Assembly (NCBI GenBank): GCA_003165415.1
Contig: PLUC01000058.1
Coordinates: 861-56,782, forward strand
DNA length: 55,922 bases
Origin: Holophagaceae bacterium
Lineage (GTDB): Bacteria; Acidobacteriota; Holophagae; Holophagales; Holophagaceae
Direction: 5' to 3'
This document shows, piece by piece, positions 1 through 55,922 of this stretch (positions within the stretch are counted from its first letter, which is position 1; each line of letters opens with the position of its first letter). The notes under the pieces are model-generated. The model searched no databases and was not told the origin of the DNA. It saw only the letters and a program-made list of their open reading frames with translations. A program made the translations under genes and the position numbers.

Positions 1-77
1 ATGCGCCAGCATCGCGGCCCGCGCCAGCGGGCCAGGGCCGGGGCAGTATGGGTCGGCGCTCCGGGTCGCGAAGCGGC

Positions 78-116
78 CTCAGCGTAACTCAGCGCCTCGG
101 CGTACTCAGCGTTGAG
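78..116. repeat. short CTCAGCG direct repeats
   Basis: Four near-identical heptamers (CTCAGCG, CTCAGCG, CTCGGCG, CTCAGCG) follow each other every 8 to 10 bases, ending in TTGAG. No convincing coding frame covers bases 1 to 244, which is otherwise featureless. The block lies downstream of the minus-strand operon that ends at 245. It resembles the short-period repeats often scattered between genes in environmental genomes, but I cannot see a second copy in this window, so its nature is open. Confidence 0.4.
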
Positions 117-244
117 AATGGTTTGGCTGAAGTGACCGATGCATAGCTTTCGGACGAATAGACCCACATCGGCGCTGGGGTGGGTAGAGACGGTTCCGCT
201 ATTCCGATCGACCTACACTAGTTGACTGGGCGTCCGTGCTGCTT

Positions 245-1357
245 TCAGTGCAGGATTTCCTTCATCTCGTAGGTGAGGCCTTCCACCACCTCCGGGATCG
301 GTTCGAAGCCGATGCCGGGCCTGACCGGCACCTGGATCATGGCGCGCCGGTCGATCACCACCGGCGGTGTCACCAGGTCCTGGTGCCAGTAGCGGTCGGA
401 GGCGGGCAGGTCGCCCGGGAACTGGTAGTTGGGCAGCGAGGCCACGGCTATATTGTGCGCCCGCGCGATGCCGGTATCGAGCATGCCGCCGCACCATACG
501 GGCACGCCGTGATCCGCGCACAGCGCCTGGATCTTCCGCGCCTCGGTCAGGCCGCCCACCCGCGCCACCTTGATATTGATCGTGCGCGTGCTGCCCAGCT
601 CGATGGCCTTGCGCGCGTCCTCCGCCGAGTGGATGCTCTCGTCCAGGCAGATCCGCGTTTTCATCTGGGATTGCAGTTTCGCGTGGTCGACGATGTCGTC
701 GTGCGCCAGCGGCTGCTCGATCATCAGCAGGTCCAGGGCATCCATCTCCCGGAACAGGTCCAGGTCGGCGAGCGTATAGGCGGAATTGGCGTCGGCCATC
801 AGCATGATGTCGCCGAACTCGCGGCGCAGGGCCTGCAGATAACTGAGGTCCTTGCCCGGCTTGATCTTGACCTTGACCCGACGGTAGCCCTCGCCCATGA
901 AGCGCTCGACCACCTTGACCAGGGCGTCAGGACTGCTCTGCACCCCGATGCTGATGCCCGTCTCCACTTCGGTCCGGGTGCCCCCGAGCGCCTTCGCCAG
1001 CGGGACCCCGAGCTCCTTGGCGTACAGGTCCCACACCGCGCAGTCCAGCGCCGCCTTGGCCATCCGGTTGCCCCGCACATAGGCGAACAGGCCCTGCAGG
1101 TCCTCCGGCCGCTCGATGGTGTCCTGGCTGAACAGCGCCGGCACCAGGAAGTCCTGGAGCACATGCCACCCGGTGGTCGTGGTCTCCTCGTTGTACCAGG
1201 GCACGTCGAACGCCGAGCAATCGCCGTAGCCCACATGGTCCTGCGTGTGGACTTCAACCATAATGAAATGCTTATCAATCACCACCCCAAAACTCGTTTC
1301 GAACGGCACCTTCATGGGCATCTTCATCTTGCGCATCACGATCCTGGTGATTTTCAC
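245..1357 (-). CDS. enolase-superfamily racemase (N-acylamino acid racemase / OSBS-like)
   Basis: The 370-residue protein has the two-domain layout of the muconate-lactonizing/OSBS branch of the enolase superfamily. An N-terminal capping domain is followed by a barrel with the KxK motif (RVKVKIKPG), metal ligands in MADANSAY, IEQPL and CLDES, and a later catalytic lysine in NIKVARVGG. Members with this pattern are o-succinylbenzoate synthases or racemases of N-succinyl/N-acyl amino acids. No other menaquinone gene is near, and the partners are a transporter and an M20 deacylase/peptidase, so I favour racemisation of an N-acyl amino acid. I chose the GTG start because GGGAGG lies six bases upstream and it overlaps the transporter stop by four bases (GTGA), a sign of translational coupling. 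Confidence 0.85.
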   Translation of the reverse strand: MKITRIVMRKMKMPMKVPFETSFGVVIDKHFIMVEVHTQDHVGYGDCSAFDVPWYNEETTTTGWHVLQDFLVPALFSQDTIERPEDLQGLFAYVRGNRMAKAALDCAVWDLYAKELGVPLAKALGGTRTEVETGISIGVQSSPDALVKVVERFMGEGYRRVKVKIKPGKDLSYLQALRREFGDIMLMADANSAYTLADLDLFREMDALDLLMIEQPLAHDDIVDHAKLQSQMKTRICLDESIHSAEDARKAIELGSTRTINIKVARVGGLTEARKIQALCADHGVPVWCGGMLDTGIARAHNIAVASLPNYQFPGDLPASDRYWHQDLVTPPVVIDRRAMIQVPVRPGIGFEPIPEVVEGLTYEMKEILH

Positions 1358-2592
1358 GAGGTACCTCCCGCCAGTTGGACCCGGCCGCTGCTGTTGATGG
1401 TCAAGCTGGCCGCCACCGAGAGGCAGGCAGCGCCGATCAAGAACCAGAAGGCCGCGTTGTATGAACCATGAAATATACCGATCATCAAACCCATGATCGC
1501 CGGTGACACGAACCCTGCCGCCTGTCCGCCGGTGTTGATGATGCCGGTGGCCGTGCCGACGATGTTGCCAGGCAGCAGTTTGAGCGGCAGGGCGAGCACT
1601 GAGGCGAGCACCAGGGTCTTGAAGAAATAAAGCAGGCTCTCGAACAGGACAAACATTCCGACGTCTTTCGACGCGTACATGAGGTACAGGAAAACCACGG
1701 ACATGGACCCGGCCAGGATCAGGAGATACTTCTCCTTCTTGTCGAAAAACTTGTCCATCACCCAGCCGCCGATGGCGGTGGAGATACCGGCGGCGATGAA
1801 AGGAATCGAAGTGTAGACCCCGACCGTCTTCAAATCCAGGTGGCGGACGGTCAGCAGGTAGGTGGGCATCCAGGAATCCAGCCCCTTGTTGACCAGGCTC
1901 AGGCCGAACCAGGCGATCACCAGTTGCCACATGAGGGGCATCCGGAACAGCTCTTTCACGCTGACCTGCTGTCCGGTCCTGGTTTTCGCCGTCTCCTCCT
2001 GCACCGCGGGCGGCCGCACCAGGACCCAGTAGACCAGGACATAGGCACACCCGACAATCCCTATAATGTAGAACATGTTGCGCCAGCCGAACAGCAGCAT
2101 CAGCGGCGCGACCAGCAGAGGTGCGATGGCGCTGCCCGTGTAGTTGGAGGACACCAGCAGGGAAATCATCCTGGGCCGCTCGGCCCGCGGGAAATATTCA
2201 GGAATGCCCTTGAAGGATGCGCAGGGGAACGCTCCTTCGCCGATCCCGAACAGGAAGCGGATCACGATCAGCGATACCAGCGACCAGGCGAACCCGGTGA
2301 AGACGGTGAACGCCGACCACAGAATCAGCGTGAGCATGATGACCTTCTTCGAGCCGTACTTGTCGGCCAGCCACCCGCCCGGCAGCTGCATGATGGCGTA
2401 GGCGATGAAGAACGAGCTGAGCACCAGCCCCATGGCGGCCGGCGCCAGGTGCATATCCTTGCTGATGGACGCGAGGGAGAGATTGATGGCCACCCGGTCC
2501 ACATACGAAACGCACCACCCCAGGTAAAGCATCACGAACACCACATACCGGTTGGTGGTCTTGCGGCTTTGGCTCATGACTTGGGGTTTCAT
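1354..2592 (-). CDS. MFS transporter, anion:cation symporter type
   Basis: This 412-residue protein has about twelve hydrophobic segments and the MFS signature between helices 2 and 3 (GGWLADKYGSKK). Its opening, with YVDRVAINLSL after the first helix, is typical of the ACS family that carries organic anions such as hexuronates, tartrate and phthalate. It lies between the M20 enzyme and the racemase and overlaps the racemase start, so it probably imports the substrate of that pathway through the inner membrane. The ATG at 2592 is preceded by GGGAGGG at good spacing. Substrate cannot be read from sequence; an N-acyl amino acid or a related carboxylate is an inference from the neighbours. Confidence 0.88.
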   Translation of the reverse strand: MKPQVMSQSRKTTNRYVVFVMLYLGWCVSYVDRVAINLSLASISKDMHLAPAAMGLVLSSFFIAYAIMQLPGGWLADKYGSKKVIMLTLILWSAFTVFTGFAWSLVSLIVIRFLFGIGEGAFPCASFKGIPEYFPRAERPRMISLLVSSNYTGSAIAPLLVAPLMLLFGWRNMFYIIGIVGCAYVLVYWVLVRPPAVQEETAKTRTGQQVSVKELFRMPLMWQLVIAWFGLSLVNKGLDSWMPTYLLTVRHLDLKTVGVYTSIPFIAAGISTAIGGWVMDKFFDKKEKYLLILAGSMSVVFLYLMYASKDVGMFVLFESLLYFFKTLVLASVLALPLKLLPGNIVGTATGIINTGGQAAGFVSPAIMGLMIGIFHGSYNAAFWFLIGAACLSVAASLTINSSGRVQLAGGTS

Positions 2593-2646
2593 GGATCCGG
2601 CCCTCCCAAAAGTGGATCAGTCGTCCTGCCGTGGCGTGAAGGCGGG

Positions 2647-4032
2647 TCAGAAACAGGGCTTCTCGGACTCACCCAGATCCCAGAACAGGCCGGCCATGAT
2701 GCGCAGACCTTCCTCCGCGACCGAAACCAGCATGTGTTCATCGGGGGCATGCTGGTTGCAGCCCGGATAGGAATGAGGGACCCACAAGGTCGGAAGCCCC
2801 AGGTCCACGGCGAAACATTCGTTGGGCACCGTGCCGCCGAAATTGGGCAGCAGGGCGACCCGCTTGCCCGTGGTCCGCTCCATCGAAGCCACGGCCCAGC
2901 GGACCCACCGGTTGTCGAGATCGAGCCGGGTCGCGGCCTCCACCCATTCCACCGTCACGGCCACCTGGGGGAAGCCCTTTGCCGCCAGGTGGCGGCGGAG
3001 CGCATCCGCGGCCCCATCCAGGTCGGTTCCGACCACGAAGCGAAGCTGGCAGACCGCCTCGGCCTTGCCCGGAATCGCATTGACCGGCCGTTGCGCGTCG
3101 CCGGCGGCGAAAGCGAGCACCTCCAAGGCATTCCAGCCATAGACGCGCTCGGCGGGGGTGAGGCCCGGTTCCCCCCAATCCACATCAATGGCAGGTTCAT
3201 CGGGGCCTGACACCATGGCGATGTGGGACAGAGCCTGCCGCACCGCTTCGGACAGGGCCGGCGGGCGCAGAGCCTGCACCAGGATCCGTCCGTTGCCGTC
3301 CACCAGGCTGGCGATGGCGTTGGCCAGCAGCGTCGCCGGGTTGACCAGCAAGCCGCCCCAGTTGCCGGAGTGGTGGTCGCCCGGCCGCAGATCGGCCGTC
3401 AGCCTGAACTTGAAGATGCCCCGCGCGCCCAGGAAGAGCGTCGGCCGTTCGGCAGCCATGCGCGGCCCGTCGGAGCTGATCATGACATCCGCCTTCAGGC
3501 GGTCGCGCAGGGAGCGACAGATCCCGGTCAACTCCGGGGAACCGATCTCCTCGCCCATCTCCAGCAGCAGCTTCATGTTGAAGCCGATCCGGCCGTTGCG
3601 CGCCTTGAGCACCTCCGCGAACGCCCCCAGATTGATGGCGTGCTGGCCCTTGTTGTCGGCCGTGCCGCGGCCGTAAAGCCGGTCCCCGCGCTGGGTCACC
3701 CGCCAGGGGGTCAAGCCGTCGGACCAGCGGTCATCCATGCCGGCGACCACATCGCCATGTCCATACATCAACACGGTGGGAAGCGCGGCGTCCTCGTGGC
3801 GCTCGGCGATCAAGAACAGGTTGCGTCCATCGGCCTTGGCCCGGCAAATCTCCGATGAAAACCCCATCTGATCCAGGGCCGGCACGAGGTCATCGGCCAG
3901 ATAGGGGGCGAGGTTCTCAAGCTTGCCGAACACGCTTTCGGTACGAAAGCCCACATGGCGGTCCAGGTCGGCGAGGAACCGGCCGGAGTGAAGATAGTCT
4001 GCTGCTTTCTGGATGGCCGCGGATCGATCCAT
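2647..4032 (-). CDS. M20-family metallopeptidase / deacylase
   Basis: The 461-residue protein belongs to the M20/M25/M40 family of zinc aminoacylases and dipeptidases. Metal ligands are visible in the usual order: His and Asp in YGHGDVV, Asp in GRGTADNKG, the catalytic Glu pair in MGEEIGS, and a later His in the tail region (VPHSYPG). The dimerisation domain lies between. It is the first gene of an operon with the MFS carrier and the racemase. Hydrolysis of an N-acyl or dipeptide bond is the natural job: import, racemise, deacylate. The ATG at 4032 was chosen because AGGAGA sits nine bases upstream; a frame ten codons longer lacks such a site. A divergent LysR gene with a palindrome between suggests substrate induction. 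Confidence 0.88.
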   Translation of the reverse strand: MDRSAAIQKAADYLHSGRFLADLDRHVGFRTESVFGKLENLAPYLADDLVPALDQMGFSSEICRAKADGRNLFLIAERHEDAALPTVLMYGHGDVVAGMDDRWSDGLTPWRVTQRGDRLYGRGTADNKGQHAINLGAFAEVLKARNGRIGFNMKLLLEMGEEIGSPELTGICRSLRDRLKADVMISSDGPRMAAERPTLFLGARGIFKFRLTADLRPGDHHSGNWGGLLVNPATLLANAIASLVDGNGRILVQALRPPALSEAVRQALSHIAMVSGPDEPAIDVDWGEPGLTPAERVYGWNALEVLAFAAGDAQRPVNAIPGKAEAVCQLRFVVGTDLDGAADALRRHLAAKGFPQVAVTVEWVEAATRLDLDNRWVRWAVASMERTTGKRVALLPNFGGTVPNECFAVDLGLPTLWVPHSYPGCNQHAPDEHMLVSVAEEGLRIMAGLFWDLGESEKPCF

Positions 4033-4164
4033 TGCCTGGTTTCTCCTGTGCGGGCCGCGCAACTGGCCGCTGCCCTTGGTTCGTGCCGGTTTTTTGTGAG
4101 AGATTATGAGTGCAGATTGTAGCGGGGTCGATCAGCGACAACAGTTCAACTTTTTCATGTTATC

Positions 4165-4181
4165 TTTTCCAAAATGGAAAA
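4165..4181. promoter_or_regulatory. candidate LysR operator (17-bp palindrome)
   Basis: TTTTCCA and TGGAAAA flank a three-base centre (AAA), a perfect 7-bp inverted repeat that contains a T-N11-A LysR box. It lies 28 bases before the LysR start and about 130 bases before the M20 start, in the 176-bp divergent gap, where such regulators usually bind to control themselves and the neighbouring operon. Confidence 0.6.
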
Positions 4182-4208
4182 CCTTGTCCGGGAACCGCGG
4201 AGGCATGA

Positions 4209-5123
4209 ATGGACACACGGGCCTTGCAGGAAACCTCGGTACGCTACTTTCTGGAAGTGGTCCGCTGCGGTTCCCTCACGGAAGCCGCCGAACGGCTGAA
4301 TGTGGTGCCGTCCGCCATCAGCAAGCAGATCTCCCGGCTGGAAGCCAGCCTCGATACCAGGCTGTTCGAGCGGCGCAGCCGCGGCATGATCCCCAATGCC
4401 GCCGGCGAACTGCTCGCGGCCTACGCCTTCCGGAACCAGCTGGAGACGGAACGGGTCAACAGCGAGATCAGCGCCCTGCAGGGCCTGCAACGGGGCGAGG
4501 TCCGGCTGGCCTGCTCCGCCGGCTTCTCCATGGAGCTGGCGCCCCGCGCCCTGGTGAAATTCCGCCAGAGCCACCCGGGAATCACCTTCCACATGGAAGT
4601 GGCGACCTCCCCGGAGATCACGCGCATGCTCAGCCAAGCGGAAGTGGACGTGGGGCTGACCTTCAGCCAGGCGCCGCAGCCTGGCCTGAACGTGGAATAC
4701 CGGATCACCACGCCGGTCATGGCGATCATGCACCGCGCGCACCCGCTCGCCGCCGAACCGAGCCTGACCCTGGCCCGGCTGGCCGGGCAGGCCTTGGGCC
4801 TGCCCTCGCGCGGCATCATGTCGAGGCAGCTCTTCGACGCCTGCTGCTCGAGACAGGGCCTGGTCATGACCACCGTGTTTTCCACCGGATCCGTCGCCGC
4901 GCTGCTTGCTTTCGCGCAGTCGGAAGGAGGTATCGTCGTCGCCTTCGCGCAGCTGCTGCGCGAACACCTGGCCGCCAACCACATGGTGGCCATCCGGATC
5001 AGAGACCGCTGGCTGGCGCCCCTGGACGTGGAACTGCAGACGCTCGCCGGCCGGGTCCTGCCCCAGGCGGTCATCGCCTTCCTGGACACGGTCAAGGCGG
5101 AGTTGCAGGTGGCCTGCGGCTAG
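4209..5123 (+). CDS. LysR-family transcriptional regulator
   Basis: The 304-residue protein has the LysR helix-turn-helix near residues 18 to 60 (GSLTEAAERLNVVPSAISKQ, then LFERRSRG). A type 2 periplasmic-binding-like effector domain fills the rest. It is divergent from the M20-MFS-racemase operon, the classical arrangement for a regulator of its neighbour. It therefore probably senses the imported substrate or an intermediate. The ATG at 4209 has GGAGG five bases upstream. The palindrome at 4165-4181 is the likely binding site and overlaps the region where this gene's own promoter must lie, consistent with autoregulation. Confidence 0.93.
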   Translation: MDTRALQETSVRYFLEVVRCGSLTEAAERLNVVPSAISKQISRLEASLDTRLFERRSRGMIPNAAGELLAAYAFRNQLETERVNSEISALQGLQRGEVRLACSAGFSMELAPRALVKFRQSHPGITFHMEVATSPEITRMLSQAEVDVGLTFSQAPQPGLNVEYRITTPVMAIMHRAHPLAAEPSLTLARLAGQALGLPSRGIMSRQLFDACCSRQGLVMTTVFSTGSVAALLAFAQSEGGIVVAFAQLLREHLAANHMVAIRIRDRWLAPLDVELQTLAGRVLPQAVIAFLDTVKAELQVACG

Positions 5124-5141
5124 CCCGGACACCGCACGAAC

Positions 5142-5268
5142 GGTCCCTAACCCAACAGAAGGAACCAGGGCGAAATGGAGGGACCCGAACCCTAACTGGG
5201 TCAGGCTCCTGGAGGAACTATTTGGATCCAGTGGGCATTCATTCCTGGAGCGGCGCTCCGCCGCCAGG
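5142..5268 (+). other. structured leader before the small secreted gene
   Basis: The 159-bp gap after the LysR gene holds several inverted repeats. GGTCCCT at 5142-5148 pairs with AGGGACC at 5179-5185. A second hairpin at 5244-5268 pairs CCTGG/CCAGG and CGGCG/CGCCG around a CTC loop, and its right arm includes part of the AGGAG ribosome site (5266-5270) of the next gene. Folding could hide that site. No known riboswitch class is recognised, and no T-run makes it a terminator. Confidence 0.3.
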
Positions 5269-5282
5269 AGAGAAAAACCTTG

Positions 5283-5558
5283 ATGAATCGAACAACCAAC
5301 CGTTTCCTGCGCCCCATCGCCAGCCTGGCGCTGCTTGGCTTAGTGGCGCTGCCCCTGGCGGCCGCGGACCAGGGCGTCCTGGCCAACTGTTCCGCCCAGA
5401 CCTGGAAGCTGCGCATCCTGCCCGGCTCCGTGGGCAGGCTGACCGTGACCGACCCCGGGACCATGAAACCGATCGTCCTGCAGAAAGCGGACCACGTCTG
5501 CGTGATGCCGCCCCATTCCATTGTGTTCAGCGCAGGAGCTGGCCGACCCCCTCGATGA
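5283..5558 (+). CDS. small secreted protein of unknown function, possibly truncated
   Basis: The 91-residue product starts with a clear Sec signal peptide: a basic start (MNRTTNRFLRP), a hydrophobic core (SLALLGLVALPLA) and a likely cleavage after LAAA. The mature part, beginning near ADQGVLANC, has two cysteines and no motif I recognise. The last eight residues (AGAGRPPR) are encoded by DNA that is also the 3' end of the convergent PLP-enzyme gene (32-bp overlap). The natural C-terminus may therefore have been lost in a rearrangement. An ATG at 5283 with AGGAG upstream fits; a TTG one codon earlier is possible. Function unknown. Confidence 0.55.
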   Translation: MNRTTNRFLRPIASLALLGLVALPLAAADQGVLANCSAQTWKLRILPGSVGRLTVTDPGTMKPIVLQKADHVCVMPPHSIVFSAGAGRPPR

Positions 5559-6765
5559 AGCGGTCGGCCTCCTCGTCGGTGTTGTAGGGCGACAGCCCGG
5601 CCCGCACCCACCCGGCCGGATTGATGCCGAGGATGTCGGCCAGGGTCGAGGCGTAGAAGTCGCCGCTGGCCACGAACACGGCCTGCTCCTCCACCAGACT
5701 GCGGCACACCGCCTCCGGCGCCAGGCCGGCCACGGTGAAGGCCAGGGTGGGGGTCTTGCGCACGGCGGGGGGGGCCTGGTACACGGTGATCCGGGGCTGG
5801 GCGGCCAGGGCCTCGCGCATGCGGGTGATCAGGCCGTTCTCGTGGGCTTCGATCTGCTCGTAGCCGGAGAGGATCCGCTCCCGGCGGGTGGCGCCGGCGC
5901 CCAGGGAGGCGATGAAGCCCACCGCGGCCGGGATGCCGGCCAGGGCTTCGTGATTCTGGGTGCCGGTCTCCAGCCGGTCGGGGATGAAGGCGGGGGCCGG
6001 CGCCAGCTTGTAGACCGGGAGCCGCTCCATCAGCTCGGCGCGGACGGTGACGACGCCCAGGTGCGGGCCGAAGAACTTGTACGCGGAGCAGAACAGCAGG
6101 TCGGCCCCCAGCGCGTCCCGGTCCACGGAGATGTGCGGCACCGCCTGCACGGCGTCCACCGCCACCAGGGCGCCCACGGCCTTGGCCCTGGCGGCGACCC
6201 TGGCCACGTCGTTGACGGTGCCCACGGCGTTGGAGGCCAGGCCCACGGCCACGAACACGGTCCTGGGGTTGATGATCGAGTCGAGATCGTCCAGGGCCAG
6301 GGTGCAGGTGGTGGTGTCCACCTTGATCCAGCGGACGGTGGCGCCCTTGTCCTGGGCCTGGGTGATCCATGGGTCGACGTTGCCGCGGTGGTCCAGCTCG
6401 GTCACCACGATCTCGTCGCCGGGCTTCCAGCTCCGGCCCACCGCCCGGGCTACGGCCAGGGCCAGGGTGGTGGTGTTGGCGCCGAAGGCGATCTCCCTGG
6501 GCGGGACGTTCAGCAGGTCGGCCATGGCCTCCCGGGCCGCCTGGATGTGGGCCTCGGTCTCGACGCTGGAGGGGAACTGCCCGTGCAGGTTGGCGCCGCC
6601 CTTGCGCATGTAGTCGGCCATGGCCTCGATGCAGCCGCCCGCCACCTGGGTGCCGCCGGGCCCGTCGAAATAGGCGGCCGGCAGGCCCCGGTGGAGCCGC
6701 TGCAGGGCCGGGAACTGGGCGCGGACCTGGGCGATGGGGAAGGGGAGGATGGCGGTCGGGGGCAT
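5527..6765 (-). CDS. class V aminotransferase, cysteine-desulfurase-like
   Basis: The 412-residue PLP enzyme is of aminotransferase class V fold type I. The cofactor lysine is in SAYKFFGPHLG, and the Asp/Gln that contact the PLP ring are in VAVDAVQAVPHI. The subgroup matches cysteine-desulfurase-like proteins (SufS/NifS relatives), but I see no clear persulfide loop with a catalytic cysteine near the expected place, so sulfur transfer is uncertain. No Suf or Isc scaffold gene is adjacent. The ATG at 6765 follows a GGAGAA-type site. It is divergent from the membrane protein gene, and the intergenic gap carries a 64-bp palindromic repeat. Confidence 0.85.
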   Translation of the reverse strand: MPPTAILPFPIAQVRAQFPALQRLHRGLPAAYFDGPGGTQVAGGCIEAMADYMRKGGANLHGQFPSSVETEAHIQAAREAMADLLNVPPREIAFGANTTTLALAVARAVGRSWKPGDEIVVTELDHRGNVDPWITQAQDKGATVRWIKVDTTTCTLALDDLDSIINPRTVFVAVGLASNAVGTVNDVARVAARAKAVGALVAVDAVQAVPHISVDRDALGADLLFCSAYKFFGPHLGVVTVRAELMERLPVYKLAPAPAFIPDRLETGTQNHEALAGIPAAVGFIASLGAGATRRERILSGYEQIEAHENGLITRMREALAAQPRITVYQAPPAVRKTPTLAFTVAGLAPEAVCRSLVEEQAVFVASGDFYASTLADILGINPAGWVRAGLSPYNTDEEADRFIEGVGQLLR

Positions 6766-6834
6766 GAGGTTCTCCTGCCTGGTTGGGAATGTAAGCCGTT
6801 GGGTTAAAATAATTCTCGCCGTTTCGGAGCCGGT

Positions 6835-6898
6835 CCGGCATAAGGTGTCGTAACAAAATTACCTGAAAAGCGCAGCTAATTTCGTGACGACACCTAAA
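6835..6898 (+). repeat. 64-bp palindromic repeat, copy 1
   Basis: A 51-base palindrome (6844-6894) with outer arms GGTGTCGT and ACGACACC is flanked by CCGGCATAA on the left and TAAA on the right. The same 64-base unit occurs in opposite orientation at 47815-47878 with 57 of 64 positions identical. The difference at unit position 14 (T to C) is matched by a change at its pairing partner, position 56 (A to G), so that base pair is kept. It lies in the divergent gap between 6766 and 6940, which also must hold two promoters. Confidence 0.8.
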
Positions 6899-6940
6899 TG
6901 AGACAATGAACTATTCTACCCACTCTGGAAGGCCCACCCT

Positions 6941-7726
6941 GTGACCGTGTTCCTATTTAAGCTGCTCATGACCCCCATCTTCATCGGCCTGGTCACCCTG
7001 GCCGGCCGGCGCTGGGGCCCGGCCGTGAGCGGCCTGCTCATGGGCCTGCCGCTCACCTCCGGGCCGATCTCGGTGTTCCTGCTGCTGCAGTACGGGCCCG
7101 CCTTCGCCGCCCGGGCGGCGGTGGGCAACATGGCCGGTCAGGCCTCGGGGTGCGTGTTCTGCCTGACCTACGGGCTCGCGGCCAGGAAGTGGCCCTGGAC
7201 CCTGTGCGCTCCGGCCGCGATCCTGGCCTTCTTCGGGTCCACCGCCCTGCTGGACCGCTTCTCCTGGACCCTGTTTTCCGCCGCGGGCCTCCTGCTGGGG
7301 GCCATCATCGTGGCGCACCGGCTGCTTCCGCCCCGGCCCTTCGCTGCCGTCCCGGCCGATCCGCCCCGGTGGGACCTGCCGGCCCGGATGCTGGTGGCCA
7401 CCGCCTTCGTGCTGGCGCTGACCGCCTGCGCCCGGTCCCTGGGGCCGCAGCTCAGCGGGCTGATCGCGCCGTTCCCCATCTACGGCCTGGTCGTGGCGGC
7501 CTTCACCCAGTCCCGCCAGGGCACGGCCGCGGTGGCCGGGCTGCTGCGCGCCAACGTGCTCGGGTCGCTGGCCTTCATCGCCTTCTTCCTGATCGCCGGC
7601 GGTTGCCTGGGCCACGCGCCGGTGGTTGGGGTCTACGGGCTGGCGGCCCTGGCCTCGGCCGGGACCGGCGGCGCGGCCTTCCTCGCCAGCAGGAACCGGA
7701 GGATTCAGCCCAGGTGCGGGGCGTAG
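6941..7726 (+). CDS. polytopic membrane protein of unknown function
   Basis: The 261-residue protein is strongly hydrophobic, with about eight membrane segments and short loops (for example FLFKLLMTPIFIGLVTLAG at the N-terminus). I recognise no transporter signature, nucleotide-binding site or metal motif. The GTG start at 6941 has GGAAGG eight bases upstream. The gene stands alone on the plus strand, divergent from the PLP enzyme, and its 3' end overlaps that of the convergent GNAT gene by 22 bases. Function unknown. Confidence 0.75.
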   Translation: MTVFLFKLLMTPIFIGLVTLAGRRWGPAVSGLLMGLPLTSGPISVFLLLQYGPAFAARAAVGNMAGQASGCVFCLTYGLAARKWPWTLCAPAAILAFFGSTALLDRFSWTLFSAAGLLLGAIIVAHRLLPPRPFAAVPADPPRWDLPARMLVATAFVLALTACARSLGPQLSGLIAPFPIYGLVVAAFTQSRQGTAAVAGLLRANVLGSLAFIAFFLIAGGCLGHAPVVGVYGLAALASAGTGGAAFLASRNRRIQPRCGA

Positions 7727-8301
7727 TCCTGGTTGGCGGCCTCCATGGCGGCCCAGATCTGGGACACGTCGTTGGCGAGCACGATGAGGTCGCGCTTCAT
7801 GCCGGCCACGTCCATGACGTGGTGGGGCAGGATGGCCTCCTTGTGGAAGCCCAGCTTCTCGAAGGTGCGGCGGGCCGCCAACTGGTTGTCCACCACCTGG
7901 ACGATGATTTTTTCAATACCCAGGTCCGTGGCGATCTTCACCTGGGCCGCGGCCAGGGCGGTGGCCAGGCCCTTGCGCCGGAAGGCCGCGGCCACGGTCA
8001 CCCGGATTTCGCCCACGTGCCGGGTCCAGCCGTGCAGGGTGCGGTACAGGGTGGCTTCGCCCACCACCTTGCCCGCGGCCTTGGCCACCAGCGAGATGAT
8101 CTCCCGGGTCTCCACCTTGCGCAGGAAGCCTTCCGCCCAGTCGCTGGTGGTCACATCGTCCCTGAGCATCAGGCGGTCCTCTTCGGGCAGGTGCCGGTAG
8201 AACGCCAGCAGGGCTCCAGAGCAGGAGGGTTGCAGGGGGGTGAGGACCACGGTGCTACCGTCCCGCAGCGTCACGCTCGCGGGATATGAATCCAGAGCCA
8301 T
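7705..8301 (-). CDS. GNAT-family N-acetyltransferase
   Basis: The 198-residue protein has the GNAT fold. The acetyl-CoA pyrophosphate loop is in motif A (AAFRRKGLATAL), preceded by the beta-4 strand EIRVTVAA and followed by the C-terminal helix/strand QLAARRTFEKLGFHKE. Such enzymes acetylate small amines, peptides or protein N-termini; the acceptor is not predictable here. It starts nine bases after the kor gamma gene ends and is probably co-transcribed with it. Apart from position nothing links the two functions. Confidence 0.85.
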   Translation of the reverse strand: MALDSYPASVTLRDGSTVVLTPLQPSCSGALLAFYRHLPEEDRLMLRDDVTTSDWAEGFLRKVETREIISLVAKAAGKVVGEATLYRTLHGWTRHVGEIRVTVAAAFRRKGLATALAAAQVKIATDLGIEKIIVQVVDNQLAARRTFEKLGFHKEAILPHHVMDVAGMKRDLIVLANDVSQIWAAMEAANQDYAPHLG

Positions 8302-8310
8302 AGGTAACTC

Positions 8311-8868
8311 CTAGCAGATTTGGGTCGATTGTTCGCGACCGTAATCATACCCTTTCCTGAGCGCCTTCATATTCAGATCTTCGGTGCCTTTCGGCACGGA
8401 GTCCAGGACGGCCCTCTCCACCGCCTGGATGGGGACCAGGCCGGTGACCCCGGCGAAGAACCCGACCATGACGATGTTCAGCACCAGGCGCCGGCCCAAC
8501 TCCTCGGCGAAGCGGGTGGCGGGGACCCCCGCCGACCGGACCCCGGCGGGCAGGGCCCCTCTGGGGTCCACCAGGTCGCTTTCGTACAGGACCAGGCCGC
8601 CGGGCTTGAGCTGGGGCAGGAACTGGGTGAAGGCGTCCTGGGACATGAGCACCAGCACGTCGGGGTGCTTGACGTAGGGATAACCGATGGGTTGATCCGA
8701 AACCATCACCTGGGCGCTGCAAGCGCTGCCCCGGGCTTCGGGGCCGAAGGCCTGGATGAGGGTAGCGTGCTTGCCGTCGTGGATGGCCGCCGCCTTGCCG
8801 ATGATGGAGCCGCAGAGGATGACGCCCTGGCCGCCCAGTCCGCCCACGCGGATTTCAGTCTGTGCCAT
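8311..8868 (-). CDS. korC: 2-oxoacid:ferredoxin oxidoreductase gamma subunit (orphan)
   Basis: The 185-residue protein matches the gamma subunit/domain of 2-oxoacid:ferredoxin oxidoreductases, with the leading glycine-rich stretch EIRVGGLGGQGVILCG and the FGPEARGS motif, as in KorC. This subunit helps bind CoA in a complex that also needs TPP-binding, alpha and ferredoxin subunits. None of these is encoded beside it; only a short ferredoxin fragment and a possible beta-subunit tail precede it (8855-9027). The gene is intact in sequence, but its partners would have to come from elsewhere. The symbol is tentative, since VorC-type gammas look similar. Confidence 0.82.
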   Translation of the reverse strand: MAQTEIRVGGLGGQGVILCGSIIGKAAAIHDGKHATLIQAFGPEARGSACSAQVMVSDQPIGYPYVKHPDVLVLMSQDAFTQFLPQLKPGGLVLYESDLVDPRGALPAGVRSAGVPATRFAEELGRRLVLNIVMVGFFAGVTGLVPIQAVERAVLDSVPKGTEDLNMKALRKGYDYGREQSTQIC

Positions 8869-9027
8869 TGGGAGCTCCGTAGGTTTGGAAGGTGTCGCCC
8901 AGGACTGCAGCGCGGGGGTGGGGCAGAAGTCGATTCAGTAGGAGCACCCCTTGCAGACTTCCTTCCTGATGAACACCGTCCCCTTGCCCTTGCCCTTGCC
9001 CTGGCGTGCGGGATCACTGTCGCTCAT
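8855..9027 (-). pseudogene. kor operon remnant: ferredoxin 5' end with UGA, joined to a probable KorB 3' tail
   Basis: From an ATG at 9027 a 30-codon frame reads like the start of a KorD-type ferredoxin, ending KEVCKGCSY before TGA at 8935-8937. The next codons are IDFCPT, so the UGA stands exactly where the third cysteine of a CxxCxxCxxxCP cluster motif belongs. In another frame, 8855-8908 encodes LGDTFQTYGAPNGTD and a stop that overlaps the gamma start, as an upstream beta subunit would. The rest of ferredoxin, alpha and beta are missing. The simplest reading is a nonsense change plus a large deletion. The ferredoxin frame is also in phase with the gamma gene through the UGA. Confidence 0.6.
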
Positions 9028-9207
9028 CGATTTTGGCCCCCGAGGCGAATGATCATGAAGGCTACGCCGGGGCTGCCGCCTTGGCAATGCCTTCCCGCCG
9101 GACCGCTCCCGGCCGGGAGGCGCGGAGCCAATGCCGGAGCCGGTTCCGGGGGCGACCGCCGGCCCCGGGGCCGGGGCTGGCTTGAGACAACGGTCACACC
9201 AGCCGGG

Positions 9208-10059
9208 TCAGGGCCGGGGGATGGCCGCCAGGCCGCCCCGGGCGGTTTCGCGGAATTCCTCGGGTAGGCGGCGGCCCACCTTGCCCATGGTCTCGATCAC
9301 GGCGTCGGCCGGGAAGACGCTCTCCAGCCCGGCCAGGGCCATCTCGGCGCAGGCGGCGGCGTTCACCGCGCCCATGACGTTGCGCTTGACGCAGGGGACT
9401 TCCACCAGGCCGCCCACAGGGTCGCAGATGAGCCCCAGCACGTTGGCCAGGGCGAAGGCCACGGCGTGGTCCACCTGGACGGCGGAGCCGCCCATGAGCT
9501 CCACCAGGCCGCCGGCAGCCATGGCCGAGCCGGACCCCACTTCGGCCTGGCAGCCGCCCTCGGCGCCGGCCAGGGAGGCCAGCTTCTCGATGACCAGCCC
9601 GATCCCGCCGGCGGTGAAGAAGGCCCGCAGCACCGCCTCCTGGTCGACCTGGCGCGCCTCGGCCACGGTGAAGATCGCCGCAGGCAGGACCCCGCAGGCC
9701 CCGGCGGTGGGCGCGGCCACCACCCGGCCCATGCAGGCGTTCACCTCGGCCACGGCCAGGGCCGCGGCCACCATGCGGGAAAAGGCCGGGCCGAGCAGGG
9801 ATGAGCCGGTGCCGAGCCACTGGTTCATCCGGGCCGCCCCGCCCCGGATGAGCCGGCTGCGGGAGTGCTGGGGGACCGCCAGGCCCTTCTCCATGGCCTG
9901 GCGCATCACCTGGATCCGGCTCAGCATCAGGTCGCGGAGCTGGCTTTCGGATTTCCCGGAGCTGGCCGCCTCCTGGCGGAGGAAGATGTCCGCAAGGGTC
10001 ACGCCGGCTTCCTCGGCGGCATTCCGGTAGGCGGCGAGGGTGCCTTCGCGGGCGGTCAT
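9208..10059 (-). CDS. sdaAA: L-serine dehydratase, iron-sulfur dependent, alpha subunit
   Basis: The 283-residue protein is the alpha subunit of the two-subunit L-serine dehydratase that converts serine to pyruvate and ammonia with a labile [4Fe-4S] cluster. Conserved blocks include AAPTAGACGVLPA, the GCQAEVGSGSAMAA stretch and CDPVGGLVEVPC with its cluster cysteines. It follows the beta-subunit gene by one base. The 180 bases downstream, up to the kor remnant, are GC-rich and show no gene. Pyruvate from serine fits the amino-acid-degrading metabolism suggested by other operons in the window. Confidence 0.95.
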   Translation of the reverse strand: MTAREGTLAAYRNAAEEAGVTLADIFLRQEAASSGKSESQLRDLMLSRIQVMRQAMEKGLAVPQHSRSRLIRGGAARMNQWLGTGSSLLGPAFSRMVAAALAVAEVNACMGRVVAAPTAGACGVLPAAIFTVAEARQVDQEAVLRAFFTAGGIGLVIEKLASLAGAEGGCQAEVGSGSAMAAGGLVELMGGSAVQVDHAVAFALANVLGLICDPVGGLVEVPCVKRNVMGAVNAAACAEMALAGLESVFPADAVIETMGKVGRRLPEEFRETARGGLAAIPRP

Positions 10060-10060
10060 G

Positions 10061-10729
10061 TCAACCTCCGAAACCGAGACTGGGAATGAGCCGGACCTGC
10101 TGGAACTGGGGCAGGCAGCGCAGGGATTCCATGACGCTGGCGGGGGGCTCGGTGTCCAGCTCCACGGTCATGAGCGCCTGGCCGCCCCGGGTGTTGCGGT
10201 GGGCCTTGATGGTGGCGATGTTCAGGGCGGCGTTGGCCAGGATGGCGCTGACGATGGCCACGGCGCCGGGACGGTCGGGGTAGGTGAGCAGGATGGTGGG
10301 GTACTGCCCCTCCAGGTCCACCGCGAAGCCGTCGATGTTCCAGACCACGATGCGGCCCCCGCCCACCGAGCTGGCGCACAGCTCCAGCTTGGTGCCAGCC
10401 GCTTCCAGGCGCAGGCGCGCGGAATTGGGGTGCACGTCGCCCAGGTCCACCTTCTCGAACCGGTAGTCCAGCCCCTGTTCCCGGGCCAGGGCCTCGGCCG
10501 CGGGAATGCGCTCGTCGTCGGGGGCCAGGCCCAGCAGCCCGGCCAGGAGCGCCAGGTGCGTGCCGTGGCCCTCGCCGGTGGCCGCGAACGAGCCGTGCAG
10601 CTGGATCACGGCCTTTTCGGGGGCGGTGCCCAGCACCTTGCGGGCGAAGGCGCCGATGCGCGCCGCGCCGGCGGTGTGCGAACTGCTGGGCCCGACCATG
10701 ACCGGGCCGATGATGTCGAAGATGCCCAA
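10061..10729 (-). CDS. sdaAB: L-serine dehydratase, beta subunit
   Basis: The 222-residue protein carries the beta-domain signature (FDIIGPVMVGPSSSHTAGA) near the N-terminus, which contributes to the serine site, and a C-terminal ACT domain (LLTYPDRPGAVAIVSAIL, INIATI-like core) that binds serine or other amino acids. With the next gene it forms the Bacillus/Clostridium-type two-subunit enzyme. It lies 22 bases after truA and may be part of a longer minus-strand transcript that begins at the receiver protein. Confidence 0.95.
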   Translation of the reverse strand: MGIFDIIGPVMVGPSSSHTAGAARIGAFARKVLGTAPEKAVIQLHGSFAATGEGHGTHLALLAGLLGLAPDDERIPAAEALAREQGLDYRFEKVDLGDVHPNSARLRLEAAGTKLELCASSVGGGRIVVWNIDGFAVDLEGQYPTILLTYPDRPGAVAIVSAILANAALNIATIKAHRNTRGGQALMTVELDTEPPASVMESLRCLPQFQQVRLIPSLGFGG

Positions 10730-10751
10730 AACGGCTCCTGCGTGATAGGGG

Positions 10752-11600
10752 TCAGAAAACGGGAATCGCCGGCTGAAGCGGGAACGCCACCGGATCTCCA
10801 GGATAGCGCACCCGCTCCAGGAACAGCCCCGCCGCCGGGGCCGCGGCGGCGCCCCAGAACAGGCCGGCCTCCTCCGTGGGCTGGGCCAGGTCCTGGGCCA
10901 CCCGCTCCGGCCGCTCCTTGCCCTGGGCGCAGAGCACGGCGGCGCCCACCATCCGCCGCACCTGGCGGCGCAGGAAGTGGGTGGCGGTGACCCGCAGCAG
11001 CACCAGGGAGCCGCACGGGGCCAGTTTCGAGGACTGGATCTGGCAGCGGGGATCCTCCCCCGGCTCCAGGTCGGCGAAGGCGGAGAGGTCGTAGGCGCCC
11101 TGGAAGGCGGCCCAGGCCTCCGACAGCCGGCCCAGGTCCAGGGCGCCCTTCACCCACCAGATGTAGGGTTTGGCGAAGGCACTGCGGCGCAGGCTGAGCT
11201 GGTACAGGTAGGTGCGGCTCATGGCCTCGTGGCGGGCGTGGAAGGCGGGGCTGCAGGTGGCCACGGAGCGCACGGCCACATCGCCGGGCAGGCCGGTGTC
11301 CAGGATCTTCTGCAGGTCCCGGGGCCGGGGCGCCTGGCCCGGGGCCAGGTGCAGGTGGGCCACCTGGCCCAGGGCGTGGACCCCGGCATCGGTGCGGCCG
11401 GAGCCGCCCAGGGCCGCCACCTGGATGCCGCCGTCCTGGAGCGCCCGCTCCAGGGCCTCGGACACGGTGCGCACCCCCTGGGCGGTCTGCTTGGGCCCCT
11501 GTTTCTGCCAGCCCTGGAACCGGGAACCGTCGTACTCCACCAGCAGCCGGTACGCCGCTCCCTGCGCCGGGCGGGGCGCGGCCCGCTCCGGCCGCCTCAC
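10752..11600 (-). CDS. truA: tRNA pseudouridine(38-40) synthase
   Basis: The 282-residue enzyme modifies U38-U40 in the anticodon arm of many tRNAs. The catalytic aspartate is in GSGRTDAGVHALGQV, and the family blocks YDGSRFQGWQKQ, FHARHEAMSRTYLYQ and FLRRQVRRMVG are all present. The first 15 residues are a Pro/Ala-rich extension. The start is GTG at 11600, overlapping the stop of the upstream receiver gene as GTGA, so translation is probably coupled. The length is slightly above the usual 245-270 residues because of that extension. Confidence 0.95.
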   Translation of the reverse strand: MRRPERAAPRPAQGAAYRLLVEYDGSRFQGWQKQGPKQTAQGVRTVSEALERALQDGGIQVAALGGSGRTDAGVHALGQVAHLHLAPGQAPRPRDLQKILDTGLPGDVAVRSVATCSPAFHARHEAMSRTYLYQLSLRRSAFAKPYIWWVKGALDLGRLSEAWAAFQGAYDLSAFADLEPGEDPRCQIQSSKLAPCGSLVLLRVTATHFLRRQVRRMVGAAVLCAQGKERPERVAQDLAQPTEEAGLFWGAAAAPAAGLFLERVRYPGDPVAFPLQPAIPVF

Positions 11601-12001
11601 GCGCCCACCGGCAGGGCCTTGCGCACCTCCGCCAGGAAGTGGTCGGGGTCGTGGATCGGCTTGGACAGGTAGTGCTCCGCCCCGGTCTCGGCCAGGAAGC
11701 GCTCCCGGTCCCCGGACATGGCGTGGGCGGTGGCGAGGATCACCGGGATGTGCGCGGTGGCCGGGTTCGCCTTCAGCATCTTTGTAATGAAGATTCCATC
11801 GACCTTCTTCCCTTCGTACAAGGTGCGGGAGAGGCTGATGTCCATGATGATGACCCCCAGGTCACCGGATTCGGCCAGGGCCATGATCTCGGCCACATCC
11901 TCCGACACCGCCACCTGGTAGCCGCCCTTCCGGGTGAGGACGATCTGCATGAACTTAACATTTATGGGGTCGTCCTCGACAATGAGGATCTTGATGGGCA
12001 T
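11597..12001 (-). CDS. single-domain response regulator
   Basis: The 134-residue protein is a lone receiver domain. Acidic residues D10/D11, the phospho-accepting D54 in VIIMDISLS, the switch Thr in VILATAH and the Lys in YLSKPI are all present. There is no output domain, so it acts by protein contact or as a phosphorelay step, like CheY, Spo0F or DivK-type proteins. No kinase is adjacent. Coupling to truA by a GTGA overlap is probably only transcriptional economy. Confidence 0.92.
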   Translation of the reverse strand: MPIKILIVEDDPINVKFMQIVLTRKGGYQVAVSEDVAEIMALAESGDLGVIIMDISLSRTLYEGKKVDGIFITKMLKANPATAHIPVILATAHAMSGDRERFLAETGAEHYLSKPIHDPDHFLAEVRKALPVGA

Positions 12002-12054
12002 TCGGCAGCCTCGGACGCGGATTAAGCACGTCCGGACATTATAGGCTACTTGGA

Positions 12055-13194
12055 CTAGAGCGGGGTGTTGGCGCTGGGCAGCCGGCGCACCTCCGCGCCC
12101 TCCGCCTGCACCTCGATCTCCACGCGGCGGTTCCGGGCCTTGCCCTGGGCGGTGCGGTTGTCGTCGATGGGCTGGTCCGGGCCCCGGCCCGCCACGCGGA
12201 TCCGCGCCTGCGGGACGCCCGCCGCCGCGAGGACCTTGGCCACGGCCTGGGCCCGCGCCAGGGAGAGCGCCCGGTTGTGCTGGGCGCCGCCGTCGCTGGA
12301 GGTGTGGCCGGTGACGGTGAGCAGGTAGGTTCCGTGGAAGGCCTGAAGCTGCGCGGCGATCTGGCGGATGGTGCCCAGGGCGGAGGCTGGGATCACGGAC
12401 AGGTCGTTGCCGAAATGGAGCCGAGTCTCATCCAGCACGATCCGTACCACCGGAGGGGCCGCGGGGGCGGGCGCCGCCACCGCGGCGGCGGGCGGAGCCG
12501 GAGCGGGGGACGGAACGGGTGCCGGTGGCTGCGCGGGGGCGGGAGCCAGGGTGGCAGCCATGGCGGGAGCGGGCGCGGGCGCCGGTTCGGGGGCTGCAGC
12601 CGGCACCGGCTCCATGGACGGAGCGGCCGGCGGGAGGGCGACGGGCGCAGCGGCGGGCGCGGGCGCTCCCCAGCGCAGCCCCAGGCCCAGGATGGCCGCG
12701 GACTCCCGGCGGTAGCGGAGGGTCTCGACGTCCGTGGAGCGGAGTTCCAGGCTGCTGATCCCGTGGTCGCCGTAGCGGAACTGCAGGCCGCCGCCCCAGT
12801 GGTCGGTGAAGCGGATGGTGGAGTCCGCGGCCAGCGAGAAGGGCGTCTGCACCTGGGTCAGGCCCAGGCCGGCGCGCAGGTACGGCTTCCAGCTGGGGCC
12901 CAGGTCGAGAGGGTCGAACAGGACGGCCACCTGCACTTCCGTCTCGTGGGCCCGGATCCCGCCCTCCCGGCTCTGGAGCTGGATCTGGAGGGCGTCCAGC
13001 TCCATCCCCCAGCGCGGGTTCCACCAGGTGCCCACGCCCACGCCCAGGCCGTCCGTGTCCTTCAGGCAGTGGCAGTCGTCGGGGGTGACGGCGGCGAACT
13101 TGGCCTGGACCCAGTCGGGCCGGGCGGGGCCGTCGGTGCCGGCGGCGAGGTTCGCGGTGAGCGTCAGGAGGAGGGCTAGGCTGGCCGTCTGCAT
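12055..13194 (-). CDS. OmpA-family outer-membrane protein with Pro/Ala linker
   Basis: The 379-residue protein begins with a signal peptide (MQTASLALLLTLTANLAAG). An N-terminal part of about 170 residues looks like an outer-membrane beta-barrel, with many amphipathic strands and WNPRWGMELD- and WKPYLRAGLGL-like segments. Then comes a roughly 75-residue Pro/Ala-rich linker, and a C-terminal OmpA peptidoglycan-binding domain with TGHTSSDGGAQHN, LSLARAQAVAKVL and GKARNRRVEIEV. It probably ties the outer membrane to the wall. It is divergent from the giant secreted-protein gene. Confidence 0.88.
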   Translation of the reverse strand: MQTASLALLLTLTANLAAGTDGPARPDWVQAKFAAVTPDDCHCLKDTDGLGVGVGTWWNPRWGMELDALQIQLQSREGGIRAHETEVQVAVLFDPLDLGPSWKPYLRAGLGLTQVQTPFSLAADSTIRFTDHWGGGLQFRYGDHGISSLELRSTDVETLRYRRESAAILGLGLRWGAPAPAAAPVALPPAAPSMEPVPAAAPEPAPAPAPAMAATLAPAPAQPPAPVPSPAPAPPAAAVAAPAPAAPPVVRIVLDETRLHFGNDLSVIPASALGTIRQIAAQLQAFHGTYLLTVTGHTSSDGGAQHNRALSLARAQAVAKVLAAAGVPQARIRVAGRGPDQPIDDNRTAQGKARNRRVEIEVQAEGAEVRRLPSANTPL

Positions 13195-13474
13195 GTTTTC
13201 TCCAAGTTGGTCCTAAATATTCATTTCAAATTGGGGTCCTGGATGCGGGTCGGCCCGAAGCTGAGCCCCTTCGTCTCATGTTTGGACCGCAACTTGTTGT
13301 TGACTTCAAGTCCAAATTTACATGATTCTTGAATGGTAACTTGCAACCTTCAATTTATGTATTTTTTTGGGTGTCCAGTAATCGGCCCCAACCATAGAAG
13401 GGCAAGCTGCTCCGGAATCCCACCCTGGCCGTGTCTTTTTTCTCCGTATGCACGGTGATTCCAACGAGGTTCTT
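13195..13474. promoter_or_regulatory. AT-rich divergent intergenic region
   Basis: This 280-bp gap separates the divergent OmpA-family and giant-protein genes and is much richer in A and T than its surroundings, as expected for two promoters. A TTGACT at about 13300 is followed by AT-rich bases that could form a weak plus-strand promoter. I see no convincing riboswitch, terminator or strong inverted repeat. Confidence 0.35.
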
Positions 13475-27217
<13,743 letters not shown>

Positions 27218-27224
27218 CCGAACG

Positions 27225-27854
27225 ATGCATTGCTCCACCTGGTTCATCTACGCGGCCGTGGCCATCGCGGCCATCCTCTGCCCCGGCCCCGCCGTCTTTC
27301 TCGCGATCTCCAACAGCGTGACCTTCGGCTGGCGCCGGGTGGCCTATTCCTGCCTGGGCAACATCCTCGGCCTGCTGGTGGTCTCCAGCCTGGCCATGGC
27401 GGGGCTGGGCGCGCTCATGAAGACCTCCGCCACCGTGTTCATGGCCGTCAAGCTGGCGGGCGCGGGATACCTGATCTACATGGGCCTGAGGCAGTGGCGG
27501 TCCAGAGGCAGCCTGTTCACCCAGGCCCCGGCCGCCGGCGGGCACAGCAACCGCGAGATCTTCTTCCAGGGCTTGCTGATCGCGCTGACCAATCCCAAGG
27601 CCATCCTGTTCTTCACGGCCCTGTTCCCCCAGTTCCTCAGGCCGGACCGGGCGCTGGCGCCCCAGTTCCTGATCCTCACCGCCACGTTCATGTTCTTTTC
27701 GTTCCTGATCCTGATGCTGTACGGGAGGCTCGCCGACACGGCCCGGTTCTGGTTTGCCGACGAGACCCGCTCCGGGTGGTTCAACCGGGTGACTGGCAGC
27801 CTGTTCCTGGCGCTTGGCCTGGGGGTGCTGCGGCTCAAGGTCAGGGCTACCTGA
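27225..27854 (+). CDS. LysE/RhtB-family amino acid exporter
   Basis: The 209-residue protein has six predicted membrane segments and the family motif ILCPGPAVFLAISNS at residues 17-31, plus LTNPKAILFFTALFPQF in the middle, both typical of LysE/RhtB exporters of amino acids or homoserine lactones. It begins seven bases after the giant gene ends, so it could be read through from it, but a functional link is not evident. No strong ribosome site precedes the ATG. The 3' end overlaps the convergent ATPase gene by eight bases. Confidence 0.9.
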   Translation: MHCSTWFIYAAVAIAAILCPGPAVFLAISNSVTFGWRRVAYSCLGNILGLLVVSSLAMAGLGALMKTSATVFMAVKLAGAGYLIYMGLRQWRSRGSLFTQAPAAGGHSNREIFFQGLLIALTNPKAILFFTALFPQFLRPDRALAPQFLILTATFMFFSFLILMLYGRLADTARFWFADETRSGWFNRVTGSLFLALGLGVLRLKVRAT

Positions 27855-29091
27855 GGCCGCCCAGGTCCCATGGCAGCGAGACATCGTCATTGTTCACCCG
27901 CTCCACCCGCTCGCAAAGGGAGATGATCAGTCCCGGCGCCACTTTCAGGGCGGGGTAGGCCTCCCGGAACGCCTTGATCCCCCGGGCGTCAGCGCTGGAA
28001 ACCTTGCTCTTGCCTTTGATCTCGATGGGGAAGAAGCGCCCGTCCCGTTCCAGGATCAGGTCCACTTCCGCGCCTCCGGCGGTGCGCCAATGGTGCAGAC
28101 GCGGCGCCGGGGACATCAGGGCCATCTGCTTGCGCAACTCGGAGGCAACGAAGGTCTCGAACAAGTGTCCCCACAGGGGATGCCCGCCCAGGGCAGCCGG
28201 GGAGGAGATCGCCTGGGCCCAGCAGGCCAGCCCGGTGTCCGCCAGGAATCCCTTGGGCTTGCCGGAGACCCGCTTGACGGCATTGCCCGAATAGGCCGGC
28301 AGTTCGAACCACTGGAAGGTGGCGATCAGCAACTCCAGCCAGCGCCTGGCGGTCTGGGGGTTGATGCCCAACTCACGGCCAAGCTGGCTGGCGTTGATCT
28401 CCTGGGCCGTGAGGGCCGCGGCCAGCCGCACGAAGCGGCCGAAGGTGTGCCAGTCCGAGATGTCGGTGAGCAGGCGCACGTCCCGCTCCACGTAGGTGCG
28501 GAAATAGGCTCCCCAGAAATCGGGCAGGGTCTCCCGGGGCAGGCGGGTGGCCTCCGGCAGGGTACCCCGCCAGACCTGCTCGAAGGGACCCCAAGGGAGC
28601 GACAGGCGGGTCCGCGGCTGTTTCTGGAACCCTTCCGGGTCTTCGATCCACGCGGGCAGCCAGGCCGCGGAAAGGTCCGCACCGGCCACCTCGCCCAGGC
28701 AGAAGCCTTCCAGATCCAGGAAGACGGCCCGGCCGGCCAGACTCTCGGCCAGGCTGCGCAGCACGTGCCACTGCTGGGACCCGGTCAGCAGGAACTGTCC
28801 TGGCGACCGGTCCCGGTCCACCCGGCGTTTGAGGGCGGCCACCAGTTCCGGCACGTACTGCACCTCATCAAAGATCACCGGCGCGGGGTGGTTGTCCAGG
28901 AACAGGTCCGGATCCCTCCGGGCATTGCCGATGTCCTGGGCGGGGTCGAACACCACCAGGTCCGCCCTGTCGCCGAAGAGATGCTGGAGCAGGGTGCTCT
29001 TGCCCACCTGCCTGGCTCCGGAAACAACCACCACCGGGAAGTTCTGGAACAGGGACTGGAGACGGGAAGTCAGGAAACGGGAGGTATACAT
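27847..29091 (-). CDS. AAA+ ATPase with DUF4143 domain
   Basis: The 414-residue protein has an N-terminal AAA_14-type ATPase (Walker A GARQVGKST, Walker B PVIFDEVQ, sensor LTGSQQW). A winged-helix-like region follows (QEINASQLGRELGINPQTARRWL), and then the DUF4143 part with a PD-(D/E)xK-like core (GGAEVDLILERDGRFFPIEIKGKSK). Members are widespread, often horizontally exchanged, and of unproven function. A degraded relative lies at 37299-37688. The ATG at 29091 is the first in frame; the upstream 70 bases are AT-rich. Confidence 0.9.
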   Translation of the reverse strand: MYTSRFLTSRLQSLFQNFPVVVVSGARQVGKSTLLQHLFGDRADLVVFDPAQDIGNARRDPDLFLDNHPAPVIFDEVQYVPELVAALKRRVDRDRSPGQFLLTGSQQWHVLRSLAESLAGRAVFLDLEGFCLGEVAGADLSAAWLPAWIEDPEGFQKQPRTRLSLPWGPFEQVWRGTLPEATRLPRETLPDFWGAYFRTYVERDVRLLTDISDWHTFGRFVRLAAALTAQEINASQLGRELGINPQTARRWLELLIATFQWFELPAYSGNAVKRVSGKPKGFLADTGLACWAQAISSPAALGGHPLWGHLFETFVASELRKQMALMSPAPRLHHWRTAGGAEVDLILERDGRFFPIEIKGKSKVSSADARGIKAFREAYPALKVAPGLIISLCERVERVNNDDVSLPWDLGGLR

Positions 29092-29159
29092 CCTTGCATT
29101 TTGGTCATGGCATCACCAAATTGCAAGGTTCTTGACGATTTCGGACCTGCCAGATGGGT

Positions 29160-29471
29160 CTAGAAAATGGATTCCGTGAGCCGCAACTCGACGCTCGCAC
29201 GCATCCCCTTCATCTTCGCGCCCGCGGCTTTCATGTGGGGAGTCTCGAGGTGGGTCTTCAGCGCATCCAGGGATTCCCAGCGTTCGAGGAGGGTGATGCG
29301 GTCGGCTTCGAGCGGCTGCTCCGGGGCGAAGGGCGAAACGGTGTCGCGGGTGTATTCGTAGGCCTGGCAGCCCGGCTCCCGGTGCACCAGCGGGCGGAGT
29401 TCTTCACAGGCGGCAAGGAACTCCTGCATCCGGCCTTCCTTGATCCGCATGACGACGATGACGTGCAGCAT
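29160..29471 (-). CDS. antibiotic biosynthesis monooxygenase (ABM) domain protein
   Basis: The 103-residue protein has the small ferredoxin-like ABM fold: opening strand LHVIVVMRIKEGRMQEF, the LLERWESLDALKTHLETPHM block and the closing strand. Relatives such as YgiN oxidise quinols or act on small aromatic substrates without cofactor; many have no assigned role. The ATG at 29471 is chosen because GGGAGG lies six bases upstream; a longer frame adds 13 residues without such a site. It stands alone between the ATPase and the PHP gene. Confidence 0.85.
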   Translation of the reverse strand: MLHVIVVMRIKEGRMQEFLAACEELRPLVHREPGCQAYEYTRDTVSPFAPEQPLEADRITLLERWESLDALKTHLETPHMKAAGAKMKGMRASVELRLTESIF

Positions 29472-29535
29472 TTGCGCCTCCCTGGGGTATTCCCGGTCTG
29501 AAGTATTCACTTCATTGGAACATATCCGGGTGATA

Positions 29536-30372
29536 TCAGGCCATCAGGCCCTGCAGCCGTTCGAGGATCTCATCGGGCACCCGCAGTCCGCCGCCGCCCA
29601 CCCCCAGCTCGATGCCGGGCTTGTGCCCGCCGTGGTAGTCGCTGCCGCCGCAAGGGACCATGTCAAGCCTGTGGGCCAGCGCCAGGAAGTAGCGCTCCTC
29701 CAGCGGGCCGTAGTCGGGGTAGTAGGCCTCGAACCCATGCACGCCCTGGGCCTTCAGGTCCAGCATCGCCTCGTCCCAGCGGAAGCCCCGGGGGAAGCCC
29801 CGGCCGGGATGGGCCACCACCGCCACCCCGCCGGCCGCCCGGATCCACTGGACGGCCTCCCGGGGCTGCAGTTCGGGCATGGCCACGTAGCAGGGGCTGT
29901 CGTCGCCGATGAAACGGCGGAAGGCGTCGGCGGCGCTGCCGGCCGCCCCGTTGCGCACCAGGACCCTGGCGAAGTGGGTGCGGGAGATCAGGTCGGTGGG
30001 GGCCTCCTCCGCCAGTTCGTCCCAGGTGATGGCCAGACCCCTGGTCCGGAGCCGCAGGAGCATGGCCTGGTTCCGCTCCAGGCGCAGCCGGCGCATGGTG
30101 TCGATGCGCTCCGCCAGCAGCGGATCGCGGAAGTCCAGGAACAGGCCCAGCATGTGCAGCGGCCGGTCCATGAACCGGCAGCTCAGCTCGATGCCGGGCA
30201 CCAGCAGGGTGGCGACCTCCGGCTGCATGGCCATGAACCGGTCCAGCCCGGCCAGGGTGTCGTGGTCGGTGAGGGCCAGGGCGGTGATCCCGGCCGCGTC
30301 CGCCGCCAGGGCCATGGCCTCGGGGGTGTCGGTGCCGTCGGAGAAGACGGAGTGGGTGTGCAGGTCGATCAC
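29536..30372 (-). CDS. PHP-domain phosphoesterase (RNase AM / nucleotidase-like)
   Basis: The 278-residue protein has the four PHP metal-binding motifs: DLHTHSVFSDG at the very start, LTDHDT, the GIE block, HPGRGF and the final DYHGG. This architecture without a polymerase domain matches the YciV/TrpH group, which remove phosphates from 3',5'-bisphosphate nucleotides or from 5' RNA ends. The GTG start overlaps the stop of the upstream FlhB-tail gene (GTGA). A longer in-frame extension upstream exists but would only translate the FlhB-like gene out of frame, so I reject it. Confidence 0.88.
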   Translation of the reverse strand: MIDLHTHSVFSDGTDTPEAMALAADAAGITALALTDHDTLAGLDRFMAMQPEVATLLVPGIELSCRFMDRPLHMLGLFLDFRDPLLAERIDTMRRLRLERNQAMLLRLRTRGLAITWDELAEEAPTDLISRTHFARVLVRNGAAGSAADAFRRFIGDDSPCYVAMPELQPREAVQWIRAAGGVAVVAHPGRGFPRGFRWDEAMLDLKAQGVHGFEAYYPDYGPLEERYFLALAHRLDMVPCGGSDYHGGHKPGIELGVGGGGLRVPDEILERLQGLMA

Positions 30373-30659
30373 CGCAGGCTGCGCTCCGCCAGGGCGTTGG
30401 CCCGGTAAAGGGCCGCCAGCATGACAGCCACGGCCTTGAACAGCTCCGGCGGCAGCACCCGGTCCACGTCCAGCGGGGCCAGGACGGCCAGCAGGTCGGG
30501 GTCGTGCTCCACCGGGATCCCGTGCTGCTTGGCCAGCTGCAGGATCCGGTCGGCGAGCAGCCCTTCGCCTTTGGCCACGAGCCTCGGCGCCGCGTCCAGG
30601 TAGGGGGCTTGCGGGTGGTAGCGGAGCGCTACGGCGCTGGAGCGGGTGAGCCGGGGCAA
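30369..30659 (-). CDS. FlhB C-terminal-domain homologue
   Basis: The 96-residue protein matches the cytoplasmic tail of the flagellar export switch FlhB (AVALRYHP, APRLVAKGEGLLADRI, AKQHGIPVEHDPDLL, LPPELFKAVAVMLAALYR). It lacks the FlhB membrane part and the NPTH autocleavage motif. Such stand-alone proteins (FhlX or YlqH type) can substitute for the cleaved FlhB tail in some bacteria. No other flagellar gene is in the window. The start appears to be TTG two bases after the glycosyltransferase stop, and the gene overlaps the PHP gene by four bases. Confidence 0.82.
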   Translation of the reverse strand: MPRLTRSSAVALRYHPQAPYLDAAPRLVAKGEGLLADRILQLAKQHGIPVEHDPDLLAVLAPLDVDRVLPPELFKAVAVMLAALYRANALAERSLR

Positions 30660-30661
30660 GA

Positions 30662-32191
30662 CTACTGGACGAGATGGGTGGCGGGATCGTCGTCTTCCAG
30701 CTCATCCATGGCCAGGCGGCGGAAGATCTTGACGTCGGCCAGGGACATGAAGCTGATGTAGGCGAAGCCGCTGAAGAACAGCCAGATGAACGGCACCGAC
30801 GCCCACTTGCGGATGTAGATGGCGATCAGCACGGCGACGAAGTAGTAGACGGCGAAGGCCAGCTCCAGGAACGTGAGCAGGCTCTTGGGCACCTTGTAGG
30901 CGCATGCGTTGCGGTTCCGGGCGCCGTTGCCGTTCTCGTCCACGCCCAGCTTGGGGGTGCGCTTGAACTCGATGTCGTCGGTGAAGAAGCCCTCCAGCAC
31001 GGCCTTGGTCTGGTTCAGGCAAAGGCCGATGCCCAGGCTCATGAGCCCGGGAATGTACTTCATGCGGCTGAGCCAGTTCTTGTTGTTGTAGACCTCCCGC
31101 TGGGACAGGCCGAAATACAGGCCGACGCTGACGGCGTTGAGCACGAAGAAGGGGCCGTCGGTGAGCAGCAGGGTGTGGGCCGGGGTGCCGGCCCGGAGGA
31201 TCATGCAGGGCACCATGATGATGGCCAGGATGACCATGAGCATGTAGTTGCAGTTGGCGGTCAGGTGGAACCAGCATTCGGCCTTGGTGTGCAGGCTCTC
31301 CTTGCTGAGCAGGATGGTCTTCATCATCTTGCGGATGACCTGGGCGTTGCCCTTGGCCCAGCGGTGCTGCTGGCTCTTGAAGGCGTTCACTTCCACCGGC
31401 AGCTCGGCCGGGACCACCAGGTCCTTCAGGTAGACCCCGCTCCAGCCCTTGAGCTGGGCCCGGTAGCTGAGGTCGGCGTCCTCGGTGATGGTGTCGTGCT
31501 GCCAGCCGCCGGCGTCGGCGATGGCGCTCACCCGCCACATGCCGGCCGTGCCCGAGAAATTGAAGAAGGCGTGGGAGCGGTGCCTTGCGGTGTGCTCGAA
31601 CACGAAATGGCCGTCCAGGAGGATGGCCTGCACCTGGGTCAGCAGGGAGAAGTCGCGGTTCAGGTGGTCCCAGCAGCCCTGGATGAAGGCGACCTTGGGG
31701 TCGGCGAAGTGGGGCACGGCCTGGCGCAGGAACTCCACGGTGGGGATGAAATCGGCGTCGAACATGGCCACGAACTCGCCCTTGGCGGTGAGCAGGCCGT
31801 TCTGCAGGGCCCCGGCCTTGTAGCCAGTGCGGTCGGTGCGGTGCAGGTAGGCGATGTCCCAGCCCAGGGCGCGGTACTTGTCGCAGACGGCCTGGGCCAC
31901 CCGCACGGTCTCGTCGGTGGAGTCGTCCAGCATCTGGATCTCCAGCCGGTCCTTGGGCCAGTCCATGCGCACCACATGGTCCATGAGCCGCTCAACCACG
32001 TTCACTTCGTTGAATACGGCCAGCTGCACGGTCACCATGGGCAGGAAATCGGGGCCGCCGACGGGCTGGGGCGGGTTTTTCTTGTTCCGGAAATACAACA
32101 AGAGCATCCAAAGCCGATGTGCGCCGTAGATGCTCAGGATGCTCAAGATCGTGAAATAGGTGACCAGCACGACCGCCTTGAGGATGCCCAT
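30662..32191 (-). CDS. processive family 2 glycosyltransferase (cellulose/mannan synthase-like)
   Basis: The 509-residue inner-membrane protein has an N-terminal membrane helix, a GT-A domain and several C-terminal helices. The family motifs are clear: QLAVFNEVNVVERL, DDSTDET, the DAD metal site in AMFDADFIP, TEDADL and QQHRWAKG (QxxRW), all features of processive GT2 beta-glycan synthases related to CslA/BcsA. No PilZ domain or BcsB/BcsC partner is encoded nearby, so the polymer and its export are unknown. The ATG at 32191 was chosen because GGAG stands six bases before it; a GTG four codons earlier is the alternative. Confidence 0.92.
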   Translation of the reverse strand: MGILKAVVLVTYFTILSILSIYGAHRLWMLLLYFRNKKNPPQPVGGPDFLPMVTVQLAVFNEVNVVERLMDHVVRMDWPKDRLEIQMLDDSTDETVRVAQAVCDKYRALGWDIAYLHRTDRTGYKAGALQNGLLTAKGEFVAMFDADFIPTVEFLRQAVPHFADPKVAFIQGCWDHLNRDFSLLTQVQAILLDGHFVFEHTARHRSHAFFNFSGTAGMWRVSAIADAGGWQHDTITEDADLSYRAQLKGWSGVYLKDLVVPAELPVEVNAFKSQQHRWAKGNAQVIRKMMKTILLSKESLHTKAECWFHLTANCNYMLMVILAIIMVPCMILRAGTPAHTLLLTDGPFFVLNAVSVGLYFGLSQREVYNNKNWLSRMKYIPGLMSLGIGLCLNQTKAVLEGFFTDDIEFKRTPKLGVDENGNGARNRNACAYKVPKSLLTFLELAFAVYYFVAVLIAIYIRKWASVPFIWLFFSGFAYISFMSLADVKIFRRLAMDELEDDDPATHLVQ

Positions 32192-32345
32192 TATCAACTC
32201 CACAGTGGCTTGCCATTACCGCAAGCGATACTATATCTTTCAATGTTGGCAGGGATTGCCTGGATATTCATCACCTTTTTCTTCCTTTTTGCCCCTTCTT
32301 GGCTTCCAATGAAGCAACAGATCGTACATGGACAGGTGAGCTGGA

Positions 32346-34247
32346 ATGAGTGAAGGCGAGCATTTCCCCAAGAGCATCGGCCGCTACGAAATCAAAGCCC
32401 TGCTGGGCTCTGGGGCCATGGGCTCGGTGTACCTGGCCGAAGACCCCCGCATCAAGCGCAAGCTGGCGATCAAGGTGGTACGCCTGGACACCATCCGCAG
32501 CGAGGCCGACCGCCAGGAGTTCCTGGCCCGCTTCCAGCGGGAGGCGGAGGTCTCGGGCCTGCTCAACGACCCGGGAATCGTCACCATCTACGACGTGGGC
32601 GACAGCGAGGTGGGCCCGTTCCTGGCCATGGAGTTCGTGGCCGGCAAGCCCCTGGACACCATCATCAAGGGTGGCGAGCCGCTGGCGCTGAAGGACAAGC
32701 TGGGCATCGCGGCGGGCATCGCGGCGGCCCTGGACCACGCCCACACCAAGGGCATCGTGCACCGGGACGTGAAGCCCGGCAACGTCATGATCACCGCGGA
32801 CCACAAGCCCAAGCTCATGGACTTCGGCATCGCCAAGCGCGACGACGCCTCCCTCACCCAGACCGGCACCTTCCTGGGCACCCCCAGCTACGCCAGCCCT
32901 GAACAGATCAGGGAAGGCAACGCCACCAGCCGGTCCGACGTGTTCAGCTTCGGCGTCCTGGTGTTCGAGCTGCTGTCCGGCCACCTGCCGTTCCCGGGCA
33001 CCTCCATCAACACCATCCTCTACAAGATCGTCAACGAGCCGCCGGCGGTGATCGATCCGCCGGTGGGCGGGCTGATGACCGAAGGCTGGCAGCGGATCTT
33101 CAACAAGGTGCTGGCCAAGAACCCCCAGGACCGCCATCCGAGCTGCTCCGCCTTCGTGCGGGACCTCCTGGACACGGCCATGGAACTGGGCCGGACCGAG
33201 CGCATGCAGCTCCTGAGCGGGCTCCGGCCCGGAGAGGCGCCGTCGGCCACCGGTACCCTCGCCGCTCCGGCCGTGACTCCGGTCGCGACCCTGGTCACGG
33301 CCCCGCCCAAGGGCTCCCAGCCGTGGTTCTGGATCGCCCTGGGCGGCGGAGCGGCGGCGATGGTGCTGGCCGGGCTGCTGCTGTTCCGGAAGGGACCGGT
33401 CCAGGTGGTCATCGACAGCGTTCCGGCCAATGCCACGGTGGTCAAGGCCGGCAAGGTGGTGGGCTCGACCCCGGTGTCCGTGGCGCTGCAGACGGGAGAG
33501 AGCCTCAGCCTGGAACGCAAGGGCTTCCAGGCCAAGCATTACCAGTACCACGCCGGCGACGTGCCCGGCAAGCTGGCGCTGGAGCCGGTGAAGAGCAGCG
33601 AAACGCTGCAGACCGAACCCCCGGGGGCCATGGTGGTGATGGACGCGGTCAAGCTCGAAGGGGTCACTCCGCTCAAGGTGGCCCAGTGGAACCAGGGGCA
33701 GAAGCATGACCTGACCTTCACCAAGGGCACCCTGGGGCAGGCGTTCACCCTGCTGGAGGGCGAAACCCCCGGCAACCGGGTGTTCACCCTGACCTCAGCC
33801 ACCGAGACCCGCACCACGGCCATCCCCAAGAGCGTGGACGCCAACGCCCCGGGCAGCATCCGCTTCAGCGCCGAGTATTCTGTCGTGGTGCGGCTGGACG
33901 GCAAGGACCTGGGCGAGAACCACGGCGGCCCGGTGGCCGCGTCCCCGGGGAGCCACCGCCTGGAGCTGAAGAGCCCCAAGGTGTTCTTCAAGGAGACCAG
34001 GACCGTGACCGTCGGCCCGGGCCAGAACCTGACCGTGGCCCTGCCGCCCACGGTCCACCTCACCGTGGAGACCTTCCCCAATTCCGGCACAGTGGTGGTG
34101 GACGGCACGCCGACCCAGGTGGAGAGCGACGGCGGCACGTCCATCACCCTCACCAAGGGCCCCCACACTGTCACCATCCAGGGGCATCCCGGCAGCGCCA
34201 AGCAGGTGGACCTCCAGGCGGACACTCCGCTCCGGTTCAAGCTTTGA
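32346..34247 (+). CDS. membrane Ser/Thr protein kinase with extracytoplasmic PEGA repeats
   Basis: The 633-residue protein has a full Hanks-type kinase domain: glycine loop GSGAMGSVY, K43 in AIKVV, catalytic loop HRDVKPGN (D141), DFG at 159 and the APE-like SPEQI. One membrane helix follows near residues 326-347 (FWIALGGGAAAMVLAGLLLF). The rest, outside the cytoplasm, holds about four PEGA-type beta domains (VIDSVPANATVVKAGK and similar), which usually contact the wall or surface polymers. It is the first of five plus-strand genes and overlaps the next by TTGA. A sensor of envelope state is an inference from the family. Confidence 0.93.
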   Translation: MSEGEHFPKSIGRYEIKALLGSGAMGSVYLAEDPRIKRKLAIKVVRLDTIRSEADRQEFLARFQREAEVSGLLNDPGIVTIYDVGDSEVGPFLAMEFVAGKPLDTIIKGGEPLALKDKLGIAAGIAAALDHAHTKGIVHRDVKPGNVMITADHKPKLMDFGIAKRDDASLTQTGTFLGTPSYASPEQIREGNATSRSDVFSFGVLVFELLSGHLPFPGTSINTILYKIVNEPPAVIDPPVGGLMTEGWQRIFNKVLAKNPQDRHPSCSAFVRDLLDTAMELGRTERMQLLSGLRPGEAPSATGTLAAPAVTPVATLVTAPPKGSQPWFWIALGGGAAAMVLAGLLLFRKGPVQVVIDSVPANATVVKAGKVVGSTPVSVALQTGESLSLERKGFQAKHYQYHAGDVPGKLALEPVKSSETLQTEPPGAMVVMDAVKLEGVTPLKVAQWNQGQKHDLTFTKGTLGQAFTLLEGETPGNRVFTLTSATETRTTAIPKSVDANAPGSIRFSAEYSVVVRLDGKDLGENHGGPVAASPGSHRLELKSPKVFFKETRTVTVGPGQNLTVALPPTVHLTVETFPNSGTVVVDGTPTQVESDGGTSITLTKGPHTVTIQGHPGSAKQVDLQADTPLRFKL

Positions 34248-35215
34248 CCGGCGCCCCGGACAAGGCTGACAGCGTCCCTCCGGCGCAGCCTCCAGCCGGC
34301 CCGGCCGATCTGGCCCCCCGGGGCCCCTGGTCCTTCATGGCTTCGGCCTGTGCCGGGGGCTGCTCCCGCTGGGGCCTGCAGCTCACGGCCGCCTGGGTGG
34401 CTTTTTCGCTGCTTTCCAACGTCCTCTGGGCGCTGCACCTGAGCCGCCTGACCGGGTGGAGCTCCCTGCCCAACTACTGGGGCGAGCTGCTCACGGCCCG
34501 TGACCTGATGGAACTGCTGGAGAACGGCGGGCTGAGGGCCCACTGGACCGGGCCCTGGGTGCCGCTGGCGGCCGGGCTGGCCATGTGCTGGGTCCTCTGG
34601 TCCGGCTGGCGTCTGCAGGCGGCCGCGGCTGGCCTGCCGGCGCGGTTCGGCCCCTGGGTCTGGGGGCTGGCCGACGCCCTGGCCATCGGGGCGGCGCCGC
34701 TGGCGGCGCTGGCCGGACTGCTGCTGCTGGCCCTGGGCGGGCTCGCCGGCACCGGGATCCAGGGGTTCGGCTGGTGCCAGTGGGTGGGGGGCAGCCTGGT
34801 CCGGCTCGCGTTCTGGTCGGCCCTGTTCCTCCAGTGGTGGCTCTGCCGCCTGGGCCGGGCCGGCGCCCCTCCGGGCCCGCGACTGGGTTCCTGGCGTGCC
34901 CTGTTCCGGCACCTGGGCGTGAGCTTCCGCCGGTTCTGGCTGCACCCGCTCCAGTGGCTGTCCCTGGTCCTGGGCGGTGTGGCGCTGCGGACGGGCCTCA
35001 CCCTGCTGGCGCTGGCGCTGGCTTGGCGGTTGGGGGGCGGCACCATCCCCAAGGTCTGCGGCCTCCTGGCCATGGAACTGGCGGTGGTGGCCGTAGATGC
35101 CTGGCTGCTGGGGTGGTTCCTGCGCCTGGCCGCCCTGTTCCTGCGGCACGACGCCGCGGTCCGCGCGCTCATCGACCAGCTGCGGGCCCAAGCCGCCACG
35201 GCGGAAGCCCCATGA
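34244..35215 (+). CDS. multi-pass membrane protein of unknown function
   Basis: The product is up to 323 residues with a Pro-rich soluble start and about six hydrophobic segments, rich in Trp and Leu (for example WVAFSLLSNVLWALHL and APLAALAGLLLLALGGLAG). I recognise no family. The TTG at 34244 overlaps the kinase stop (TTGA); an ATG at 34337 is an alternative. The end overlaps the next start as ATGA, so it is translated as part of the kinase operon. Confidence 0.7.
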   Translation: MTGAPDKADSVPPAQPPAGPADLAPRGPWSFMASACAGGCSRWGLQLTAAWVAFSLLSNVLWALHLSRLTGWSSLPNYWGELLTARDLMELLENGGLRAHWTGPWVPLAAGLAMCWVLWSGWRLQAAAAGLPARFGPWVWGLADALAIGAAPLAALAGLLLLALGGLAGTGIQGFGWCQWVGGSLVRLAFWSALFLQWWLCRLGRAGAPPGPRLGSWRALFRHLGVSFRRFWLHPLQWLSLVLGGVALRTGLTLLALALAWRLGGGTIPKVCGLLAMELAVVAVDAWLLGWFLRLAALFLRHDAAVRALIDQLRAQAATAEAP

Positions 35216-36144
35216 TCCGGCCCCTCATCATGGCCTGCCTCTGCGCGGCGGCCGCCTGCGCCCAGGAGACTCCCCATCCCAACCGGGACGCCTGGATGTC
35301 CATCTTCTCCGAGCCCCTGTCGGAGGGGGTCAACCAGCTGGGCCTGGAGGTCACCAACCAGTGGCTGCCCCCGTACCGGGAGGATAGCCCGGACGGCCGG
35401 AGCCACGCGGTCCTCATGGGGGAGGACTGGGAGCTGATCTCGGACCTGGCCTGCGGGCTGGGGCCCGGGCGGCTCAACCTGCGCACCCGGCTCGACCACC
35501 GGTCCGGGGGGGTGACCGACCGCATCATCATGAACTGGCACGAAATCCTTGGGGTCGGCCAGGCGGGCCGCAACACGGTGCCCACCTTCCAGGACAAGTG
35601 GGTGCTGGAGCGGAACGGGGTGGTGGTGTTCGACAACGACCGTCCCCGGACGATCATCCAGGGTCTGGACCTCTCCTACGCGGTTCCGTTCGGGGACGGC
35701 GCCAAGGGCGGGCGCTGGGGCGGCAGCGTGCAGCTCCCCACCGGCGGCGAACCGATCATGCAGAGCAGCGGCGGCACCAACTTCATGGCGGGCGGCGCGC
35801 TGTGGCGCACCTTCAGCCTCGGCCGGGTGTGGGTGCAGGCGGAGGACATCTACATCGAGCTGCCCAAGGGCAGCCCGCTGCGCGCCGTGATCGACCGCGG
35901 CCAGTTCTGGCGGGCCTGGGCCGGCATCGTGGTGGGTCGGTACAACGGCTTCGGGCTGGACCTCTCGGTGTCCTACAACGAGACCCCCTACTTCACCAAG
36001 CTGGTGCGGCTGGACAAGTACGGCCTGCAGCAGACCTGGATCGTGACCCACATCCGGTGCCCGCACTGGCGCTTCGGCTTCACCGAGAAGGCCGGCACCT
36101 TCGCCACCCCGGAGATCACAGGCTTCACCACGTACAGGTTCTGA
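35212..36144 (+). CDS. DUF3187-like outer-membrane protein
   Basis: The 310-residue protein has a signal peptide (MIRPLIMACLCAAAACAQE) and then alternating amphipathic strands, ending in a terminal aromatic (TTYRF) typical of outer-membrane barrels. The layout resembles DUF3187 proteins, whose function is unknown. The ATG overlaps the stop of the preceding gene as ATGA. Being in one operon with a PEGA-repeat kinase suggests envelope biology. It is not long enough or patterned like a TonB receptor or porin I know. Confidence 0.7.
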   Translation: MIRPLIMACLCAAAACAQETPHPNRDAWMSIFSEPLSEGVNQLGLEVTNQWLPPYREDSPDGRSHAVLMGEDWELISDLACGLGPGRLNLRTRLDHRSGGVTDRIIMNWHEILGVGQAGRNTVPTFQDKWVLERNGVVVFDNDRPRTIIQGLDLSYAVPFGDGAKGGRWGGSVQLPTGGEPIMQSSGGTNFMAGGALWRTFSLGRVWVQAEDIYIELPKGSPLRAVIDRGQFWRAWAGIVVGRYNGFGLDLSVSYNETPYFTKLVRLDKYGLQQTWIVTHIRCPHWRFGFTEKAGTFATPEITGFTTYRF

Positions 36145-36162
36145 GTGAGGGAGGGATCCGCC

Positions 36163-36534
36163 ATGCCGCACACCATCCTGGAGTATTCCGACAACATCCT
36201 GGATCCGGCCGACTTCGGCCCCCTGTGGGCGAAGCTCCACCCGGTGCTGGTGGCCACCGCCCATTGCCGGCTGCAGGACATCAAGAGCCGGGCCTACCGC
36301 TGCGAGGCCTTCCGCATGGCCGACGGCGACCCGGGCTACGCCTTCGCCCACCTCACCATCCGGCTGCTGGAGGGCCGGAACCCCGAAGCCCTGGCCGCCA
36401 TCGGCCAGGCAGCCCTGGAGGTGCTGAAGGCGCACTTCGGCGCCACCCTGACCGGGCGGCAGTGCGACCTCACCGTGGAACTTGTCGATATGCGCAAGGC
36501 CGCCTACTTCAAGGCCACCAGCTGCCGCACCTGA
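36163..36534 (+). CDS. 5-carboxymethyl-2-hydroxymuconate isomerase-like protein
   Basis: The 123-residue protein matches the CHMI family of the tautomerase superfamily, with the N-terminal proline right after Met (MPHTILEYSDNI) that acts as the catalytic base in that superfamily. CHMI works in 4-hydroxyphenylacetate breakdown, but no other gene of that pathway is here, so the true substrate may differ. The ATG at 36163 has GGAGGG eight bases upstream. It sits two bases before a Crp/Fnr gene. Confidence 0.82.
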   Translation: MPHTILEYSDNILDPADFGPLWAKLHPVLVATAHCRLQDIKSRAYRCEAFRMADGDPGYAFAHLTIRLLEGRNPEALAAIGQAALEVLKAHFGATLTGRQCDLTVELVDMRKAAYFKATSCRT

Positions 36535-36536
36535 CC

Positions 36537-37226
36537 ATGCAGTACGCCTTTCCGGTGTTCGAGAACCTCTGCCCGTCCTGGGAGCGGGTCACCCACCTGG
36601 CCACCCGCCAGGTCTACCCCAAGGGCTCCCTGATCCTGGACATGGAGGCCCCGGCCACCGGCATCTACTTCATCAAGGAAGGCCAGGTGGACACCGCCCT
36701 GTACACCCTGCACGGCCCGGAGAAGGTGCTCTACTGCGTGGGCCGGGGCTGCGTGTTCGGCGAAGCCTCCTGCTTTTCCACCGGGTTCACCGGCGAAGCC
36801 AGCGTCTGGGCCCGGACCGCCTGCACCCTCTACTTCTTCCGCAAGGACACCGTGGAGGGCATCATCGCCCGGGAGCACCCGCACCTGCTCATCGAACTCA
36901 CCGGCATGCTCGGGTACATCGTGCGCATGTACGGGATCTGGCTCCAGGACAGCCTCAGCCAGGACTACTTCGTGCGGGTCTGCCGGATCCTGGTCTACTT
37001 CGTGCGCTGGAAGCAGGGGCAGGGGGTCCAGAACGCCAGCGCCGTGCTGATCCGCTCGGACGTGACCCAGAACGACATCGCCAAGCTGCTGGGCATCCAC
37101 CGGGTGACCGTCACCAAGGCGGTCCGGCGGCTCAAGGAGCTGGGCATCATCCGCCACTTCACCAAGAGCGAGCTGGACATCACGGACTACCAGGGGCTGT
37201 GCCGGCTGGGCGGGCACGGGGGCTGA
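36537..37226 (+). CDS. Crp/Fnr-family transcriptional regulator
   Basis: The 229-residue protein has an N-terminal cyclic-nucleotide-binding-like beta barrel (KGSLILDMEAPATGIYFIKE, CVFGEASCF), a long dimer helix and a C-terminal winged helix (TQNDIAKLLGIHRVTVTKAV). There is no FNR-type N-terminal cysteine cluster, so oxygen sensing by [4Fe-4S] is unlikely; the effector is unknown. It is the last gene of the kinase operon. Two GTGA-N6-TCAC palindromes in front of rex (43334-43351 and 43419-43436) have the spacing of Crp sites, although the second fits Rex better. Confidence 0.9.
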   Translation: MQYAFPVFENLCPSWERVTHLATRQVYPKGSLILDMEAPATGIYFIKEGQVDTALYTLHGPEKVLYCVGRGCVFGEASCFSTGFTGEASVWARTACTLYFFRKDTVEGIIAREHPHLLIELTGMLGYIVRMYGIWLQDSLSQDYFVRVCRILVYFVRWKQGQGVQNASAVLIRSDVTQNDIAKLLGIHRVTVTKAVRRLKELGIIRHFTKSELDITDYQGLCRLGGHGG

Positions 37227-37298
37227 CCGGGAACCTCCCGGGCAGGCGGCGGCTTCCGGGTCTTTGCCGCCCTTACGGACGTCTTCCTGGAAGCCAGT

Positions 37299-37688
37299 TC
37301 AGTCTGGCGCAAGTTCCTCGATCCGGCTCCAGGGAACAACCCTGACGCTCTTGCGCTGCTGCGGCTGGTCCCCGCCGTACACCAGGGCGCAGCTCAGGGT
37401 GGTTCCGGCCTGGGTGGGCTCGAGCCGTTCCTTGGCTTCGAGGAGGGGAGCCAGGAAGCTTTCATTCATTGTCCGGCCCGACTTCGCCTCGGCCAGCAGA
37501 AGGCTCAGGCCGTCCTGTACCATCAGGTCCACCTCCAGCCCCGCGACCTCCCGATAGTGGTGCGCGCTGGGCTGGGAGATTCCCGCGTCCGCGCCGAGGC
37601 GGGCGAGGTTGAGTTCCTGGGCGGTCGAGCCCGCGCACAAGCGGAGGAAGCCGGTGAACGGTTCCAGATCGCCGATGTTCAAGACCAT
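37299..37688 (-). pseudogene. degraded DUF4143 ATPase gene
   Basis: The 129-codon frame reads like pieces of the C-terminal half of an AAA+/DUF4143 protein. The FTGFLRLCAGSTAQELNLARL and GADAGISQPSA parts match the winged-helix region, and LEVDLMVQDGLSLLLAEAKS matches the nuclease-like core. The ATPase domain is missing, and about 100 residues between the two parts are gone, as comparison with the intact gene at 27847-29091 shows. It is almost certainly a remnant, convergent with the Crp gene. Confidence 0.8.
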
Positions 37689-37721
37689 ACGGACATCCCG
37701 CTGGAATCTTTTTTTAGAGAT

Positions 37722-37739
37722 ATGTAGCTCCCGCTACAT
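37722..37739. promoter_or_regulatory. 18-bp palindrome upstream of the IOR operon
   Basis: ATGTAGC and GCTACAT flank a four-base centre, a perfect 7-bp inverted repeat 48 bases before the start of the indolepyruvate oxidoreductase gene. The T-run lies on the 5' side, so it is not a plus-strand terminator. Position and symmetry fit an operator, with an unknown regulator. Confidence 0.45.
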
Positions 37740-37787
37740 TTCCGTGGGCGCTGCGGGCGAAGAATCGTTCATCACCTGGAGCTTTCC

Positions 37788-40265
37788 ATGAGCAATCCCA
37801 TCAGCCAGTTGTGCCATGCTCCCGACGGTCAGGCGGAGGTGGTGCAGGGCAACATCGCCTTCGCGGTCGGCTGCGTGCGCAGCGGCATCCACAGCGCCGA
37901 CGGCTACCCCGGCACGCCCAGTTCCGAGGTCATCGACGACGGTCTGGCCCAGGTCCAGGACCTGATCAACGTGGGCTGGTCGGTGAACGAGGCCACCGCC
38001 GCCGCGGTGGGCCACGGGCACACCCTGGCCGGGCGGGACTGCGTGGTCACCATGAAGATCCCCGGCCTGTTCCAGGCGGGCGACGTGTTCACCAGCGGGG
38101 CCGGCTTCACCGAGCCGCGGGGCGCGCTGATCTACTACATCGCCAGCGATTTCACCCCCAGCTCCACCCAGCACCTGGTGGACCCGCGCTACCTGTTCAA
38201 GAGCTGCTTCGTGCCGGTGTTCGAACCGCGCGACCACCAGGAGCTGCACGATGCCCCGGCCATCGCCGCGGACCTGGCCCGGGCCTTCAAGACCCAGGTG
38301 GTGGTCATGCCCAGCGGCGCGCTCTGCCACAGCGAAGGGCTGGTGCGCCTGACGCCCGCCGGCCGGCGGGAGCCGGTGCCGATGCCGGCCAGCCTGCGCT
38401 CGTTCAACGTGCTGCCCAGCCTGGCGCGCAAGGCCTACGAAACCATCATGGACGAGCGCATGCCGGCGCTGGCGGCCATGGTGGAACAGAGCCCGCTGAA
38501 CCGCTGGCGCAAGGGCACCGGCAAGCTGGGCGTGGTCACCTACGGGGTCTGCGGCCTGTACCTGCGCGACGTGATGGCCGCCCACGGCCTGGACCTGGAC
38601 GTGCTGTCCCTGGCCTTCTCCAATCCCCTGCCCATGGGCCTGATCACCGACTTCTGCCGCTCCATCCAGGGCGAGGTGCTGGTCATCGAGGACGGCTACC
38701 GCTACCTGCAGGAAGCCATGGAACAGGCGGGGCTGAAGGTGCGCGGCAAGGCGCCCTACAGCAAGCTGACCGAATGGGATCCGGCCCTGGTGGCCGGGCT
38801 GCTGGGCATGGAAGTGCCGGCCACCGCCTGCGCGGTGCCGGCCCTGAGCCGTCCGCCCCTCATCTGCCCGGGCTGCCCGTACCGCCTGTTCGCCCACGAA
38901 GTGGCCGGCCTGAAACAGAAAGGCCACCTGGACGCGGCCTTCGGCGACATCGGCTGCAACGCACTGCTCTATTTCATGAACGCCATGGACACCGCCCTGG
39001 CCATGGGCGCCAGCGAGAGCGAGCGCATGGGCTACGTGCTGTCCCGCCCGGAACAGGCGAGCCGCTGCCTGAGCATCATCGGCGACAGCACCGAATGCCA
39101 CAGCGGCATGGACGCCACCCGTAACGCCGTCTACCGCAACGTGCCCGGGGTGAAGGTCATCCTGGACAACGAGTGGACCGCCATGACCGGCGGCCAGCCC
39201 TCGCCCACCTCCCCGGCGAACCTGGCCGACCAGCCCAACCGCTTCGACCTGCCCGCCGCCCTGGCCGCCCACGGAGCCAAGGTGCAGGTGATCGGCGCCT
39301 ACGACCGCAAGGCCATCCGCGCCACCCTCAAGACCGCCCTGGCCGAAGCGGGGCAGGGGACCTACACCACCATCGTGGTGCGCGACGGCGCCTGCCTGAA
39401 GAAGAGCAAGCCCAGCCGGCAGCGGGTCCAGGCGGATCCCGAGACCTGCAAGAAGTGCAACCTCTGTCTGATCTGCCCCGGCCTGAGCCTGGGCCCGGAC
39501 CAGGTCCCGGTGGTGAACACGCTCTGCTCCGGCTGTGGCGGACACCAGCCGGCCTGCTCCCAGATGTGCCCCACCGGCGTGCTGAAACCCATCAGCCTGG
39601 CGGCTCCCGCCAAGGGCGGGGCGTTTCCGCCGCCGCCCGCCGAACTTCCGCAACCGTCCCCCGCCGCGCGCCCGGCCCGCCTGTCCCTGGCCATCCGCGG
39701 GGTGGGCGGCCAGGGCAACCTGTTCTTCGGCCGGGTCCTGACCCAGCTGGCCCAGCTCGCCGGCTACGGCGAAAGCAACATCGTCAAGGGCGACACCCAC
39801 GGCATGGCCCAGATGGGCGGGCCGGTGATCAGCACCTTCGGCTGCGGCGACGTGGTCAGCCCGGTGCAGCTGCCGGGCACCGTGGACTGCCTCATCGTCA
39901 TGGAGAAGAGCGAAGTGCTGCGGCCGGAATTCCTGGACCTGCTGAAGCCCGGCGGCACGGTGCTCATGGCCGCCACGCGGATCCTGCCCGAGGGCCTGGC
40001 GGCGGAGAGCTACCCCAGCGACGCCACCCTGCGCGAAGTGCTGGCCCCGTATCGGCTGGTGGAGGTGGATCCGCTCCAGCGGGCCGTGGAGCTGGGCGAC
40101 CCCACCGGCCGCATCGCCAACGTGATCCTCATGGGGATGCTGAGCCGGCTGAGCCCCTTCGACCAGTTCCCCACGGAACTGTGGTGGCGGGCCCTGCAGA
40201 AGGTCAACCCCAGTCCCCAGGTGTGGGCCGCCAACTTCGCCGCCTTCAACGCCGGGAGGGCCTAG
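37788..40265 (+). CDS. indolepyruvate:ferredoxin oxidoreductase, alpha and beta fused
   Basis: The 825-residue protein joins what are usually two proteins. IorA occupies about 1-610: the pyrimidine-binding domain with ADGYPGTPSSEV, the TPP domain with CPGCPYR and GDIGCN, and a ferredoxin-like part with CKKCNLCLICP from residue 554 and CSQMCP. After a Pro-rich linker, the IorB gamma-like domain starts near 637 (AIRGVGGQGNLFFGR). The enzyme oxidises aryl pyruvates such as indolepyruvate with CoA to aryl-acetyl-CoA and reduces two ferredoxins, in the cytoplasm. Butyrate kinase and phosphotransbutyrylase follow at once. GGAG lies seven bases before the ATG. Confidence 0.92.
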   Translation: MSNPISQLCHAPDGQAEVVQGNIAFAVGCVRSGIHSADGYPGTPSSEVIDDGLAQVQDLINVGWSVNEATAAAVGHGHTLAGRDCVVTMKIPGLFQAGDVFTSGAGFTEPRGALIYYIASDFTPSSTQHLVDPRYLFKSCFVPVFEPRDHQELHDAPAIAADLARAFKTQVVVMPSGALCHSEGLVRLTPAGRREPVPMPASLRSFNVLPSLARKAYETIMDERMPALAAMVEQSPLNRWRKGTGKLGVVTYGVCGLYLRDVMAAHGLDLDVLSLAFSNPLPMGLITDFCRSIQGEVLVIEDGYRYLQEAMEQAGLKVRGKAPYSKLTEWDPALVAGLLGMEVPATACAVPALSRPPLICPGCPYRLFAHEVAGLKQKGHLDAAFGDIGCNALLYFMNAMDTALAMGASESERMGYVLSRPEQASRCLSIIGDSTECHSGMDATRNAVYRNVPGVKVILDNEWTAMTGGQPSPTSPANLADQPNRFDLPAALAAHGAKVQVIGAYDRKAIRATLKTALAEAGQGTYTTIVVRDGACLKKSKPSRQRVQADPETCKKCNLCLICPGLSLGPDQVPVVNTLCSGCGGHQPACSQMCPTGVLKPISLAAPAKGGAFPPPPAELPQPSPAARPARLSLAIRGVGGQGNLFFGRVLTQLAQLAGYGESNIVKGDTHGMAQMGGPVISTFGCGDVVSPVQLPGTVDCLIVMEKSEVLRPEFLDLLKPGGTVLMAATRILPEGLAAESYPSDATLREVLAPYRLVEVDPLQRAVELGDPTGRIANVILMGMLSRLSPFDQFPTELWWRALQKVNPSPQVWAANFAAFNAGRA

Positions 40266-40267
40266 CC

Positions 40268-41323
40268 ATGCGGAAGATCCTGGCCCTGAACCCCGGAGCG
40301 ACCTCCACCAAGATCGCCGTCTTCGACGGTGCGGACGTGGTCCTGAAGACCACGGTGGAGCACCAGGGCGCCTCCCTGGACGGCTTCCAGCGCGTCATCG
40401 ACCAGTTCCAGTACCGCCTGGACCTGATCCTGGAGGCCCTGGCCGCGGCGAAGCTGGACCTGGGCAGCCTGTCCGCCGTGGTCGCCCGGGGCGGGCTGCT
40501 CAAGCCCATGGAGGGCGGCACCTACGCGGTCAACGCGCCCATGCTCGCCGACCTGGAGCACGCCCGGGAGCATGCCTCCAACCTCGGCGCCATCCTGGCG
40601 GACCGGCTGGCCGGAAGCCTGGGGATCCCCGCCTTCATCGTCGACCCGGTCTCCGTGGACGAGATGGAGCCGGAGGCGCGCATTTCGGGGCTGCCGGAAC
40701 TGCCCCGGCTGAGCTTCTCCCACGCCCTCAACAGCAAAGCGGTGGCGCGCCGGGTGGCCGCCCAGCTGGGCCGCAGCTACTTCGATTGCAACTTCGTGGT
40801 GGCCCACCTGGGCACGGGGATCTCCGTCACCGCCCACCGCAAGGGGCGGATGGTGGACGTCAACGGCGCCGAGGAGGAGGGCCCGTTCTCCCCAGCCCGC
40901 TCCGCCGGCCTGCCTTCCCTGTCGCTGGTGAAGCTGGTGTACTCCGGGCGCTACACGGAGAAGGAGATGCTGGGCCGGATGGTGGGCAACGGCGGGCTCT
41001 ACGCCCACCTGGGCACCCGGGACGTGCGCGAGGCCGAGCGCCGGGCCGCCGCGGGCGACGCCCAGGCCGCCCTGGTGCTCAAGGCCATGGCCTACAAGGT
41101 CGCCAAGGAGATCGGCGCCATGGCGGCGGTGCTGGCCGGCCAGGTGGACCGCGTCATCATCACCGGCGGCATCGCCTACTCGGAAAAGCTGGTGGCGGAG
41201 GTGTCGTCCCGCGTTGGCTTCATCGCCCCGATCCTGGTGCTGCCCGGGGAGGAGGAGCTGGAGGCCCTGGCGGAGGGCGCGCTCCGGGTGCTGGACGGCG
41301 AAGAGCCCGCCAAGATCTACTAA
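40268..41323 (+). CDS. buk: butyrate kinase
   Basis: The 351-residue protein is an acetate/butyrate kinase of the ASKHA fold. The N-terminal phosphate loop is LALNPGATSTKIAVF, and VAHLGTGISVTAH and VIITGGIAYSE form the nucleotide site; length and motifs match Buk rather than the longer AckA. It makes ATP from an acyl-phosphate. It begins two bases after the IOR gene and is followed by phosphate butyryltransferase, so the likely substrate is the acyl-CoA made by IOR, whether aryl-acetyl, branched or butyryl. Confidence 0.93.
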   Translation: MRKILALNPGATSTKIAVFDGADVVLKTTVEHQGASLDGFQRVIDQFQYRLDLILEALAAAKLDLGSLSAVVARGGLLKPMEGGTYAVNAPMLADLEHAREHASNLGAILADRLAGSLGIPAFIVDPVSVDEMEPEARISGLPELPRLSFSHALNSKAVARRVAAQLGRSYFDCNFVVAHLGTGISVTAHRKGRMVDVNGAEEEGPFSPARSAGLPSLSLVKLVYSGRYTEKEMLGRMVGNGGLYAHLGTRDVREAERRAAAGDAQAALVLKAMAYKVAKEIGAMAAVLAGQVDRVIITGGIAYSEKLVAEVSSRVGFIAPILVLPGEEELEALAEGALRVLDGEEPAKIY

Positions 41324-41340
41324 TGAACGCAGGAGCGACC

Positions 41341-42237
41341 ATGTTCAGGAATTACCAGGAACTGCGGACGGCGGCCAAGGGCCGCGGGCCCGTGCGGGTG
41401 GCGGTGGCCGCGGCCCAGGACCGGGAGGTCATGGAGGCGGTCCAGGCCGGCATCCGCACCGGGCTGATCGAGGCCACCCTGGTGGGGGACCAGTCCATCA
41501 TCGGTCCCTGGGCCGAGGAACTGGAGATCGCGGGCCAGGTGCGCATCGTCCATGAAACCGACCTGGCCCGGGCATCCCTGCTGGCCGTAGGGATGGTGCA
41601 CGATGGCGAGGCCCAGGTGCTCATGAAGGGTCTGGTCAACAGCGCCGTGTTCCTCAAGGCGGCCCTGGACCCCGAGCGCGGCCTGCGCGCCGGGCGGCTC
41701 CTGTGCCACCTGGCGGCCCTGGAGACCCCGGGGCGGAGGAAGCTGGAGTTCCTCACCGACGGCGGCATGAACATCGCGCCGGGCCTCGCGGAGAAGCGCC
41801 AGATCCTGGCCAGCGCCGTGGAGGCCCTGGCGCGCATGGGCATCGCCACGCCCAAGGTGGCGGTGCTGTGCGCCAACGAGCAGGTCAGCCCCAAGATGCC
41901 GGCGACGGTGGACGCCCAGGGCCTGGTGCAGCTCTGGCGGTCGGGGGCCTTCCCGGACTGCGTGGTGGAGGGCCCCATCGCCCTGGACGTGGCGGTGAGC
42001 CCGGAAGCGGCGCGGCACAAGGGCATCACCAGCCAGGTGTCCGGGGACGTGGACCTCTTCCTGGTGCCGAACATCGAAGCCGGCAACATGATGGCCAAGG
42101 CCATGGTCCACTACGCCGGCACCAAGTTCGCCGGCGTGGTCCTGGGCGCCAGCCATCCCGTGGTCATGGTCTCCCGCTCGGACCCGGCCGAAGCCAAGCT
42201 CAACGCCCTGGCCATGGCGGCCCTGCTGGCACGGTGA
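41341..42237 (+). CDS. ptb: phosphate butyryltransferase
   Basis: The 298-residue protein matches phosphate acetyl/butyryltransferases, with the LTDGGMNIAPGL and LVPNIEAGNMMAK blocks of the Ptb branch. It exchanges CoA for phosphate on acyl-CoA, the step before butyrate kinase. Buk and Ptb lie in reverse of the common ptb-buk order but are 17 bases apart. The ATG at 41341 with AGGAG five bases upstream is preferred; an ATG at 41323 overlapping the buk stop (TAATG) would add six residues. Confidence 0.93.
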   Translation: MFRNYQELRTAAKGRGPVRVAVAAAQDREVMEAVQAGIRTGLIEATLVGDQSIIGPWAEELEIAGQVRIVHETDLARASLLAVGMVHDGEAQVLMKGLVNSAVFLKAALDPERGLRAGRLLCHLAALETPGRRKLEFLTDGGMNIAPGLAEKRQILASAVEALARMGIATPKVAVLCANEQVSPKMPATVDAQGLVQLWRSGAFPDCVVEGPIALDVAVSPEAARHKGITSQVSGDVDLFLVPNIEAGNMMAKAMVHYAGTKFAGVVLGASHPVVMVSRSDPAEAKLNALAMAALLAR

Positions 42238-42262
42238 GCCGCCGTTCCGGTAGTCTGGACGG

Positions 42263-43240
42263 GTGACGAACCTCGAACCTTTCTCCATCGGCCCCATCGC
42301 CATCCAGCCCCCGCTGGTCATGGCGCCCCTGCACGAGATCACCGACCAGCCCTTCCGCCGGATGATCCGGCAGGTGGGCGGGGTGGGGCTCACGGTGTCC
42401 GAGATGATCTCCAGCGAGGCCCTGATCCGGCACGCGCGCAAGGCCCAGGCGATGATGGCCGGGGAAGGGGAGCGCCCCTTCTCCATGCAGCTCTCCGGCT
42501 CCATCCCCGAGCACCTGGCCGAGGCCGCGCGCATGGTCGAGGCGGCCGGGGCCGACCTGGTGGACCTGAACATGGGCTGCCCCGCCAGCAACGTCACCAG
42601 CGGCGGCGCCGGCTCGGCCCTGCTCAAGGACATCCGGCTGGCGGAGACCTGCGTCAAGGCCATGGTCCGGGCCGTGGGCGTCCCGGTGACGGTGAAGATG
42701 CGCGCTGGCTGGGACAACAGCCAGAAGGAACGGGCCGACTACCTGGACTTCCTGCGCATGTTCGAGGCGGCGGGGATCCAGGCCCTGGCCATCCACCCGC
42801 GCACCCGGGCCCAGCAGTACACCGGCAGCGCCGACTGGGCGCTCATCGCCCGGGCCGTGGACGCCGGGGTGGCCTTCCCCATCATCGGCAACGGCGACGT
42901 CAACACCCCCGACGACGCCCGGCGCATGTTCCGGGAGACCGGCTGCGCCGGGGTGATGATCGGCCGGGCGGCGCTGACCAACCCGTGGATCTTCCGGCAG
43001 ATCCTGGATCCGGGGTTGGAGGTCACCGAGCGGCAGCGGATCGAGCTGTGCATGAGTTTCTTCCGCATGCTGCAGGAGCTGCTGGAGCCCAGGGAGGCGC
43101 TGCACAAGATGAAGAAGATCGGCGCGTGGTTCACCAAGGGCATCCCGAACGGATCGGGGTTCCGCCAGAACTTGCACGCCTGCGAAGATCCGGAGCTGCT
43201 CTTCGCGATGCTGGAGCGGCTGAAGGAACCCGGGGTCTAG
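42263..43240 (+). CDS. dusB: tRNA-dihydrouridine synthase
   Basis: The 325-residue FMN enzyme reduces uridines in the D-loop of tRNA. Motifs are APLHEITDQPFRRM, the catalytic cysteine in LNMGCPASNV, KMRAGWD, IHPRTRAQQYTG and IIGNGDV. It fits the bacterial DusB-like group, though the A/B/C class is not certain. The GTG start lies 25 bases after ptb, so it is probably the last gene of the IOR operon. Other than position, nothing ties it to fermentation. Confidence 0.93.
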   Translation: MTNLEPFSIGPIAIQPPLVMAPLHEITDQPFRRMIRQVGGVGLTVSEMISSEALIRHARKAQAMMAGEGERPFSMQLSGSIPEHLAEAARMVEAAGADLVDLNMGCPASNVTSGGAGSALLKDIRLAETCVKAMVRAVGVPVTVKMRAGWDNSQKERADYLDFLRMFEAAGIQALAIHPRTRAQQYTGSADWALIARAVDAGVAFPIIGNGDVNTPDDARRMFRETGCAGVMIGRAALTNPWIFRQILDPGLEVTERQRIELCMSFFRMLQELLEPREALHKMKKIGAWFTKGIPNGSGFRQNLHACEDPELLFAMLERLKEPGV

Positions 43241-43246
43241 TGCGAT

Positions 43247-43298
43247 GATTTTGAGATTCAGATAAAATAACCCATTTCAGAAAAACAGATCTCAAATC
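43247..43298. terminator. AT-rich inverted repeat after dusB
   Basis: GATTTTGAGAT at 43247-43257 pairs with ATCTCAAATC at 43289-43298 (one bulged T), enclosing about 31 AT-rich bases. It starts a few bases after the dusB stop and sits before the rex promoter. It could end the IOR transcript, though the stem is not GC-rich and no long T-run follows. Confidence 0.3.
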
Positions 43299-43333
43299 GA
43301 AAATACCCTTTTGTAAATTAAGTTTTTGCATTT

Positions 43334-43351
43334 TCGTGATTTAAATCACGA
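43334..43351. promoter_or_regulatory. perfect 18-bp palindrome, Rex- or Crp-like
   Basis: TCGTGATTT is followed directly by its reverse complement AAATCACGA. The core GTGA-N6-TCAC is shared with the Rex box downstream; the two centres are 85 bases apart, close to eight helical turns. It could be a second Rex site or a Crp/Fnr-family site controlling the hydrogenase operon. Confidence 0.55.
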
Positions 43352-43418
43352 GAAATGTGGGCCACGGCTGTCCCTTTCAGTTACACTTTTTTCATGGCAT
43401 TCGTGACAAACCATAACA

Positions 43419-43436
43419 TTGTGAAATATTTCACGG
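43419..43436. promoter_or_regulatory. Rex operator
   Basis: TTGTGAAATATTTCACGG matches the known Rex consensus TTGTGAAATATTTCACAA at 16 of 18 positions and contains a perfect 14-bp palindrome (43421-43434). It lies ten bases before the rex start codon. Rex bound here at low NADH/NAD ratio would block its own gene and the hydrogenase genes behind it. Confidence 0.82.
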
Positions 43437-43446
43437 TCAAAACAAC

Positions 43447-44103
43447 ATGCAGACCATCTCGGAAAAAGTCGTAGGACGGCTCTCCCGCTATCGCACCCTG
43501 CTCACCGAGCAGAAGGACGGGGAGCGCACCCACCTCTTTTCCCACGAAATAGCAGCGGCCATGCGGCTTTCGGACTCCCAGGTGCGCCGGGACCTCATGA
43601 CCATCGGCACCCGCGGGCTGCCCAGCCGGGGCTACGAAATCCAGGGACTGCTGCTGGACCTGGACCAGGCCCTGAACCAGACCCGGGTCCACGGAGTGGC
43701 CGTGGTGGGGGCGGGCAACATGGGCCGGGCGCTCATCGCCAACCTGGAATCCACCCGCACCAACCTGCGCATCAAGTGCGCCTTCGACGCCGACAAGAGC
43801 AAATGCAACCGGGTCTACTCCGGCGTCAAGTGCCATCCCATGGATGCCCTGGAAACGGTGGTGGCCCAGGAGGGCATCACCCTGGCCATCCTCTGCGTGC
43901 CCGCCGCCTCGGCCCAGGCCCTGGCGGAACGCCTGGTCCACGCCGGGGTCAAGGGCGTGCTCAATTTCTCCTCCCAAGCTCTGCGGCTGCCCAGGACCAT
44001 CGCCCTGGAAGAAATAGATATCGGCAATTATCTGGCGAAGCTCGCCTACTTCACCATTCATCCCTCAAAGGAGCGTCGGAATGGCCGTCATGAAGACCGT
44101 TGA
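43447..44103 (+). CDS. rex: redox-sensing transcriptional repressor Rex
   Basis: The 218-residue protein has an N-terminal winged helix (HEIAAAMRLSDSQVRRDLM) and a C-terminal Rossmann domain with VAVVGAGNMGRAL that reads NADH versus NAD+. Rex proteins repress fermentation and hydrogenase genes until NADH accumulates. The gene is first in the hydrogenase operon, with a Rex box directly in front, so it very likely controls itself and the hyd genes. It overlaps hydC by 23 bases. No strong ribosome site is visible before the ATG, which might keep its level low. Confidence 0.95.
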   Translation: MQTISEKVVGRLSRYRTLLTEQKDGERTHLFSHEIAAAMRLSDSQVRRDLMTIGTRGLPSRGYEIQGLLLDLDQALNQTRVHGVAVVGAGNMGRALIANLESTRTNLRIKCAFDADKSKCNRVYSGVKCHPMDALETVVAQEGITLAILCVPAASAQALAERLVHAGVKGVLNFSSQALRLPRTIALEEIDIGNYLAKLAYFTIHPSKERRNGRHEDR

Positions 44104-44590
44104 AACCATCCTATTGGGTCACCCCGATGCCGGGCGCGACCACCTCATCCCGATCCTGCAGGAAGTGCAGGCGGTGGAGGGCTATCTGTCCAAGGAATCC
44201 ATCACCCAGGTCGGCCTGCAGCTCCACCTGCCCGCCAGCAAGATCTTCGGGGTGGCCACCTTCTACAACATGTTCAGGTTCCAGCCCAAGGGCAAGTACC
44301 ACGTGATGGTCTGCCGGGGCACGGCCTGCCACGTCAAGGGCAGCAAGCGGGTCCTGGACATGGTCACCAAGACCCTGAAGCTGCAGCCCGGCGAAACCAG
44401 CCGGGACGGCCTGTTCAGCCTGGAAGTGGTGGCCTGCATGGGCGCCTGCGGCCTGGCTCCGGTGGTGAACATCAACGGCCAGTTCCACGCCAAGGTCACC
44501 CCCATGAAACTGCAAAGGATCCTCGACGAATGCCGCGACGAATGCCGTGTTGCGTGCCGCAACCAGGAGCTCACCCATGTCGAGCAATAA
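44081..44590 (+). CDS. hydC: hydrogenase subunit HydC (NuoE-like, [2Fe-2S])
   Basis: The 169-residue protein is NuoE/HndA-like. The four cluster cysteines are in VCRGTACHVKG and VVACMGACG, and the helical start with YLSKESITQVGLQL and KIFGVATFYNMF is typical. In trimeric bifurcating hydrogenases this thioredoxin-fold subunit passes electrons next to the FMN subunit. AGGAG stands before the ATG, inside the 3' end of rex, and its own end overlaps hydB by 14 bases, so translation is tightly linked. Confidence 0.95.
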   Translation: MAVMKTVETILLGHPDAGRDHLIPILQEVQAVEGYLSKESITQVGLQLHLPASKIFGVATFYNMFRFQPKGKYHVMVCRGTACHVKGSKRVLDMVTKTLKLQPGETSRDGLFSLEVVACMGACGLAPVVNINGQFHAKVTPMKLQRILDECRDECRVACRNQELTHVEQ

Positions 44591-47500
44591 TCCCCTCTCC
44601 AACTCCTGCTGGGAAGTGCCCGGCAAGCCGAGCCCCGAACTGCTGGCCGCGCTCAAGACCGGCCCCTTCGCCGGCAAGTCCGGCGCTGAGCTGGACGCGC
44701 TCCTGGCCGGCCTGCGCCGGGACCAGGTGTCCCGCCCGGTGATCTTCGTGGGCGCCGGCACCTGCGGCCTGGGCGCCGGGGCCGCCAAGACCCTGGCCAA
44801 GGTCAAGGCCATCTGCGAAGCCAAGAAGCTGGACGCGGACATCCGCGAAGTGGGCTGCATCGGCCTGTGCTCCGAAGAGCCCATCATGGACGTGCAGCTG
44901 CCCGGCCGCACCCGGGTGTCCTTCGGCAACGTCACCGAGGACAAGGTGGAAGCCCTGCTGGACACCATCTTCCAGGGCGGCCTGGTGAAGGAGCAGGTCC
45001 TGGGCCAGTTCTTCGCCGAAGGCCAGGAACCCTGGCAGGGCGTCAAGGACCTGGCCGCGCATCCGTTCCTGGCCATCCAGAAGCGCTGGGTGCTGGCCAA
45101 CTCCGGCCTGATCGACTTCACCTCCATCGACGAGTACATCGCCCGGGGCGGCTACTCCGCCGTGCAGCGGGCCATCACCACCATGACCCGCCAGGAAGTG
45201 GTGGACGAGATCCTCAAGAGCGGGCTGCGGGGCAGGGGCGGCGGCGGCTTCCCCACCGGCAAGAAGTGGCAGATGGCGCTCTCCGCCGCCGGCGCGCAGA
45301 AGTACATGGTCTGCAACGCCGACGAAGGCGATCCGGGCGCGTTCATGGACCGCGCCGTGTGCGAGAGCGACCCGCACCGGATGCTGGAAGGCATGATCAC
45401 CGGCTGCTATGCCATCGGCGCCACCAAGGCCTACATCTACATCCGCGCCGAGTACCCCCTGGCCATCCAGAACCTGAAGATCGCCATGAAACAGGCCAAG
45501 GAATACGGCCTGCTGGGCGAGAACATCCTGGGCAGCGGCTTCAACCTCGACATCGTCATCAAGATGGGCGCCGGAGCCTTTGTCTGCGGCGAAGAGACCG
45601 CCCTCATGCAGTCCATCGAAGGCAAGCGCGGCATGCCCAGGCCGAGGCCGCCCTATCCCATCCAGTCCGGCCTGTTCGGCATGCCCACGGTCATCAACAA
45701 CGTGGAGACCTTCGCCAACATCGCCGCCATCATGCAGATGGGTTCGGCCAAGTTCGCGGCGGTCGGCACCCCGGGCAGCAAGGGCACCAAGGTGTTCGCG
45801 TTGTCGGGCATGGTGCGCCGCACCGGTCTGGTGGAAGTGCCCATGGGCACCCCCATCCGCGACGTGGTGTTCGCCGTGGGCGGCGGCATCCCCAACGGCA
45901 AGAAGTGCAAGGCGGTGCAGATCGGCGGGCCTTCCGGCGGCTGCATCCCCGAGCCGGCCATGGACCTGGTGTGCGACTACGAGGCCCTGAAGTCCTTCGG
46001 CGCCATCATGGGTTCCGGCGGTCTGGTGGTCCTGGACGAGAACACCTGCATGGTGGACCTGGCCAAGTTCTTCATGGAGTTCATCCAGTCCGAGAGCTGC
46101 GGCAAGTGCATCCCCTGCCGGGAAGGCACGCGGCAGATGCTGCAGATCCTCCAGTCCATCACCCACAACCGCCGCGGCGAGGAGGGCATGGATGCCCTGC
46201 TGCGGGTGCGCGGGGTCATGGTGCTCAAGGAACTGGGCGAGGCCATCAAGAACAGCAGCCTGTGCGGCCTGGGCCAGACCGCGCCGAACCCGGTGCTGTC
46301 CACCCTCAAGTGGTTCCGGGACGAGTACGAAGCCCACATCTACGAACGCCGCTGCCCGGCCGGAACCTGCCGGGAGCTGGTGGGCGCGCCCTGCCAATCC
46401 GGCTGCCCGGTGGGCACTGAGGTCTGGAAGTACGTGGCCCACATTTCCCTGGGCGAATACGACGAGGCCTACCAGGCCATCCGCGGGGCCAACCCGTTCC
46501 CGTCCGTGTGCGCCCGGGTCTGCAACCATCCCTGTGAAGCCTCGTGCCGCTGCGGCACCACCGGCGGTGATCCCATCGCCATCCGCAACCTCAAGCGGTT
46601 CGTGGTGGACCGGGTGGATCCGTCCACCTTCAAGCCCACGGTGCGGCCGGCCAAGTCCGACGCGCCGAGGGTGGCGGTCATCGGCGGCGGTCCCGCCGGC
46701 CTGTGCGCCGCCAACGCCCTCAGCCTGAAGGGCTACCGGGTCACCCTGCTGGAGCGCGAGCAGAAGCTGGGCGGCATGCTGGTGGCGGGCATCCCCGCCT
46801 ACCGCCTGCCGCGCAAGGTGCTCGACCAGGAGATCCAGAACCTGCTCAACCCGAACATCACGGTCGAGTACGGCAAGGCCCTGGGCAAGGACTTCACCCT
46901 GGGCGACCTGAAGGGCTACCAGGCGGTGTATGTGGCCACCGGCGCCCACCACAGCAAGCGGCTGGGCCTGCCCGGCGACGACGTGAAGGGCGTGCTCCCG
47001 GGCATCGAGTTCCTGAAGGGCTTCAACCTGCACCACAAGGAACTGGCCCAGGGCCGGGTCGGCATCGTCGGCGGCGGCAACAGCGCCCTGGACGCGGCCC
47101 GGGTGGCCGTGCGCCAGGAGGGGGTCACCGACGTGACCATCTTCTACCGCCGCACCCGCGGCGAGATGCCCGCCTACGCCGAAGAGATCGATGCCGCCCT
47201 CGAGGAAGGCATCCATCTGGAGGCCCTGGTGGCGCCGCTGGCGGTCAAGTCGGAGAACGGCAAGCTCACCGGCGTCCAGTTCCAGCGCAACGAGCTGGGC
47301 GACAAGGACGAAAGCGGCCGCGCGCGGCCGGTGCCGATCCCCGGCAGCGAGTTCGTGGCGGAACTGGACACCTTGATCGTGGCCATCTCCGAGGAGCCCG
47401 AAGGCGACCTGCTCAACGGCCTCAAGCGCAAGAGCTGGGGCGGGCTGGTGATCAACCCCGAGTCCTACCTGGCAAGCGAACCGGGCGTGTTCGGCGGCGG

Positions 47501-47819
47501 CGACGTGGTCTCCGGTCCCAGCACGGTGATCGAGGCGGTGGCGGCCGGCAAGAACGCCGCGGTCATGATCGACCGCTTCATCCAGGGCAAGCAGCTCAAG
47601 CAGCTGCCCAGGGTGGCGCTGCCGACGGAGTACATCCAGCCGTTCAGCACCGAGGAGGAGGAAGGCGAAGCGCCGGGACGGACCCATCCGCCCCACCTGC
47701 CGGTGGAGGCCCGGATCAAGAACTTCAGGGAGGTGGACCTCTGCTTCTCCGAGGATCACGCCCAGTGCGAAGCCCGTCGCTGCCTGCGCTGCGACATCGA
47801 ATTCACCCAACCTGTTTAG
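44577..47819 (+). CDS. hydB: HydB (NuoF-like) fused to a GltD/NfnB-like flavoprotein
   Basis: The 1,080-residue protein is far longer than usual HydB/HndC proteins. Residues 1-130 form a thioredoxin-like [2Fe-2S] part (GTCGLG, VGCIGLC). The NuoF core follows, with FMN/NADH loop LRGRGGGGFPTGKKW and the [4Fe-4S] motif ESCGKCIPCREGT (C508, C511, C514). From about 590 a GltD-type unit starts: iron-sulfur domain with CPAGTC, CQSGCP and CARVCNHPCEASC, FAD site VAVIGGGPAGLCAAN near 700, and NAD(P) site VGIVGGGNSALDAA near 828. GltD/NfnB domains commonly use NADPH, so the subunit may join NAD(H), NADP(H), ferredoxin and H2. Its stop codon lies inside a palindromic repeat. Confidence 0.93.
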   Translation: MSSNNPLSNSCWEVPGKPSPELLAALKTGPFAGKSGAELDALLAGLRRDQVSRPVIFVGAGTCGLGAGAAKTLAKVKAICEAKKLDADIREVGCIGLCSEEPIMDVQLPGRTRVSFGNVTEDKVEALLDTIFQGGLVKEQVLGQFFAEGQEPWQGVKDLAAHPFLAIQKRWVLANSGLIDFTSIDEYIARGGYSAVQRAITTMTRQEVVDEILKSGLRGRGGGGFPTGKKWQMALSAAGAQKYMVCNADEGDPGAFMDRAVCESDPHRMLEGMITGCYAIGATKAYIYIRAEYPLAIQNLKIAMKQAKEYGLLGENILGSGFNLDIVIKMGAGAFVCGEETALMQSIEGKRGMPRPRPPYPIQSGLFGMPTVINNVETFANIAAIMQMGSAKFAAVGTPGSKGTKVFALSGMVRRTGLVEVPMGTPIRDVVFAVGGGIPNGKKCKAVQIGGPSGGCIPEPAMDLVCDYEALKSFGAIMGSGGLVVLDENTCMVDLAKFFMEFIQSESCGKCIPCREGTRQMLQILQSITHNRRGEEGMDALLRVRGVMVLKELGEAIKNSSLCGLGQTAPNPVLSTLKWFRDEYEAHIYERRCPAGTCRELVGAPCQSGCPVGTEVWKYVAHISLGEYDEAYQAIRGANPFPSVCARVCNHPCEASCRCGTTGGDPIAIRNLKRFVVDRVDPSTFKPTVRPAKSDAPRVAVIGGGPAGLCAANALSLKGYRVTLLEREQKLGGMLVAGIPAYRLPRKVLDQEIQNLLNPNITVEYGKALGKDFTLGDLKGYQAVYVATGAHHSKRLGLPGDDVKGVLPGIEFLKGFNLHHKELAQGRVGIVGGGNSALDAARVAVRQEGVTDVTIFYRRTRGEMPAYAEEIDAALEEGIHLEALVAPLAVKSENGKLTGVQFQRNELGDKDESGRARPVPIPGSEFVAELDTLIVAISEEPEGDLLNGLKRKSWGGLVINPESYLASEPGVFGGGDVVSGPSTVIEAVAAGKNAAVMIDRFIQGKQLKQLPRVALPTEYIQPFSTEEEEGEAPGRTHPPHLPVEARIKNFREVDLCFSEDHAQCEARRCLRCDIEFTQPV

Positions 47820-47878
47820 GTGCCGTTATGAAATTACCTGCTCTTTTCAGGTCATTTTGTTACGGCACCTTATGCCGG
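47815..47878 (-). repeat. 64-bp palindromic repeat, copy 2
   Basis: This is the inverted copy of the unit at 6835-6898. The first bases, TTTAGG, include the TAG stop of hydB (47817-47819), and the 51-base palindrome fills 47819-47869. It stands alone in the 114-bp gap between hydB and hydA, the widest gap in an otherwise tightly packed operon. Its strong RNA hairpin could affect mRNA decay or the ratio of HydB to HydA. No T-run follows, so full termination is unlikely. Confidence 0.8.
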
Positions 47879-47933
47879 GACATGGACCAATGGACCCGAT
47901 TTTTCCCTCACACAGGCTTAGACGAGGCCAACG

Positions 47934-49655
47934 ATGTCAACCCTTGAAGCGAATGGTAAGCAACTCGAAGTAAGGAAGGGGGATACCATCCTCCAGGCGC
48001 TCCGGCGCGGCGGCATCCACGTGCCGACGATCTGCCACATGGAGGGCCTGCTGCCGTCGGGAACCTGCCGGATGTGCGTGGTGGAAGTGGAAGGCATGGG
48101 CGGGCTCATCCCGTCCTGCTCCTTCCCCGCCGCCGAAGGCATGAAGGTCCACACCAGCACCCCGACCGTGCTCAAGACCCGCAAGGCGATCGTGGAGCTG
48201 CTCCTGAGCAACCACCCCGACGATTGCCTCTACTGCGCCCGCAACGGCAACTGTGACCTGGCCAACCTGGCCAAGGAGCACGGCGTGCGCCAGCGGGTGT
48301 TCCGGGGCGCGCGCAAGCGCATGGACAAGGACAGCTCCAGCCCCGCGATCGTGCGCGATCCGGAGAAGTGCATCCTGTGCGGCAAGTGCGTGCGGGTGTG
48401 CGAAGAGGTCCAGGGCGTGTCCGCCATCGATTTCATCAACCGCGGCTCCAGGGCCTTCGTGGGCACCGCCTTCAACGACGGCATGAACGTCTCCAGCTGC
48501 ATCAACTGCGGCCAGTGCATCCTGGTCTGCCCCACCGCCGCCCTGAGCGAAAAGAACTACGTGGCCGAGGTGCTGCGGGTGCTGGCCGATCCGGGCAAGA
48601 CCGTGGTGGTCCAGCACGCGCCGGCGGTGTCGGTGTCCATCGCCGAAGAGTTCGGCGCCAAGCCGGGCACCGACTTCGACGGCCAGATGGTGGCCGCCAT
48701 GCGCCGGGCCGGGTTCGACAAGGTGTTCGACACGTCGTTCACCGCCGACCTCACGATCATGGAAGAGGGCTCGGAACTGCTCAAGCGGGTCACCGAAGGC
48801 GGCGCGCTGCCCATGTTCACCAGCTGCTCCCCGGGCTGGATCAAGTTCGTGGAGGAGTTCTACCCCGAGTTCATCCCCAACCTGTCCACCTGCAAGAGCC
48901 CCCAGCAGATGATGGGCGCCATCATCAAGAGCTTCTGGGCCAAGCGCGAGGGCATCGAGCCCCGGGACATCGTCAGCGTCTCGATCATGCCCTGCACCGC
49001 CAAGAAGTTCGAGTGCAACCGCCCCGAAATGGGCAAAGATTATGTGCCGGACGTGGACTACGTGCTCACCACCCGGGAGCTGGCGGAACTGTTCAAGGTG
49101 GTCGGGATCAACCCGGCGACCCTGGAGCCCGAGGGGGCCGATTCCCCCTTCGGCGAGCGTTCTTCCGCCGGCAAGCTGTTCGGGGCCTCGGGCGGGGTGA
49201 TGGAGGCGGCCATCCGCAGCGCCTACTTCCTCCTCACCGGCGACGAGATGAAGGACTACAAGATCCAGGACCTGCGCGGCATGAAGGGCTGCAAGGAGCT
49301 GCGGGTCCAGGCCGGGCCGGTGGAAGTGGCGGCCGCGGTGGTCTCCAGCCTCGGCCAGGCGCGCAAGCTCATGGAGGAGATCAAGGCCGGACGCAACGAC
49401 CTGCACTTCATCGAGGTCATGACCTGCCCCGGCGGCTGCATCAACGGCGGCGGCCAGCCTCTGGGCGCCAACATGGAGTCGGTCAAGGCGCGCATGGCGG
49501 CCCTCTACAACATCGACCGGGAGGATCACCTGCGGGTCAGCCACAAGAACACGGAGGTCGCGAGGCTCTACAAAGAATTCCTGGGCGCGCCCCTGGGCCA
49601 CCTCAGTCACGAGCTGCTCCACACCCACTACCACAAACGCGAAGTGATGCTTTAG
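47934..49655 (+). CDS. hydA: [FeFe]-hydrogenase catalytic subunit HydA
   Basis: The 573-residue protein has the long modular form: N-terminal [2Fe-2S] domain (C34, C45, C48, C62), His-Cys3 cluster (HPDDCLYCARNGNC), two [4Fe-4S] motifs (CILCGKCVRVC and CINCGQCILVC) and the H-cluster domain with L1 TSCSPGW (C298), L2 MPCTAKKFE (C354) and L3 TCPGGCINGGGQP (C498, C502). L1 has Ser where many enzymes have a second Cys, a form I believe is common in multimeric enzymes. With HydB and HydC it should form the cytoplasmic electron-bifurcating complex. Maturases HydE, HydF and HydG are not in this window. Confidence 0.96.
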   Translation: MSTLEANGKQLEVRKGDTILQALRRGGIHVPTICHMEGLLPSGTCRMCVVEVEGMGGLIPSCSFPAAEGMKVHTSTPTVLKTRKAIVELLLSNHPDDCLYCARNGNCDLANLAKEHGVRQRVFRGARKRMDKDSSSPAIVRDPEKCILCGKCVRVCEEVQGVSAIDFINRGSRAFVGTAFNDGMNVSSCINCGQCILVCPTAALSEKNYVAEVLRVLADPGKTVVVQHAPAVSVSIAEEFGAKPGTDFDGQMVAAMRRAGFDKVFDTSFTADLTIMEEGSELLKRVTEGGALPMFTSCSPGWIKFVEEFYPEFIPNLSTCKSPQQMMGAIIKSFWAKREGIEPRDIVSVSIMPCTAKKFECNRPEMGKDYVPDVDYVLTTRELAELFKVVGINPATLEPEGADSPFGERSSAGKLFGASGGVMEAAIRSAYFLLTGDEMKDYKIQDLRGMKGCKELRVQAGPVEVAAAVVSSLGQARKLMEEIKAGRNDLHFIEVMTCPGGCINGGGQPLGANMESVKARMAALYNIDREDHLRVSHKNTEVARLYKEFLGAPLGHLSHELLHTHYHKREVML

Positions 49656-49672
49656 GCCGAAGGAGTAACCCC

Positions 49673-50065
49673 ATGGAAACCCAAAAGAAGATTCTGGTCG
49701 TCGACGACGACATCGACATGCTGGAGCAGGTGGCCCTCATCCTCAAGGCCGAGGGCTACCAGGTGATCAAGGCCCAGGGCCAGAAGGAGGGCGAGGAGGC
49801 CCTCCTCACCACCATTCCGGACCTGGCGGTGCTGGACCTGATGATGGAGAACATGGATTCCGGCTTCGTGCTCTGCCACCACGTCAAGCGGCTGTTCCCG
49901 GAGACCCCGGTGATCCTGCTCACGGCGGTCAAGGCCGCCACCGGGCTGGATTTCCAGCCCCAGTCCAGCGAGGCCGCCTCCTGGGTCAAGGCCGACGTCC
50001 TCATGGACAAGCCGGTCCGGCCCGAGCAGCTCAAGCAGGAAGTGAGACGCCTGCTCAAGGTATGA
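49673..50065 (+). CDS. single-domain response regulator of the hydrogenase operon
   Basis: The 130-residue protein is a receiver domain only: D11-D13, phospho-acceptor D55 in VLDLMMENMD, Thr in VILLTAV and Lys in LMDKPVRP. The stretch between the Thr and the Lys is longer than usual (AATGLDFQPQSSEAASWVK). It starts 17 bases after hydA with AGGAG upstream and precedes the H-cluster kinase, so that kinase is the likely phosphodonor. With no output domain it must act through a partner. Confidence 0.93.
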   Translation: METQKKILVVDDDIDMLEQVALILKAEGYQVIKAQGQKEGEEALLTTIPDLAVLDLMMENMDSGFVLCHHVKRLFPETPVILLTAVKAATGLDFQPQSSEAASWVKADVLMDKPVRPEQLKQEVRRLLKV

Positions 50066-50117
50066 GGATGCGTGCGATAATGGCCGGATCCCTGGAATTT
50101 GAAGGAGGTTGAAGGCC

Positions 50118-52157
50118 ATGGCTGAACCCGAGGTCGATCCCGCCCCAGAGGGGCAGCCGGCCTTGGGTTTTGTCAAGACAGTGCCGAACCGGTGCCGGAT
50201 CTGCTACACCTGCGTGCGCACCTGCCCGGCCAAGGCCATCCGCATCTCCAAGAGCCAGGCGGAGGTGGTGCCGTCCCGCTGCATCGGTTGCGGGCACTGC
50301 ATCCAGGTGTGCAGCCAGAAGGCGAAGCGTATTGTTTCAACTCTTTACGATGTGGAAGCGCAGCTCAAGTCGGGCGCCCGGGTGGCGGTGTGCCTGGCCC
50401 CCAGCTTCCCGGTGGAGTTCCAGGAGGAGATGGACTTCCGGGTGCTGGTGGGGATGCTGCGCAAGATGGGCTTCGCCAAGGTGGTGGAGGTGGCCTTCGG
50501 CGCGGACCTGGTGGCCGAGCGCTACCGCCAGCTGCTCTGCGAGCAGCCGTACAACCAGTTCATTGCCACCACTTGTCCGGCCATCGTCACCTTCGTGGAG
50601 CGCTACCAGCCGGAGCTGGTGCCCTTCCTGGCGCCCATCGTCAGCCCCATGGTGGCCATCGCCCGGGCCCTGCGCATGGACGACCCGGACCTCAAGGTGG
50701 TGTTCGTGGGGCCCTGCGTGGCCAAGAAGGCCGAGGCCTGCAACGCCGACATCGACGGCGGGCCGGACGTGGCCATCACCTTCCGGGAGCTGCGCTACCT
50801 GTTCCTGCGCTGGTCCATCAAGGCGGAGCGGGTGGAGCCTTCGGACTTCGACCCGCCCCATCCTTCCCTGGGCGCGCTGTTCCCCATGACCCGCGGGTTC
50901 CTGCAGGCGGCCTCCATCAAGGAGGACCTGCTGGCCAACGAGGTGGTGGCCATCGACGGCATCAAGGGCTTCACCTCGGTGCTGGAGGAGTTCGCCAACG
51001 GCACCATGGAGGCCAGGCTGCTGGAACTGCTGTGCTGCGAGGGCTGCATCGCGGGTCCAGGCCTGTCCAGCGAGGAGACCCTGTTCAAGCGCCGGGAGCG
51101 GGTCAGCCACTACACCCGCTACCGCCAGTCCCAGTTGGACCATGAGGAGTGGCAGCGTCATGTGGACCGCTACGTGGGGCTGGACCTGAACCGCCGGTTC
51201 ACCCCGGACGACCAGCGCCTGCAGCCGCTGGAACCCGCCGCCCTCAACGAGATCATGAAGAAGATGGGCAAGTACTCCGAGGCCCATGAGCTGAACTGCG
51301 GCGCCTGCGGCTACCACACCTGCCGGGAGCACGCCCTGGCCATCGCCAAGGGCTTCGCCGAAAGCGAGATGTGCCTGCCCTTCGTCATCGACACCAACCT
51401 GAGCACCATCCGCAAGCTCACCCACGCCAACCAGAAGCTGGCCAGCACCCAGGAGACCCTGATGCACTCCGAGCGGCTGGCGAGCATGGGCCAGCTGGCG
51501 GCCGGGGTCGCCCACGAGATCAACAACCCGCTGGGGGTGGTGCTGATGTACACCCACCTGCTGCTGGAGGAGTGCCAGAAGGAATCGCCCCTGCGCCCGG
51601 ACCTGGAGATGATCGTGGAGCAGGCCAACCGGTGCAAGCGCATCGTCGCCGGCCTGCTGGACTTCGCCCGGCAGAACAAGGTGGCGTTCCAGCCCGCGGA
51701 CATCCGCGAGGTGATCCGCACCTCCCTGGCCAACCTGGCCACCCCGCCGGGGGTCACGGTGGAGGTGGAGCACCTGGACGGCAGTCCCAGGATCGAGCTG
51801 GACCGGGACCAGATCATCCAGGTGTTCGTGAACCTGGTGGGCAACGCCTTCGACGCCATGCCCAAGGGCGGCACCCTGCGGATCCAGTCCCGGGCCGACC
51901 AGGCCACCCTCACGGTGGAGGTGAAGGACACCGGCACCGGCATCCCCAAGGAGAACCTGAACAAGCTGTTCGAGCCTTTCTTCACCACCAAGCTCATGGG
52001 CAAGGGCACCGGGCTGGGGCTGCCGGTGGTGTACGGGATCGTGAAGCTGCACCGGGGCGAGATCAGCGTGGAGTCCAACCCGGACCCCTCGGCCGGGCCC
52101 ACCGGCACCACGTTCCGGGTGAAGCTGCCGCGCGAGGCCAAGCGCCAGGGAGAATAG
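50118..52157 (+). CDS. hydrogenase-like H-cluster sensor histidine kinase
   Basis: The 679-residue protein joins a hydrogenase-like sensor to a kinase. Two [4Fe-4S] motifs open it (C26, C29, C32, C36; C55, C58, C61, C65). An H-cluster-type domain follows, with TTCPAIV (C153), GPCVAKKAE (C200) and CCEGCIAG (C306, C310), matching the L1, L2 and L3 cysteines but diverged around them. Next is an FeS domain (NCGACGYHTCREHA), then a DHp domain with H466 (GVAHEINNPLG) and a HATPase (NAFDAM, DTGTGIP, GKGTGLGL). There is no membrane segment, so sensing is cytoplasmic. H2 or redox sensing is inferred from the sensory [FeFe] group. GGAGG lies nine bases before the ATG. Confidence 0.9.
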   Translation: MAEPEVDPAPEGQPALGFVKTVPNRCRICYTCVRTCPAKAIRISKSQAEVVPSRCIGCGHCIQVCSQKAKRIVSTLYDVEAQLKSGARVAVCLAPSFPVEFQEEMDFRVLVGMLRKMGFAKVVEVAFGADLVAERYRQLLCEQPYNQFIATTCPAIVTFVERYQPELVPFLAPIVSPMVAIARALRMDDPDLKVVFVGPCVAKKAEACNADIDGGPDVAITFRELRYLFLRWSIKAERVEPSDFDPPHPSLGALFPMTRGFLQAASIKEDLLANEVVAIDGIKGFTSVLEEFANGTMEARLLELLCCEGCIAGPGLSSEETLFKRRERVSHYTRYRQSQLDHEEWQRHVDRYVGLDLNRRFTPDDQRLQPLEPAALNEIMKKMGKYSEAHELNCGACGYHTCREHALAIAKGFAESEMCLPFVIDTNLSTIRKLTHANQKLASTQETLMHSERLASMGQLAAGVAHEINNPLGVVLMYTHLLLEECQKESPLRPDLEMIVEQANRCKRIVAGLLDFARQNKVAFQPADIREVIRTSLANLATPPGVTVEVEHLDGSPRIELDRDQIIQVFVNLVGNAFDAMPKGGTLRIQSRADQATLTVEVKDTGTGIPKENLNKLFEPFFTTKLMGKGTGLGLPVVYGIVKLHRGEISVESNPDPSAGPTGTTFRVKLPREAKRQGE

Positions 52158-52163
52158 GGAAAC

Positions 52164-53285
52164 ATGAAAGAGACCCTGCATCTGATGGTGGTGGACGACG
52201 AACAGGGGATGCGCCTGTCGGTGGAGCGCGCCCTGCGCCACTACACCACCTGGTTCGACGACATCGAGGCGGAGGTGTCGTTCCGCATCTCCCTGGCGGA
52301 AACCGGCGAGGAGGCCCTGGACCTGCTGGCCACGGACCCGGCCGACATCCTGCTGCTGGACTACAAGCTGCCGGGCATGTCCGGCATGGACGTGCTGCAG
52401 GTGCTGGGGGAGCGCAAGTCGGAAACCCTGGTGGTGATGATCACCGCCTACGCCACCCTGGCCACGGCGGTGCAGGCCACCAAGGTGGGGGCGTTCGACT
52501 TCCTGGCCAAGCCCTTCAATCCCGACGAGCTGAAGGCGGCGGTGCACCGCACCAGCAAGCACGCCATGGTCCAGCGCGCGGCCCGCAAGCTGGCCGGGGA
52601 GCGCCGGCAGATCCGCTTCGAGTTCCTGTCGGTGCTGGCCCACGAGCTCAAGTCGCCCCTGGCGGCGGTGGAGGGCAACCTGCGGATCCTGCGGGACCGC
52701 TCCCTGGGCGAGAAGATGGAGGAGTACGACACCCTGGTGGGCCGGTCCATGCTCCGCCTGGACGGCATGCGCAAGCTGATCATGGACCTGCTGGACCTGA
52801 CCCAGATCGAGTCCGGCCAGAAGAAGCGGGTGCTGACGCCCGTGGACGTGTGCGCGGTGGCGGCCCAGGTGCTGGAGACCCAACAGGTGCTGGCGGCGGA
52901 GAAGTGGGTGACGCTGGGCTTCCACCCCAAGGGGCCGGTGATCATCGACGCCGACGCCGGCGAACTGGAGATCATGTTCAACAACCTGGTGTCCAACGCC
53001 ATCAAATACAACCTTGACAACGGTTCGGTGACGGTCACCGTGGAGCAGGACGCGGAGTCGGTGACCATCGCCGTGCGCGACACCGGCATCGGCATGAGCG
53101 CCGAGGAGATGGGCAAGCTGTTCGGCGAGTTCAGCCGGATCAAGAACGAAAAGACCCGCAACATCCTGGGCTCCGGCCTGGGGCTGTCCATCCTGCGCCG
53201 GCTGGCCGGGCTGTACGGGGGCTCGGTGAAGGTGCAGAGCTCGCCGGGGGAGGGGACCACGTTCACGGTGGTGCTCAAGAAGTAG
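52164..53285 (+). CDS. receiver-histidine kinase hybrid
   Basis: The 373-residue protein has a receiver domain first (D11, D12, phospho-acceptor D66 in LLLDYKLPG, Lys in FLAKPF), then a dimerisation domain with H160 in VLAHELKSPL and a HATPase with NLVSNAIKYN, DTGIGM and GSGLGLSI. A receiver ahead of the kinase suggests that the upstream H-cluster kinase phosphorylates it and changes its activity. It follows by six bases. No DNA-binding or enzymatic output domain is present, so the end of this relay lies elsewhere. Confidence 0.93.
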   Translation: MKETLHLMVVDDEQGMRLSVERALRHYTTWFDDIEAEVSFRISLAETGEEALDLLATDPADILLLDYKLPGMSGMDVLQVLGERKSETLVVMITAYATLATAVQATKVGAFDFLAKPFNPDELKAAVHRTSKHAMVQRAARKLAGERRQIRFEFLSVLAHELKSPLAAVEGNLRILRDRSLGEKMEEYDTLVGRSMLRLDGMRKLIMDLLDLTQIESGQKKRVLTPVDVCAVAAQVLETQQVLAAEKWVTLGFHPKGPVIIDADAGELEIMFNNLVSNAIKYNLDNGSVTVTVEQDAESVTIAVRDTGIGMSAEEMGKLFGEFSRIKNEKTRNILGSGLGLSILRRLAGLYGGSVKVQSSPGEGTTFTVVLKK

Positions 53286-53310
53286 CGGATACCATGGTTA
53301 TGAGGATTCC

Positions 53311-54546
53311 ATGGAACTTCCGGTCGAAATCACGGTCCCGCTCACCAGCTCCATCCCCGAAGTGGCCTTCGTGCTGGAGCTGGGCTACAGCATGCAGGCG
53401 TTCGGGGCCAGCGCCACCACCCTGGAGAAGGCCCTGGGCCGGGTGGCCCAGCACCTGGAACTGGAGGGGGCGGTGTTCGCCACCCCCACCGGCTTTCTCG
53501 CCTCGCTGCGCAAGGAGGGGCTGCACAGCAAGACCTACCTGATGCGGCTGAACACCGGCTGGTCCAGCCTGGAGAAGCTGGCCGACGTGGAAGCGCTGGT
53601 GGACCTGGTGCTGTCCGGGCAGCTGGACGCGGCGGCGGCCCGGCAGCATCTGGCCGCCCTTTCCGCCCGGCCGCCCCGGTTCGGCTTCTGGCTCAAGGTG
53701 GGCGCCCACGGGCTGGCGGCCATGGGCATGGCCTGCATCTTCGGCGGCGGCTGGCGCGAGGTGCTGCTGGGAGCGGGGGTGGGCCTGCTGGTGGGGTTTG
53801 CCGTGCTGCTGGCCCAGAAGCGCCATAACCTGGCCCGCCTGACCCCGCTGCTGGGCGGGCTGCTGAGCGCCTTGGCGGGCGGCCTCATCGGCCGGTGGCT
53901 GCCCTCGGTCTCCTACACCATCCTGGTGGTCAGCGGCATCATCGGCCTGCTGCCCGGACTGGGGCTGCTGGTGTCCATGCAGGAGCTGGGCACCGGCAAC
54001 CTGGTCTCGGGCACCGCGCGCATGGCCGGCACCGGGCTGGTGTTCATCCTGCTGGCCTTCGGGGTGGGCCTGGGCCAGCAGCTGGGCGCGTCCTGGCTGC
54101 CCGTGGTCCCGACGCTGCCCCTGGCCCTGCCGCTGTGGACCGTGGCCCCGGCCATCGCCATGGTGGCCCTGGGCTTCCTGGTGATCTTCCAGGGGCGCCC
54201 GGCCGACTACGGCTGGACCCTGGTCGCCAGCGCCCTGGCCTGGGCCACCGCCCACCTGGCGGCCCAGGCCCTGGGGCCGGTGGCCGGGGCCGGGATCGCC
54301 GCGCTGGTGCTGGGCGCCGCCTGCAACACCTACGCCCGGCGCACCCGGCGGCCCGGGGCGGTGCTGCAGCTGCCTTCACTGATGCTGATCCTGCCGGGGA
54401 GCCTGGGGGTGCACAGCCTCACCCTGATGATGCAGAAGCAGACCCTGGACGGGCTCCAGGCCGGCTTCCAGTCCGTGGCGGTGACGGTGGCGCTGATGGT
54501 GGGCCTGCTCCTGGCCAACGCCATGGTGCCGCGCAGGACGTTTTGA
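53311..54546 (+). CDS. threonine/serine exporter, ThrE family
   Basis: The 411-residue protein has the ThrE layout: an N-terminal soluble part of about 120 residues (LELGYSMQAFGASATTLEKAL, with GLHSKTYLMRLN), then about ten membrane segments, including the repeated pore halves of DUF1212 and DUF3815 fused in one chain. It exports threonine or serine in the proton gradient in known members. GAGG lies five bases before the ATG, 25 bases after the hybrid kinase, so it could be read from the hydrogenase operon. Confidence 0.9.
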   Translation: MELPVEITVPLTSSIPEVAFVLELGYSMQAFGASATTLEKALGRVAQHLELEGAVFATPTGFLASLRKEGLHSKTYLMRLNTGWSSLEKLADVEALVDLVLSGQLDAAAARQHLAALSARPPRFGFWLKVGAHGLAAMGMACIFGGGWREVLLGAGVGLLVGFAVLLAQKRHNLARLTPLLGGLLSALAGGLIGRWLPSVSYTILVVSGIIGLLPGLGLLVSMQELGTGNLVSGTARMAGTGLVFILLAFGVGLGQQLGASWLPVVPTLPLALPLWTVAPAIAMVALGFLVIFQGRPADYGWTLVASALAWATAHLAAQALGPVAGAGIAALVLGAACNTYARRTRRPGAVLQLPSLMLILPGSLGVHSLTLMMQKQTLDGLQAGFQSVAVTVALMVGLLLANAMVPRRTF

Positions 54547-54547
54547 G

Positions 54548-55045
54548 TCAGGCCTTGGCCATCCGCTTAGCCATCCTGGAATCCAGATACCAGATGCCGC
54601 CGCCCTGGTCGCCCACCGCGTGCAGGTGGTCCACCACCTGGCCGACGTTGGATTCCTCCTCCACCTGCTCGGACACGTACCACTGCAGGGTGATCTCGCT
54701 GGCGTAGTCCTTCTCCGTCCGGGACAGGTCGAACAGGGCGTTGATCTTCTGGGTGATGCCCATCTCGTGGGCCAGGGTCTGCTCGAACACCTGGATGACC
54801 CCGCCGAATTCCTGGGGAGGCGCGGCGATGGGCTTCAGCTCCAGCTTGCCCTTGCGGTCCAGGAGGAAATCGATGAGCTTCACCGCGTGGGCGGTCTCCT
54901 CCCCGGCCTGGACCCGCAGCCAGTGGGCGAACCCCTTGAAGCTGAGGGTCTCGCAGTGGGCTCCCATGGCCAGGTAGAGCTGGGCGGAGTACTGTTCCAG
55001 GTTGATCTGGGTGTTGAGGGCGTTCTGCATGGTTGGGCTGATCAT
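54548..55045 (-). CDS. ftnA: ferritin
   Basis: The 165-residue protein is a haem-free bacterial ferritin. Ferroxidase ligands are visible: E17 (NLEQYSAQ), E50 and H53 (GEETAH), a Glu in FEQTLAHE and the late SEQVEEE block. It stores iron as a 24-mer shell in the cytoplasm. The ATG at 55045 with GGAGG four bases upstream is preferred; a Met at residue 6 is the alternative. It lies downstream of feoB on the same strand, which makes iron uptake followed by storage a sensible unit, although a 102-bp AT-rich gap allows its own promoter. Confidence 0.94.
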   Translation of the reverse strand: MISPTMQNALNTQINLEQYSAQLYLAMGAHCETLSFKGFAHWLRVQAGEETAHAVKLIDFLLDRKGKLELKPIAAPPQEFGGVIQVFEQTLAHEMGITQKINALFDLSRTEKDYASEITLQWYVSEQVEEESNVGQVVDHLHAVGDQGGGIWYLDSRMAKRMAKA

Positions 55046-55147
55046 GGGGCCTCCGAGGGTGATTGGGATCGTCTCCTATTCTGCCGCGGGATTTTGGGAA
55101 TGCCACGTATATTCAATGATAGTAAAAAAGAATGAGGTGATGACCGG

Positions 55148-55303
55148 TCATTTGGGTTTTACCTGCTTGCCGCAGGAACCTCCCCCGCAGCAGCCGCACC
55201 CGGCGTTCTCGCCCTTCTTTCCCAGGTTCCGCAGGGCCTTGCGGCCGAAGAACAGCCCCGCCACCACCACGGCGCCCAGCACGATCCAGCCTTGACCGCT
55301 CAT
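55148..55303 (-). CDS. FeoB-associated Cys-rich membrane protein
   Basis: The 51-residue protein has one N-terminal membrane helix (WIVLGAVVVAGLFFG), a basic stretch (RKALRNLGKKG) and a Cys-rich tail (CGCCGGGSC). That is the hallmark of the small proteins found next to feoB. GGGAGGGG stands right before the ATG, and the gene begins 10 bases after the feoB stop. The cysteines may bind Fe(II) or another metal at the inner face of the transporter; this is family inference. Confidence 0.85.
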   Translation of the reverse strand: MSGQGWIVLGAVVVAGLFFGRKALRNLGKKGENAGCGCCGGGSCGKQVKPK

Positions 55304-55313
55304 GTCCCCTCCC

Positions 55314-55922
55314 TCACGCGAACCCGCACAGCCGCCCCAGCAGCACCGTGCCCCAGGCCATGAACCACGCCAGGGCGAAGCCGTAGCCCACGGAAAAGCC
55401 GGTCCAGGCCACGGAGCGGGTCTCCTTGAGGATCATGCCCACCAGGCCCAGGCAGGGGGTGTAGAGCAGGATGAACACCATGAACGCGAACGAGGTGAGC
55501 GGGGTGAACCCGGAATGCTCCTTGAGGGTATGCTGCAGCGGGCTCAGGCCGGGGGCGTCGCCGTCCTTCTCGGCCTTGGCCTGGTTGACCACGCCCATGG
55601 TGCTCACCACGATTTCCTTGGCCACGAAGCCGGCGGTGAGGGCCACGCCGTCCTTCCACGCCTCGGGCCGCCTGTGCTCGGGGTCGAGGATGGGGGCCAG
55701 GAGGGGCTGCAGCAGGTGGCCGAAGCGCGCGGCCATACTGGAATTCATGATCCGGCTTTCGGAACTCAGATCCAGCTCCTCCAGCTTGTCCTTCTGGTCC
55801 GCGGGGGCCAGGTTCTGGGCGCGGATGGCCTGCTCCTGCGCCTGGCGTTCGGCCACCCAGGCCTTATTGGTGATGCCGGGATAGTGGGACAGGAACCAGA
55901 CCAGGGTGGCGCCGGCCAGGAT
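55314..55922 (-). CDS. feoB: ferrous iron transporter FeoB, C-terminal part (cut by window end)
   Basis: About 203 residues of the C-terminal membrane domain are present; the GTPase domain and most gate segments lie beyond the right edge. The sequence shows LAGATLVWFLSHYP, AWKDGVALTAGFVAKEIVVSTMG (the conserved Gate region after the RPEAW stretch), TPLTSFAFMVFILLYTPCLG and a final helix. FeoB takes up Fe(II) across the inner membrane. No feoA is visible, as it would lie outside the window. The gene runs off the edge without an observed start. Confidence 0.93.
   Translation of the reverse strand: MLAGATLVWFLSHYPGITNKAWVAERQAQEQAIRAQNLAPADQKDKLEELDLSSESRIMNSSMAARFGHLLQPLLAPILDPEHRRPEAWKDGVALTAGFVAKEIVVSTMGVVNQAKAEKDGDAPGLSPLQHTLKEHSGFTPLTSFAFMVFILLYTPCLGLVGMILKETRSVAWTGFSVGYGFALAWFMAWGTVLLGRLCGFA

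Follow-up and report, generated by a model that had tools for sequence, protein, structure and literature searches.

Seven genes on the forward strand of the 55,922-nucleotide stretch of Holophagaceae DNA that we analysed (the window) form a real gene cluster that recurs in many distant bacteria, and we consider it reasonably probable that they constitute an operon under Rex repression that encodes an NAD(P)H-linked [FeFe]-hydrogenase together with its own H2/redox two-component relay. The order is rex-hydC-hydB-hydA-receiver, followed by a histidine kinase with a hydrogenase-like H-domain (here HydS-HK) and a receiver-histidine kinase hybrid (REC-HK), the gaps between successive genes from rex to the hybrid being -23, -14, +114, +17, +52 and +6 bp (Table 1). 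A preliminary description of the DNA had claimed seven genes on one strand with small gaps, which the coordinates and the agreement of the gene names with Pfam and NCBIfam families confirmed. Its interpretation held in part: the rex gene and its operator, the sensor fusion, the relay residues and the conservation of the locus were borne out, but its claims of novelty, of bifurcation and of a closed control loop were not. The maturase genes hydEFG are not within the cluster in the window, and no Rfam family was found in the window at the gathering threshold.

Table 1. Features of the hydrogenase and relay cluster, in window coordinates.
Feature	Position	Strand	Evidence or remarks
Rex operator-like palindrome TTGTGAAATATTTCACGG, overlapping promoter-like -10	43419..43436	+	2 mismatches to Rex consensus
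rex, NADH/NAD+-sensing repressor	43447..44103	+	NCBIfam NF003995 176.8 bits, cut-off 126
hydC, thioredoxin-like [2Fe-2S] subunit	44081..44590, start 44081 or 44090	+	PF01257 167.7 bits
hydB, NuoF-like FMN/NAD(H) subunit	44577..47819	+	PF01512, PF10589, PF14691, PF07992
hydB-hydA gap, site of a dispersed palindromic repeat (one copy)	47820..47933	+	repeat matched 20 times elsewhere in the window's own genome
hydA, catalytic [FeFe]-hydrogenase subunit	47934..49655	+	NCBIfam NF040763 group A6 817.2 bits, cut-off 765
Lone receiver domain protein, D55	49673..50065	+	PF00072 58.7 bits
Sensor kinase HydS-HK	50118..52157	+	PF02906 151 bits, PF04060, PF00512, PF02518
REC-HK, D66 and H160, no output domain	52164..53285	+	PF00072, PF00512, PF02518

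Supporting the proposal of Rex control was that both a rex gene and a predicted operator stand at the head of the cluster; the gene product scores above the cut-off of its family and the operator-like site lies at its own operon, as expected of a Rex repressor. The palindrome, which begins exactly where the preliminary description had set its start (43419), is the sole match in the window to the consensus TTGTGAAnnnnTTCACAA at three or fewer mismatches. Because 27 of 100 shuffles gave at least one match by chance, the evidence for the operator lies in its position and not in its mere presence. A sigma-70-like site at 43403-43430 overlaps it and was the only one found in 42900-54800, where shuffles average 1.0, and 31 of the 45 loci with rex had a Rex-like site (up to three mismatches) 5' of that gene, as against 2.0% of random windows from the same loci. 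From Rex biology and the presence of this operator, a rise in NADH would be expected to make Rex leave the operator, upon which the operon would be expressed.

The 41 genomes searched for an ortholog of the sensor (the window's own and those of 40 relatives) included nine that carry one over nearly the whole length, all nine with HydG above its cut-off. The same seven-gene order was present in five of the eight other ortholog genomes (G001, G002, G004, G005 and G007), the two with broken contigs (G003 and G017) agreed with it as far as the contigs extend, and the more distant G032 had rex, sensor and hybrid without hydABC. A chance cluster of open reading frames was rejected on the basis of this retained order. 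A wide survey then covered 84 sensor loci from many phyla; it used the best 80 of at least 454 confirmed matches and is therefore biased towards sensors like that of the window; duplicates (L042-L045, the same contigs as L011, L032, L034 and L035) were removed before counting. A kinase was present at all 84 loci, although the query had omitted the kinase part. REC-HK was located no more than 3 kb downstream of the sensor in 68 of the 73 testable loci (the exceptions being L053, L065, L077, L078 and L102), with hydA upstream in 52/68 and rex upstream in 35/52; less constant were a lone receiver near the sensor (39/66) and hydEFG downstream (27/49). These counts use ORF midpoints and slightly laxer limits for REC-HK, and a stricter count gave lower values (REC-HK downstream 53/73, hydA upstream 43/68) because overlapping stop-to-stop frames were discarded and distances were shorter. 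The arrangement is thus conserved well outside the genus.

The lone receiver and REC-HK carry all the residues required of two further relay proteins: D55 of the receiver is identical in 50/50 aligned sequences, and D66 and H160 of the hybrid in 70/70, so that the two aspartates proposed earlier as phosphoryl acceptors are real, and intact His and Asp sites are found across sensor, hybrid and receiver. Distances among sensors and among their REC-HKs were correlated (Mantel r 0.76, compared with at most 0.14 in 300 shuffles), a value that still contains species relatedness. HydS-HK would donate its phosphoryl group to D66 of its nearly constant partner REC-HK, to D55 of the lone receiver, or to both, and REC-HK may in turn use H160. 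The operon does not encode the final step, which may fall to the lone receiver through binding to another protein, or to a response regulator encoded elsewhere. A Pfam search identified no DNA-binding or output domain in the sensor, REC-HK or the lone receiver, which leaves the H2 branch without a visible output and the closed control loop unsupported. Similarly, no recurrent transcription-factor family was found when unassigned ORFs neighboring the 84 sensor loci were clustered, the largest cluster (10 loci) looking from its sequence like an aspartate ammonia-lyase. These two absences, and the presence of two more hydABC-like loci in the window's genome (on C178 and C271), favor an alternative to which we give somewhat less than an even chance, that the relay, though expressed together with the hydrogenase, acts on other targets (e.g., other hydrogenases, fermentation genes or motility) without any loop on this operon. 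In opposition to this, the sensor usually has hydA and rex upstream of it, as would suit a relay that controls this hydrogenase.

Pfam domains and conserved residues support the designation of HydS-HK as an [FeFe]-hydrogenase domain fused to a complete histidine kinase, as had been proposed. Its layout is two N-terminal [4Fe-4S] sites, the H-domain, a C-terminal Cx2Cx4Cx16C site, HisKA (H466) and HATPase. In an alignment that includes four duplicate contigs and four kinase-less sensors, the eight cysteines of the two N-terminal motifs were kept in 93/93 rows, and both the H-domain cluster cysteines (C153, C200, C307 and C310) and those of the C-terminal site (C394, C397, C402 and C419, matched by PF04060) in 92/92 rows covering them; H466 was present in 90/92 covering rows, some of them kinase-less. 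T152 (T, S or A in 83/92) and G198 (92/92) occupy the positions that, from the alignment, we take to be those of CpI C299 and M353. The L3 cysteine spacing of kinase-type sensors was CxxC in 80, an ambiguous CCxGC in four and CxxxC in one, meaning that nearly all have two residues between the cysteines instead of three. A Foldseek search with an AlphaFold2 model of the sensor returned [FeFe]-hydrogenases first and then the ZraS kinase; within the model helix 420-485, pLDDT was 50-61 at residues 441-470. No PAS family was detected in the window sensor at E 0.001, HisKA and HATPase following the C-terminal cluster instead, and a PAS-type HydS was accordingly rejected.

We propose that HydS-HK, once HydEFG has matured it, either binds H2 or becomes reduced at a slow H-cluster; the signal would then travel via the C-terminal [4Fe-4S] domain to the helix next to it and alter autophosphorylation at H466. 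One should not presume a redox step at the C-terminal cluster, since that of a group D sensor was not reduced by H2 according to the part of PMC13104023 used here. Loading of the H-cluster is uncertain given the unusual L3 spacing and, in the relevant part of PMC11406978, motifs that could hardly be found in group C1, for which reason that paper doubts hydrogen sensing by the group. The spacing and this published doubt, with the invariance of the three other [4Fe-4S] sites, could be accommodated by an Fe-S redox (or O2/NO) sensing kinase containing cubanes only, with no [2Fe] subcluster and with H2 not its ligand. We regard such a sensor as rather unlikely in view of the invariance of the four H-cluster cysteine positions across distant loci and the maturase genes that accompany the sensor: in the draft genome G041 (completeness unstated), HydE, HydF and HydG are present and no PF02906 protein, hence no client, was found besides the sensor, and in G032 and L046 the sensor adjoins hydG with no hydABC beside them. 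It is possible, and we suggest it tentatively, that an H2-sensing HydS-HK belongs to a widespread sensor-first module of Rex, H-domain kinase and REC-HK, for which HydEFG would be a dedicated maturation set and hydABC a common but dispensable passenger; the CxxC L3 would then define a distinct sensory type, and the hydrogenase of the window's branch would have swapped ferredoxin for NADP(H).

The claim that the kinase fusion is novel could not be sustained, as the class has been named and the hydABC neighborhood published: in the parts of these sources used here, HydDB has a group C1 labeled "Histidine kinase-linked (putative)" (PMC5037454, Table 1), and group C1/C3 genes of Hydrogenedentota, some of which have kinase domains, adjoin those of group A3 (PMC11406978). 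Judged by its class description, HydDB C1 resembles the window sensor in having an H-domain tied to a histidine kinase and thought to sense H2; in the window the linkage is a fusion to HisKA and HATPase, and REC-HK is a nearly constant partner. From what we drew from PMC10055695, PMC8163306 and PMC13104023, the HydS proteins of Thermotoga maritima (group C, M2f) and Thermoanaerobacter mathranii (group D, M2e) share with it the features of putative sensory [FeFe]-hydrogenases, namely two N-terminal [4Fe-4S] sites, the H-domain, replaced residues at the C299 and M353 positions (G198 being G as in T. maritima) and the C-terminal Cx2Cx4Cx16C; they differ in that group C (M2f) has PAS after the C-terminal cluster where the window sensor has a kinase, and in the CxxC L3 of nearly all its relatives. 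The sensing role of groups C and D is still termed putative in the portion of PMC8924675 consulted, and H2 signaling has been hard to assay because the members studied end in PAS or in no known output. With H-domain and kinase in one soluble chain, plus a nearly constant partner, HydS-HK would allow a direct test of H2-dependent phosphorylation, and thus of whether [FeFe] sensors signal H2. The conserved gene set would also join NADH sensing (Rex) and putative H2/redox sensing at one operon in many anaerobes.

With regard to the enzyme, HydA contains the H-cluster motifs TSCSPGW, MPCTAKK and CPGGC and is accompanied by HydC, as in group A3 bifurcating HydABC, but the two-[4Fe-4S] (B3/B4) domain of that group, proposed to serve ferredoxin, is missing from the C-terminus of HydB, where a DPD_II two-[4Fe-4S] and GltD-like FAD/NAD(P) module replaces the ferredoxin-type tail. 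Against the PDB, residues 604-1073 matched the GltD portion of Stn/NfnABC chains and residues 55-603 those of bifurcating HydB and NfnB. The two tails were mutually exclusive among the 54 HydBs compared, suggesting ferredoxin-linked versus NADP-linked forms of the enzyme. Since the GltD-like module stands where the ferredoxin-type tail would, the bifurcation asserted in the preliminary description is unproven, and we rejected membership in bifurcating HydABC. That the enzyme is an ordinary ferredoxin- and NAD-dependent bifurcating hydrogenase, as the high score of HydA in an NADH-dependent group and the likeness of HydB 55-603 might imply, is improbable considering the replaced tail and the S. 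wolfei enzyme, whose HydB is without clusters B3 and B4 and which did not bifurcate (reported in the part of PMC11406978 drawn on). From its domains, HydABC would shuttle electrons among NADH, probably NADP(H) via the GltD-like tail, and H2.

Several known systems resemble the cluster in part. In the sections of PMC11406978 used, Hydrogenedentota BfuABC likewise has a sensor gene adjoining hydABC, with kinase domains reported, and BfuB of sub-type I has the same DPD_II and FAD tail; sensor-gene (T) patterns there belong to sub-types IV and V, and the window joins both traits. The main text of that paper does not mention Rex. In Caldithrix abyssi (Cabys_3675-3679), rex likewise heads hydABC behind a Rex site, but the portion of PMC5317091 consulted names no sensor kinase. 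StnABC transhydrogenase (PMC10482914) also joins a GltD-like FAD/NADPH module to a HydBC-type core; there the module is on the large StnC and ferredoxin uses the StnB tail, whereas in the window the module replaces such a tail. In Ace Lake Cloacimonadota (PMC8542988), a group C1 gene and a kinase gene adjoin, in one case together with bifurcating subunits; the kinase is described there as a neighboring gene and not as a fusion like that of the window.

The hydB-hydA gap contains a hairpin (z-score -3.5; arms 47818-47840 and 47848-47870) with a terminator-like match at 47836-47852, an observation that counts against the single-operon reading. That the seven genes are merely neighbors without functional connection, for which this hairpin might be cited, is scarcely credible when five related genomes share their order and the core pair recurs in many phyla. 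The gap was rejected as a conserved operon feature, the repeat being genome-specific and the gap only 12 bp in G004 (L030); the repeat is possibly a processing or attenuation site.

The seven-gene, same-strand cluster given in the preliminary description was confirmed by gene calls, domain families and spacings; its interpretation as a whole was partly supported. On the + strand the order is rex, hydC, hydB, hydA, receiver, H-domain histidine kinase (HydS-HK) and receiver–kinase hybrid (REC-HK), with spacings of −23, −14, +114, +17, +52 and +6 bp. A ThrE-like gene starts 25 bp after the seventh gene, and was left out of the operon since no thrE match was found in the fetched neighborhoods of relatives. 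The window is bases 861–56782 of contig C147, nearly the entire contig, in a draft genome of 4.84 Mb (273 contigs, completeness 94.19%, contamination 7.38%).

Features of the window and their coordinates
Feature	Position	Strand	Description
Repeat copy	6835–6893	−	further copy of the repeat in the hydB–hydA gap
Open frame	13448–27217		4589 residues; putative Ig (He_PIG) and Kelch repeats
Frames upstream of operon	37788–42237		indolepyruvate-type oxidoreductase and butyrate kinase/phosphotransbutyrylase-like, read by eye
Rex operator-like site	43419–43436		2 mismatches
hydB–hydA gap	47820–47933		dispersed palindromic repeat
HydS-HK	50118–52157	+	H-domain histidine kinase
REC-HK	52164–53285	+	receiver–kinase hybrid

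An ortholog search of 41 genomes (the source genome and 40 relatives) recovered the sensor at nearly full length and ≥49% identity in nine, the source included. All seven genes were kept in identical order in five genomes, G001, G002, G004 and G005 of the same genus and G007 of another, and the order agrees in G003 and G017, whose contigs are broken (hydA of G017 is broken up by runs of N). In G032, from another family, rex, sensor, hybrid and hydG are consecutive, and the opposite strand carries hydE and hydF upstream of them; hydABC is absent at this sensor locus, and the single additional protein of the H-domain family PF02906 is on a different contig.

Sensor loci were surveyed across phyla using only residues 1–435 of the sensor as the query against genome contigs. 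At least 454 relatives were confirmed and the best 80 were kept; once four duplicate contigs had been dropped, the survey covered 84 loci. By our reading, fifteen or more groups at phylum level are named in the record titles of these best 80 of at least 454, with Planctomycetota and Hydrogenedentota the commonest. Within this set the kinase is fused in all 84 loci, and a REC-HK lies ≤3 kb downstream in 68 of the 73 with sufficient sequence; a lone receiver is near the sensor in 39/66, hydA is upstream in 52/68, rex in 35/52 and rex with complete hydCBA in 31/52, and hydE, F or G is downstream in 27/49. The constant partner of the sensor in these loci is the hybrid, not the lone receiver. Sensor and hybrid distances correlate with a Mantel r of 0.76 over 69 loci (≤0.14 in 300 shuffles), a value that includes host kinship; the remaining pairs also correlate (r 0.40–0.76), again with shared ancestry of the hosts included.

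HydS-HK comprises, from N- to C-terminus, two [4Fe-4S] motifs, the H-domain, a Cx2Cx4Cx16C motif (C394, C397, C402 and C419), HisKA (H466) and HATPase; PMC8163306 reports the same C-terminal motif in groups C and D. In the sensor alignment, which draws on the best 80 of at least 454 relatives and includes four duplicate contigs and four sensors without a kinase, the four expected H-cluster cysteines occur in 92/92 rows reaching them, and the L2 methionine is glycine in 92/92 covering rows, as in T. maritima HydS. The L3 cysteines of the kinase-type sequences in this set are spaced CxGC in 80, ambiguous in four and three apart in one (locus L110). Five related kinase-less sensors matched by the same L3 pattern have cysteines three apart, and the Bacteroidales kinase-less sensors of loci L101 and L121, missed by that pattern, have CEGC. 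In a profile alignment C310 pairs with the last L3 cysteine of HydA, leaving a one-residue gap within L3; such spacing or gap may lie behind the difficulty in finding motifs in group C1 reported in PMC11406978. An AlphaFold2 model of HydS-HK (77 sequences; mean pLDDT 87.2, pTM 0.66) has a helix at 420–485 joining the C-terminal cluster domain to the HisKA helix, with pLDDT of 50–61 at 441–470, and a Foldseek search of the PDB with this model ranks [FeFe]-hydrogenases first (E values from 2.6e-21 upward), ZraS appearing from rank 12. A second H-domain protein of the source genome (1270–3108 of locus L005, on contig C198) also carries an MCP (chemoreceptor) signalling domain and resembles the chemotactic group C2 of HydDB.

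The H-cluster of HydS-HK is putative, and the evidence for it, maturase co-occurrence and sensor-only genomes, is indirect. HydG exceeded its cut-off in all nine genomes with a sensor ortholog (26 of 41 in total), a co-occurrence that alone says little because 17 of the 32 others also carry it. More telling are the genomes in which the sensor is the only PF02906 protein, two of the 16 examined (G041 and G046, drafts of unstated completeness). G041 has HydE and HydF, HydG adjoins the sensor (locus L046), and the 10 kb upstream hold rex and a receiver, and no hydABC. The G046 sensor sits close to a contig end, so loss of hydABC from that assembly is likely.

HydA scored 817.2 bits with the NCBIfam group A6 model (cut-off 765). 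HydB matches HydB and NfnB chains over residues 55–603 and, from residue 604 on, the GltD part of Stn-/NfnABC-type chains. Among 54 HydBs of the surveyed loci (best 80 of at least 454 relatives), 39 have a two-[4Fe-4S] tail without GltD, 15 have GltD without the tail and none has both; the same tail replacement is described for sub-type I (PMC11406978). In StnABC, electrons of NADPH enter at the GltD module, and the StnB tail is the site of ferredoxin reduction (PMC10482914). We infer that the window hydrogenase would exchange ferredoxin for NADP(H). Our uncounted impression is that GltD-type HydB often accompanies the order hydA–receiver–sensor, and ferredoxin-tail HydB the order sensor–receiver–hybrid (L057, L079, L083 and L116 versus L048, L050 and L071). 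Two additional hydABC-like loci occur in the source genome, L037 (C178) and L038 (C271), the latter with its hydABC-like genes after a kinase-like match and a receiver.

The control loop envisaged for this operon is open at one end, because the domain search found no DNA-binding or other output domain in the three relay proteins and no regulator family recurs among the unassigned neighbors of the surveyed loci (best 80 of at least 454). The operon's only DNA-binding protein is Rex, which exceeds three NCBIfam cut-offs. Its single operator-like site is weak evidence alone, since a match at 3 mismatches turns up once or more in 27 of 100 shuffled windows. Across loci (best 80 of at least 454), rex is preceded within 200 bp by a site with ≤3 mismatches in 31 of 45 cases, versus 2.0% of random same-locus windows. 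The sole sigma-70-like site found in 42900–54800 overlaps the Rex site, but chance would yield one site of this type over that stretch. For Caldithrix abyssi, published work already describes rex and hydABC in one operon that has a Rex site (PMC5317091).

The sensor system is of a known kind: HydDB labels group C1 'Histidine kinase-linked (putative)' (PMC5037454), sensor genes, some with kinase domains, adjoin hydABC (PMC11406978), a C1 gene adjoins a kinase gene (PMC8542988), and T. mathranii HydS is located upstream of hydABC (PMC8163306). Its variant features are the kinase after the cluster domain, the REC-HK partner, CxGC in L3 and a GltD-type HydB together with a sensor. In searches of open-access papers we found no description of rex, kinase-fused sensor and REC-HK as a unit, and no test of a kinase-fused sensor of this type. 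The main reason for interest is that a kinase fused to the sensor would render an open question assayable.

Elsewhere in the window, the frames upstream of the operon would fit a fermentative setting, and the palindromic repeat of the hydB–hydA gap has 20 further matches, including the copy at 6835–6893, in the source genome.
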